In this document: positions 1-64,000 of the stretch, one piece after another
Position numbering within the stretch: position 1 is the stretch's first letter
Layout of the letters: each line of letters opens with the position of its first letter
NCBI GenBank assembly: GCA_013407085.1
Contig: JACCGJ010006000.1
Location: 1-64,000, forward strand
Origin: Atriophallophorus winterbourni
Taxonomy: Eukaryota; Platyhelminthes; Trematoda; Plagiorchiida; Microphallidae
DNA length: 64,000 nt
Direction of reading: 5' to 3'
Notes under the pieces: generated by a model
Databases searched by the model: none
Told to the model about the DNA's origin: nothing
What the model saw: only the letters and a program-made list of their open reading frames with translations
Position numbers and translations under genes: made by a program

Positions 1-3000
1 CAAATTTTACTTAATATCACTCTAGATTTTGCTAACAATGGTCTCATATTTGTCGTTTATTTGAACCCAGGTTCATGTATACCAGATCTGACATACTTGT
101 TTCTGTTTGCTTTTTATCAGGTTTCTGACCAGCGATGAATATCCCAATAGATTCAACATAATACTCGTGGGAATGTGGGAATTTTACTTTGGTTTCTCGC
201 AAAGGTTTCACGGATGACGAGGATGGTTGCGTTTATTCCATTCAATCGAAGTACCTGAATCCGTTAAACGTGCATCGGATAGAATCGAAATGCATATGAC
301 ATCCAAGTGCTGTGAAAGTAAAAAGCTAAGTCTTTCTGTCTTCATTCATGTACCTTTCCCTGATTTCCAGAGTGTCACAATTGTTTTTGCCTACAACGAT
401 TGCATATCGCTTCTTGAATTCAACCAAGTTTCATGTATTTGACATGTGACATATGCTTTTCTGTTTCTCTTGATCAGGTGTATTCTCAACGATGACGATG
501 CTCAGGGGATCAAGTTCATTCCCATCGGAATCACAAGATTCCAATTCGGTCCAATCACGACGGTTGCACGGAAGAATTTGATCGTTGCGTTCACTGCATT
601 CAATTGAATGGCCAACGTATGCTGGACGTCAATCGAATCGAATGGAATAAAAGACCCAGCCTTAAGGGCTGTCAGATTGACCTTTGAAAAACACTCAGGC
701 TCCATTCATGTGGAGTTAACATATTTTACTTAATATCACTCTAGATTTTGCTAACAATGGTCTCATATTTGTCGTTTATTTGAACCCAGGTTCATGTATA
801 CCAGATCTGACATACTTGTTTCTGTTTGCTTTTTATCAGGTTTCTGACCAGCGATGAAGACCCCAATAGATTCAACATAAAACTCGTGGGAATGTGGGAA
901 TTTTACTTTGGTTTCCCCGCAAAGGTTTCACGGATGACGAGGATGGTTGCGTTTATTCCATTCAATCGAAGTACCTGAATCCGTTAAACGTGCATCGGAT
1001 AGAATCGAAATGGATATGACATCCAACTGCTGTGAAAGTAAGAAACCAAGTCTTTCTGTCTTCATTCATGTACCTCTTCCTGATTTCCAGAGTGTCACAA
1101 TCGTTTTTGCCTACAACGATTGCAAATCGCTTCTTGAATTCAACCAAGTTTCATGTATTTGACATGTGACATATGCTTTTCTGTTTCTCTTGATCAGGTG
1201 TATTCTCAACGATGACGATGCTCAGGGGAACAAGTTCATTCCAATCGGAATCACGAGATTTCAATTCGGTCCAATCACGACGGTTGCACGGAAGAATTTG
1301 ATCGTTGCGTTCACTCCATTCAATTGAATGGGCCACGTACGCTGGACGTTCAATCGAATCGCATGGAATAAGACCCCGCCTTAAGGGCTGTCAAATTGAC
1401 CGTTGAAAAACCAGTCGTCTTCATTCATGGTAGAGTTAACATTTTTACTTAATATCACTCTAATTTTGCTAACACTGGTCTCATATTTGTCGTTTATTTG
1501 ACCCGTTCATGTAATATCAGAGTCTCTGACATACCTGTTTTTTTTCTGTTTGCTTTATGAGGTTTCTGACCAGCGATGAAGAGCCCCAATAGATTCAACA
1601 TAATACTCGTGGGAATGTGCGAATTTTACTTTGGTTTCCTCGCAAAGGTTTCACGGATGACGAGGATGGTTGCGTTTATTCCATTCAATCGAAGTACCTG
1701 AATCCGTTAAACGTGCATCGGATAGATTTGAAATGGATATGACATCCAAGTGCTGTGAAAGTAAAAAGCTAAGTCTTTCTGTCTTCATTCATGTACCTTT
1801 CCCTGATTTCCAGAGTGTCACAATCGTTTTTGCCTACAACGATTGCATATCGATTCTTGAATTCAACCAAGTTTCATGTATTTTACAAGTGACATATACT
1901 TTTCTGTTTCTCTTGATCAGGTGTATTCTCAACGATGACGATGCTCAGGGGATCAAGTTCATTCCCATCGGAATCACAAGATTCCAATTCGGTCCAATCA
2001 CGACGGTTGCACGGAAGAATTTGATCGTTGCGTTCACTTCATTCAATTGCATGGCCAACGTATGCTGGACGTCAATCGAATCGAATGGAATAAAAGACCC
2101 AGCCTTAAGGGCTGTCAGATTGACCTTTGAAAAACACTCAGGCTCCATTCATGTGGAGTTAACATATTTTACTTAATATCACTCTAGATTTTGCTAACAA
2201 TGGTCTCATATTTCTCGTTCATTTGAACCCAGGTTCATGTATACCAGATCTGACATACTTGTTTCTGTTTGCTTTTTATCAGGTTTCTGACCAGCGATGA
2301 AGATCACAATAGATTCAACCTAATACTCGTGGGAATGTGGGAATTTTACTTTGGATTCCTCGCAAAGGTTTCACGGATGACGAGGATGGTTGCGTTTATT
2401 CCATTCAATCGAAGTACCTGAATCCGTTAAACGTGCATCGGATAGAATCGAAATGGATATGAATTCCAACTGCTGAAAGTAAGAAGCCAAGTCTTTCTGT
2501 CTTCATTCATGTACCTCTTCCTGATTTCCAGAGTGTCACAATCGTTTTTGCCTACAACGATTGCATATCGCTTCTTGAATTCAACCAAGTGTCATGTATT
2601 TGACATGTGACATATGCTTTACTGTTTCTCTTGATCAGGTGTATTCTCAACGATGACGATGCTCAGGGGATCAAGTTCATTCCCATCGGAATCACGAGAT
2701 TTCAATTCGGTCCAATCACGACGGTTGCACGGAAGAATTTGATCGTTGCGTTCACTCCATTCAATTGAATGGCCAACGTATGCTGGACGTCAATCGAATC
2801 GAATGGAATAAAAGACCCAGCCTTAAGACTGTCAAATTGACCTTTGAAAAACATTCAGGCCTTCATTCATGTTGAGTTAACATATTTTACTTAATATCAC
2901 TCTAGATTTTGCTAACAATGGTCTCATATTTGTCGTTTATTTGAACACAGGTTCATGTATACCAGATCTGACATACTTGTTTCTGTTTGCTTTTTATCAG

Positions 3001-6000
3001 GTTTCTGACCAGCGATGAAGATCCCAATAGATTCAACATAATACTCGTGGGAATGTGGGAATTTTACTTTGGTTTCCTCGCAGAGGTTTCACTAATGACG
3101 AGGATGGTTGCGTTTATTCCATTCAATCGAAGTACCTGAATCCGTTAAACGTGCATCGGATAAATCGAAATGGATATGACATCCAACTGCTGTGAAAGTA
3201 AAAAGCTAAGTCTTTCTCTCTTCATTCATGTACCTTTCCCTGATTTCCAGAGTGTCACAATCGTTTTTGCCTACAACGATTGCATATCGCTTCTTGAATT
3301 CAACCAAGTTTCATGTATTTGACATGTGACATACGCTTTTCTGTTTCTCTTGATCAGGTGTATTGTCAACGATGACGATGCTCAGGGGATCAAGTTCATT
3401 TCCATCGGAATCACGAGATTCCAATTCGGTCCAATCACGACGGTTGCCCGGAAGAATTTGATCGTTGCGTTCACTCCATTCAATTGAATGGCCAACGTAT
3501 GCTGGACGTCAATCGAATCGAATGGAATGAAAGACCCAGCCTTAAGGGCTGTCAAATTGACCTTTGAAAAATATTCAGGCTTCAATCATGTAGAGTTAAC
3601 ATATTTTACTTAATATCACTCTAGATTTTGCTAACAATGGTCTCATATTTCTCGTTTATTTGAACCCAGGTTCATGTATACCAGATCTGACATACTTGTA
3701 TCTGTTTGCTTTTTATCAGGTTTCCGACCAGCGATGAAGATCCCAATAGATTCAACATAATACTCGTGGGAATGTGGGAATTTTACTTTGGTTTCCTCGC
3801 AAAGGTTTCACGGATGACGAGGATGGTTGCGTTCATTCAATTCAATCGAAGTACCTGAATCCGTTAAACGTGCATCGGATATAATCGAAATGGATATGAC
3901 ATCCAACTGCTGTGAAAGTAAAAAGCTAAGTCTTTCTGTCTTCATTCATGTACCTTTCCCTGATTTCCAGAGTGTCACAATCTTTTTTGCCTACAACGAT
4001 TGCATATCGCTTCTTGAATTCAACCAAGTTTTATGTATTTGACATGTGACATACGCTGTTCTGTTTCTTTTGATCAGGTGTATTCTAAACGATGACGATG
4101 CTCAGGGGATCAAGTTCATTCCCATCGGAGTCAAGAGATTTTAATTCGGTCCATTCACGACGGTTGCACGGAAGAATTTGATCGTTGCGTTTACTCCATT
4201 CAATTGAATGGCCAACGTATGCTGGACGTCAATCGAATCGAATGGAATAAAAGACCCAGCCTTAAGGGCTGTCAAATTGACCTTTGAAAAACATTCAGGC
4301 TTCATTCATGTAGAGTTAACATATTTTACTTATTATCACTCTAGATTTTGCTAACAATGGTCTTATATTTCTCGTTTATTTGAACCCAGGTTCATGTATA
4401 CCAGATCTGACATACTTGTTTCTGTTTGCTTTTTATCAGGTTTCTGACCAGCGATGAAGATCCCAATAGATTCAACATAATACTCGTGAGAATGTGGGAA
4501 TTTTACTTTGGTTTCCTCGCAAAGGTTTCACGGATGACGATGATGGTTGCGTTTATTCCATTCAATCGAAGTACCTGAATCCGCTAAACGTGCATCGGAT
4601 AGAATCGAAATGGATATGACATCCAACTGCTGTGAAAGTAAAAAGCTAAGTCTTTCTGTCTTCATACATGTACCTTTTCCTGATTTCTAGAGTGTCACAA
4701 TCTTTTTTGCCTGCAACGATTGCAATCGCTTCTTGAATTCAACCAAGTTTCATGTATTTGACATGTGACGTACGCTTTTCTGTTTCTCTTGATCAGGTGT
4801 ATTCTCAACGATGACGATGCTCATGTAATCAAGTTCATTCCCATCGGAATCACGAGATTTTAATCCGGTCCAATCACGACGGTTGAACGGAAGAATTCGA
4901 TCGTTGCGTTCACTCCATTTAATTGAATGGCCAACGTATGCTGGACGTCAATCGAATCGAATGGAATAAAAGACCCTGCCTTGAGGGCTGTCAAATTGAC
5001 CTTGGAAAAACATTCAGGCTTCATTCATTTAGAGTTAACATATTTTACTAAATATGACTCTGGATTTTGCTAACAATGGTCTCATATTTCTCGTTTATTT
5101 GAACCCAGGTTCATGTATACCAGATCTGACATACTTGTTTGTGTTTGCTTTTTATCAGGTTTCTGACCAGCGATGAAGATCCCAATAGATTCAACATGAT
5201 ACTCGTGAAAATGTGGGAATTTCACTTTGGTTTTTTCGCAAAGGTTTAACGGATGTCGAAGATGGTTGCGTTTATTCCATTCAATCGAAGTACCTAAATC
5301 CGTTAAACGTGCATCGGATAGAATCGAAATGGATATGACATCCAACTGCTGTAAAAGTGAAAAGCTGAGTCTTTCTGTCTTCATTCATGTACCTTTTCCT
5401 GATTTCTAGAGTATCACAATCTTCTTTGTCTACAACGATTGCATATCGCTTCTTGAATTCAACCAAGTTTCATGTATTTGACATGTGACATACGCTTTTC
5501 TGTTTCTCTCGATCAGGTGTATTCTCAACGATGACGATGCTCATGGAATCAAGTTCATTCCCATCGGAATCACGAGATTTCAATTCGGTCCAATCACGAC
5601 GGTTGCACGGAAGAATTTGATCGTTGCGTTCACTCCATTCAATTGAATGGCCAACGTATGCTGGACGTCAATCGAATCGAATGGAATAGAAGACCCAGCC
5701 TTAAGAGCTGTCAAATTGACTTTTGAAAAACATTCAGGCTTCATTCATGTAGAGTTAACATATTTTACTCAATATCACTCTAGATTTTGCTAACAATGGT
5801 CTCATATTTGTCGTTTATTTGAACCCAGGTTCATGTATACCAGATCTGACATACTTGTTTCTGTTTGCTTTTTATCAGGTTTGGTGACCAGCGATGAAGA
5901 TCCCAATAGATTCAACATAATACTCGTGGGAATGTGGCAATAATACTTTGGTTTCCTCGCAGAGGTTTCACGGATGACGAGGATGGTTGCGTTTATTCCA

Positions 6001-9000
6001 TTCAATCGAAGTACCTGAATCCGTTAAACGCCCATCGGATAGAATCGAAATGGATATGACATCCAACTGCTGTGAAAGTAAAAAGCTAAGTCTTTCTGTC
6101 TTCATTCATGTACCTTTCCCTGATTTCCAGAGTGTCACAATCGTTTTTGCCTACAACGATTGCATATCGCTTCTTGAATTCAATCAAGTTTCATGTATTT
6201 GACATGTGACATACGCTGTTCTGTTCCTTTTGATCAGGTGTATTCTCAACGATGACGATGCTCAGGGGATCAAGTTCATTCTCATCGGAGTCAAGAGATT
6301 TTAATTCGTTCCAATAACGACGGTTGCACGGAAGAATTTGATCGTTGCGTTCACTCCATTCAATTGAATGGCCATCGTTTGCTGGACGTCAATCGAATCG
6401 GATGGAATAAAAGACCCAGCCTAAAGGGCTGTCAAATTGACCTTTGAAAAACATTCAGGATTCATTCATGTAGAGTTAACATATTTTACTTAATATCACT
6501 CTAGATTTTGCTAACAATGGTCTCATATTTCTCGTTTATTTGAACCCAGGTTCATGTATACCAGATCTGACATACTTGTTTCTGTTTGCTTTTTATCAGG
6601 TTTCTGACCAGCGATGAAGATCCCAATAGTTTCAACATAATACTCGTGGGAATGTGGGAATTTTACTTTGGTTTCCTCGCAAAGGTTTCACGGATGACGA
6701 GGATGGTTGCGTTTATTCCATTCAATCGAAGTACCCAAATCCGTTAAACGTGCATTGGATAGAATCGAAATGGATATGACATCCAACTGCGGTGAAAGTA
6801 AAAAGCTAAGTCTTTCTTGCTTCATTCATGTACCTTTTCCTGATTTCTAGAGTGTCACAATCTTTTTGCCTACAACGATTGCATATCGCTTCTTGAATTC
6901 AACCAAGTTTCATGTATTTGACATGTGACATACGCTGTTCTGTTTCTTTTGATCAGGTGTATTCTCAACGATGACGATGCTCAGGCGATCAAGTTTAATC
7001 TTATCGGAATCACGAGATTTCAATTCGGTCCAATCACGACGGTTGCAAGGAAGAATTTGATCGTTGCGTTCACTGCATTCAATTGAATGGCCATCGTATG
7101 CTGGACGTCAATCGAATCGACTGGAATAAAAGACCCAGCCTTAAGGGCTGTCAAATTGACCTTTGAAAAACATTCGGGCTTCATTCATGTAGCGTTAACA
7201 TATTTTACTTAATATCACTCTAGATTTTGCTAACAATGGTCTCATATTTCTCGTTTATTTGAACCCACGTTCATGTATACCAGATCTGACATACTTGTTT
7301 CTGTTTGCTTTTTATCAGGTTTCTGACCGGCGATGAAGATCCCAATAGATTCAACATAATACTCGTGGGAATGTGGGAATTTTACTTTGGTTCCCTCGCA
7401 AAGGTTTCACGGATGACGAGGATGGTTGCGTTTATTCCATTCAATCGAAGTACCTGAATCCGTTAAACGTGCATCGGATATAATCGAAATGGATATGACA
7501 TCCAACAGCTGTGAAAGTAAAAAGCGAAGTCTTTCTGTCTTCATTCATGTACCTTTCCCTGATTTCCAGAGTGTCACAATCGTTTTTGCCTACAACGATT
7601 GCATATCGCTTCTTGAATTCAACCAAGTTTCATGTATTTGACATGTGACATACGCTGTTCTGTTTCTTTTGATCAGGTGTATTCTCAACGATGACGATGC
7701 TCAGGGGATCAAGTTTAATCTTATCGGAATCACGAGATTTCAATTCGGTCCAATCACGACGGTTGCACGGAAGAATTTGATCGTTGCGTTCACTGCATTC
7801 AATTGAATGGCCATCGTATGCTGGACGTCAATCGAATCGACTGGAATAAAAGACCCAGCCTTAAGGGCTGTCAAATTGACCTTTGAAAAACATTCGGGCT
7901 TCATTCATGTAGCGTTAACATATTTTACTTAATATCACTCTAGATTTTGCTAACAATGGTCTCATATTTCTCGTTTATTTGAACCCAGGTTCATGTATAC
8001 CAGATCTGACATACTTGTTTCTGTTTGCTTTTTATCAGGTTTCTGACCAGCGATGAAGATCCCAATAGATTCAACATAATACTCGTGGGAATGTGGGAAT
8101 TTTACTTTGGTTTCCTCGCAAAGGTTTCACGGATGACGAGGATGGTTGCGTTTATTCCATTCAATCGAAGTACCTGAATCCGTTAAACGTGCATCGGATA
8201 GAATCGAAATGGATTTGACATCCAACTGCTGTGAAAGCAAGAAGCCAAGTCTTTCTGTCTTCATTCATGTACCTTTTTCTGATTTCCAGAGTGTCACCAT
8301 CGTTTTTGCCTACAACGATTGCATATCGCTTCTTGAATTCAACCAAGTTTCATGTATTTGACATGTGACATATGCTTTACTGTTTCTCTTGATCAGGTGT
8401 ATTCTCAACGATGACGATGCTCAGGGGATCAAGTTCATTCCCATCGGAATCACGAGATTCCAATTCGGTCCAATCACGACGGTTGCACGGAAGAATTTGA
8501 TCGTTGCGTTCACTCCATTCAATTGAATGGCCAACGTATGCTGGACGTCAATCGAATCGAATGGAATAAAAGACCCAGCCTTAAGGGCTGTCAAATTGAC
8601 CTTTGAAAAACATTCAGGCTTCATTCATGTAGAGTTAACGTATTTTACTTAATATCACTCTAGATTTTGCTAACAATGGTCTCATATTTCTCGTTTATTT
8701 GAACCCAGGTTCATGTATACCAGATCTGACATACTTGTTTCTGTTTGCTTTTTATCAGGTTTCTGACCAGCGATGAAGATCCCAATAGATTCAACATAAA
8801 ACTCGTGGGAATGTGGGAATTTTACTTTGGTTTCCCCGCAAAGGTTTCACGGATGACGAGGATGGTTGCGTTTATTCCATTCAATCGAAGTACCTGAATC
8901 CGTTAAACGTGCATCGGATAGAATCGAAATGGATATGACATCCAACTGCTGTGAAAGTAAAAAGCCAAGTCTTTCTGTCTTCATTCATGTACCTTTTTCT

Positions 9001-12000
9001 GATTTCCAGAGTGTCACAATCGTTTTTGCCTACAACGATTGCATATCGCTTCTTGAATTCAACCAAGTTTCATGTATTTGACATGTGACATACGCTGTTC
9101 TGTTTCTCTTGATCAGGTGTATTCTCAACGATGACGATGCTCAGGGGATCAAGTTCATTCCCATCGGAATCACTAGATTCCAATTCGGTCCAATCACGAC
9201 GGTTGCACGGAAGAATTTGATCGTTGCGTTCACTGCATTCAATTGAATGGCCAACGTATGCTGGACGTCAATCGAATCGAATGGAATAAAAGACTCAGCC
9301 TTAAGGGCTGTCAAATTGACCTTTGAAACACATTCAGGCTTCATTCATGTAGAGTTAACGTATTTTACTTAATATCACTCTAGATTTTGCTAACAATGGT
9401 CTCATATTTGTCGTTTATTTGAACCCAGGTTCATGTATACCAGATCTGACATACTTGTTTCTGTTTGCTTTTTATCAGGTTTCTGACCAGCGATGAAGAT
9501 CCCAATAGATTCAACATAATACTCGTGGGAATGTGGAAATTTTATTTGGTTTCCTCGCAAAGGTTTCACGGATGACGAGGATGGTTGCGCTTATTCCATT
9601 CAATCGAATTACCTAAATCCGTTGAACGTGCATCGGATAGAATCAAAATGGATATGATATCCAACTGCTGTGAAAGTAACAAGCTAAGTCTTTCTTGCTT
9701 TATTCATGTACCTTTTCCTGAATTCTAGAGTGTCACAATCTTTTTTTGACTACAACGATTGCATATCGCTTCTTGAATTCAACCACGTTTCATGTATTTG
9801 ACATGTGACATACGCTTTTCTGTTTCTCTTGATCAGGTGTATTCTCAACGATGACGATGCTAATGGAATCAAGTTCATTCCCTTCGGAATCACGAGATTT
9901 CCATTTGGTCCAATCAAGACGTTTGCACGGAAGAATTTGATCGTTGCGTTCACTCCATTCAATTGAATGGCCAACGTATGCTGGACGTTAATCGAATCGA
10001 ATGGAATGAATGACCCTGCCTTAAGGACTGTCAAATTGACCTTTGAAAAACATTCAGGCTTCATTCATGTAGAGTTAACATATTTTACTCAATATCACTC
10101 TGGATTTTGCTAACACTGGTCTCATATTTCTCGTTTATTTGAACCCAGGTTCATGTATACCAGATCTGACATACTTGTTTCTGTTTGCTTTTTATCAGGT
10201 TTCTGACCAGCGATGAAGATCCCAATAGATTCAACATAAAACTCGTGGGAATGTGGGAATTTTACTTTGGTTTCCCCGCAAAGGTTTCACGGATGACGAG
10301 GATGGTTGCGTTTATTCCATTCAATCGAAGTACCTGAATCCGTTAAACGTGCATCGGATAGAATCGAAATGGATTTGACATCCAACTGCTGTGAAAGCAA
10401 GAAGCCAAGTCTTTCTGTCTTCATTCATGTACCTTTTTCTGATTTCCAGAGTGTCACCATCGTTTTTGCCTACAGCGATTGCATATAGCTTCTTGAATTC
10501 AACCAAGTTTCATGTATTTGACATGTGACATACGCTTTTCTGTTTCTCTTGATCAGGTGTATTCTCAACGATGACGATGCTCAGGGGATCAAGTTCATTC
10601 CCATCGGAATCACGAGATTCCAATTCGGTCCAATCACGACGGTTGCACGGAAGAATTTGATCGTTGCGTTCACTGCATTCAATTGAATGGCCAACGTATG
10701 CTGGACGTCAATCGAATCGAATGGAATAAAAGACCCAGCCTTAAGGGCTGTCACATTGACCTTCGAAACACATTCAGGCTTCATTCATGTAGAGGTAACA
10801 TATTTTACTCAATATCACTCTGGATTTTGCTAACAATGGTCTCACATTTCTCCTTTATTTGAACCCAGGTTCATGTATACCAGATCTGACATACATTATT
10901 CTGTTTGCTTTTTATCAGGTTTCTGACGGGCGATTTAGATCCTTATAGTTTCAACATAATAATCGTAGGAATGTGGGGATTTTAATTTGGCTTCGTCGCA
11001 AAGGTTTCACTAATGACGAGGATGGTTGCGTTTATCCATTCGATCCAGGTACCTAGATCTGTTAAACATGCATCGGATAGAATCGAAATGGATATATGAC
11101 ATCCAACTGCTGTGAAATTAAAAAGCTATGTTTTTCTGTGTTCATTTATCTATTTATTCTTGATATCTGGACTGTCACAATTTTTTTTGCCTATAACGAT
11201 TGCATGTCGCTTCTTGAATTCAACCAAGGTTCATGTATTTGACATGTGACATACGCTTTTCTGTTTCTCTTGATCAGGTGTATTCTCAACGATGACGATG
11301 CTTATGAAATCACGTTTATTCTCATCGGAATCATGAGATTTCAATTCTGTCCAATCCCGATGGTTGCACGGATGAATTTGATCGTTGCGTTCACTCCATT
11401 CAATTGAAAGGCCAACGTATGCTGGACGTAAACCGAATCGAATGGAATAAAAGACCCAGACTTAAGGGCTGTCAAATTTACCTTTACAAAACAATCAGGC
11501 CTTATTTATGTAGAGTTAACATATTTTACTCAATATCACTCTGGATTTTGCTAACAATGGTCTCTTATTTCTTCTTTATTTGAATCCAGGTTCATGTATA
11601 CCAGATCTGACAGAAATTATTCTGTTTGCTTTTTATCAGGTTTCTGACCGGCGATTTTGATCCCAATAGATTCAGCATAATACTCGTGGGAATGTTGGAA
11701 TTTTACTTTGGTTTCCTTGCAAAGGTTTAACGGATGACGAGGATGGTTGCGTTCATCCATCCAATCGAGGTACCTAAATCTGTTAAAATTGCATCGGATA
11801 GAATCGAAATGGATATATGACATCCAACTGCTATTAAGTTAAAAAAGTGAGTCTTTCGGACTTCATTCATCTATATATTCCCGATTTCTGGAGTGTCACT
11901 ATGTTTTTTTGCCTACAACGATTGCATATCGCTTCTTGAATTCAACCAAGTTTCATGTATTTGACATGTGACATACGCTGTTCTGTTTCTCTTGATCAGG

Positions 12001-12528
12001 TGTATTCTCAACGATGACGATGCTCATGGAATCACGTTTATTCTCATCGGAATCATGAGATTTCAATTCTGTCCAATCCCAATGGTTGCACGGATGAATT
12101 TGATCGTTGCGTTCACTCCATTCAATTGAAAGGCCAACGTATGCTGGGCGGTAATCGAATCATATGGAATAAGAGACCCTGGCTTAAGGGCTGTCAAATT
12201 GACCTTCGCAAAACATTCAAGCTTCATTCATGTAGAGTTAACATATTTTACTCAATATCACTCTGGATTTTGCTAACAATGGTCTCACATTTCTCATTTA
12301 TTTGAACTTAGGTTCATGAATACCAGATCTGACATACTTGTTTCTGTTTGCTTTTTATCAGGTTTCTGACCGGCGATGTAGATCCCAATAGATTCAACAT
12401 AATACTCTTGGGAATCCGGGAATTTTACTTTGGTTTCCTCGCAAAGGTTTAACGGATGACGAGGATGGTTGCGTTTATCCATCCAATCGAGGTACCTAAA
12501 TCCGTTAAACGTGCATCGGACAGAATCG
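1..12528 (+). repeat. Satellite 1 array, ~720 bp dimeric units
   Basis: The phrase 'ttccattcaatcgaagtacc' and close variants recur near 237, 957, 1679, 2400, 3118, 3837, 4558, 5276, 5997 and so on, at ~720 bp spacing up to about 12480, giving roughly 17 units. The array is already in progress at base 1, so it continues to the left. Each unit holds two diverged ~360 bp halves. Half A runs from 'gaacccaggttcatgtata' and half B from 'caaccaagtttcatgtatt'. The halves align at several blocks: 'atcaggt', 'cgatga', 'ggttgcgtt' against 'cgttgcgtt', and 'cttcattcatgta'. Units over 1-10800 are close to each other; the last two (about 10800-12528) carry their own variants. Short open frames recur in most units but are broken differently from unit to unit, so I do not call genes. 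Confidence 0.97.
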
Positions 12529-13243
12529 ATAGAACCGCACTCCACTGATGTTTATGAAGGTTTTCTCTTAATTTGTGTTGACGGTTTTGTTGGAAGGACA
12601 ACAAATCTCAAAACAAAATCTCAGATAGCATGGCACGTCACATTATAAGAAACATCCTAATCAGGAAATATTTGGAAATCAGTGGTATCAATCATGTGTC
12701 TAAGACCTAAAATTTTGTCATGCTCGTTGTCTCTGGTAGTCACCTTTCTGCAAAACTGATGGGTTACGTATTTACATCAAGTACTTCGATAAATGTAAGG
12801 CATTATTTTAATAACATAGTGGGCAGAATTACCGATAGAAGCAAACTTGCGAGCATAAAATATTTCAATTTTATTGGTGAAGGCGAAATACAGACAAGGA
12901 ACAGATCGCGTTGATCAATAAACCATATTTTTAAGAGACAAGATAGAATACATAGATATAGATAGATATTTTTTCTCGATTGAGGTTACGTGCGGAGAGA
13001 GCTATAATGGTCTGACAACCGCTAGTCTCGCACGATTTTTCTGGCTACAATAAGGACTAGCCTGCTATACTGCTTGACTAAAATTGGATAGATCAGTAGT
13101 TTATTTAATGTAGCTGTCGCAAGGTTTAACATATATACAAAATTAGATGTTGATATCTATTTCTAATATTGCATACCTCACACCAACAAATATGAAGACG
13201 CATGTGAATCTTTGACAATAACGTTGTTAAGGTAACGTCAAGT
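12529..13243. other. Outer arm DNA, no gene recognised
   Basis: This AT-rich stretch is mirrored at about 32579-33290. It has one open frame of 64 codons (12720-12914, mirrored at 32908-33102 minus) with no recognisable family, and a short GATA-like run near 12950. I find no start context, splice structure or homology that supports a gene. Confidence 0.5.
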
Positions 13244-13600
13244 TTGTACCAATTTGCTTTGATTGACCGACAGGAAAGGAATCACTCTGATCTTGATTTT
13301 CGTGTCAAAGAGAAAATCAAACTAGCTCCCATGATGAATTTTACTTTTAAATGTCAAAAATGTCGAATAAATAATCGAGCTCGCATTTGTTCGCTACTGA
13401 ACAATTCCGGATTTCGTTATCAACCGGCTATCAACATTCAAATTGTCCCCATCGAGTTATTCCTTCGAATATTTTCAGTGTTCATCAAGGTTAGATGGTT
13501 CGACGTGCTGAAGTATAAAGAAAAAACATCAAAATTGCTTGAATCAAGAGACAGTCTCAGCCTAAGATATCAGAGTGCATGCTCGAGTTTCATGAATTAG
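13244..13600 (+). CDS. Unrecognised 118-codon open frame, left arm
   Basis: I do not recognise this frame. It opens at a TTG, not ATG; the first internal ATG pair is near residue 29, so the true start is unclear. It has one C-x2-C pair (FKCQKC, near residues 35-40) and is rich in basic residues, with no signal peptide or clear membrane segment. The same frame stays open in the right arm (32222-32578). Of 5 differences between arms, 3 change the protein (S/T, M/I, F/I) and 2 are silent, which is no sign of strong purifying selection. It could be a broken exon or transposon ORF, or chance. The low divergence alone would keep it open. Confidence 0.15.
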   Translation: MYQFALIDRQERNHSDLDFRVKEKIKLAPMMNFTFKCQKCRINNRARICSLLNNSGFRYQPAINIQIVPIELFLRIFSVFIKVRWFDVLKYKEKTSKLLESRDSLSLRYQSACSSFMN

Positions 13601-14935
13601 GCTAGAATTGCATTAACTTCACGTAAACCGTTCAAATGTATCACCATAATTTTAAAATAAATAGCGATCGGGAAATTACGAAATATCAGAAAACTAACCA
13701 GTTCCAATGCTGAACCACACATTTACAAAATTACCATAATAGAATCGACGCATCACACACTAATGAATGAGATTTAATTTTCATTCTACGAAACAAGATG
13801 GAATTAACTCGAAAAACGGAGATAGTTCAGCTGGAGATATCTGGTCTTGTGTTATTGTCAACGTACATGAAACATCTCACAATCTCACTTCATGCGAAGA
13901 ATGTAGAAGACGGAACACTGGTAGTATAAAGTATATTGTACGTTCTCTGTAAAGTATCCGTAGAAATATCTGAGTGCTTCTAACGGAAAAGAATGCAAAA
14001 TACTATAAACGATCCAGACGAGCTAAATTGATAAGAAATGTTATAGATAGACCTTATTTGAACCTCACATTTAAAAGGAGTTGAGACTGGCTATGTTTCT
14101 TTGAACGTGCTCATAGGTATGTGGATCCTGGTGAAGCATATACAGCTAGAACCCAACATTCTTATATGCATCCATATTTGTCATGTTTACTCACGCCTTA
14201 GACATTAGAAGTTTGATCAATCAATTTAATCACATATTGCATATTGTCTCTAGTTGCGTTTTTCGATGCATTCACTTTTCAGTTAGCCTTAACGTTGGTT
14301 TCATCACATACAATATTGAAAACACCGGTTTTCGTTCAATCCAAGAAATTGAGCAACGGTACACCGGATTAGTGCTTACACAGTTGATCGTCAAAGAAAA
14401 CCAAGTGTTTAGAATTATAAAATCTAGATTGGCACGTTTGACACATACATTCATGTGCAATATGAACTGAACTGAACTAAAGACGAACAGCTTTCAAGTC
14501 GATACTGTTGCTGAACTCAGAGCTCGTTGTGTCTAAGTAAAAACACTCAAAATCATTATCTTGTCTCGAGGAAATTCAAATGAGAATATTCATTTATTTT
14601 CCGACAAATAATACTTTTTATAAATCAACACTACATTCAAGATCCTCACAAATGTAACTCATAACCTTAGCATATTTATTCTTAAAAAAACTACATTTAT
14701 TTTGCAGTTTGCAGTTGTAATCAATCCAGGAACAAGCAACCTGTTATTCTGCGATTCGGAATAAGCCTTTTGCAGTTCTTCTTAGTTGAATTAGAAAATC
14801 GAAGTTCACATTTTCTGCCTTACGCTTATCACGTTTAGCTGAAAATATTTATTTTCAACAATTAAAAATCTTGATACATAGATTGCAACGTAAATTCAGG
14901 CATTTTTCAATAATTTTAAGATACAGATATAATGT
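13601..14935. other. Arm DNA without recognised genes
   Basis: This region is mirrored at about 30905-32221 and partly in the centre at about 23766-24626. It has open frames of 61 and 95 codons (13767-13952; 14183-14470) that I cannot assign and that differ by indels between copies. For example, a 15 bp deletion near 31624 removes five codons of the second. A short GAACT pentanucleotide run lies near 14464 and varies slightly among the three copies. Confidence 0.45.
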
Positions 14936-15003
14936 GTTCTGGGTAGAAGTTAAAACCACCACCCTTGCAGTCCTGAGGTCGCAGGTTCGAGTCCCGGTGG
15001 CTA
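14936..15003 (+). other. tRNA-like B-box relic (possible SINE head), left arm
   Basis: The bases 'ggttcgagtcc' at 14984-14994 match the RNA polymerase III B box (GGTTCRANNCC), followed by 'cggtgg'. A plausible but weak A-box-like stretch ('tgggtagaagt') lies ~40 bp upstream. The T-arm stem pairs at only about 3 of 5 positions and no acceptor stem closes, so this is not a working tRNA gene. The most likely origin is a tRNA-derived SINE or a tRNA fossil carried with the arm. Confidence 0.5.
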
Positions 15004-15704
15004 AATAATTTCCTGTAAATAATTTGTCATCGAATTGAAGACACATCACTTCTTCCCAATAGCGTTGTCTAACTTCTATATCCCTTATCTCAATTTCAAT
15101 TTTGTATGTATATGCAAAATTGAATGCCGAATGGTATACACGTGATGAAGCATTTATGGTGAAGCTTTGGCAGTACGATTGCAGAAACACAGAAACGAGC
15201 ATGCTCATTGACTCGCAATGAACCACGAATTAGTTGTTTCAAAAAGTGGTCTGATCAATCGTTTTCGTGTATATAATAATATTTCTCATTAGAATAAAGA
15301 AGAAAACGGACACTGTTAGTGGAATATTCAGCTACAACGTTTTTTAATTATCTGTAAAAACCTGATATAAGTTGAAATAAATTTAGATGACATTCTGAGA
15401 ATTACCGTTTTTTATATCAACTGAATATTGGATATTAGATGAAATTTTTACGTGAAAAAAACTAACAACAAAATACATTGATCACTTGCTTACTATTTAT
15501 TCAACCCGATAAATTCCAAATTTGCTTTTCAACGCAACATGACAAAAAATTGTTTGAAATTCCACCGAAGTATATGGAAAAAATATTAATTCGTATTCTT
15601 ATTCAACCTTGCAATTAAAAATATTTTTACATGAAATATTAAAACGATATAATTGTGTGCTTCACACGGTTTCGAAAAAATGATTTTCTTCAGACTTTCA
15701 CCAT
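15004..15704. other. AT-rich arm DNA downstream of the LINE
   Basis: This stretch lies between the tRNA-like relic and the broken 3' side of the CR1-like LINE. It is mirrored at 29751-30832 (with the solo LTR inserted there) and partly in the centre at 23258-23718. No gene is recognised. It may include LINE 3' UTR, but I see no poly(A) signal and tail pair to prove it. Confidence 0.45.
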
Positions 15705-16290
15705 TTAGTTATTTTCTGTTTCTATTAGTTTCTGGAACAATATTCTTTTTTCTCTTTTTTCTGAATTGATTGATTCGATCGACTTCACAAGACAACCTTG
15801 AGTACCCAGACACTCCAACTTCACGAGCAATCGGCGGTTTGGCAATCTATCAAACGCCTTACTGAAGTCAATAAAAACGACATCGATCGCTTGATCAGAA
15901 TCAGTCAAAGCACACCAAATTTCTCGGTCCAGAAGTAGATTACTTGCGCATGAGAAATTTTGGTGAATCCGTGTTGTTTTAGACACCAACGCCCACACAA
16001 CAAAAGAAAGATCTCTATTTTCCTCTTGAGCCACTTCTCTAAAGATTTATCCGTTGAAAAAGTCAATATGACGGGTCTGTAATTGGTTGGACAACTAGGG
16101 TCCCTACTCATAAACATTGATTTAATTATACCATGTTTCCAATTTTGTGGCAAAGACACCGAACGTAACAGATTTTGTTAAACAACCTGACAATCGGATC
16201 TCACAACACGTCTGACAGTGGTTGTAAAACCAACGGATTAATAACGTCTGGTCCTGGCGCGGATTGTGTGCCTAACTGCTCCAACATGAG
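15705..16290 (-). pseudogene. CR1-like LINE reverse transcriptase fragment, left arm
   Basis: On the minus strand the fingers and first palm segment of a non-LTR reverse transcriptase can be followed: a PGPD-type stretch near 16230, then SLPQNWKHGIIKS, then NYRPVILTF, then motif A in VVFIDFSKAFDRLP near 15860. The order and wording fit the CR1/Jockey group. A frameshift splits the fragment near 15960. After 'LLVKLECLG' the homology fades and ends near 15705, so motifs B and C (the FADD-type catalytic centre) are absent. The element was truncated before or during arm formation because all copies lack this part. It cannot encode a working polymerase. Confidence 0.85.
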
Positions 16291-17220
16291 AGTGTTCAAT
16301 GTCTTCCAGACAGTACACAGGGGCATGTTGCTTAACTAGGACTCGAGCTTTCAAACCATCCTCAGTAATGTCTAACCCTTAATAGTATCTATCAAATTAT
16401 AGATATATGGATATGCCTTTCTGCAGGGACCAATGTATGCGAATAGACGTTTTGGTGCACAAGTAGACTCGTAAAACATTCGCTGCTCGTACAACATAAT
16501 TCTTCTGCATTTCCATGCCGTTCAGATGTTTCTAGCTTGCCTATAATTGTTATAGTCAGTGGAGTTCTTCCTGCATACGAATATTGAGAGGAGCTTTTGA
16601 TGTTGCCGCAAAGGTTTCTGAAACTCCTTGTGAAACCAAGGGGAACATTTCGCCTTACGACGACATGTCAACAACGGAACAGCCATCCTAATAATTGTCC
16701 AGATATTATTCCGGATCACCAGCCAACGATCCTAAACATCAGATGATTGATCGACTGACCAATCGAGAGATAAAGCAACATCAGCATCACATTCCTATAA
16801 CCTATCAGCATCTGCATTCCAAAAATCCCTTCAGGGAAATGGATCTGGTTCCTAGCCAGTGTTGAATTTTCAAATAAAACGCAAGTTGGCCTGACCACTA
16901 CAGCCTAATGGAGCTTCAGTCCGAAGCTGAGTAATATCGGACTGCGTTGGATTGAATAGCAATTGCAAAATGGACTGTCACCCAGTAGGGCTTACTCTGA
17001 TTAGATAGAAAACATAATGCACGAGGCCCACATCAACCACGGCGTCCAATAAGACCTGCTTGAATGACCCAGAAGCATCCTCTAGCGATGTCAAATTATT
17101 ACTAGGAGCATTGAAATCGGTAATAATCAAGAAGTTTGAGATTCAACCATACTGACAGTTCTGTGATATCAATGTATCTGCCTGAGTGATAGGAAAACGA
17201 TAAACGACACCTACTGTAGC
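16291..17220 (-). pseudogene. CR1-like LINE endonuclease C-terminal part and linker, left arm
   Basis: This part lies downstream of the endonuclease core on the minus strand. Recognisable pieces are a TDFNAP motif near 17115 (equivalent to the GDFN motif of APE endonucleases), a 'DSILHLLF'-like strand near 16960, the CSPWFHKEFQKPLRQ linker near 16640, and 'CAPKRLFAYIG' near 16440. Several stops and frame changes interrupt it, for example before and after the PWFHKEF block. The TAA-rich insertion at 17225 cuts it away from the N-terminal half of the endonuclease. Confidence 0.75.
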
Positions 17221-18016
<796 letters not shown>

Positions 18017-18351
18017 AATGAAGCGTTGTCCTTATACGGCACCATAAGCTCTCATACATATCGGCAGTGCTCGAAATAAGCAAACGCTTCGAAGGAAATA
18101 TGTTGTTGAAAGTATAAAACAACCCGACCAGTGATCCTAGCGTCTGTTCGATCTTCGCGAATGAGTTTATATCCAGCTAGGGCCAGCCAGATATCATCCT
18201 GCTCAGGGGAGAGCCTGGTTTCCATTATCGCAATGATCGCAATAATCCGCTCGAAGAATTCATCCAGTTTGTTTCTCGAACTCAACGCATTATAATAAAT
18301 CACTTTTAAAGATCCAGATCCCTCCAGATTCCTTTCTTCAGGAGCTCCCAA
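18017..18351 (-). pseudogene. CR1-like LINE APE endonuclease N-terminus, left arm
   Basis: The minus-strand frame carries the opening of an apurinic-type endonuclease. It has 'LKVIYYNALSSRNKLDE', then 'METRLSPEQDD' with the catalytic Glu of the ET motif, then 'GYKLIREDRT'. These match the order in CR1-group pol proteins. The frame is disturbed after 'FQQHISF', where the left arm differs from the other copies, and it is then cut by the TAA insertion. ORF1 ends just upstream with a short overlap. Confidence 0.8.
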
Positions 18352-19427
18352 CGAACGTTTGGCCTCATCATCACAACCCGAAAATCCACCATGCGCAAGT
18401 TAGTTTCACCTGCGGCTATGCGCTCGCTAATCACCTGAGTTGCTTTTCGCATTTCCACACGATCTTCCGTAGAGAGATCACACAGGATTCGAGATTTACT
18501 ACCCTTCAACCTGTGAGTATCCTTCAGCAATGAGGTCAATTGTTCAAGGGAGTGTAACACAATCTTTACCGCTCTGGGGTGTTCACTTGGCGCTGTCATG
18601 CGGTATAGACGAAACGCTGTTGGGATCTTTATACCATTTTTCCTTAGTCGAAAATTAGGGCCTGCGCATATTTCAAAAAATCGCGTTAATGTTCAACCCT
18701 GTGTATCGTAAGAGCAACTTTTTGCTCCGGCGCATTGAGACAAATGATGCAGGATCATCTACTCTCATCAGTGGTAAAGCTCTGGTCATTTTTCTTGATT
18801 GCTTTATCAGGCTGTGGTAGTTCCTTGACCTCTTTGGGTTGATGCACGTTTTTTGCACCGGCATGACTAACTCTATCTGTTTGACGGATTACAGGGGAGG
18901 AAAATACCTCCCCAAAAGTGCGTACATATTCCGATTGCACGCAAACTTGCGGTGCAAAAGATGTGTAGTGGGTATCCTCTTTGGAGGGTGAGCCATTATT
19001 TACAACCCTCATTAAGACCTTCAGAGTTCTTAGCAGAAGCCGTGTAAACTTGAAGCGGAGTACCTGCGAGCTTAAAACGAGTCGGTGGAAGGCTTATCTT
19101 ACATAAAGTGGAAATAATATCGCATGAATTTTTCTGAAGCCTACGATACATCTCCGGCTTTATTCCACAACATCGAATAGGCATCCATATTGAGCATGTT
19201 TCATATGGAACAGCTTTAGCGTTATTAGCGACCTGCTTCGAAGAAACAAGACAAGAATCACAAGATTGAGCAGCGGAGCCTGCATTCTCTTGAGGCTTCA
19301 TTGCAGTCGATGCTTCATGATATACTTTTGCAGATTTACGAGTCGTAGTATGTTCAAGTACATTAAAAATAGAATAAAAGTTCTTGTGATAAACTTTAAA
19401 TATCTCGGATTCCCACAAGAATATCAA
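18306..19427 (-). pseudogene. CR1-like LINE ORF1 remnant, left arm
   Basis: Three minus-strand frames (18996-19427, 18755-19012, 18306-18599) line up in order as one broken ORF1. The last is the most telling: 'RAVKIVLHSLEQ', 'GSKSRILCDLSTEDRV' and 'MVDFRVV' fit the C-terminal domain of ORF1 proteins of flatworm CR1-type elements. The middle frame is Ser/Lys/Pro-rich. The same breaks occur in the right arm, so ORF1 was already dead when the arms separated. No zinc knuckle is visible. Confidence 0.65.
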
Positions 19428-20519
19428 AATATCGTAAGAATCAAATTTTAACGTTGACCTCGTTTACTACCACAGTTAAATTTAGGATGAATTGATTATA
19501 AAAGTAGCAAAACTGAGTGAATGTCATACGTGAAGAGAGACTTGATTTCAAAGCACGAAAAAGAGACCATGAGTATAATGAATTTAATAATCCAGGACAG
19601 TTTGGCAGCTAGTCCTTTGGTGAAAATTGTCATGGCTCTTCTTTCATACCGAAAAATTTCGAAATATCAACATGCAGAAATCAAGACGAATTACAGTCAA
19701 CCTTTAAACAGCGTTATCCTGGAAGATTATTAACCTCAAAATTTCATGTCATAAATTGTTCTTAAATTGAACCATAGTGAGAAAATGCATAATTTTAATG
19801 TGATTGCTGATGAATTTGCTTCATGTCAATCTTCTTGATCATAATGACAATTTCTTACTGAGATGATAAATTTTGAAAACAAATTCAACGTGATATTAAT
19901 ATAGAGAGAAAACAAAAAAAGTTCTTTAATAAAAATATACAGGTTGACGATAATTTTGTTTTAGTCATTCAGCTTTAGAGTTTTATGCTATCGAGGTTGA
20001 AGAACCTTATGAATAATTATTCTGATTGCTGATAAAATGTTTTATTTCCATTCTCTTAATCTTTATCTCTTAATTTTTTACTTTGATGATCAGTTTCAGT
20101 AACAAGGCGTAGTGTACAAATTCAACAAAATCTTAATGAAAAGAGAAACCAAAATGTTCATCGTTAAAATTATCCAGGTTGAATTTAATTATTTTTCATT
20201 TCATGCCCTTATAAAAAGTAGTCGTGCAGCCTTCCTTATAATACTGCGTTCAATCCTGGGCAGCGTACTTAAAAAAGGATATTGCATGTCTCTAAAGGGT
20301 CCATCGCCTTGTGTCTAGGATGGTTGAGGGTCAGACAGGTAAAACCTATGGGGCAAGACTCACGGATGGTTTGAACACATTATCAGGAAAGACAGTTTAC
20401 CGTATTCACTGTTTATAAGCCCCTCGTTCATCAATGAACAGATATTTGGGTAAGTATTCTCCTAGAGAGACTACGCACCAAAATGTTTTCATTTAGTTCA
20501 CGATTGACATACAGTATAT
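19428..20519. other. AT-rich arm DNA
   Basis: This region is mirrored at about 25707-26819. No gene is recognised; frames at 19521-19733 and 20112-20318 are short and unassigned. It may include LINE 5' UTR, but there is no clear boundary. The right arm carries 21 extra bp near 26630. Confidence 0.4.
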
Positions 20520-20880
20520 CTCACGTGCTCCAATTCCTATCACTGACTCATTATCTACAACGAGTGTGATAGAGTTGCCACTCTCCCTCGACCTCAGCGA
20601 AATCGGAAGCTACTGATGCCGGCATGAAACAGCTCAGGGACTCGATATCATACTTCTTTCTTTGCCCGATGGCTGGGGCTATGACATTTGCGTCTTATCG
20701 CTAGGCGGCCTTCGACTTCTTATCCCATCTGCATTTAGACGGCGCATTATTCTTAACATACACAATATTTCCCATCTTGGTATCCATGCTAGCGCTAAGT
20801 TTCTCACGAAACATTTGTATGGCCAGAAAACAGTGGATACGTGCAGCATGACACTCTCATTGCAACCACGCCAGTTGGGA
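20520..20880 (+). pseudogene. Ty3/gypsy RNase H-to-integrase zinc-finger remnant, left arm
   Basis: One frame reads through from an 'SRAPIPI' stretch, like the end of the RNase H region ahead of integrase, then a linker with one stop near 20620, then 'LLIPSAFRRRIILNIHN', then 'ISHLGIHASAKFLTKHLYG'. The last two blocks match the N-terminal H-x3-H half of the gypsy integrase HHCC zinc finger. The two cysteines that should follow are not seen and homology stops at 20880. This is a short dead fragment. It is mirrored in the right arm with a handful of changes. Confidence 0.7.
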
Positions 20881-21355
20881 TAATAACCACTTGTACATCA
20901 ATTATTTACTTATATCCGCCAACAACCTACAGCACACGCCTTCCACGGATTACCGACGCTTGTTTCCATCCCATCCGGTAGCCCCAACCATCAGCACTTT
21001 CGCATAACACTAAACCTATCAGACAAGGTCCTTACCAGCCCGACTACACGCTACTTAGCTTTTTCCAGGCGAGGCGGTTAGCCATCAAACCTGGAGGTGC
21101 AGGAAATTATCAGTACGGACTATGTTTTCAAAGCATCTGGTTCCTCGTTTCCAAGCCTACGGATCTGCCTACATCTGCTCCAACTGGGTTCATACTAAGA
21201 CCATGTCAGACGGGCGATTCTCGATAGCAGCACGTTCACCCCATGTTAGACGTGACAGGGCTTAGTACTGATCTGTGTTTTGTGTATCATACTTTGGTCA
21301 CTACCGACAATCAATGGCCTTGGCTGACTTCGAAGTGACTGGTTGCTAAGATCCT
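20881..21355. other. Inner arm DNA, unassigned
   Basis: This GC-richer stretch (mirrored at about 24870-25345) lies between the gypsy remnant and the palindrome centre. No reading frame or element family is recognised. Its end at 'gatcctat' is where the two arms stop pairing. Confidence 0.5.
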
Positions 21356-21363
21356 ATATTGCA

Positions 21364-23257
21364 CTCACAGGTTGAAGGGTAGTAAATTTCGAATCCTGTG
21401 TGATCTCTCTACGTAAGATCGTGTGAAAATGCGAAAAGCAACTCAGGTGATTAGCGAGCGCATAGCCGCAGGTGAAACAAACTTGCGCTTGGTGGATTTT
21501 CGGGTTGTGGAGATGAGGATAAACGTTCGTTGGGAGCTCCTGAAAAAAGGAATCTGGAGGGATCTGGATCTTTAAAAGTGATTTATTATAATGCGTTGAG
21601 TTTGAGAAACAAACTGGATGAATTCTTCGAGCTGATTATTGCGATCATTGCGATAATGGAAATCAGGCTCTCCCCTGAGCAGGATGATATCTGGCTGGCC
21701 CTACCTGGATATAATTTCATTCGCGAAGATCAAACAGACGCTAGGATCACTGGTCGGGTTGTTTTATGCTTCCAACAACATATTTCCTTCGTAGCGTTCG
21801 CTCATTTCAAGCAGACTGTCGATATGTGTGAGAGCTTATGGTGCCGTATAAGGACAACGCTTCATTTGCTACAGTAGGTGTCGTTTATCGTTTTCCTATC
21901 ACTCAGGCAGATACATTGATATCACAGAACTGTCAGTATGGTTGAATCTCAAACTTCTTGATTATTACCGATTTCAATGCTCCTAGTAATAATTTGACAT
22001 CGCTAGAGGATGCTTCTGGGTCATTCAAGCAGGTCTTATTGGACGCTGTGGTTGATGTGGGCCTCGTGCATTATGTCTCCTATCTAGTCAGAGTAAGCCC
22101 TACTGGGTGACAGTCCATTTTGCACTTGCTATTCAATCCAACGCAGTCCGATATTACTCAGCTTCGGACTGAAGCTCCAACTTGCGTTTTATTTGAAAAT
22201 TCAACACTGGCTAGGAACCAGATCCATTTCCCTGAAGGGAATTATGGAATGCAGATGCTGATAGGTTATAGGAATGTGATGCTGATGTTGCTTCATCTCT
22301 CGATTGGTCAGTCGATCAATCATCTGATGTTGAAGATCGTTGGCTGGTGATCCTGAATAATATCTGGACAATTATTAGGATGGCTGTTCCGTTGTTGACA
22401 TGTCGTCGTAAGGCGAAATGTTCCCCTTGGTTTCACAAGGAGTTTCAGAAACCTTTGCGGCAACATCAAAAGCTCCTCTCAATATTCGTAAGCAGGAAGA
22501 ACTCCACTGACTATAACAAATTTAGGCAAGCCAGAAACATCTGAACGGCATAGAAATGCATAAGAATTATGTTGTACGAGCAGCGAATGTTTTACGAGTC
22601 TACTTGTGCACCAAAACGTCTATTCGCATACATTGGTCCCTGCAGAAAGGCATATCCATATATCTATAATTTGATAGATACTACTAAGGGTAGGACATTA
22701 CTGAGGATGGTTTGAAAGCTCGAGTCCTAGTTAAGCAACATGCCCCTGTGTACTGTCTGGAAGACATTGAACACTCTCATGTTGGAACAGTTAGGCACAC
22801 AATCCGCGCCAGGACCAGACGTTATTAATCCGTTGGTTTTACAACCACTGTCAGACGTGTTGTGAGATCCGATTGTCAGGTTGTTTAACAAAATCTGTTA
22901 CGTTCGGTGTCTTTGCCACAAAATTGGAAACATGGTATAATTAAATCAATGTTTATGAGTAGGGACCCTAGTTGTCCAACCAATTACAGACCCGTCATAT
23001 TGACTTTTTTAACTTATAAATCTTTAGAGAAGTCGCTCAAGAGGAAAATAGAGATCTTTCTTTTGTTGTGTGGGCGTTGGTGTCTAAAACAACACGGATT
23101 CACCAAAACTTTCTCATGCGCAAGTAATCTACTTCTGGACCGAGAAATTTGGTGTGCTTTGACTGATTCTGATCAAGCGATCGATGTCGTTTTTATTGAC
23201 TTCAGTAAGGCGTTTGACAGAGTGCCATACCGCCGATTGCTCGTGAAGTTGGAGTGT
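21364..23257 (+). pseudogene. CR1-like LINE fragment, centre copy
   Basis: This is the third copy of the LINE, on the plus strand. It begins inside ORF1 (the 'GSKFRILCDLS' block, with a nonsense change at the following Glu), then shows the endonuclease start ('LKVIYYNALSLRNKLDE', 'MEIRLSPEQ', where the catalytic ET is changed to EI), TDFNAP near 21975, the CSPWFHKEFQKPLRQ linker near 22430, and reverse transcriptase up to 'VVFIDFSKAFDRVP' near 23190. It stops at 'LLVKLEC' where a 345 bp deletion begins. It has both extra damage and some better-preserved stretches than the arm copies, such as a longer uninterrupted RT frame at 22907-23260. Confidence 0.85.
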
Positions 23258-24626
23258 TAGATTTTCACGTAAATATTTCATCTAATATCCAATATTCAGT
23301 TGATATAAAAAACGGTAATTCTCAGAATGTCATCTAAATTTATTTCAACTTATATCATGTTTCTACAAATAATTAACAAACGTTGTAGCTGAATATTCCA
23401 CCTGACAGTGTCCGTTTTCTTCTTTATTATAATGAGAAATATTATTATATACACGAAACGATTGATCAGACTACTTTTTGAAACAACTAATTCGTGGTTC
23501 ATTGCGAGTCAATGAGCATGCTCGTTTCTGTGTTTCTGCAATCGTACTGCCAAAGCTTCACCATAAATGCTTCATCACGTGAATACCATTCGGCATTCAA
23601 TTTTGCATATACATACAAAATTGAAATTCAGATAAGGGATATAGAAGTCAGACAACGCTATTGGGAAGAAGTGATGTGTCTTCAATCCGATGACAAATTA
23701 TTCACAGAAAATAATTTCGCCACCGGGACTCGAACCTGCGACCTCAGGACTTCTACCCAGAACACATTATATCTCTATCTTAAAATTATTGAAAAATGTC
23801 TGAATTTACGTTGCAATCTATGTATCAAGATTTTTAATTGTTGAAAATAAATATTTTCAGCTAAACGTGATAAGCGTTAGGCAGAAAATGTGAACTTGTA
23901 TTTTCTAATTTAACTAAGAAGAACTGCCAAAGGCTTATTTCGAATCGCAGAATAACAGGTTGCTTGTTCCTGGATTGATAAAAAACTGCAAACTGCAAAA
24001 TAAATGTAGTATTTTTAAGAATAAATATGCTTAGGTTAATAGTTACATTCGTGACTATCTTGAATGTAGTGTTGATTTATAAAAAGTATTATTTGTCGGA
24101 AAATAAGATGAATATTCTCATTTGAATTTGCTCGAGACAAGATAATGATTTTGAGTGTTTGTACTTAGACACAACGAGCTCTGAGTACAGCAGCAGTATC
24201 GACTTGAAAGCTGGTCGTCTTTAGTTCAGTTCAGTTCAGTTTATATTGCACATGAATATATGTGTCAAACGTGCCAATCTAGATTTTATAATTCTAAACA
24301 CTTAATTTTATTTGACGATCAACTGCGTAAGCACTAATCCGGTGTACCGTTGCTCAATTTCTTGGATTGAACGAAAACCGGTGTTTTCAATATTGTATGT
24401 GATGAAACCAACGTTAAGGCTGACTGAAAAGTGAATGCATCGAAAAACGCAACTAGAGACAATATGCAATATGTGATTAAATTGATTGATCAAACTTCTA
24501 ATGTCTAAGGCGTGAGTAAACATGACAAATATGGATGCATATAAGAATTTTGGGTTCTAGCTGTATATGCTTCACCAGGATCCACATACCCATGGGCACG
24601 TTCATAGAAATATAGCCAGTAGAAGA
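23258..24626 (+). repeat. Third copy of mid-arm DNA in palindrome centre
   Basis: This segment is in direct orientation with right-arm ~29990-31735 (the tRNA-like relic and the DNA beyond it). The solo LTR is absent: 'ctttttgaaacaactaattc' is uninterrupted near 23480. The match ends abruptly after 'atagccagt' at 24626, where the right arm continues with different sequence. Confidence 0.85.
23719..23765 (-). other. tRNA-like B-box relic, centre copy (deleted)
   Basis: The minus-strand B box 'ggttcgagtcc' is at 23726-23736. Compared with the arm copies this one lacks about 24 bp just upstream of the T arm: 'cctcaggac' is joined directly to 'ttctaccc'. The A-to-B spacing is therefore lost. Confidence 0.45.
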
Positions 24627-24869
24627 CCACTACAGTAATGTCCCCCAAGAATATAGGAGAAAAAGCGCTGAATAATGAATGTTTATCGAAAAATCCAAAA
24701 CGTGTACGAAGGTACAGCGGAACAATCACGGAACACGAATTAAGGGAAATTAACTTAAAGTCAAGTTGTTACAAAGCTCTTTTCCAAAAAGTCTGATCAG
24801 AGGAAACGTCTAATCAGGAATTGACATTTGGACTCGCCAAGCGGTGTCAGGTCGTTCCATGCTGCAAGA
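24627..24869. other. Unique spacer at palindrome centre
   Basis: This is the only part of the palindrome without a partner elsewhere in the window. No gene is recognised. Confidence 0.6.
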
Positions 24870-25345
24870 TAGGATCTCAGCAACCAGTCACTTCGAAGTC
24901 AGCCAAGGCACTTGATTGTCGGTAGTGACCAAAGTATGATACGCGAAACACAGATCAGTACCAAGCCGAGTCACGTCTAACATGGGGTGAACGTGCTGCT
25001 AGCGAGAATCGCCCGTCTGACATGGTCTTAGTATGAACCCAGTTGGAGCAGATGTAGGCAGATCCGTAGGCTTGGAAACGAAGAACCAGATGCTTTGAAA
25101 ACATAGTCCGTACTGATAATTTCCTGCACCCCCAGGTTTGATGGCTAACCGTCTCGCCCGGAAAAAGCTAAGTGGCGTGTAGTCGAGCTGGTAAGGACCT
25201 TGTCTGATAGGTTTAGTGTTATGCGAAAGTGCTGATGGTTGGGGCTACCGGGTGGGATGGAAACAAGCGTCGGTAATCCGTGGAAGGCGTGTGCTGTAGG
25301 TTGTTGGCGGACATAAGTAAATAATTGATGTACAAGTGGTTATTA

Positions 25346-25706
25346 TCCCAAATAGCGTGGTTGCCATGAGAGTGTCATGCTGCACGTATCCACTGTTTTC
25401 TGGCCATACAAATGTTTCGTGAGAAACTTAGCGCTAGCATGGATACCAAGATGGGAAATATTGTGTATGTTAAGAATAATGCGCCGTCTAAATGCAGATG
25501 GGATAAGAAGTCGAAGGCCGCCTAGCGATAAGACGCAAATGTCATAGCCCCAGGCATCGGGCAAAGAAAGAAGTATGATATCGAGTCCCTGAGCTGTTTC
25601 ATGCCGGCATCAGTAGCTTCCGATTTCGCTGAGGTCGAGGGAGAGTGGCAACTCTATCACACTCGTTGTAGATAATGAGTCAGTGATAGGAATTGGAGCA
25701 CGTGAG
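25346..25706 (-). pseudogene. Ty3/gypsy integrase zinc-finger remnant, right arm
   Basis: This is the mirror copy of the left-arm remnant. The minus-strand frame keeps 'GLRLLIPSAFRRRI' and 'HNISHLGIHA' with the H-x3-H pair, and again lacks the following C-x2-C. A G-to-A type change (Asp-Gly to Asp-Ala) just before 'WGYDICVL' and changes after 'TMTLS' separate it from the left copy. Confidence 0.7.
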
Positions 25707-26819
25707 ATATACTGTATGTCAATCGTGAACTAAATGAAAACATTTTGGTGCGTAGTCTCTCTAGGAGAATACTTACCCAAATATCTGTTCATTGATGAAC
25801 GAGGGGCTCATAAACAGTGAATACGGTAAACTGTCTTTCCTGATAATGTGTTCAAACCATCCGTGAGTCTTGCCCCATAGGTTTTACCTGTCTGACCCTC
25901 AACCATCCTAGACACAAGGCGATGGACCCTTTAGAGACATGCAATATCCTTTTTTAAGTACGCTGCCCAGGATTGAACGCAGTATTATAAGGAAGGCTGC
26001 ACGACTACTTTTTATAAGAGCATGAAATGAAAGATAATTAAATTCAACCTGGATAATTTTAACGATGAACATTTTGGTTTCTCTTTTCATTAGGATTTTG
26101 TTGAATTTGTACACTATGCCTTGTTACTGAAACTGATCATCAAAGTAAAAAATTAAGAGATAAAGATTAAGAGAATGGAAATAAAACATTTTATCAGCAA
26201 TCAGAATAATTATTCATAAGGTTCTTCAACCTCGATAGCATAAAACTCTAAAGCTGAATGACTAAAACAAAATTATCGTCAACCTGTATATTTTTATTAA
26301 AGAACTTTTTTTGTTTTCTCTCTATATAAATATCACGTTGAATTTGTTTTCAAAATTTATCATCTCAGTAAGAAATTGTCATTATGATCAAGAAGATTGA
26401 CATGAAGCAAATTCATCAGCAATCACATTAAAATTATGCATTTTCTCACTATGGTTCAATTTAAGAACAATTTATGACATGAAATCTTGAGGTTAATAAT
26501 CTTCCAGGATAACGCTGTTTAAAGGTTGACTGTAATTCGTCTTGATTTCTGCATGTTGATATTTCGAAATTTTTCGGTATGAAATAAGAGCCATGACAAT
26601 TTTCACCAAAGGACTAGCTGCGCGTGTGAGAAAAAACTGTCCTGAGATTATTAAATTCATTATACTGGTTTTATTCATGGTCTCTTTTTCGTGCTTTGAA
26701 ATCAAGTCTCTCTTCACGTATGACATTCACTCAGTTTTGCTACTTTTATAATCAATTCATCCTAAATTTAACTGTGGTAGTAAACGAGGTCAACGTTAAA
26801 ATTTGATTCTTACGATATT

Positions 26820-27941
26820 TTGATATTCTTGTGGGAATCCGAGATATTTAAAGTTTATCACAAGAACTTTTATTCTATTTTTAATGTACTTGAACATACT
26901 ACGACTCGTAAATCTGCAAAAGTATATCATGAAGCATCGACTGCAATGAAGCCTCAAGAGAATGCAGGCTCCGCTGCTCAATCTTGTGATTCTTGTCTTG
27001 TTTCTTCGAAGCAGGTCGCTAATAACGCTGAAGCTGTTCCATATGAAACATGCTCAATATGGATGCCTATTCGATGTTGTGGAATAAAGCCGGAGATGTA
27101 TCGTAGGCTTCAGAAAAATTCATGCGATATTATTTCCACTTTATGTAAGATAAGCCTTCCACCGACTCGTTTTAAGCTCGCAGGTACTCCGCTTCAAGTT
27201 TACACGGCTTCTGCTAAGAACTCTGAAGGTCTTAATGAGGGTTGTAAATAATGGCTCACCCTCCAAAGAGGATACCCACTACACATCTTTTGCACCGCAA
27301 GTTTGCGTGCAATCGGAATATGTAGGCACTTTTAAGGAGGTATTTTCCTCCCCTGTAATCCGTCAAACAGATAGAGTTAGTCATGCCGGTGCAAAAAACG
27401 TGCATCAACCCAAAGAGGTCAAGGAACTACCACAGCCTGATAAAGCAATCAAGAAAAATGACCAGAGCTTTACCACTGATGAGAGTAGATGATCCTGCAT
27501 CATTTGTCTCAATGCGCCGGAGCAAAAAGTTGCTTTTACGATACACAGGGTTGAACATTAACGCGATTTTTTGAAATATGCGCAGGCCCTAATTTTCGAC
27601 TAAGGAAAAATGGTATAAAGATCCCAACAGCGTTTCGTCTATACCGCATGACAGCGCCAAGTGAACACCCCAGAGCGGTAAAGATTGTGTTACACTCCCT
27701 TGAACAATTGACCTCATTGATGAAGGATACTCACAGGTTAAAGGGTAGTAAATCTAGAATCCTGTGTGATCTCTCTACGGAAGATCGTGTGAAAATGCGA
27801 AAAGCAACTCAGGTGATTAGCGAGCGCATAGCCGCAGGTGAAACTAACTTGCGCATGGTGGATTTTCGGGTTGTGATGATGAGGCCAAACGTTCGTTGGG
27901 AGCTCCTGAAGAAAGGAATCTGGAGGGATCTGGATCTTTAA
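26820..27941 (+). pseudogene. CR1-like LINE ORF1 remnant, right arm
   Basis: This mirrors the left-arm ORF1. Frames at 26820-27251, 27235-27492 and 27648-27941 follow one another with the same breaks. The final block has 'RAVKIVLHSLEQ', 'GSKSRILCDLSTEDRV' and 'MVDFRVV', the C-terminal ORF1 signature of flatworm CR1-type LINEs. Stops between the second and third frames (near 27490 and 27575) make it non-functional. Protein-level differences from the left copy are few. Confidence 0.65.
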
Positions 27942-28932
27942 AAGTGATTTATTATAATGCGTTGAGTTCGAGAAACAAACTGGATGAATTCTTCGAGCGG
28001 ATTATTGCGATCATTGCGATAATGGAAACCAGGCTCTCCCCTGAGCAGGATGATATCTGGCTGGCCCTAGCTGGATATAAACTCATTCGCGAAGATCGAA
28101 CAGACGCTAGGATCACTGGTCGGGTTGTTTTATGCTTCCAACAACATATTTCCTTCGTAGCGTTCGCTCATTTCAAGCAGACTGTCGATATGTGTGAGAG
28201 CTTATGGTGCCGTATAAGGACAACGCTTCATTTGCTACAGTAGGTGTCGTTTATCGTTTTCCTATCACTCAGACAGATTCATTGATATCACAGAACTGTC
28301 AGTATGGTTGAATCTCAAACTTCTTGATTATTACCGATTTCAATGCTCCTAGTATTAATTTGACATCGCTAGAGGATGCTTCTGGGTCATTCAAGCAGGT
28401 CTTATTGGACGCTGTGGTTGATGTGGGCCTCGTGCATTATGTTTCCTATCTAATCAGAGTAAGCCCTACTGGGTGACAGTCCATTTTGCACTTGCTATTC
28501 AATCCAACGCAGTCCGATATTACTCAGCTTCAGACTGAAGCTCCATTAGGCTGTAGTGGTCAGGCCAACTTGCGTTTTATTTGAAAATTCAACACTGGCT
28601 AGGAACCAGATCCATTTCCCTGAAGGGATTTTTGGAATGCAGATGCTGATAGGTTATAGGAATGTGATGCTGATGTTGCTTCATCTCTCGATTGGTCAGT
28701 CGATCAATCATCTGATGTTGAAGATCGTTGGCTGGTGATCCGGAATAATATCTGGACAATTATTAGGATGGCTGTTCCGTTGTTGACATGTCGTCGTAAG
28801 GCGAAATGTTCCCCTTGGTTTCACAAGGAGTTTCAGAAACCTTTGCGGCAACATCAAAAGCTCCTCTCAATATTCGTAGGCAGGAAGAACTCCACTGACT
28901 ATAACAATTATAAGCAAGCCAGAAACATCTGA
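27896..28932 (+). pseudogene. CR1-like LINE APE endonuclease and linker, right arm
   Basis: This copy has no TAA insertion, so the endonuclease can be followed throughout: 'LKVIYYNALSSRNKLDE' and 'METRLSPEQDD' (catalytic Glu), 'GYKLIREDRT', a frame change near 28190, 'VGVVYRFPITQ' near 28235, TDFNAP near 28335 and a 'DSILHLLF' strand near 28480. After that comes the linker with 'CSPWFHKEFQKPLRQ' near 28810. Frameshifts near 28190 and stops near 28470-28560 inactivate it. The family, CR1/Jockey, is inferred from motif order and wording. Confidence 0.8.
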
Positions 28933-29750
28933 ACGGCATAGAAATGCATAAGAATTATGTTGTACGAGCAGCGAATGTTTTACGAGTCTACTTGTGCACC
29001 AAAACGTCTATTCGCATACATTGGTCCCTGCAGAAAGGCATATCCATATATCTATAATTTGATAGATACTACTAAGGGTAGGACATTACTGAGGATGGTT
29101 TGAAAGCTCGAGTCCTAGTTAAGCAACATGCCCCTGTGTACTGTCTGGAAGACATTGAACACTCTCATGTTGGAACAGTTAGGCACACAATCCGCGCCAG
29201 GACCAGACGTTATTAATCCGTTGGTTTTACAACCACTGTCAGACGTGTTGTGAGATCCGATTGTCAGGTTGTTTAACAAAATCTGTTACGTTCGGTGTCT
29301 TTGCCACAAAATTGGAAACATGGTATAATTAAATCAATGTTTATGAGTAGGGACCCTAGTTGTCCAACCAATTACAAACCCGTCATATTGACTTTTTTAA
29401 CTTATAAATCTTTAGAGAAGTCGCTCAAGAGGAAAATAGAGATCTTTCTTTTGTTGTGTGGGCGTTAGTGTCTAAAACAACACGGATTCACCAGAACTTT
29501 CTCATGGGCAAGTAATCTACTTCTGGACCGAGAAATTTGGTGTGCTTTGACTGATTCTGATCAAGCGATCGATGTCGTTTTTATTGACTTCAGTAAGGCG
29601 TTTGATAGATTGCCAAACCACCGATTGCTCGTGAAGTTGGAGTGTCTGTGTACTCAAGGTTGTCTTGTAAAGTCGATCGTATCAATCAATTCAGAAGAAA
29701 GAAAAAAAAGAATATTGCTCCAGAAACCAAGAGAAACAGAAAATAACTAA
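28933..29750 (+). pseudogene. CR1-like LINE reverse transcriptase fragment, right arm
   Basis: This is the reverse transcriptase N-terminal half: 'CAPKRLFAYIG' near 29000, a PGPD stretch near 29205, 'SLPQNWKHGIIKS' near 29300, 'NYKPVILTF', and motif A 'VVFIDFSKAFDRLP' near 29575. Frame changes occur near 29480-29540. The protein homology ends within 'SINSEERKKRILLQK' near 29720. Motifs B and C are missing, as in the left arm. Confidence 0.8.
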
Positions 29751-30218
29751 ATGGTGAAAGTCTGAAGAAAATCATTTTTTCGAAATCGTGTGAAGCACAC
29801 ATTTATATCGTTTTAATATTTCATGTAAAAATATTTTTAATTGCAAGGTTGAATAAGAATACGAATTAATATTTTTCCCATATACTTCGGTGGAATTTCA
29901 AACAATTTTTTGTCATGTTGCGTTGAAAAGCAAATTCGAAATTTTTCAGGTTGATTAAATAGTAAGCAAGTGATCAATGTATTTTGTTGTTAGTTTTCCC
30001 ACGTAAAAACTCATCTAATATCCAATATTCAGTTGATATAAAAAACGGTAATTCTCAGAATGTCATCTTAATTTATTTCAACTTATATCAGGTTTCTACA
30101 GACAATTAACAAACGTTGTAGCTGAATATTCCACCTAACAGTGTCCGTTTTCTTCTTTATTCTAATGAGAAATATTATTATATACACGAAAACGATTGAT
30201 CAGACCACTTTTTGAAAC

Positions 30219-30588
30219 TGTAGCAACTTGTAATTTCACTTTCTTTTTAATTGTACTTCCATTTCCATCAATGTTTGTTTTAATCAAACATTATTCCAGA
30301 ATATACTTTTTCCGCGCGCGTTCCTCTTCTGCTTGATTTTCGTGGTGCTGCGTTATTGCGTGTTTGCAGATCACGACGGTTAACAGCAAAATTGACTTTC
30401 GTCGCATTTTTCAGCTTCGCCAATTCTAATTGCTGATCAACGCGATACACCGGAGTTTGGAGCTGGAATATTTTTGTGTGTGGATATTTTGCATCGGACA
30501 TTGAATTTTCACTTCTCGTGAGTTCGTTCCTTGTCTATTTTTTCACTATAACATTTTCCTGTTATATTTTTTGCATTTATCCACTACA
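30219..30588. mobile_element. Solo LTR, 370 bp, with 4 bp target duplication
   Basis: The right arm is interrupted relative to the left arm and the centre, which both read 'tttttgaaacaacta' (or its complement) without a break. The insert starts TGTAGCAACTTG and ends ATCCACTACA, so it has the TG...CA termini of an LTR and short inverted ends (TGTAG/CTACA). It is flanked by AAAC at 30215-30218 and 30589-30592, a 4 bp target-site duplication. It holds no coding sequence. A solo LTR of a Ty3/gypsy element is the best reading; a short inverted-repeat transposon is less likely given such short inverted ends. The orientation is not proved. Confidence 0.8.
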
Positions 30589-30832
30589 AAACAACTAATT
30601 CGTGGTTCATTGCAAGTCAATGAGCATGCTCGTTTCTGTGTTTCTGCAATCTTACTGCCAAAGCTTCATCATAAATGCTTCATCACGTGAATAACACAAT
30701 AACATTCGGCATTCAATTTTGCATATACATACAAAATTGAAATCGAGATAAGGGATATAGAAGTTAGACAACGCTATTTGGAAGAAGTGATGTGTCTTCA
30801 ATCCGATGACAAATTATTCACAGAAAATAATT

Positions 30833-30900
30833 TCGCCACCGGGACTCGAACCTGCGACCTTAGGACTGCAAGGGTGGTGGTTTCAACTTCTACCCAGAAC
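30833..30900 (-). other. tRNA-like B-box relic, right arm
   Basis: This mirrors the left-arm relic. The minus-strand B box is at 30842-30852, with the full upstream segment kept ('gcaagggtggtgg' on the plus strand). Terminator-like T runs are not placed as in a functional Pol III gene. Confidence 0.5.
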
Positions 30901-32221
30901 ACATTATATCTGTATCTTAAGATTATTGAAAAATGCCTGAATTTACGTTGCAATCTATGTATCAAGATTTTTAATTGTTGAAAATGAATATTTTCAGCTA
31001 AACGTGATAAGCGTTAGGCAGAAAATGTGAACTTCGATTTTCTAATTCAACTAAGAAGAACTGCAAAGGGCTTATTCCGAATCGTAGAATAACAGGTTGC
31101 TTGTTCCTGGATTGATTACAACTGCAAACTGCAAAATAAATGTAGTATTTTTAAGAATAAATATGCTAAGGTTATGAGTTACATTCGTGAGGATCTTGAA
31201 TGTAGTGTTGATTTATAAAAAGTATTATTCGTCGGAAAATAAGATGAATATTCTCATTTGAATTTGCTCGAGACAAGATAATGATTTTGAGTGTTTGTAC
31301 TTAGACACAACGAGCTCTAAGTCCAGCAACAGTATTGACTTAAAAGCTGTTCGTCTTTAGTTCAGTTCAGTTCATATTGCACATGAATGTATGTGTCAGA
31401 CGTGCCAATCTAGATTCTATAATTCTAAACAATTGGTTTTCCTTGACGATCAACTGCGTAAGCACTAATCCGGTGTACCGTTGCTCAATTTCTTGGATTG
31501 AACGAAAACCGGTGTTTTCAATATTGTATGTGATGAAACCAACGTTAAGGCTGACTGAAAAGTGAATGCATCGAAAAACGCAACTAGAGACAATATGCAA
31601 TATGTGATTAAATTGATTGATCAAGGCGTGAGTAAACATGTTAAATATGGATGCATATAAGAATGTTGGGTTCTAGCTGTATATGCTTCACCAGGATCCA
31701 CATACCTATGGGCACGTTCATAGAAACATAGCCAGTCTCAACTCCTTTTAAATGTGAGGTTCAAATAAGGTCTATCTATAACATTTCTTATCAATTTAGC
31801 TCGTCTGGATCGTTTATAGTATTTTGCATTCTTTTCCGTTAGAAGCACTCAGATATTTCTACGGATACTTTACAGAGAACGTACAATATACTTTATACTA
31901 CCAGTGTTCCGTCTTCTACATTCTTCGCATGAAGTGAGATTGTGAGATGTTTCATGTACGTTGACAATAACACAAGACCAGATATCTCCAGCTGAACTAT
32001 CTCCGTTTTTCAAGTTAATTCCATCTTGTTTCGTAGAATGAAAATTAAATCTCATTCATTAGTGTGTGATGCGTCGATTCTATTATGGTAATTTTGTAAA
32101 TGTGTGGTTCAGCATTGGAACTGGTTAGTTTTCTAATATTTCGTAATTTCCCGATCGCTATTTATTTTAAAATTATGGTGATACATTTGAACGGTTTACG
32201 TGAAGTTAATGCAATTCTAGC
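30901..32221. other. Right-arm DNA, unassigned
   Basis: This mirrors left-arm 13601-14935. It contains the same unassigned open frames in opposite orientation and a 15 bp deletion near 31624 compared with the left arm and the centre. Nothing further is recognised. Confidence 0.45.
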
Positions 32222-32578
32222 CTAATTCATGAAACTCGAGCATGCACTCTGATATCTTAGGCTGAGACTGTCTCTTGATTCAAGCAATTTTGATGTTTTT
32301 TCTTTATACTTCAGCACGTCGAACCATCTAACCTTGATGAACACTGAAAATATTCGAAGGATTAACTCGATGGGGACAATTTGAATGTTGATAGCCGGTT
32401 GATAACGAAATCCGGAATTGTTCAGTAGCGAACAAATGCGAGCTCGATTATTTATTCGACATTTTTGACATTTAAAAGTAAAATTTATCATGGGAGCTAG
32501 TTTGATTTTTTCTTTGACACGAAAATCAAGATCAGTGTGATTCCTTTCCTGTCGGTCAATCAGAGCAAATTGGTACAA
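32222..32578 (-). CDS. Unrecognised 118-codon open frame, right arm
   Basis: This is the mirror of the 13244-13600 frame, again opening at TTG with the same C-x2-C pair. It differs from the left copy by three amino acids and two silent changes. The frame is intact in both arms, but 357 bp with 5 changes is too little to argue for selection. No family is recognised. Confidence 0.15.
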   Translation of the reverse strand: MYQFALIDRQERNHTDLDFRVKEKIKLAPMINFTFKCQKCRINNRARICSLLNNSGFRYQPAINIQIVPIELILRIFSVFIKVRWFDVLKYKEKTSKLLESRDSLSLRYQSACSSFMN

Positions 32579-33290
32579 ACTTGACGTTACCTCAACAACG
32601 TTATTGTCAAAGATTCACATGCGTCTTCATATTTGTTGGTGTGAGGTATGCAATATTAGAAATAGATATCAACATCTAATTTTGTATATATGTTAAACCT
32701 TGCGACAGCTACATTAGATAAACTACTGATCTATCCAATTTGAGTCAAGCAGTAAAGCAGGCTAATCCTTATTGAAGCCAGAAAAATCGTGCGAGACTAG
32801 CGGTTGTCAGACCATTATAGCTCTCTCCGCACGTAACTTCAATCGTGAAAAAATATCTATCTATATCTATGTATTCTATCTTGTCTCTTAAAAATATGGT
32901 TTATTGATCAACGCGATCTGTTCCTTGTCTGTATTTCGCCTTCATCAATAAAATTGAAATATTTTATGCTCGCAAGTTTGCTTCTATCGGTAATTCTGCC
33001 CACTATGTTATTAAAATAATGCCTTACATTTATCGAAGTACTTGATATAAATACGTAACCCATCAGTTTTGCAGAAAGGTGACTACCAGAGACAACGAGC
33101 ATGACAAAATTTTAGGTCTTAGACACATGATTGATACCACTGATTTCCAAATATTTCCTGATTAGGATGTTTCTTATAATGTGACGTGCCATGCTATCTG
33201 AGTTTTTGTTTTGAAATTTGTTGTCCTTCCAACAAAACCGTCAACACAAATTAAGAGAAAACCTTCATAAACATCAGTGGAGTGCGGTTC

Positions 33291-35237
33291 TATCGATTCT
33301 GTCCGATGCACGTTTAACGGATTTAGGTACCTCGATTGGATGGATAAACGCAACCATCCTCGTCATCCGTTGAACCTTTGCGAGGAAACCAAAGTAAAAT
33401 TCCCACATTCCTACGATTATTATGTTGAATCTATTGGGATCTACATCGCCGGTCAGAAACCCGATAAAAAGCAAACAGAAACAAGTATGTCAGATCTGGT
33501 ATACATGAACCTGGGTTCAAATAAAGGAGAAATGTGAGACCATTGTTAGCAAAATCCAGAGTGATATTGAGGGAAATATGTTAACTCTACATGAATGAAG
33601 CCTGAATGTTTTGCAAAGGTCAATTTGACGGCCCTTAAGACAGGGTCTCTTATTCCATACGATTCGAATAACGTCCAGCATACGTTGGCCTTTCAATTGA
33701 ATGGAGTAAACGCAACGATCAAATTCATCCGTGCAACCATCGGGATTATAAAGAATTGAAATCTCATGATTCCGATGAGAATGAACGTGATTCCATGAGC
33801 ATCGCCATCGTTGAGAATACACCTGATCAAGAGAAACAGAACAGCGTATGTCACATGTCAAATACATGAACCTTGGTTGAATTCAAGAAGCGATATGCAA
33901 TCGTTGTAGGCAAAAAAGATTGTGACACTCCAGAATTCAGGAATATATAGATGAATGAAGACAGAAAGACTTTCCTGTTCAATTTCACAGCAGTTGGATG
34001 TCATATATCCATTTCGATTCTATCCGATGCATGTTTAACAGATTTAGGTACCTCGATTGGATTGATAAACGCAACCATCCTCGTCATCCGTTAAACCTTT
34101 GCGAGGAAACCAAAGTTAAATTCCCACATTCCCTAGAGTATTATGTTTAATCTATTGGGATCTACATCGCCTGTCAGAAACCTGATAAAAAGCAAACAGA
34201 AACAAGTATATCAGGTCTGGTATACATGAACCTGGGTTCAAATAAAGGAGAAATGTGAGACCATTGTTAGCAAAATCCAGAGTGATATTGAGTAAAATAT
34301 GTTAACTCTACATGAATGAAGCCTGAATGTTTTGCAAATGTCAATTTGACAGGCCTTAATGCAGGGTCTTTCATTCCATTCGATTCGATTGACGTCCATC
34401 ATACGTTGGCATTTCAATTGAATGGAGTGAACGCAACGATCAAATTTATCCGTGCAACCATCGGGATTGGACAGAATTGAAATCTCATGATTCCGATGAG
34501 AATGAACGTGATTCCATGAGCATCGCCATCGTGGAGAATACACCTGATCAAGAGAAACAGAACAGCGTATGTCACATGTCAAATACATGAACCTTGGTTG
34601 AATTCAAGAAGCGATATGCAATCGTTGTAGGCAAAAAAAGATTGAGACAGTCCAGATATCAAGAATAAATACATGAATGGAGACAGAGAGACTTAGCTTT
34701 TTAATTTCACAGCAGTTGGATGTCATATATCCATTTCGATTCTATCCGATGCATGTTTAACAGATTTAGGTACCTCGATTGAATGGATAAACGCAACCAT
34801 CCTCTTCATCCATTGAACCTTTGCGATGAAACCAAAGTAATAATCCCACATTTCTACGATTATTATGTTAAATCTATTAGGATCTACATCGCCTGTCAGA
34901 AACCTGATAAAAAGCAAACCAAAGTAAAATTCCCACATTCCCACGAGTAATATGCTGAATTTATTTGGATCTACATCGCCGGTCAGAAACCCGATAAAAA
35001 GCAAACAGAAACAAGTGTGTCAGATCCGGTATACATGAACCTGGGTTCAAATAAAGGAGAAATGTGAGACCATTGTTAGCAAAATCCAGAGTGATATTGA
35101 TTAAAATATATTAACTCTACATGAATGAAGCCTGAATGTATTTCAAAGGTCAATTTGACAGCCCTTAAGGCAGGGTCTTTTATTCCATTCAATTCGATTA
35201 ACGTCCAGCGTACGTTGGCCTTCTTAATTGAATGGAA
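33291..35237 (-). repeat. Satellite 1, inverted array right of palindrome
   Basis: About 2.7 satellite 1 units run in reverse orientation. They share with the two left-array units nearest the palindrome (about 10800-12528) a set of variants absent from the rest of the array. An example is the minus-strand phrase 'atcatgagatttcaattctg' followed by 'ccaatcccgatggttgc'. The palindrome therefore continues into the satellite. A local tandem duplication of ~108 bp lies at about 34885-34995 (two copies of the 'gcctgtcagaaacctgat' type segment). Confidence 0.93.
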
Positions 35238-35605
35238 GAAGAAGTAGAAGAAGAAGAAGAATGACTTTATTCGTGTTCACGAATTTTCAGCAATAGATTA
35301 ATTTCTCCACATAATACCAATACAAAAATATGTATAGCTTGCTCACAATGAAAAAATACATAGGCCAATGAAGTGTCAGGTTACCTCGGGCTAGACAAAT
35401 GTGACGGGAATAAAAAAAGAATTAAAAAGCAGGACATCTCAGCGTGAATTGAAAATAGGTGAGCGTATCTCCAACTTCATAGCATCAATAAATTAGGTTC
35501 GTTATATAATGCAAATAAAATATAATATATGAAGTGTCACACAATAAAGTAATACTTGGGCTAAAAAGGTGTCAGGTTACCATGGGCTAGACAAATGTTA
35601 GACAG
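35238..35605 (-). mobile_element. Non-LTR retroelement 3' end, minus strand
   Basis: This sequence interrupts satellite 1. Read on the minus strand it ends with an AATAAA signal (35265-35270) followed by 'gtcattcttcttcttc' and more TTC/TAC triplets, a simple-repeat tail of the kind left by non-LTR retrotransposons. It contains two copies, ~180 bp apart, of a 'ctagcccatggtaacctgac'-like motif. It has no coding sequence. About 390 bp of the expected satellite phase is missing across the insertion, so it came with a deletion or sits between out-of-phase units. Confidence 0.65.
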
Positions 35606-35917
35606 CAGTTGGATGTCATATATCCATTTCGATTCTATCCGATGCACGTTTAACAGATTTGAGTACCTCGATTGGATGGATAAACGCAACCATCCTCGTC
35701 ATCCGTTACACCTTTGCGAGGAAACCAAAGTTAAATTCCAACATTTCCACGAGTATTATGTTGAATCTATTAGGATCTAAATCGCCGGTCAGAAACCTGA
35801 TAAAAAGCAAACAGAATAATGTATGTCAGATCTGGTATACATGAACCTGGGTTCAAATAATGGAGAAATGTGAGACCATTGTTAGCAAAATCCAGAGTGA
35901 TATTGAGTAAAATATAA
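35606..35917 (-). repeat. Satellite 1 fragment, inverted
   Basis: A partial satellite 1 half-A monomer follows the retroelement tail, from 'agcagttggatgtcatatat' to 'gatattgagtaaaatat'. It marks the right-hand end of satellite 1. Confidence 0.9.
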
Positions 35918-36180
35918 AATCCAAGGTTTATTTGAATAGTTGCATGGCGTTTATTATGGATAAACAAAACACTGACAAATTGACAGATAGAGAGTCGTAA
36001 TAGAAATCCTGACTGAAAAGATTTTATCAATTTCAGCACAGGATTCGCTACGATTGGGAATGAATATTCGAACTATCAATGCTGGATCTTTTCAAACTTC
36101 TTTTTGGCCTATGAAGTTCAATGTTTGAGGCAAAATATTATGTAACATGTTTCCTGAATTAATTCAGCAGGTAATGAAAT
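35918..36180. other. Short unassigned stretch
   Basis: This AT-rich sequence lies between the satellite 1 end and the CTAT repeat. No gene or element is recognised. Confidence 0.5.
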
Positions 36181-36937
<757 letters not shown>

Positions 36938-36995
36938 CTTAAATAAATGGGCATTAATATATTATATTAATATTATATTAATATATATCAAGTAC
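36938..36995. repeat. AT-only inverted repeat between microsatellite and satellite 2
   Basis: A run of 'attaatatattatattaat' type sequence can fold on itself. It bridges the CTAT repeat and the first satellite 2 monomer, which starts near 'atatcaagtaccaagac'. Confidence 0.6.
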
Positions 36996-39852
36996 CAAGA
37001 CAAATATAAAGTCTTCATGCTTGATGAATGGGCAATAATACATTAGGAACGCACTAAACTTTAACAGCAAATCAATGCCAATAAACTGTTTGACGTTGAT
37101 GTATGCAAGAACTCACCGTCAAATGTTTCAATCTGAAACGCGCGAGTTTGAAGATGCAGCAGACTGGAATGACGCAACTTCTAACGTTTGAACGATCCGG
37201 TGTGAGCAATATCGCCATTCGTGAATTTTCATGCAATTCGAAATCAATCTTGGCCAGTGTTACAAGCAAGTATTCGGAGAATTATCAAAGAAATTTATAT
37301 ATTTCAACCAACACCATGAATGCTAAAATCATATCCAATAAAAAAGACAAATATAATGTCTTCATGTTACCTGAATAAGCAATATTACCTTAGGAATGCA
37401 CTATACTTTAACATCAAATCAATGCAAATAAACCGTTTGACGTTTTTGATTATGTAGGCAAGAACTCACCTTTGAATTTTTCAACCTGGGTCAAGCAAGT
37501 TTGAAGATGCATCAGACTGGAATGACGCACCTTCTAACGTTTGAAGATGCAGCAGACTGGAATGACGCAACTTCTAACGTTTGAACGATCCGGTGTGAGC
37601 AATATCGCCATTCGTTAATTCTCATGCAATTCGAAATTAATCTTGGCCAGTGTTACAAACACGTATTCTGAAAATCATCAAAGAAATGTATGTATTTCAA
37701 CCAACACCATGAATGCTAAAATCATATCTAATAGTAAGACAAAAATAATGTCTTCATGTTACCTGAATAAGCAATAATACCTCAGGAATGCACTATACTT
37801 TAACATCAAATCAATGCTAATAACGCGTTTGACGTTTTTGATGATGTGAGCAAGAACTCACAGTTGAATGTTTCAAGCTGAAACGCGCGAGTTTAAAGAT
37901 GCGGCCGACCGGAATGACGCAACTCCTAACGTTTAAACGAGTCCGGTGTGAGCAATATCGCCTTTCGTGATTTCTCATGCAAATCGAAAATAAGCTTGGT
38001 TATTGTTACAAACAAGTATTCTGATAATAATCAAACAAGTCTATGTATTTCAACCAGCACCATGAATGCTAAAATCATATCAAGTACTAAGACAAATAGA
38101 AAGTCTTCATGTTAAATAAATGGGCAATAACACATTAGAAACGCAATACACTTTAACAGCAAATCAACGCCAATAAACTGTTTTACGTTTTTGATGATGT
38201 AAGCATGAGCTCATCGTTGAATGTTTCAAGCTAAAACGCGCGAGTTTGAAGATGCAGCAGACTGGAATGAAGCAACTTCCAACGTTTAAACCATCCGGTG
38301 TGAGCAATATCGCCATTCGTGAATTCTCATGCAATTCGAAATTAATCTTGCCCAGTGTTGCAAACAAGTATTCTGAGAATTATCAAAGAAATGTATGTAT
38401 GTCAAACAGCATCATGAATGATAACAGCATATCAAGTACTAAGACAAATATAAAGTTCTCAAGTTAACTGAATGGGCAATAATACATTAGAAATGCACTA
38501 TACTTTAACGTCAAATGAATGCAAATAAACCGTATGACGTTTTTGATGATGTAAGCAAGAACTCACCTTTGAATGTTATAAGCTGAAACGCGCGAGTTTG
38601 AAGATGCAGCCGACTGGAATGACGCAACTCCTAACGTTTAAACGAGCCCGGTGTGAGCAATATCGCCATTCGTGAATTCTCATGCAATTCGAAAATAAGC
38701 TTGGTCATTGTTACAAACAAGTATTCTGATAATTATCAAACTAGTCTATGTATTTTAACCAGCACCATGAATGCTAAAATCATGTCAAATACTAAAACAA
38801 AAATAAAGAATTCATGTTAACTGAATGGGCGATAATACATTAGGAATGCACTACACTTTAACAGCAAATCAATGCCTATAAACCGTTTGACGTTTTTGAT
38901 GAGGTTAGCAAGAAGTCACCGTTGAATATTTCAAGCTTAAACTCGCGAGTTTGAAGATGCCACATACTGGAAAGACGCAACTTTCAACGTTTACACGAGT
39001 GAGGTCTGAACGATATCGCCATTCGTGAATTCTCATGCTATTCGAATGTAATCTTGGCCAGTGTTACAAACAAGTATTCTGATAATTATCAAAGAAATGT
39101 ATGTATGTCAAACAGCATCATGAATGATAAAAGCATATCAAGTACTAGACAAATATAAAGTCTTCATGTTAACTGAATGGGCGATAATACATTAGAAATG
39201 CACTATACTTTAACGTCAAATGAATGCAAATAAACCGTATGACGTTTTAGATGATGTAAGCAAGAACTCACCTTTGAATGTTATAAGCTGAAACGCGGGA
39301 GTTTGAAGATGCAGCCGACTGGAATGACGCAACTCCTAACGTTTAAACGAGTCCGGTGTGAGCAATATCGCCATTCGTGAATTCTCATGCAATTCGAAAA
39401 TAAGCTTGGTCATTGTTACAAACAAGTATTCTGATAATTATCAAACAAGTCTATGTATTTCAACCAGCACCATGAATGTTAAAATCATGTCAAATACTAA
39501 GACAAAAATTAAGAATTCATGTTAACTGAATGGGCGATAATTCCTTAGGAATGCTGTACACTTTAACAGCAAATCAATGCCAATAAACCGTTTGACGTTT
39601 TTGATGATGTAAGCAAGAAGTCACCGTTGAATATTTCAAGCTTAAAATCGCGAGTTTGAAGATGCCACAGACTGGAAAGACGCAACTTCTAACGTTTACA
39701 CGAGTGAGGTCTGAACAATATCGCCATTCGTCAATTCGCATGCTATTCGAATGTAATCTTGGCCAGTGTTACAAACAAGTACTCTGATAATTATCAAAGA
39801 AATGTATGTATGTCAAACAGCATCATGAATGATAAAAGCATATCAAGTACTA
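36996..39852 (+). repeat. Satellite 2 array, left segment
   Basis: About eight ~353 bp monomers have anchors ('aatgggcaataatacattag' and variants) near 37027, 37374, 37765, 38120, 38470, 38828, 39177 and 39531. Those at 37027-38120 are the most diverged and not clearly in two types. From 38470 the alternating A and B types appear. The monomer at 37374 is longer (391 bp) because of a 38 bp tandem duplication of the 'gcagactggaatgacgcaac' block at about 37505-37580. Confidence 0.95.
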
Positions 39853-39906
39853 GCCCCCAGTTAATAACGTGCCGTTTCGCCACGGTCTGCTATCCTCATT
39901 GGGTGC

Positions 39907-40765
39907 ATGGGGATTAGGAATCAACCGACAAGGAGACTGTATTTTTACGCACCAGCGAATCGAAATACCAAACAACAAATGTCAGTTCTGAAACTTGGAA
40001 CCTGGAACGTCCGGTCCATGCATATAGGATTTCATTACGACTTCTCGAATATCAGAGGCATTAGAAAGTCCGCCGTGATTAACAACGAGCTAAAGAGGCT
40101 GAATGTCGACGTGGCTGCCCTACAAGAGACGCGCTTACCAGACACTGGTAAGCTAACAGAAAGTGATTACACATTCTTTTGGAAAGGAAGAGGTTCCGAT
40201 GAGCCTCGACTGCATGGAGTTTGGTTCGCCGTGCGAAACGACATATTAAAGCAACAGAACCGAGCAGCAGCGGGAGCGAACGAATTTGAAATCTAAATCT
40301 GAGGTGCATTACTGGTACCATTACGTTGGTCAACGTTTATGCACCGACGCTCTCTGCGACGCCTGCTGAAAAAGACGCTTTTTATCATAACCTCACAGCC
40401 GTCCTGAAAAACGTACCACAGAAAAACTGCGTAGTGGTATTGGGTGATTTCAATGCAAGAGTTGGTGCAGATTACGAATCTTGGCAAAACTGTCTCGGAA
40501 GGTTTGGTGTAGGCAAAACCAATGAAAATGGGCAATGCCTTTTAGAATAGTGCACACAGTTCAATCTTTGTGTCAGTAACACTTTTTTCAAACAAAACCA
40601 CAGCATAAAGTCTCTTGGAAGCATCATCGCTCTAAGCATTGGCATCAGCTTGATCTTATTCTTGTTAAGCGTACTAATATAGGAAGCGTGCTCCTCACCA
40701 GATCATATCAAAGCGCAGACTGCGACACTGATCATTCACTGGTCTGTGCAAAACTGAAGCTCCCC
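39907..40765 (+). pseudogene. RTE-type LINE APE endonuclease domain
   Basis: The domain is split over three frames. The first (to 40296) has 'LKLGTWNVRSM' with the catalytic Asn region and 'VAALQETRLPD' with the catalytic Glu. The second (40326-40550) has 'VNVYAPTL' and 'VVVLGDFNARVG', and ends at a TAG just after 'NGQCLLE'. The third continues as 'KVSWKHHRSKHWHQLDLIL' (frameshifted, near 40600) and 'SADCDTDHSLVCAKLKL' with the terminal Asp-His motif near 40730. All the expected catalytic motifs can still be read, so the damage is mainly frame-breaking. The domain would nick target DNA in an active element. Confidence 0.88.
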
Positions 40766-41340
40766 CACACGAGATTTCACCGCACCAAATTGTCTGCTAA
40801 GCCTAGGATAGACGTCACTCGCATGTGCGAACCTAATCTAACTGCGAGATTCGCAAAAGCCTTCACGGACGAGTTCAACAAGACAACCCCACTTGAATCT
40901 GCTTCAGAAAACTGGGAATTGATAAAAAGCTGCATATGCCGAGTCGCACTTTCCACTTTCGGTCCGAAGAAAGCTCGAACGAGCGACTGGTTCGAAGCAA
41001 ACGCTTCTGAGATGACTGCTGTGCTGGATGAGAAACGCTCAGCATTCTTGAGGTTCAAAGGTATGCCAACAGATGAAAACTTACGTCTTCTAAGAGCAGC
41101 TAGAAATAAGGTCCAACAGACTGCAAGGCGTTGTGCAAACGACTATTGGACTGAAGTTAGCCTCAATATCCAAAAAGCTGCGGATACCGGCAATTTTCAC
41201 GGTATGTATGTTGGGATCAAGACAGCCATTGGCCCAAGCAAACTTAAAACGGCTCCCATTAAGTCTTTATCTGGTAAGCCGATTGTCGACAAAACCATTT
41301 GCTTCTTCAGTGCTGGAAGGAGGGGGGTGTCCCACAAGAG
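40766..41340 (+). pseudogene. RTE-type LINE linker, internally deleted
   Basis: The frame continues from the endonuclease through a basic region ('SDWFEANASEM', 'RRCANDYWTEVSLNIQKAA') to 'SLSGKPIVDKTI' near 41295. In related elements several dozen residues should separate this from the 'CWKEGGVPQEMRD' block that opens the reverse transcriptase. Here only about ten codons and a frame change lie between them. An internal deletion near 41300-41315 is the simplest explanation. Confidence 0.7.
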
Positions 41341-42270
41341 ATGCGAGACACAAAGATCATCACGCTATTTAAGAATAAGGGTGACAGAGGCGACTGCAAC
41401 AATTACAGAGGAATCTCCCTTCTGAATGTTGTAGGCAAATTGTTTGCTAAAGTCTTACAGATCCGGCTGCAAGTTTTAGCTGATAGAATTTACTCCGAAT
41501 CTCAATGTGGCTTCCGCAAGGGAAGATCAACCGTTGACATGATCTTCTCCCTGAGACAACTTCAAGAAAAGTGTCGGGAACAGCGTATGCCATTATACGC
41601 TGTTTTCATTGATTTAAATAAGGCATTCGACTACGTCAGCAGGGAAGGTCTCTTCAAAATGCTCGATCTGATAGGCTGCACCCCAAGGCTGCTGAGACTC
41701 GTTATTTCGTTCCACTCAGGCATGAAAGGCTCAGTCCATTTTAACGGTTGCAGTTCAGAAGCATTTGAAATTCGCCGAGGCGTCAAACAAGGGTGTGTTC
41801 TTGCTCCCACGCTGTTCGGCATTTTCTTTGCTCTGCTTCTGAAGCACGCTTTTAAGACGAGAACAGAAGGCATTTACATACGCACGCGAAGTGATGGCAA
41901 GCTTTTCAACCTGAACCGGTTGAGAGCACAAACCAAAGTACGGGATGTGATAATCCGTGACCTGTTGTTTGCCGACGATGCAGCCTTTATTGCTCACTCC
42001 CAAGAGAACCTACAGTCGCTAATGGACTGTTTTTCGTCGGCATGCAAAGACTTTGGTCTAACAATCAGCATGAGCAAGACCAAAGTCCTTGGTCAAGGGA
42101 CTGTATCGCCGCCAATCATCACTGTTGGAAACTGTCAGCTCGAACCAGTACATCATTTCACATATCTTGGTTCAACCATTGCGGACAACCTCTCGCTAGA
42201 CACGGAGATTGATAAGCGGATTGGCAGAGCAGCTGTCATTTTCCCGATTGAACTCTCGTGTTTGGGGTAA
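41299..42270 (+). pseudogene. RTE-type LINE reverse transcriptase
   Basis: This is an uninterrupted 323-codon frame with the palm motifs of a non-LTR reverse transcriptase: 'DTKIITLFKNKGDRGDCNNY' region, 'GFRKGRSTVDMIFSLRQL', motif A 'AVFIDLNKAFDYV' near 41610, motif B 'GVKQGCVLAPTLFGIFF' near 41790, motif C 'LLFADDAAFIAHS' near 41970 with both Asp residues present, and 'FTYLGSTIADNLSLD' near 42160. The frame is lost by a shift near 42240. It is the best-preserved coding segment in the window but has no intact N-terminal partner. RTE or RTE-X placement is from recall of the family's wording. Confidence 0.92.
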
Positions 42271-42930
42271 CCGCAAGCTGACTGTAAAGACGAAAATGAT
42301 GGTATACAGCGCGTGCGTACTGAACGCTTTACTGTACGGCAGTAAACCTGGACCACCCACGCAAGACACGAACGGAAGCTGAATGCTTTCCATCTACGAA
42401 GCATCCGTCGTATCTTGAACATATCGTGGATGGACAGAGTGACTAACGCTGAAGTGCTTTCAAAAGTTGGTCTACAGAGCATGTTTACCCTATTACGTCA
42501 GCGCCGCCTGCGGTGGCTTGGTCATGTCTATAGAATGGAAAATGGTCGTATTCCGAAAGATCTACTCTACGGTGAGTTGCAATTAGGAAGTCGACCATTG
42601 GGCAGACCGCACTTGCGGTACAAAGATGTTTGCAAAAGAGATATGAAAGCTCTTGACATTGACCCCGCAAGCTGGGAAGAACTTGCTCTTGACCGCTCAC
42701 TTTGGAGGCATTGTGTAAAGCGTCGACTGCAAGCCGGGGAGGAGCAAATACAGCTCCTGGCTGCTGAACGCAGATCACGCCGCCGGCGTGCAACTGATGC
42801 AATACAACAGAGTTCTGACTATCGTTGCAAGCGCTGCGGGAGAGATTGTTCCTCCCGAATCGGACTGTTTAGTCATTCAAAAAGTTGCAAAACAAGATTC
42901 CAATTCATGCTAGGTGATGTACATCCTGGT
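42271..42930 (+). pseudogene. RTE-type LINE C-terminal region with CCHC finger
   Basis: After a short frameshifted part (42245-42410) the frame resumes with 'NISWMDRVTNAEVL', 'RRLRWLGHVYRMENGRIPKD', 'LGRPHLRYKDVCKRDMKALD' and a basic tail. The tail has a C-x2-C-x12-H-x3-C finger near 42825-42895 (CKRC...GLFSHSKSC), which is typical of the end of this LINE family. Coding homology stops near 42905. Satellite 2 follows at 42967. Confidence 0.88.
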
Positions 42931-42966
42931 CGACATCGACCGACGGAGGCCACCCCACACAACAAC

Positions 42967-45900
42967 ATGTTCACTGAATGGGCAATAATCATTAGAAAAT
43001 GGGCACTATATTTACGTCAAATGAATGCAAATAAACCGTATGACGTTTTTGATGATGTAGGCAAGAACTCACCTTTGAATGTTATAAGCTGAAACGCGCG
43101 ATTTTGAAGATGCAGCCGACTGGAATGACGCAACTCCTAACGTTTAAACGAGTCCGGTGTGAGCAATATCGCCATTCGTGAATTCTCATGCAATTCGAAA
43201 ATAAGCTTGGTTATTGTTACAAACAAGTATCCTGATAATTATCAAACATATCTATGTATTTCAACCAGCACCATGAATGCTAAAATCATGTCAAATACTA
43301 AAACAAAATCAAAGACTTCATGTTAACTGAATGGGCGATTATTCCTTAGGAATGCACTGCAATTTAACAGCAAATCAATGCCAATAAACCGTTCGACGTT
43401 TTTGATGATGTAAGCATGGAGTCCTAGTTGAATATTTCAAGCTCAAACTCGCGAGTTTGAAGATGCCACAGACTGGAAAGACGCAATTCCCAACGTTTAC
43501 ACGAGTGAAGTCTGAACAATATCGCAATTCGTGAATTCTCATGCTATTCGAATGTAATCTTGGCCAGTGTTACAAACAAGTATTCTGATAATTATCAATG
43601 AAATGAATGTATGTCAAACAGCATAATGAATGATAACAGCATATCAAGTACTAAGACAAATATAAAGTCTTCATGTTAACTGAATGGGCAATAATACATT
43701 AGAAATGCACTATACTTTAACGTCAAATGAATGCGAATAAACCGTATGACGTTTTTGATGATGTAAGCAAGAACTCACCTTTGAATGTTATAAGCTGAAA
43801 CGCGCGAGTTCGAAGATGCAGCCGACTGGAATGACGCAACTCCTAACGTTTAAACGAGTCCGGTGTGAGCAATATCGCCATTCGTGAATTCTCATGCAAT
43901 TCGACATTGAGCTTGGTTATTGTTACAAACAAGTATTCTGATAATTATCAAACAAGTCTATGTATTTCAACCAGCACCATGAATGATAAAATTATGTCAA
44001 ATACTGAAACGAAATTAAAGACTCCATGTTAACTGAATGGGCGATAATTCCTTAGGAATGCACTAGACTTAAACAGCAAATCAATGCCAATAAACCGTTT
44101 GACGTTTTTGATGATGTAAGCAAGAAGTCACCGTTGAATATTTCAAGCTCAAACTCGCGAGTTTGAAGATGCCACAGACTGGAAAGACGCAATTCCTAAC
44201 GTTTACACGAGTGAGGTCTGAACAATATCGCCATTCGTGAATTCTCATGCTATTCGAATGTAATCTTGGCCAGTGTTACAAACAAGTATTCTGATAATTA
44301 TCAAAGAAATGTATGTATGTCAAACAGCATCATGAATGATAAAAGCATATCAAGTACTAAGACAAATATAAAGTCTTCATGTTAACTGAATGGGCAATAA
44401 TACATTAGAAATGCACTTATTTTAACGTCAAATAATGCAAATAAACCGTATGACGTTTTTGATGATGTAAGCAAGAACTCACCTCTGAATGTTATAAGCT
44501 GAAACGCGCGAGTTCGAAGATGCAGCCGACAGGAATGACGCAACTCCTAACGTTTAAACGAGTCCGGTGTGAGCAATATCGCCATTCGTGAATTCTCATG
44601 CAATTCGAAGATAAGCTTGGTTATTATTACAAACAATATTCTTATAATTATCAAACAAGTCTATGTATTTCAACCAGCACCATGAATGCTAAAATCATGT
44701 CAAATACTAAAACAAAATCAAAGAATTCATGTTAACTTAATGGGCGATTATTCCTTAGGAATGCACTGCAATTTAACAGCAAATCAATGCTAATAAACTG
44801 TTTGACGTTTTTGATGATGTGAGCAAGAAGTCACTGTTGAATATTTCAAGCTTAAACTCGCGAGTTTGGAGATGCCACAGACTGGAAAGACGCAATTTCT
44901 AACGTTTACACGAGTGAGGTCTAAACAATATCGCCATTCGTGAATTCTCATGCTATTCGAATGTAATCTTGGTCAGTGTTACAAACAAGTATTGTGATAA
45001 TTATCGAAGAAATGTATGTATGTCAAACAGCATAATGAATGATAAAAGCATATCAAGTACTAAGACAAATATAAAGTCTTCATGTTAACTGAATGGGCAA
45101 TAATACATTAGAAATGCACTATACTTTAACGTCAAATGAATGCAAATAAACCGTATGACGTTTTTGATGATGTAAGCAAGAACTCACCTTTGAATGTTAT
45201 AAGGTGAAACGCGCGCGTTTGAAGATGCAGCCGACTGGAATGACGCAACTCCTAACGTTTAAACGAGTCCGGTGTGAAGCAATATCGCCATTCGTGAATT
45301 CTCATGCAATTCGAAAATAAGCTTGGTTATTGTTACAAACAAGTATTCTGATATCTATCAAACATGTCTATGTATTTCAACCAGCACCATGAATGCTAAA
45401 ATCATGTCAAATACTAAAACAAAATCAAAGACTTCATGATAACTGAATGGGCGATTATTCCTTAGCAATGCACAGCACTTTAACAGCAAATCAATGCCAA
45501 TAAACCGTTAAACGTTTTTGATGATGTGAGCAGGAAGTCACCGTTGAATATTTCAAGCTTACACTCGCGATTTTGAAGATGCCACAGACTGGTAAGACGC
45601 AACTTCTAACGCTTACACGAGTGAGGTCTGAACAATATCGCCATTCGTGAATTCTCATGCTATTCGAATGTAATCTTGGCCAGTGTTACAAACAAGTATT
45701 CTGATAATTTTCAAAGAAATGCATGTATGTCAAACAGCATCATGAATAATAAAAGCATTTCAAGTACTAAGACAAATATAAAGTCTTCATGTTAACTGAA
45801 TGGGCAATAATACATTAGAAATGCACTATACTTTAACGTCAAATGAATGCGAATAAACCGTATGACGTTTTTGATGATGTAAGCAAGGACTCACCTTTGA

Positions 45901-48900
45901 ATGTTATAAGCTGAAACGCGCGAGTTCGAAGATGCAGCCGACTGGAATGACGCAACTCCTAACGTTTAAACGAGTCCGGTGTGAGCAATATCGTCATTCG
46001 TGAATTCTCATGCAATTCGAAAATGAGCTTGGTTATTGTTACAAACAAGTATTCTGATAATTATCAAACATATCTATGTATTTCAACCAGCACCATGAAT
46101 GCTAAAATCATGTCAAATACTAAAACAAAATCAAAGAATTCATGTTAACTTAATGGGCGATTATTCCTTAGGAATGCACTGCAATTTAACAGCAAATCAA
46201 TGCTAATAAACTGTTTGACGTTTTTGATGATGTGAGCAAGAAGTCACTGTTGAATATTTCAAGCTTAAACTCGCGAGTTTGGAGATGCCACAGACTGGAA
46301 AGACGCAATTCCTAACGTTTACACGAGTGAGGTCTAAACAATATCGCCATTCGTGAATTCTCATGCTATTCGAATGTAATCTTGGTCAGTGTTACAAACA
46401 AGTATTCTGATAATTATCAAAGCTATGTATGTATGTCAAACAGCATCATGAATGATAAAAGCATATCAAGTACTAAGACAAATATAAAGTCTTCATGTTA
46501 ACTGAATGGGCAATAATACATTAGAAATGCACTATACTTTAACGTTAAATGAATGCAAATAAACCGTATGACGTTTTTGATGATGTAAGCAAGAACTCAC
46601 CTTTGAATGTTATAAGCTGAAACGCGCGAGTTTGAAGATGCAGCCGACTGGAATGACGCAACTCCTAACGTTTAAACGAGTCCGGTGTGAGCAATATCGC
46701 TATTCGTGAATTCTCATGCAATTCGAAAATAAGCGTGGTTATTGTTACAAACAAGTATTCTGATAATTATCAAACAAGTCTATGTATTTCAACCAGCACC
46801 ATGAATGCTAAAATCATGTCAAATACTAAAACAAAATCAAAGACTTCATGATAACTGAATGGGCGATTATTCCTTAGCAATGCACAGCACTTTAACAGCA
46901 AATCAATGCCAATAAACCGTTAAACGTTTTTGATGATGTGAGCAGGAAGTCACCGTTGAATATTTCAAGCTTACACTCGCGATTTTGAAGATGCCACAGA
47001 CTGGTAAGACGCAACTTCTAACGTTTACACGAGTGAGGTCTGAACAATATCGCCATTCGTGAATTCTCATGCTATTCGAATGTAATCTTGGCCAGTGTTA
47101 CAAACAAGTATTCTGATATTTATCAAAGAAATGTATGTATGACAAACAGCATCATGAATGATAAAAGCATATCAAGTACTAAGACAAATATAGAGTCTTC
47201 ATGTTAACTGAATGGGCAATAATACATTAGAAATGCACTATACTTTAACGTCACATGAATGCAAATAAACCGTATAACGTTTTTGTTGATGTAAGCAAGA
47301 ACTCACCTTTGAATGCTATAAGCTGAAACGCGCGAGTTCGAAGATGCAGCCGACTGGACTGACGCAACTCCTAACGTTCAAACGAATCCGGTGTGAGCAA
47401 TATCGCCATTCGTGAATTCTCATGCAATTCGAAAGTAAGCTTGGTTATTGTTACAAACAAGTATTCTGATAATTATCAAACAAGTCTATGTATTTCAACC
47501 AGCACCATGAATGCTAAAATCATGTTAAATACTAAAACAAAAATAAAGACTTCATGTTAACTGAATGGGCGATAATTACTTGGGAACGCACTACACTTTA
47601 ACAGCAAATCAATGCTAATAAACCGTTTGACGTTTTTTGATGATGTAAGCAAGAAGTCACCGTTGAATATTTCAAGCTTAAACTCGCGAGTTTGAAGATG
47701 CAACAGACTGGAAAGACGCAATTCTAACGTTACACGAGTTAGTCTGAACACATATACGCCTTCGTTGAATTCTCATTGCTATTCGGAATTATCTTGGCCA
47801 GTGGTACAAACACTTATCTCCAGACTAATTATCAAAGAAATGATGTATGTCACCTCAGCATAATTACAGGTAAAAGCTATCAAGTACTAAGACAACTATA
47901 AAGTCTTCATGTTAACTGCATGGGCAATAATACATTTAGAAAGAAATGCACTTTTACTTTAACGTCAAATGACTGACAAATAAACCGTATGACGTTTTTG
48001 ATGATGTAAGCAAGAACCCCACATTTGAATGTTATACGCTGCAAACGCGCGAGTTTGAATATGCAGCCGACTGGAAAGAAGCAACTCCTAACGTTTAAAC
48101 GCGTCCGGTGTGAGCAATATCGCCATTCGTGAATTCTCATGCAATTCGAAATTAAGCTTGGTTATTGTTACAAACAAGTATTCTGATAATTATCAAACAA
48201 GTCTATGTATTTCAACCAGCACCATGAATGCTAAAATCATGTTAAATACTAAAACAAAATCAAAGACTTCATGATAACTGAATGGACGATTATTCCTCAG
48301 GAATGCACTACACTTTAACAGCAAATCAATGCCAATAAACCGTTTGACGTTTTTGATGATGTAAGCAAGAAGTCACCGTTGAATATTTCAAGCTTAAACT
48401 CGCGAGTTTGTAGATGCCACAGACTGGAAAGACGCAATTCCCAACTTTTACACGAGTGAGGTATGAACAATATTACAATTCATGAATTCTCATGCAATTC
48501 GAAAATAAGCTTGGTTATTGTTACAAACAAGTATTCTGATAATTATCAAACACGTCTATGTATTTCAACCAGCACCATGAATGTTAAAATCATGTCAAAT
48601 ACTAAAACAAAATCAAAGACTTCATGATAACTGAATGGGCGATTATTCCTAAGGAATGCACTGCACTTTAACAGCAAATCAATGCCAATAAACCGTTTGA
48701 CGTTTTTGATGAAGTAAGCTAGAAGTCACCGTTGAATATTTCAAGCTTAAACTCGCGAGTTTGAAGATGCCACAGACTGGAAAGACGCAATTCCCAACGT
48801 TTACACGAGTGAGGTCTGAACAATATCGCCATTCGTGAATTCTTCACGCTATTCGAATGTAATCTTGGCCAGTGTTACAAACAAGTATTCTGATAATTAT

Positions 48901-51766
48901 CAAAGAAATGTATGTATGTCAAACAGCATAATGAATGATAAAAGCATATCAAGTACTAAGACAAATATAAAGTCTTCATGTTAACTGAATGGGCAATAAT
49001 ACATTAGAAATGCACTATACTTTAACGTTAAATGAATGCAAATAAACCGTATGACGTTTTTGATGATGTAAGCAAGAACTCACCTTTGAATGTTATCAGC
49101 TGAAACGCGCGAGTTTGAAGATGCAGCCGACTGGAATGACGCAAATCCTAACGTTTAAACGAGTCCGGTGTGAGCAATATCGCCATTCGTGAATTCTCAT
49201 GCAATTCGGAAATAAGCTTGGTTATTGTTACAAACAAGTATTCTGATAATTATCAAACAAGTCTATGTATTTCAACCAGCACCATGAATGCTAAAATCAT
49301 GTCAATACTAAACAAAATCAAAGACTTCATGATAACTGAATGGGCGATTATTCCTTAGGAATGCACTACACTTTAACAGCAAATCAATGCCAATAAACCG
49401 TTTGACGTTTTTGATGATGTAAGCAAGAAGTCACCGTTGAATATTTCAAGCTTAAACTCGCGAGTTTGAAGATGCCACAGACTGAAAAGACGCAATTCCC
49501 AACTTTTACACGAGTGAGGTCTGAACAATATTACAATTCATGAATTCTCATGCAATTCGAAAATAAGCTTGGTTATTGTTACAAACAAGTATTCTGATAA
49601 TTATCAATCAAGTCTATGTATTTCAACCAGCACCATGAATGCTGAAATCATGTCAAATACTAAAACAAAATCAAAGACTTCATGATAACTGAATGGGCGA
49701 TTATGCCTTAGGAATGCACTGCACTTTAACAGCAAATCAATGCCAATAAGCCGTTTGACATTTTCGATGATGTAAGCAAGAAGTGACCGTTGAATATTTC
49801 AAGCTTAAACTCGCGAGTTTGAAGATGCCACAGACTGGAAAGACGCAATTCCCAACGTTTACACGAGTGAGGTCTGAACAATTTTACAATTCATGATTTT
49901 TCATGCTATTCGAATGTAATCTTGGCCAGTGTTACAAACAAGTATTCTGATAATTATCAAAGAAATGTATGTATGTCAAACAGCCTAGTGAATGATAAAA
50001 GCATATCAAGTACTAAGACAAATATAAAGTCTTCATGTTAACTGAATGGGCAATAATACAGTAGAAATGCACTATACTTTAACGTCAAATGGATGCAAAT
50101 AAACCGTATGACGTTTTTGATGATGTAAGCAAGAACTCACCTTTGAATGTTATAAGCTGAAACGCGCGAGTTTGAAGATGCAGCTGACTGGAATGACGCA
50201 ACTCCTAACGTTTAAACGAGTCCGGTGTGAGCAATATCGCCATTCGTGAATTCTCATGCAATTCGAAAATAAGCTTGGTCATTGTTACAAACAAGTATTC
50301 TGATAATTGTCAAACAAGTCTATGTATTTCAACCAGCACCATGAATGCTACAATCATGTCAAATACTAAAACAAAATCAAAGACTTCATGATAACTGAAT
50401 GGGCGATAATTCCTCATGAATGCACTGCACTTTAGCAGCAAATCAATGCCAATAAACCATTTGACGTTTTTGATGATGTGAGCAAGAAACTAACAGTTGA
50501 ATATTTCAACCTGAAACGCGCGAGTTTGAAGATGCAGCCGACTGGAATGACGCATTTCCTAACGTTTACACGAGTGAGGTCTGAACTATATCGCCATTCG
50601 TGAATTCTCATGCTATTCGAATGTAATCTTGGCCAGTGTTACAAACAAGTATTGTGATAATTATCAAAGAAATGTATGTATGTCAAACAGCATCATGAAT
50701 GATAACAGCATATCAAGTACTAAGACAAATATAAAGTCTTCATGTTAACTGAATGGGCAATAATACATTAGAAATGCACTATACTTTAACGTCAAATGAA
50801 TGCAAATAAACCGTATGACGTTTTTGATGATGTAAGCAAGAACTCACCTTTGAATGTTATAAGCTAAAACGCGCGGGTTTGAAGATGCTGCCGACTGGAA
50901 TTACGCAACTCTAAACGTTTAAACGAGTCCAGTGTAAGCAATATCGCCATTCGTGAATTCTCATGCAATTCGAAAATAATTTTGGTCAGTGTTACATACA
51001 AGTAATCTGATATTTATCAAACAAATCTTCGTATTTTATCTAGCACCATAATAGCTTAAATCATATGAAATACTAAAACAAAATAAAGTCTTCATGTTAA
51101 GTTATTGGGCAATAATACATTAAGAATATAATATACTTAAACATGAAATCAATGCTAATAAACCGTTTGACGTTTTTGATGATGTAAGCAAGAACTAACC
51201 GTTGAATGTTTCAAGCTGAAACGCGCGAGTTTGAAGATGCAGCAGACTGGAATGACGCAACCCCTTACGTTTAAACGAGTCAGGTCTGAACAATATCGCT
51301 ATTTGTGAATTCCCATGCAATTCGAAAATAATCTTGGTCAGTGTTGTAAACAATTATTCTGATGATTATCAAACAAATCTTCGTATTTCAACCAGCACCA
51401 TAAATGGTAAAAGCATATCAAATACTAAGACAAAAATAAAGTTTTCATGTCAATTGAATGGGCAATACTACGTTAGAAATGCACTATACTTTTACATCAT
51501 TTCAATGACAAAATCCGTTTGACGTTGATGATAAGATGTATGCAAGAACTCACCGTTGAATGTTTCAAGCTGAATCGTGCGAGTTTGAAAATGCAGCAGA
51601 TTGGAATTACGCAACTTTTAACGTTTAAACGAATCAGGTCTGAACAATATCGCCATTTGTTAATTCTCATGCAATTCGAAAATAAAATTAATCAGTGTTA
51701 CAAAAATATAATCTGATGATTATCAAACTAATCTATTCATTTCAAACAGCACAATGAATCCTAAAG
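42967..51766 (+). repeat. Satellite 2 array, main segment (A/B dimers)
   Basis: About 25 monomers have anchors near 42977, 43330, 43683, 44035, 44386, 44740, 45090, 45446, 45796, 46153, 46503, 46857, 47207, 47563, 47917, 48281, 48636, 48987, 49336, 49690, 50044, 50399, 50753, 51104 and 51457. Type A has 'aaataaaccgtatgacg' and 'gcagccgactggaatgacg'; type B has 'aataaaccgtttgacg' and 'gccacagactggaaagacg'. They alternate A-B from 42977 to about 48280, giving ~706 bp dimers. Beyond that are hybrid monomers and B-B neighbours; after 50753 monomers become single-type and diverged. No coding potential is seen. Confidence 0.96.
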
Positions 51767-52420
51767 GCTACCGTACGAGCAGTTCTAATGTATGGCTGCG
51801 AGACGTGGACGCTGTGGCAAGCCGATACTCAACGATTATTGACGTTTGATCATCGTTGCCTGCGGAGTATAGCTCGTTTAAGCTGGCAACAGAAAGTCAA
51901 AAAAGATGACGTCAGAAGGGCAGTCCTCGCCGATCGCTCTGTGCCACTCTCCGATCATATATCCATGTGCCAGCTGAGATGGCTGGGGCACGTTCTCCGT
52001 ATGGATGAGCGACGCCTTTCTCGCCTAGCTCTTTTTGCTCTCACTGGACCTGATTGAAAACGTTGCCGTGGCGGACAAAGGAATACCTGGCGGAAGACCC
52101 TCAAGCGTCTAACAGCTCCACTAGCCATCGTAGGAACATCGCGCTCACCTAGGTTGGGTCCGAGGGACCGTAAAGATATGTGGCTGATAACACTCAGTGT
52201 GATGGCAAAAGAAAGGAACCAGTGGCGAGAATCCTGCCGTGCTTGTGTTCCCGTTTATCAGTGACCCTCCCCATCCCTTATTCCAAAGGCACAAAAGATC
52301 ACAAACGGCATGTGTAAACAGAGAGACATCATCATCATCACGTAACTTCTTCATGGTATACTTGTTGGCACATCGTCTGTAAAGACTTGTGTGATGATAA
52401 TATTAATAAATAATAAAAGA
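51767..52420 (+). mobile_element. 5'-truncated RTE-type LINE 3' end
   Basis: A second, different RTE-type element sits in satellite 2 as a 654 bp 3' piece. It starts in the post-reverse-transcriptase region and ends with a short TAA-rich tail ('tattaataaataataaaag'), after which the satellite resumes at 'caaatactaagac'. A weak 'taaag/taaaag' pair flanks it. 5' truncation with a simple-repeat tail is the usual product of target-primed reverse transcription. Confidence 0.88.
51768..52263 (+). pseudogene. RTE-type LINE pol C-terminus with single nonsense change
   Basis: The frame has 'LMYGCETWTLWQADTQRLL', 'FDHRCLRSIARLSW', 'HISMCQLRWLGHVLRMDERR', then a TGA near 52055 where the family has Trp (TGG to TGA). 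It continues in the same frame with 'KRCRGGQRNTWRKTLKRL', 'LGPRDRKDMWLITLSVMA' and 'RNQWRESC' to a natural stop near 52263. Apart from the one stop, this part is intact, which suggests a younger insertion than the larger RTE-like element. The wording resembles RTE elements known from schistosomes. Confidence 0.85.
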
Positions 52421-52655
52421 AAATCAAATACTAAGACAAAAATAAAGTCTTCAAGTTAACTGAATGTGCAATAATACATTAGGAATGCACTATACATTAC
52501 CATCAGATCAGGGCAAAAAACTGTATGACATTTTTCATGATGTAAGCAAGAGTGCTTTGTTGAATGTTTCAAAGCGAAACGCGCGAGTTTGAAGATGCAG
52601 CAGACTGAAATGACGCAACTCTTAACGTTTAAACGAGTCCAGTGTGAGCAATATT
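52421..52655 (+). repeat. Satellite 2, last partial monomer
   Basis: Satellite 2 resumes after the LINE piece ('gaatgtgcaataatacatta', 'gcagcagactgaaatgacg') and breaks at 'agtgtgagcaatat' at 52655, where satellite 3 begins with no spacer. Confidence 0.92.
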
Positions 52656-55600
52656 GTGCATCTTGACCTTGTAGTTTAATGCCATCATCGAACGAATTTT
52701 CATTCATCTTAACGGCGATCGGTCGCTTTACAAGATGGCCACTGCTTTTTCGATCAAAGACCACGTTCCGAGTCTGTAGCACGGGTCTTCGTTGAACACT
52801 GGATTTCCCATTTTGGCACACCATTTATCATCGCAACCGACCATGGCGCTCGTTTTTAATCGACAATGTTCCGAGATTTGACTCTACAACTTGGCTCACA
52901 GCAAATTCAAAAGACCGCCAACAACCCCAACGCGAATTAATTGGTTGATGGCGCCACACCGGCAGGTCGAATGCACTTTAGCTGCTAAACTCATCCTAAA
53001 GGATGCACTGAGAAATTATCACATCCTCTTCTTGGAATTCGTTCTACCATCTTAGAATGCATTCATTGCTCAGCCACAGAGTTAGTTTGTGGCACTACCT
53101 TGTGTCTTCCCGGTGAACTGGTTGTGCCTTGCCAGTCTTTACCTTCTATGTCAGATTACATACGTCACTGGCGATCGTTCGTTTCGAAGTTGGATTATAG
53201 AACTCCACGAGAGCGTCATGTACACCAACAGAAATCACCTGATCGCGATACGTGTGATTTTTTATGCGACGTGTGTCCTGATGTGAACCAGTTCAACTAT
53301 CATAGACCACGCAGAGCTATTAAGTGTAAACACAAGTACGTCATTTTGAATATGAAAGGTCGACGCCTCACGGTTCCTATTGAACGTCTAAAACCAGCTT
53401 TCGTTGATCTTTAGCCACCAAATCAATCAACACTGCTTTCCCCTCAGTCACAACCGCCGTGTAATCCTCATGTGCCTACCACCTCCCTCGTTCATCCCAA
53501 TCCTACAGTCCCTTCCAGTCCCTTTCAGTACCATCCATTTCCGTTTAAACTCGAACCGATAGACAAGTGTGTTGGTCCAACCGTCGAAAGAACAAAATAA
53601 CACGACGTACGATCACACCTAACATCCACTTTGGGCATTCAAACGGCCAATTCTCTCATGTGCATCTTGACCTCGTAGGTTGGTGCCCTCACCGAACGGA
53701 TATTCATTCATTCAAACTGCGATCGATCGCATTACAAAATGGCCGATTGCTTTTCCTCTCAAAGATCACATTTTGAGTGTGTAGCACACGTCTTTGTCGA
53801 ACACTGGATTGCCTATTTCGGCACACCATTTTCCAACGCAATCGACCCCGGCGCTAACTTTCAATTGATATTGTTCCGAGATTTGACTATACACCTTGGC
53901 TCTCAGCACAGCCGAACTACCGCCTACCATCCTAACGTGAATGGATTAGGTGATGGCGCCCCACCAGCAGGTCAAAGCCGCTTTTGCTGGTCAGTCCGAT
54001 CCTAAAAGATGCACTAAGAATTTATCACTTCCCCTTCTTGGAATTCGTTCTACCATGAAAGAAGACATGCAATGCTCAGCCGCAGAGTTAGTTTGCTGCA
54101 CTACCTTGTGTCTCTCCGGTGAACTCGTAGTGCCATGCCAGTCATTACCTTCTATGTCCGATTACATAACTCGCCTGCGATCGTTTGTGTCGAAGTTGAA
54201 TTATACGACTCCACGACAGCGCCGTGTCCACCAACAGAAATCACCTCATCGCGATACGTGCGATTTTATTTGTGCGATGTGTGTCCTTATATAAACCACT
54301 TCAACCATCCTTTCATAGATCACGCAGAGCTACTAAGCGTAAGCACAAGTACGTCATTTTGAATATGAATGGTCGAAACCTCACGGTTTTTATTGATCGT
54401 CTAAAACCAGCTTTCGTTGAGCTTAAGCCACCAAATCTATCAACGATGCTTTCCCCTCAATCACAACCGCCGTGTAATCCTCATGTGCCTACCACCGCCG
54501 TCGGTCATCCCAATCCTCCAGTCCCATCCATTTCCGTTGAAACTCAAAACGGTAGACAAGTGCGTTGACCCAATCGTCGAAAGAACAAAATATCACGACG
54601 TACGATCACACCTAACATTCACTTTGGGCATTCAAACGGTCAATTCTCTCATGTGCATCTTGACCTCTTCGGTTAATGCCATCATCGAACGGATATTCAT
54701 TCATCCTTATCGCGATCTATCGCCTTACAAGATGGCCCACTGCTTTTTCGATCAAAGTCCACGTTCTGTGTCTGTAACACGCGTCTTTGTCGAACCCCGG
54801 ATTGCCTATATTGGCACACCATTTTTCAACGCAACCGACCCTGGCGCTTCCTTCAAATCGATAGTGTTCTGAGATTTGACCATACACCGTGGCTCTCAGC
54901 ACATCCGAACAACCGCCTACTATTCCACCGCGAATGGATTCGTTGATGGCGCCCCGCCGTCAGGTAAAAGCCGCTTTTGCTGGTCAGTCCGATCCTTATA
55001 GTTGCACTGAGAATTTATCACTTCCTCTTCTTGGAATTCGTTCTACCATTATAAAAGATGTGCAATGCTCAGCCGCAGAGTTAGTTTGTGGCACTACCTT
55101 GTGTCTGCCCGGTAAACTCGTTCTCCCTTTCCAGTCATTACCTTCTATGTCAGATTACATAACTCGCTTGCCATCGTTTGTGTCGAAGTTGGAATATACG
55201 ACACAATTTTAGCGCCATATCGACCAACAGAAATCACCTCATCGCGATACGTGCGATTTTATTTGTGCGATGTGTGTCCCTATATAAACCACTTCAACCA
55301 TCCTATCATAGATCACGCAAAGCTACTAAGCGTGAACACAAGTACGTCATTTTCAATATGAATGGTCGAAACCTCACGGTTTTTATTGATCGTCTGAAAC
55401 CAGCTTTCGTTGATCCTAAGCCACCAAATCTATCAACGATGCTTTCCCCTCAATCACAACCGCCGTGTAATCCTCATGTGCCTATTACCTCCCTCTTTCA
55501 TCCCAATCCTCCAGTACCATCCATTTCCGTTTAAACTCGAACCGATAGACAAGTGTGTTGGTCCAACCGTCGAAAGAACAAAATAACACGACGTACGATC

Positions 55601-58600
55601 ACACCTAACATCCACTTTGGGCATTCAAACGACCAATTCTCTCATGTGCATCTTGACCTCGTAGGTTGGTGCCCTCACCGAACGCATATTCATTCATCCT
55701 AATCGCGATCTATCGCTTTACAAGATGGCCCACTGCTTTTTCGATCAAAGTCCACGTTCTGTGTCTGTAACACGCGTCTTTGTCGAACACTGGATTGCCT
55801 ATTTCGGCACACCATTTTTCAAAGCAACCGACCCTGGCGCTCACTTTCAATCGAGATTGTTCCGAGATTTGACCATACACCTTGGCTCTCAGCACAGCCG
55901 AACTACCGCCTACCATCCTAACGTGAATGGATTAGGTGATGGCGCCCCACCAGCAGGTCAAAGCCGCGTTTGCTGGTCAGTCCGATCCTAAAAGATGCAC
56001 TAAGAATTTATCACTTCCCCTTCTTGGAATTCGTTCTACCATGAAAGAAGACATGCAATGCTTAGCCGCAGAGTTAGTTTGCTGCACTACCTTGTGTCTC
56101 TCCGGTGAACTCGTAGTGCCATGCCAGTCATTACCTTCTATGTCCGATTACATAACTCGCCTGCGATCGTTTGTGTCGAAGTTGGATTATACGACTCCAC
56201 GACAGCGCCGTGTCGACCAACAGAAATCACCTCATCGCGATACGTGCGATTTCATTTGTGCGATGTGTGTCCCTATATAAACCACTTCAACCATCCTCAT
56301 AGAACACGCAGAGCTACTAAGCGTAAACACAAGTACGTCATTTTGAATATGAATGATCGAAACCTCACAGTTTCTATTGATCGTCTAAAACCAGCTTTCG
56401 TTGAGCTTAAGAGACCAAATCAATTGACACTGCTTTCCACTCAATCACAACTGCCCTAATGTGCCTACCACCGCCGTCGGTCATCCCAATCCTCCAGTCC
56501 CATCCATTTCCGTTGAAACTCGAAACGGTAGACAAGTGCGTTGACCCAATAGTCGAAAGAAGAAAATATCACGACGTATGATCACACCTAACATTCACTT
56601 TGGGCATTCAAACGGTCAATTCTCTCATGTGCATCTTGACCTCTTCGGTTAATGCCATCATCGAACGGATATTCATTCATCCCTTATCGCGATCTATGGC
56701 TTTACAAGATGGCCCACTGCTTTTTCGATCAAAGTCCACGTTCTGTGTCTGTAACACGCGTCTTTGTCAAACCCCGGATTGCCTATGTTGGCACACCATT
56801 TATCAACGCAACCGACCCTGGCGCTCACTTTCAATCGAGATTGTTCCGAGATTTGACTATACACCTTGGCTCTCAGCACAACCGAACCACCGCCTACAAT
56901 CCCACCGCGAATGGATTGGTTGATGGCGCCCCGCCGGCAGGTCGAAGCCGCTTCTGCTGGTCAGTCCGATCCTTATTGTTGCACTGAGAATTTATCACTT
57001 TCTCTTTTCGGAATTCGATCTACCATGAAAGAAGTCATGCAATGCTCAGCCGCAGAGTAAGTTAGTAGCAATTCCTTGTGTCCACCGGTGAACACTTTCT
57101 GCCTTCCCAGTCATTACCTTCTATGTCAGATTACATTACTCGCTTGCGATCGTTTGTGTCGAAGTTGGAATATACAACTCAACTTGAGCGCCATGTCGAC
57201 CAACAGAAATCACCTCATCGCGATACGTGCGATTTCATTTGTGCGATGTGTGTCCCTATATAAACCACTTCAACCATCCTCATAGAACACGCAGAGCTAC
57301 TAAGCGTATACACAAGTACGTCATTTTGAATATGAATGATCGAAACCTCACAGTTTCTATTGATCGTCTAAAACCAGCTTTCGTTGAGCTTAAGAGACCA
57401 AATCAATTGACACTGCTTTCCACTCAATCACAACTGCCCTAATGTGCCTACCACCGCCGTCGGTCATCCCAATCCTCCAGTCCCATCCATTTCCGTTGAA
57501 ACTCGAAACGGTAGACAAGTGCGTTGACCCAATAGTCGAAAGAAGAAAATATCACGACGTATGATCACACCTAACATTCACTTTGGGCATTCAAACGGTC
57601 AATTCTCTCATGTGCATCTTGACCTCTTCGGTTAATGCCATCATCGAACGGATATTCATTCATCCCTTATCGCGATCTATGGCTTTACAAGATGGCCCAC
57701 TGCTTTTTCGATCAAAGTCCACGTTCTGTGTCTGTAACACGCGTCTTTGTCAAACCCCGGATTGCCTATGTTGGCACACCATTTATCAACGCAACCGACC
57801 CTGGCGCTCACTTTCAATCGAGATTGTTCCGAGATTTGACTATACACCTTGGCTCTCAGCACAACCGAACCACCGCCTACAATCCCACCGCGAATGGATT
57901 GGTTGATGGCGCCCCGCCGGCAGGTCGAAGCCGCTTCTGCTGGTCAGTCCGATCCTTATTGTTGCACTGAGAATTTATCACTTTCTCTTTTCGGAATTCG
58001 ATCTACCATGAAATAAGTCATGCAATGCTCAGCCGCAGAGTAAGTTAGTAGCAATTCCTTGTGTCCACCGGTGAACACTTTCTGCCTTCCCAGTCATTAC
58101 CTTCTATGTCAGATTACATTACTCGCTTGCGATCGTTTGTGTCGAAGTTGGAATATACAACTCAACTTGAGCGCCATGTCGACCAACAGAAATCACCTCA
58201 TCGCGATACGTGCGATTTTATTTGTGCGATGTGTGTCCCTATATAAACCACTTCAACCATCCTTTCATAGATCACGCGGAGCTACTGAGCGTAAACACAA
58301 GTACGTCATTTTGAATATGAATGGTCGAAACCTCACGGTTTTTATTGATCGTCTAAAACCAGCTTTCGTTGAGCTTGAGCCACCAAATCTATCAACGATG
58401 CTTTCCCCTCAATCACAACCGCCGTGTAATCCTCATGTGCCTATTACCTCCCTCGTTCATCCCAATCCTCCAGTACCATCCATTTCCGTTGAAACTCGAA
58501 ACGGTAGACAAGTGCGTTGAACCTATGGTCGAAAGAAGAAAATATCACGACGGACGATCACACCTAACATTCACTTTGGGCATTCAAACGACCAATTCTC

Positions 58601-61600
58601 TCATGTGCATCTTGACCTCGTAGGTTGGTGCCCTCACCGAACGCATATTCATTCATCCTAATCGCGATCTATCGCTTTACAAGATGGCCCACTGCTTTTT
58701 CGATCAAAGTCCACGTTCTGTGTCTGTAACACGCGTCTTTGTCGAACACTGGATTGCCTATTTCGGCACACCATTTTTCAACGCAACCGACCCTGGCGCT
58801 AACTTTCAATTGATATTGTTCCGAGATTTGACCATACACCTTAGCTCTCAGCACAGCCGAACTACCGCCTACCATCCTAACGTGAATGGATTAGGTGATG
58901 GCGCCCCACCAGCAGGTCAAAGCCGCTTTTGCTGGTCAGTTCGATCCTAAAAGATGGAATAAGAATTTATCACTTTCCCTTCTTGGAATTCGTTCTACCG
59001 TGAAAGAAGACATGCAATGCTCAGCCGCAGAGTTAGTTTGCTGCACTACCTTGTGTCTCTCCGGTGAACTCGTAGTGCCATGCCAGTCATTACCTTCTAT
59101 GTCCGATTACATAACTCGCCTGCGATCGTTTGTGTCGAAGTTGGATTATACGACTCCACGACAGCGCCGTGTCGACCAACAGAAATCACCTCATCGCGAT
59201 ACGTGCGATTTTATTTGTGCGATGTGTCCCTATATAAACCACTTCAACCATCCTATCATAGAACACGCAGAGCTACTAAGCGTAAACACAACTACGTCAT
59301 TTTGAATATGAATGATCGAAACCTCACAGTTTCTATTTATCGTCTAAAACCAGCTTTCGTTGAGCTTGAGAGACCAAATCCATTAACACTGCTTTCCCCT
59401 AAATCACAACTGCCCTAATGTGCCTACCACCGCCGTCGGTCATCCCAATCCTCCAGTCCCATCCATTTCCGTTGAAACTCGAAACGGTAGACAAGTGCGT
59501 TGACCCAATGGTCGAAAGAAGAAAATATCACGACGGACGATCACACCTAACATTCACTTTGGGCATTCAAACGACCAATTCTCTCATGTGCATCTTGACC
59601 TCTTCGGTTAATGCCATCATCGAACGGATATTCATTCATCCCTTATCGCGATCTATCGCTTTACAAGATGGCCCACTGCTTTTTCGATCAAAGTCCACGT
59701 TCTGTGTCTGTAACACGCGTCTTTGTCAAACCCCGGATTGCCTATTTTGGCACACCATTTATCAACGCAACCGAGCCTGGCGCTCCCTTTAAATCGATAG
59801 TGTTCCGAGATTTGATCATACAACTTGGCTCTCAGCACATCCGAACAACCGCTTACTATTCCACCGCGAATGGATTCGTTGATGGCGCCTCGCCGGCAGG
59901 TTGAAGCCGCTTCTGCTGGCCAGTCCGATCCTTATAGTTACACTGAGAATTTATCACTTCCTCTTCTTGGAATTCGTTCTACCATGAAAGAAGTCATGCA
60001 ATGCTCAGCCGCAGAGTAAGTTAGTAGCAATACCTTGTGTCCACCGGTGAACACTTTCTGCCATGCTAGTCATTACCTTCTATCTCAGATTACATAACTC
60101 GCTTGCGATCGTTTGTGTCGAAGTTGAATTATACGACTCCACGACAGCGCCGTGTCCACCAACAGAAATCACCTCATCGCGATACGTGCGATTATATTTG
60201 TGCGATGTGTGTCCCTATATAAACCACTTCAACCATCCTTTCATAGATCATGCAGAGCTACTAAGCGTAAACACAAGTACGTCATTTTGAATATGAATGG
60301 TCGAAACCTAACGTTTTTTATTAATCGTCTTAAATCAGCTTTCGTTGAGCTTAGGCCACCAAATCTATCAACGATGCTTTCCCCTCAATCACAACCGCCG
60401 TGTAATCCTCATGTGCCCACTACCGCCGTCGGTCATCCCAATCCTCCAGTCCCATCCATTTCCGTTGAAACTAGAAACGGTAGACAAGTGCGTTGACCCA
60501 ATCGTCGAAAGAACAAAATATCACGACGTACGATCACACCTAACATTCACTTTGGGCATTCAAACGGTCAATTCTCTCATGTGCATCTTGACCTCTTCGG
60601 TTAATGCCATCATCGAACGGATATTCATTCATCCTTATCGCGATCTATCGCCTTACAAGATGGCCCACTGCTTTTTCGATCAAAGTCCACGTTCTGTGTC
60701 TGTAACACGCGTCTTTGTCGAACCCCGGATTGCCTATATTGGCACACCATTTTTCAACGCAACCGACCCTGGCGCTTCCTTCAAATCGATAGTGTTCTGA
60801 GATTTGACCATACACCGTGGCTCTCAGCACATCCGAACAACCGCCTACTATTCCACCGCGAATGGATTCGTTGATGGCGCCCCGCCGTCAGGTAAAAGCC
60901 GCTTTTGCTGGTCAGTCCGATCCTTATAGTTGCACTGAGAATTTATCACTTCCTCTTCTTGGAATTCGTTCTACCATTATAAAAGATGTGCAATGCTCAG
61001 CCGCAGAGTTAGTTTGTGGCACTACCTAGTGTCTGCCCGGTAAACTCGTTCTCCCTTTCCAGTCATTACCTTCTATGTCAGATTACATAACTCGCTTGCC
61101 ATCGTTTGTGTCGAAGTTGGAATATACGACACAATTTTAGCGCCATATCGACCAACAGAAATCACCTCATCGCGATACGTGCGATTTTATTTGTGCGATG
61201 TGTGTCCCTATATAAACCACTTCAACAATCATGTCATACATCACGCAGAGCTACTAAGCGTAAACACAAGTACGTGATTTTGAATATGAATCGTTGATGC
61301 CTCACGGTTTTTATTGATCGTCTAAAACCAGCTTTCGTTGAGCTTAAGCCACCAAATCCATCAACGATGCTTTTCCCTCAATCACAACCGCCGTGTAATC
61401 CTCATGTGCCTACCACCGCCGTCGGTCATCCCAATCCTTCAGTCCCATCCATTTCCGTTGATATTCGAAACGGTATACAAGTGCGTTGGCCCAACCGTCG
61501 AAAGAACAAAATATCACGACGAACGATCACACCTAACATCCACTCTGGGCATTCGAACGCTCAATACTTTCATGTGCATCTTGACCTCGTCGGTTAATGC

Positions 61601-61745
61601 CATCATTGAACGAATCTTCATTCATCCTAATCGCGATCTATCGCTATACAAGATGGCCCACTGCTTTTTCGATCAAAGACCACATTCTGAGTTTGTAGCA
61701 CGTGTGTTCGTCGAACACTGGATTGCTTAATTCGGAAAACCATTT
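52656..61745 (+). repeat. Satellite 3: tandem array of gypsy integrase-derived units
   Basis: The anchor 'gtgcatcttgacc' occurs at 52656, 53660, 54653, 55646, 56629, 57612, 58605, 59588, 60581 and 61574, so the unit lengths are 1004, 993, 993, 983, 983, 993, 983, 993 and 993, followed by a partial unit. Each unit translates, in shifting frames, to the second half of a Ty3/gypsy pol: integrase core, C-terminal region ('LSLPLLGIRST', 'CSAAELV'), 'KYVILNMNGRNLT...DRLKPAFVE', and the pol end ('ETRNGRQVR'), before returning to 'RRTITPNIHFGHSN' and the next integrase core. There are no LTRs and no gag, protease, RT or RNase H. All units carry stops or frameshifts. Confidence 0.95.
53739..54400 (+). 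pseudogene. Gypsy integrase/pol-end, representative satellite 3 unit
   Basis: This unit shows the fold of the gene best. Upstream at 53655 is 'SHVHLDLVG' (first catalytic Asp), then a shifted frame with 'NGYSFIQTAIDR' and 'WPIAFPLKDH'. From 53760 follow 'VFVEHWIAYFGTPF', 'AIDPGANFQ' (second Asp, in the position of TDRGAQF) and 'SRTTAYHPNVNGLG'. The catalytic Glu, expected right after NGLV in the family (NGLVERFH), is replaced: the units read Gly-Asp or Val-Asp followed by a +1 shift. The frame then moves to 'QQVKAAFAGQSDP', 'LPLLGIRSTMKEDMQCSAAE' and finally 'KYVILNMNGRNLT'. An integrase from any of these units could not be active. Confidence 0.85.
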
Positions 61746-62589
61746 AACATCGCCTGCAACATTTGCTCTGTCCTAAATCTCCATGGATCATATTATCTTG
61801 ACATAATATCACACCTTATACGCAATAGTTGAACTTACATATGTGTAATGAAATTCAAGTTCCAGATGACGGTTTTCTACAGAGATTTTAAATCCAAAAT
61901 ACTTTGCAAGTATTCCTTTTTGGCTGTCACGCAAACTTTTGTGCATATCGATAAACAGCAGCTTAATAGCGAGTGAAGCTGTTGTGCAAGAGAATAATGA
62001 TGGCTATCAGATGTAGAAACTTAGGTCAGGGATTAGTACTCTCGTACAAAATCATATGTAGCAGCTTGAGAAGACTACAATCACAACGCTCGCGTGAGTA
62101 AATGCCATGTGATCTCTTCCTAAAACTAGCTTCAGAAAATGATCAAAGAAGATGCCGAACAGTTTGAAAGCAAAAATACATTGTTGTTTATATCCCGCAA
62201 AATGTCGAAAGCTTCAGTAATGTAGACCTTAAATTTGACTGACCGATTTGTCAGATTCGAAAGAAAAACGAGCTTGAGCAGATATTGAGAGTTAGCCTTC
62301 AAACTCAAGACAGCAAAACCCACCCCTGGTTAGGTAGTCTGAACATTTTTATAAATCATGCAAACGCTGAAATTGCGAGTTTATTCTCAACGATATCTCA
62401 GTGGATTCTAAAAAAACACTATCAGCTAATTCTATTAGATATACAAAAGTGTTGCATAACAGTTACAGAAGGCATCAAGAAGAATGATTATTTTGCAACT
62501 GAGGAAGACAAATCTATAACTCTTAGCCTTAAAAGGCGTGATGAACTTATTGTCCCTTATCTCATTTGAGATTCTACTCTAACAATCAT
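61746..62589. other. AT-rich stretch between satellite 3 and Penelope-like element
   Basis: Satellite 3 ends near 'accatttaacatcgcc'. No gene is recognised here. A 94-codon plus-strand frame at 62285-62569 opens at TTG, has no known motif, and may lie over the downstream end of the Penelope-like element on the other strand. Confidence 0.45.
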
Positions 62590-62670
62590 CTTTGTTACAG
62601 TCACCAATAAATCTGTTTGTATCGTAGAACAGGCGACTTGGGTTTGGTGGGCCGGGCATAGTATTTGACA

Positions 62671-63400
62671 TTACTGGCTGACTATGTTGTAGGCTAGAAT
62701 CCTTGCATGTCCTGGATCTTGACGTGTTCTCATTGGTCTGTAGACACCATCCAATCGAATGTGCTCTTTGATATATTGTAGGGTCGAATACCACGCTTCG
62801 AGGAATTCTCGAACGTGACGAGTACTGCCTTTGGTGATGATTTCCATACTATTCCAATTGAATTCGTGTCCTTCATGATCCATGTGTACCGATGTTACTG
62901 ATTTGTGGTGATGTCGTCGTGTAGCCAGTTTGTGTTCATGTATCCTTGTTTTAACCTTCTCCCGATGTGTCCAATATAACATTTCTCACGATAGGAACAC
63001 GGGATTCTGTTCACGACGTTATTTCGTCCAACCTTAGCAAACATGCCCTTGACCTTGACTAGTTGGCTTCTCAGTGCTGAAGCTGGCTTGTGTGCTACAC
63101 TAATTCCGAGCGGCCGTAGTATTCTTGCGGCAGTGTTAACCTTGCTGTGTTCGTGCTGTTCACACGCGATTGGGTTGTCGAGTCCATGTTGCGAATTCTG
63201 AAGTCCTTTTGGTTTCCATTCTTCCGCGAGTGTTTGAATAAATGTTTCTCCTCTTCTTCCCAGAGATCGTCGGTAGTGCAGTGTTTTTTGCGCGGTTGAA
63301 TTGTGTTCAATCGCAGCTTCGCTTGTGGGTAGCCAGGTGCTTCTTTTTAAAGTTCCACATTTGATCCGTGTGTGTTTGTTTCCTTTATAGACTAGTTTCT
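62671..63400 (-). pseudogene. Penelope-like connector and GIY-YIG endonuclease
   Basis: Downstream of the reverse transcriptase, 'RKQTHTDQMWNF' near 63360-63390 matches the conserved RKPTHTDQYLNF-type block of the family. After a damaged stretch (63095-63330), 'LRSQLVKVKGMF' near 63060 and 'NRIPCSYREKCYIGHIGRRL' near 62960-63015 mark the start of the GIY-YIG domain. 'KTRIHEHKLATRR' near 62920-62955 supplies the helix with the catalytic Arg, and 'STRHVREFLEAWY' near 62790-62830 the Glu-bearing helix. Frames break between the cysteine-bearing strand and 'YIG'. The element's tail follows to about 62590. Confidence 0.85.
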
Positions 63401-63464
63401 AAGTTTCTATTCTGTTCTTCACGCGTTCACATACAGAAATGGTAGACAGTTTTTCCAATTCTGT

Positions 63465-64000
63465 CTATTTCGTAAATTGAATTCCAATGAAGACGCAATT
63501 CAGTAGATGGTGCGCATTTTCCAAATTTTCTTTTTTTAGAATCACGAACGTAACATCGACGTATCGGATCCAGATTTTGGGTTGGATCAGCGGTAAAGCG
63601 ATACGTTCAAGATATGCATTACGGCTTCGGCGAGCAACCCAGATATTTGAGATCCCATTTGAGAACCTTTCATTTGTGTATACAAACCATTGCTGAATTT
63701 CACATTCGTCTGCAAACACAATTATACTAACTGTAGTATACTCTTTTTGGTCAGTCGGTTTCCATTGTACTCCGTTTCGCGTTCGTCCAGCAGTTTCGAT
63801 TTGGTTTGCAGCACTAAGATAGTGCCGATAGATGTAAATTGCGCTGTCACGTCAAAAAAACCACGATTTCTTCATCTTCCAAATTCACGTCCTTTATCTT
63901 CTGCGGAAATTCAGTTACGGAATAATCTGATCCTTGATCACCGCGAAAGAAATTCTTTTTGACTTCATCGACATTTGAGTATTTGTCAATCCTCTTGTGC
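63465..64000 (-). pseudogene. Penelope-like reverse transcriptase (partial)
   Basis: Motif A can be read as 'VVFFDVTAQFTSI' near 63825-63880, with a frame change just after the Phe-Phe. Then 'LCLQTNVKFSNG' and 'QMKGSQMGSQISGLLAEAVM' (the family's GSxxS block) lie near 63620-63720. Motif C is 'IRYVDVTFVI' near 63540-63570; the family has YVDD, so the second catalytic Asp is changed to Val. The wording is distinctive for Penelope rather than LINE or LTR reverse transcriptases. The region is split by at least two frame changes and cannot be active. Confidence 0.87.

Follow-up and report, generated by a model that had tools for sequence, protein, structure and literature searches.

A run of head-to-tail units in a contig of the trematode Atriophallophorus winterbourni (JACCGJ010006000.1, assembly GCA_013407085.1) raises the question of what sequence the units were made from, whether they still encode a protein, and how they came to be repeated. 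A preliminary description had read the run as a satellite made from a retrotransposon integrase gene. The analysis covered a stretch of 64,000 nucleotides (positions 1 to 64,000, forward strand), called the window below.

Organization of the array

Within the window, the array was a single 9.1-kb stretch of head-to-tail TE-segment units. TRF with longer periods gave a period of 993, with 9.2 copies and 89% matches, at 52655-61745. When unit 56600-57582 was compared with the window by blastn, ten head-to-tail places were found from 52655 to 61753, and there was no match elsewhere in the window. Both searches bore out the earlier count of nine full units plus one partial unit, 983-1004 bp long and head to tail. 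Cut in phase from 52655, the complete units measured 1004, 993, 993, 983, 983, 993, 983, 993 and 993 bp, followed by 181 bp (Table 1). For the numbering u1-u10, a phase 28 bp earlier than the one starting at 52655 was used. Mutual identity among u2-u9 was 88.2-97.7% (mean 91.4%, gaps left out); u1 was the outlier, with 83.8-84.8% identity to u2-u9, and individual units carried indels of their own. The repetition is far beyond chance, and the array is a TE-derived tandem repeat, consisting of head-to-tail units of a TE segment.

Table 1. Features of the array and its flanks, in window positions
Feature	Positions	Strand	Basis
Fragment of 353-bp satellite, adjoining the array on the left	52404-52654	+	Sequence comparison
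Unit 1, most diverged, 1004 bp; holds ORF 52989-53414	52655-53658	+	Unit alignment, tblastn
Units 2-9, head to tail, 983 or 993 bp each	53659-61572	+	TRF, blastn
Example pol-end/integrase-start join, 22-58 bp before boundary 54624/54631	54573-54609	+	tblastn HSP ends
B4 and B5, neighboring re-phased units, 2 differences; recent tandem duplication	56246-58211	+	Re-phased alignment
One unit spanned end to end by P0002 residues 72-402	59513-60520	+	One tblastn HSP at 27% identity, interrupted by stops and partly out of frame
Partial last unit, 181 bp	61573-61753	+	blastn
Right flank; weakly similar to the non-LTR element at 41689-41913 and 42118-42183	61754-62700	.	Sequence comparison

Source and extent of the repeat unit

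Single reading frames identified the unit weakly, and clear homologues were obtained only with a profile. The Pfam family rve was reported in 3 of 12 array frames (E = 0.0075, 0.014 and 0.014), all under the curated cut-off. The read-through of unit 1 matched no Pfam family, and two single-sequence searches of a large protein collection with it returned nothing at E ≤ 1e-3. Profile A4, composed of the unit-1 frame and in-frame pieces of other units, matched 57 proteins from 2248 candidates at E ≤ 10, with E values from 2.6e-37 (best) to 1.6e-8 (weakest). PF00665 was present in 32 of these proteins and PF17921 in 13; named homologues included a Gag-Pol of Habropoda, a transposon 412-like Pol of Trichonephila, and Sparganum and Spirometra proteins. 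By profile similarity, the source of the unit is a retrotransposon integrase core together with the pol C-terminal region. The source element was probably of the Ty3/gypsy class, judging from the homologue names (Gag-Pol, transposon 412-like) and from the class of 412, which we take to be a Ty3/gypsy element.

Closer placement was not obtained: in a rough tree of 49 sequences, the unit was not placed in any clade (support 0.000). Searches of solved structures returned retroviral integrases as weak best matches (E = 0.18, 0.013 with a seven-row profile, and 0.023), the first of them near noise since a potassium-channel chain came next at E = 0.63. The structure predicted from a single sequence had a mean pLDDT of 36, too low for use. 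Viral contigs were also scanned and gave 54 pattern matches, yet no relative by tblastn.

The 57 homologues were compared with the window by tblastn, giving 1140 HSPs, of which 1128 fell in the array zone (52-62 kb), every one on the + strand; the other 12 lay outside it. The P0002 match that spans a unit end to end (Table 1) comprises 331 residues, and five of the nine units measure 993 bp, or 331 codons. Integrase-start HSPs crossing a unit boundary (n = 136) began most often 46 bp before it (89 HSPs) or 37 bp before it (20), the rest beginning 100 to 17 bp before; at the example join, the commonest integrase match start was 54578, 46 bp before the boundary. Among 36 pol-end HSPs, 31 stopped 22-58 bp before a boundary and 5 earlier. 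Together, these starts and stops place the join within 22-58 bp before the unit boundary. Its partners are the pol end, a few residues from the homologues' last residue, and residues just past the zinc-finger cysteines. The fusion of the pol C-terminus to the next integrase that had been described was therefore found, with one correction: the integrase part begins slightly earlier than the core, where the start had been set. Pol-end and integrase-start matches shared a frame in five of the six units listing both (u2, u3, u6, u8 and u9; not u7).

Each unit thus extends from immediately past the integrase zinc finger almost to the end of pol. As this segment fills the whole unit, LTR, gag, protease, RT and RNase H have no place in it, and the earlier statement that the units hold the integrase-to-pol-end part alone agrees with a unit length that is wholly accounted for. 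Judged from that filled length, the unit would fail as a full Ty3/gypsy LTR retrotransposon, which has LTRs, gag, protease, RT and RNase H.

Coding state of the units

The regions of both catalytic aspartates aligned with the homologues. The catalytic-glutamate motif was altered in all nine units, with the same change relative to the homologues. In u2-u9, the reading frame changed, by an identical step, between the open stretch preceding this motif and the one following it. Unit 1 did not have that step, and P0001 residues 37-283 matched it in one HSP and one frame, interrupted by stops. Intact catalytic D, D and E with an open frame are lacking in the units. Raw counts of changes at codon positions 1/2/3 were 27/29/27, 32/21/32 and 30/26/19 in three segments, with no third-position excess in any of the three. 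One stretch of ~75 codons was stop-free in the coding frame in six of nine units (u2 and u4-u8), which we interpret as a vestige of its coding past. The common glutamate change, the frame break in u2-u9 and the lack of a third-position excess together argue that a dead fragment was amplified and that the array is non-coding.

Exchange among units

Depending on the phase in which the array was cut, seven re-phased units had a mean best identity between 94.6% (worst phase) and 97.6% (cut at alignment column 600-630). At this best phase, the neighbors B4 and B5 were 99.8% identical, B2 and B8 differed at 15 sites (98.5%), and B3 and B6 at 36 sites (96.4%). B7 shared 21 sites with B4 and B5, 8 with B3 and B6, and 4 with B2 and B8. 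Near sites formed fewer incompatible pairs than in permuted orders: none of 2000 permutations reached the observed value for u1-u9 or for B1-B8, and p was 0.0015 for B2-B8; some of this clustering in the original phase is a product of the phase chosen. The shortage of incompatible pairs among near sites indicates that segments were exchanged between units. Unequal exchange, which had been put forward earlier as an inference, has thereby left signs both in the re-phased duplications and in the site patterns. The whole-unit duplications and mosaic sites fit unequal exchange plus conversion. Similar units are not always neighbors (B2/B8, B3/B6), which simple neighbor exchange predicts poorly and which is not fully explained.

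Neighboring repeats

The 353-bp satellite that adjoins the array on the left fills 36985-39852 and 42966-51765, with a 706-bp dimer period, and had no match in 61740-62700. Its blocks are split at ~39853-42965 by a non-LTR retrotransposon with an RT domain (Pfam, E = 5.5e-32). A fragment at 51766-52403 also interrupts the satellite; the satellite phases overlap by ~15 bp across it, the pattern expected of a target-site duplication, and in our reading it is a candidate non-LTR retrotransposon tail. No Rfam match reached the gathering score in the window. At E ≤ 1, the only family matched in 36950-62000 was an unrelated one (two matches), and no hammerhead was found, so the 353-bp satellite carries no sign of SMalpha/W36 identity. 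ARAGORN found no tRNA. Minus-strand ORFs at 62671-63851 presumably resemble a Penelope-like element, and two of them had no Pfam match.

Further to the left, a large inverted duplication (10903-21363 / 24863-34919) was aligned in three blocks of 95.3, 97.2 and 97.9% identity. A 720-bp satellite lies at the outer end of both arms, at 4-12529 (17.4 copies, 93%) and ~33293-34919; two of its ORFs had no curated domain match. Long AAT and TATC microsatellites occur at 17222-17718 and 36185-36937. Each arm of the duplication also carries one copy of a Ty3/gypsy-like integrase zinc-finger piece, at 20623-20835 and, inverted, at 25391-25603. By tblastn, this piece has no overlap with the segment that makes up the array units.

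No parent element was found in the window by tblastn with the 57 integrase proteins, whose only matches outside the array were to the zinc-finger piece at 20.6 and 25.5 kb (12 HSPs).

Origin of the array

The best explanation, which we hold to be very probable, is that a decayed Ty3/gypsy segment was joined head to tail, expanded, and partly homogenized by unequal exchange and gene conversion. A Ty3/gypsy element would first have decayed, with loss of integrase function. A segment of ~993 bp, from past the integrase zinc finger to near the pol end, would then have been joined head to tail by illegitimate recombination, and the repeat would later have expanded and been partly homogenized through unequal exchange and gene conversion. 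The resulting array would make no integrase and would decay neutrally. What was observed directly is the anatomy of the array, the lesions common to its units, codon-position counts without a third-position excess, duplications of whole units and mosaic sites; from these we infer that there was an initial join and that the driver was unequal exchange, not rolling-circle amplification.

One uniform join and head-to-tail copies, as observed, would also be yielded by an extrachromosomal circle on which the segment was amplified by rolling circle and then reinserted. The units differ by up to 16%, and the re-phased pairs differ in age (2, 15 and 36 differences), so such amplification cannot have been the only step. 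This route is rather unlikely, and it could be the first step of the decay-and-exchange history favored above.

A tandem duplication born inside a retrotransposon and spread by it, the array being an internal part of a mobile element, would accord with the frame agreement of pol end and integrase start in five of six units. A shared frame has a chance of 1/3 and the units are not independent; moreover, the 353-bp satellite forms the left flank and no integrase protein matched either flank, and we give this alternative very little weight. Slightly less credible again is an assembly artefact, either nested full elements that were collapsed or copies duplicated by the assembler. B4 and B5, which are neighbors differing at only 2 sites, would suit such duplication, but divergence among the other re-phased units ranges from 1.5% to 17% and they have private indels, differences that assembly software would be unlikely to create. 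Least credible of all is a selected, expressed cluster of integrase-derived genes, to which the ~75-codon stretch open in six of nine units might point and against which stand the changed catalytic motif in all nine, the broken frame in u2-u9 and the absent third-position excess.

Comparison with known satellites

According to one review, LTR, gag or pol domains can give rise to satellites (PMC12628747). A second gives LINE ORF and gag satellite examples and reports no conclusive preference for any element part, while noting a predominance of LTRs, TIRs and other non-coding parts among satellite sources (PMC9659126). The preliminary description had called a coding seed unusual; the latter statement speaks for that view, and the precedents from gag, pol, LINE ORF and protease speak against it.

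W2.2 of Schistosoma mansoni (709-711 bp, 65% identity over 607 bp to Saci-1, in the protease part; PMC8490949) is likewise a long-period tandem repeat from a protein-coding part of an LTR retrotransposon; it differs in deriving from protease rather than integrase and in reaching up to 34 copies per array, against nine here. S. mansoni W7.2 is a 980-bp tandem family of 29 copies (PMC8490949), and W7, of 1000 bp, was classed as a DNA transposon by combined automatic tools (PMC3701142, PMC8490949). Both resemble the array in unit length and tandem layout, on comparison by description only, and W7 differs from it by that classification. The rye E3900 and wheat 250-bp repeats are also Ty3/gypsy-type coding parts made tandem (PMC3648361, PMC9659126), but from gag rather than integrase, and in plants. 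Ogre 3'UTR satellites and CRM1TR/CRM4TR share a derivation from Ty3/gypsy elements (PMC7004042, PMC3648361), with a UTR or LTR rather than coding sequence as the source.

No integrase-derived satellite appeared in titles and abstract openings of the related literature or in the passages checked of PMC5278356 and PMC6444444, which carry integrase and satellite terms. Given the coding-seed precedents (gag, pol, LINE ORF, protease), the array belongs to a kind already known, to which it adds an integrase-derived example. We consider it improbable that it is the first described satellite consisting wholly of an integrase-coding segment, begun by one in-frame joining of integrase to integrase within a dead element, and belonging to a large sex-chromosome- or centromere-linked family.

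The array reveals no new mechanism. It is a clear example of a defined coding piece of a transposon turning satellite-like, in which the boundaries of the seed, its broken state and the later whole-unit duplications can be seen in one 9-kb stretch, and it lends support to the idea that tandem repeats can be seeded from any portion of an element.
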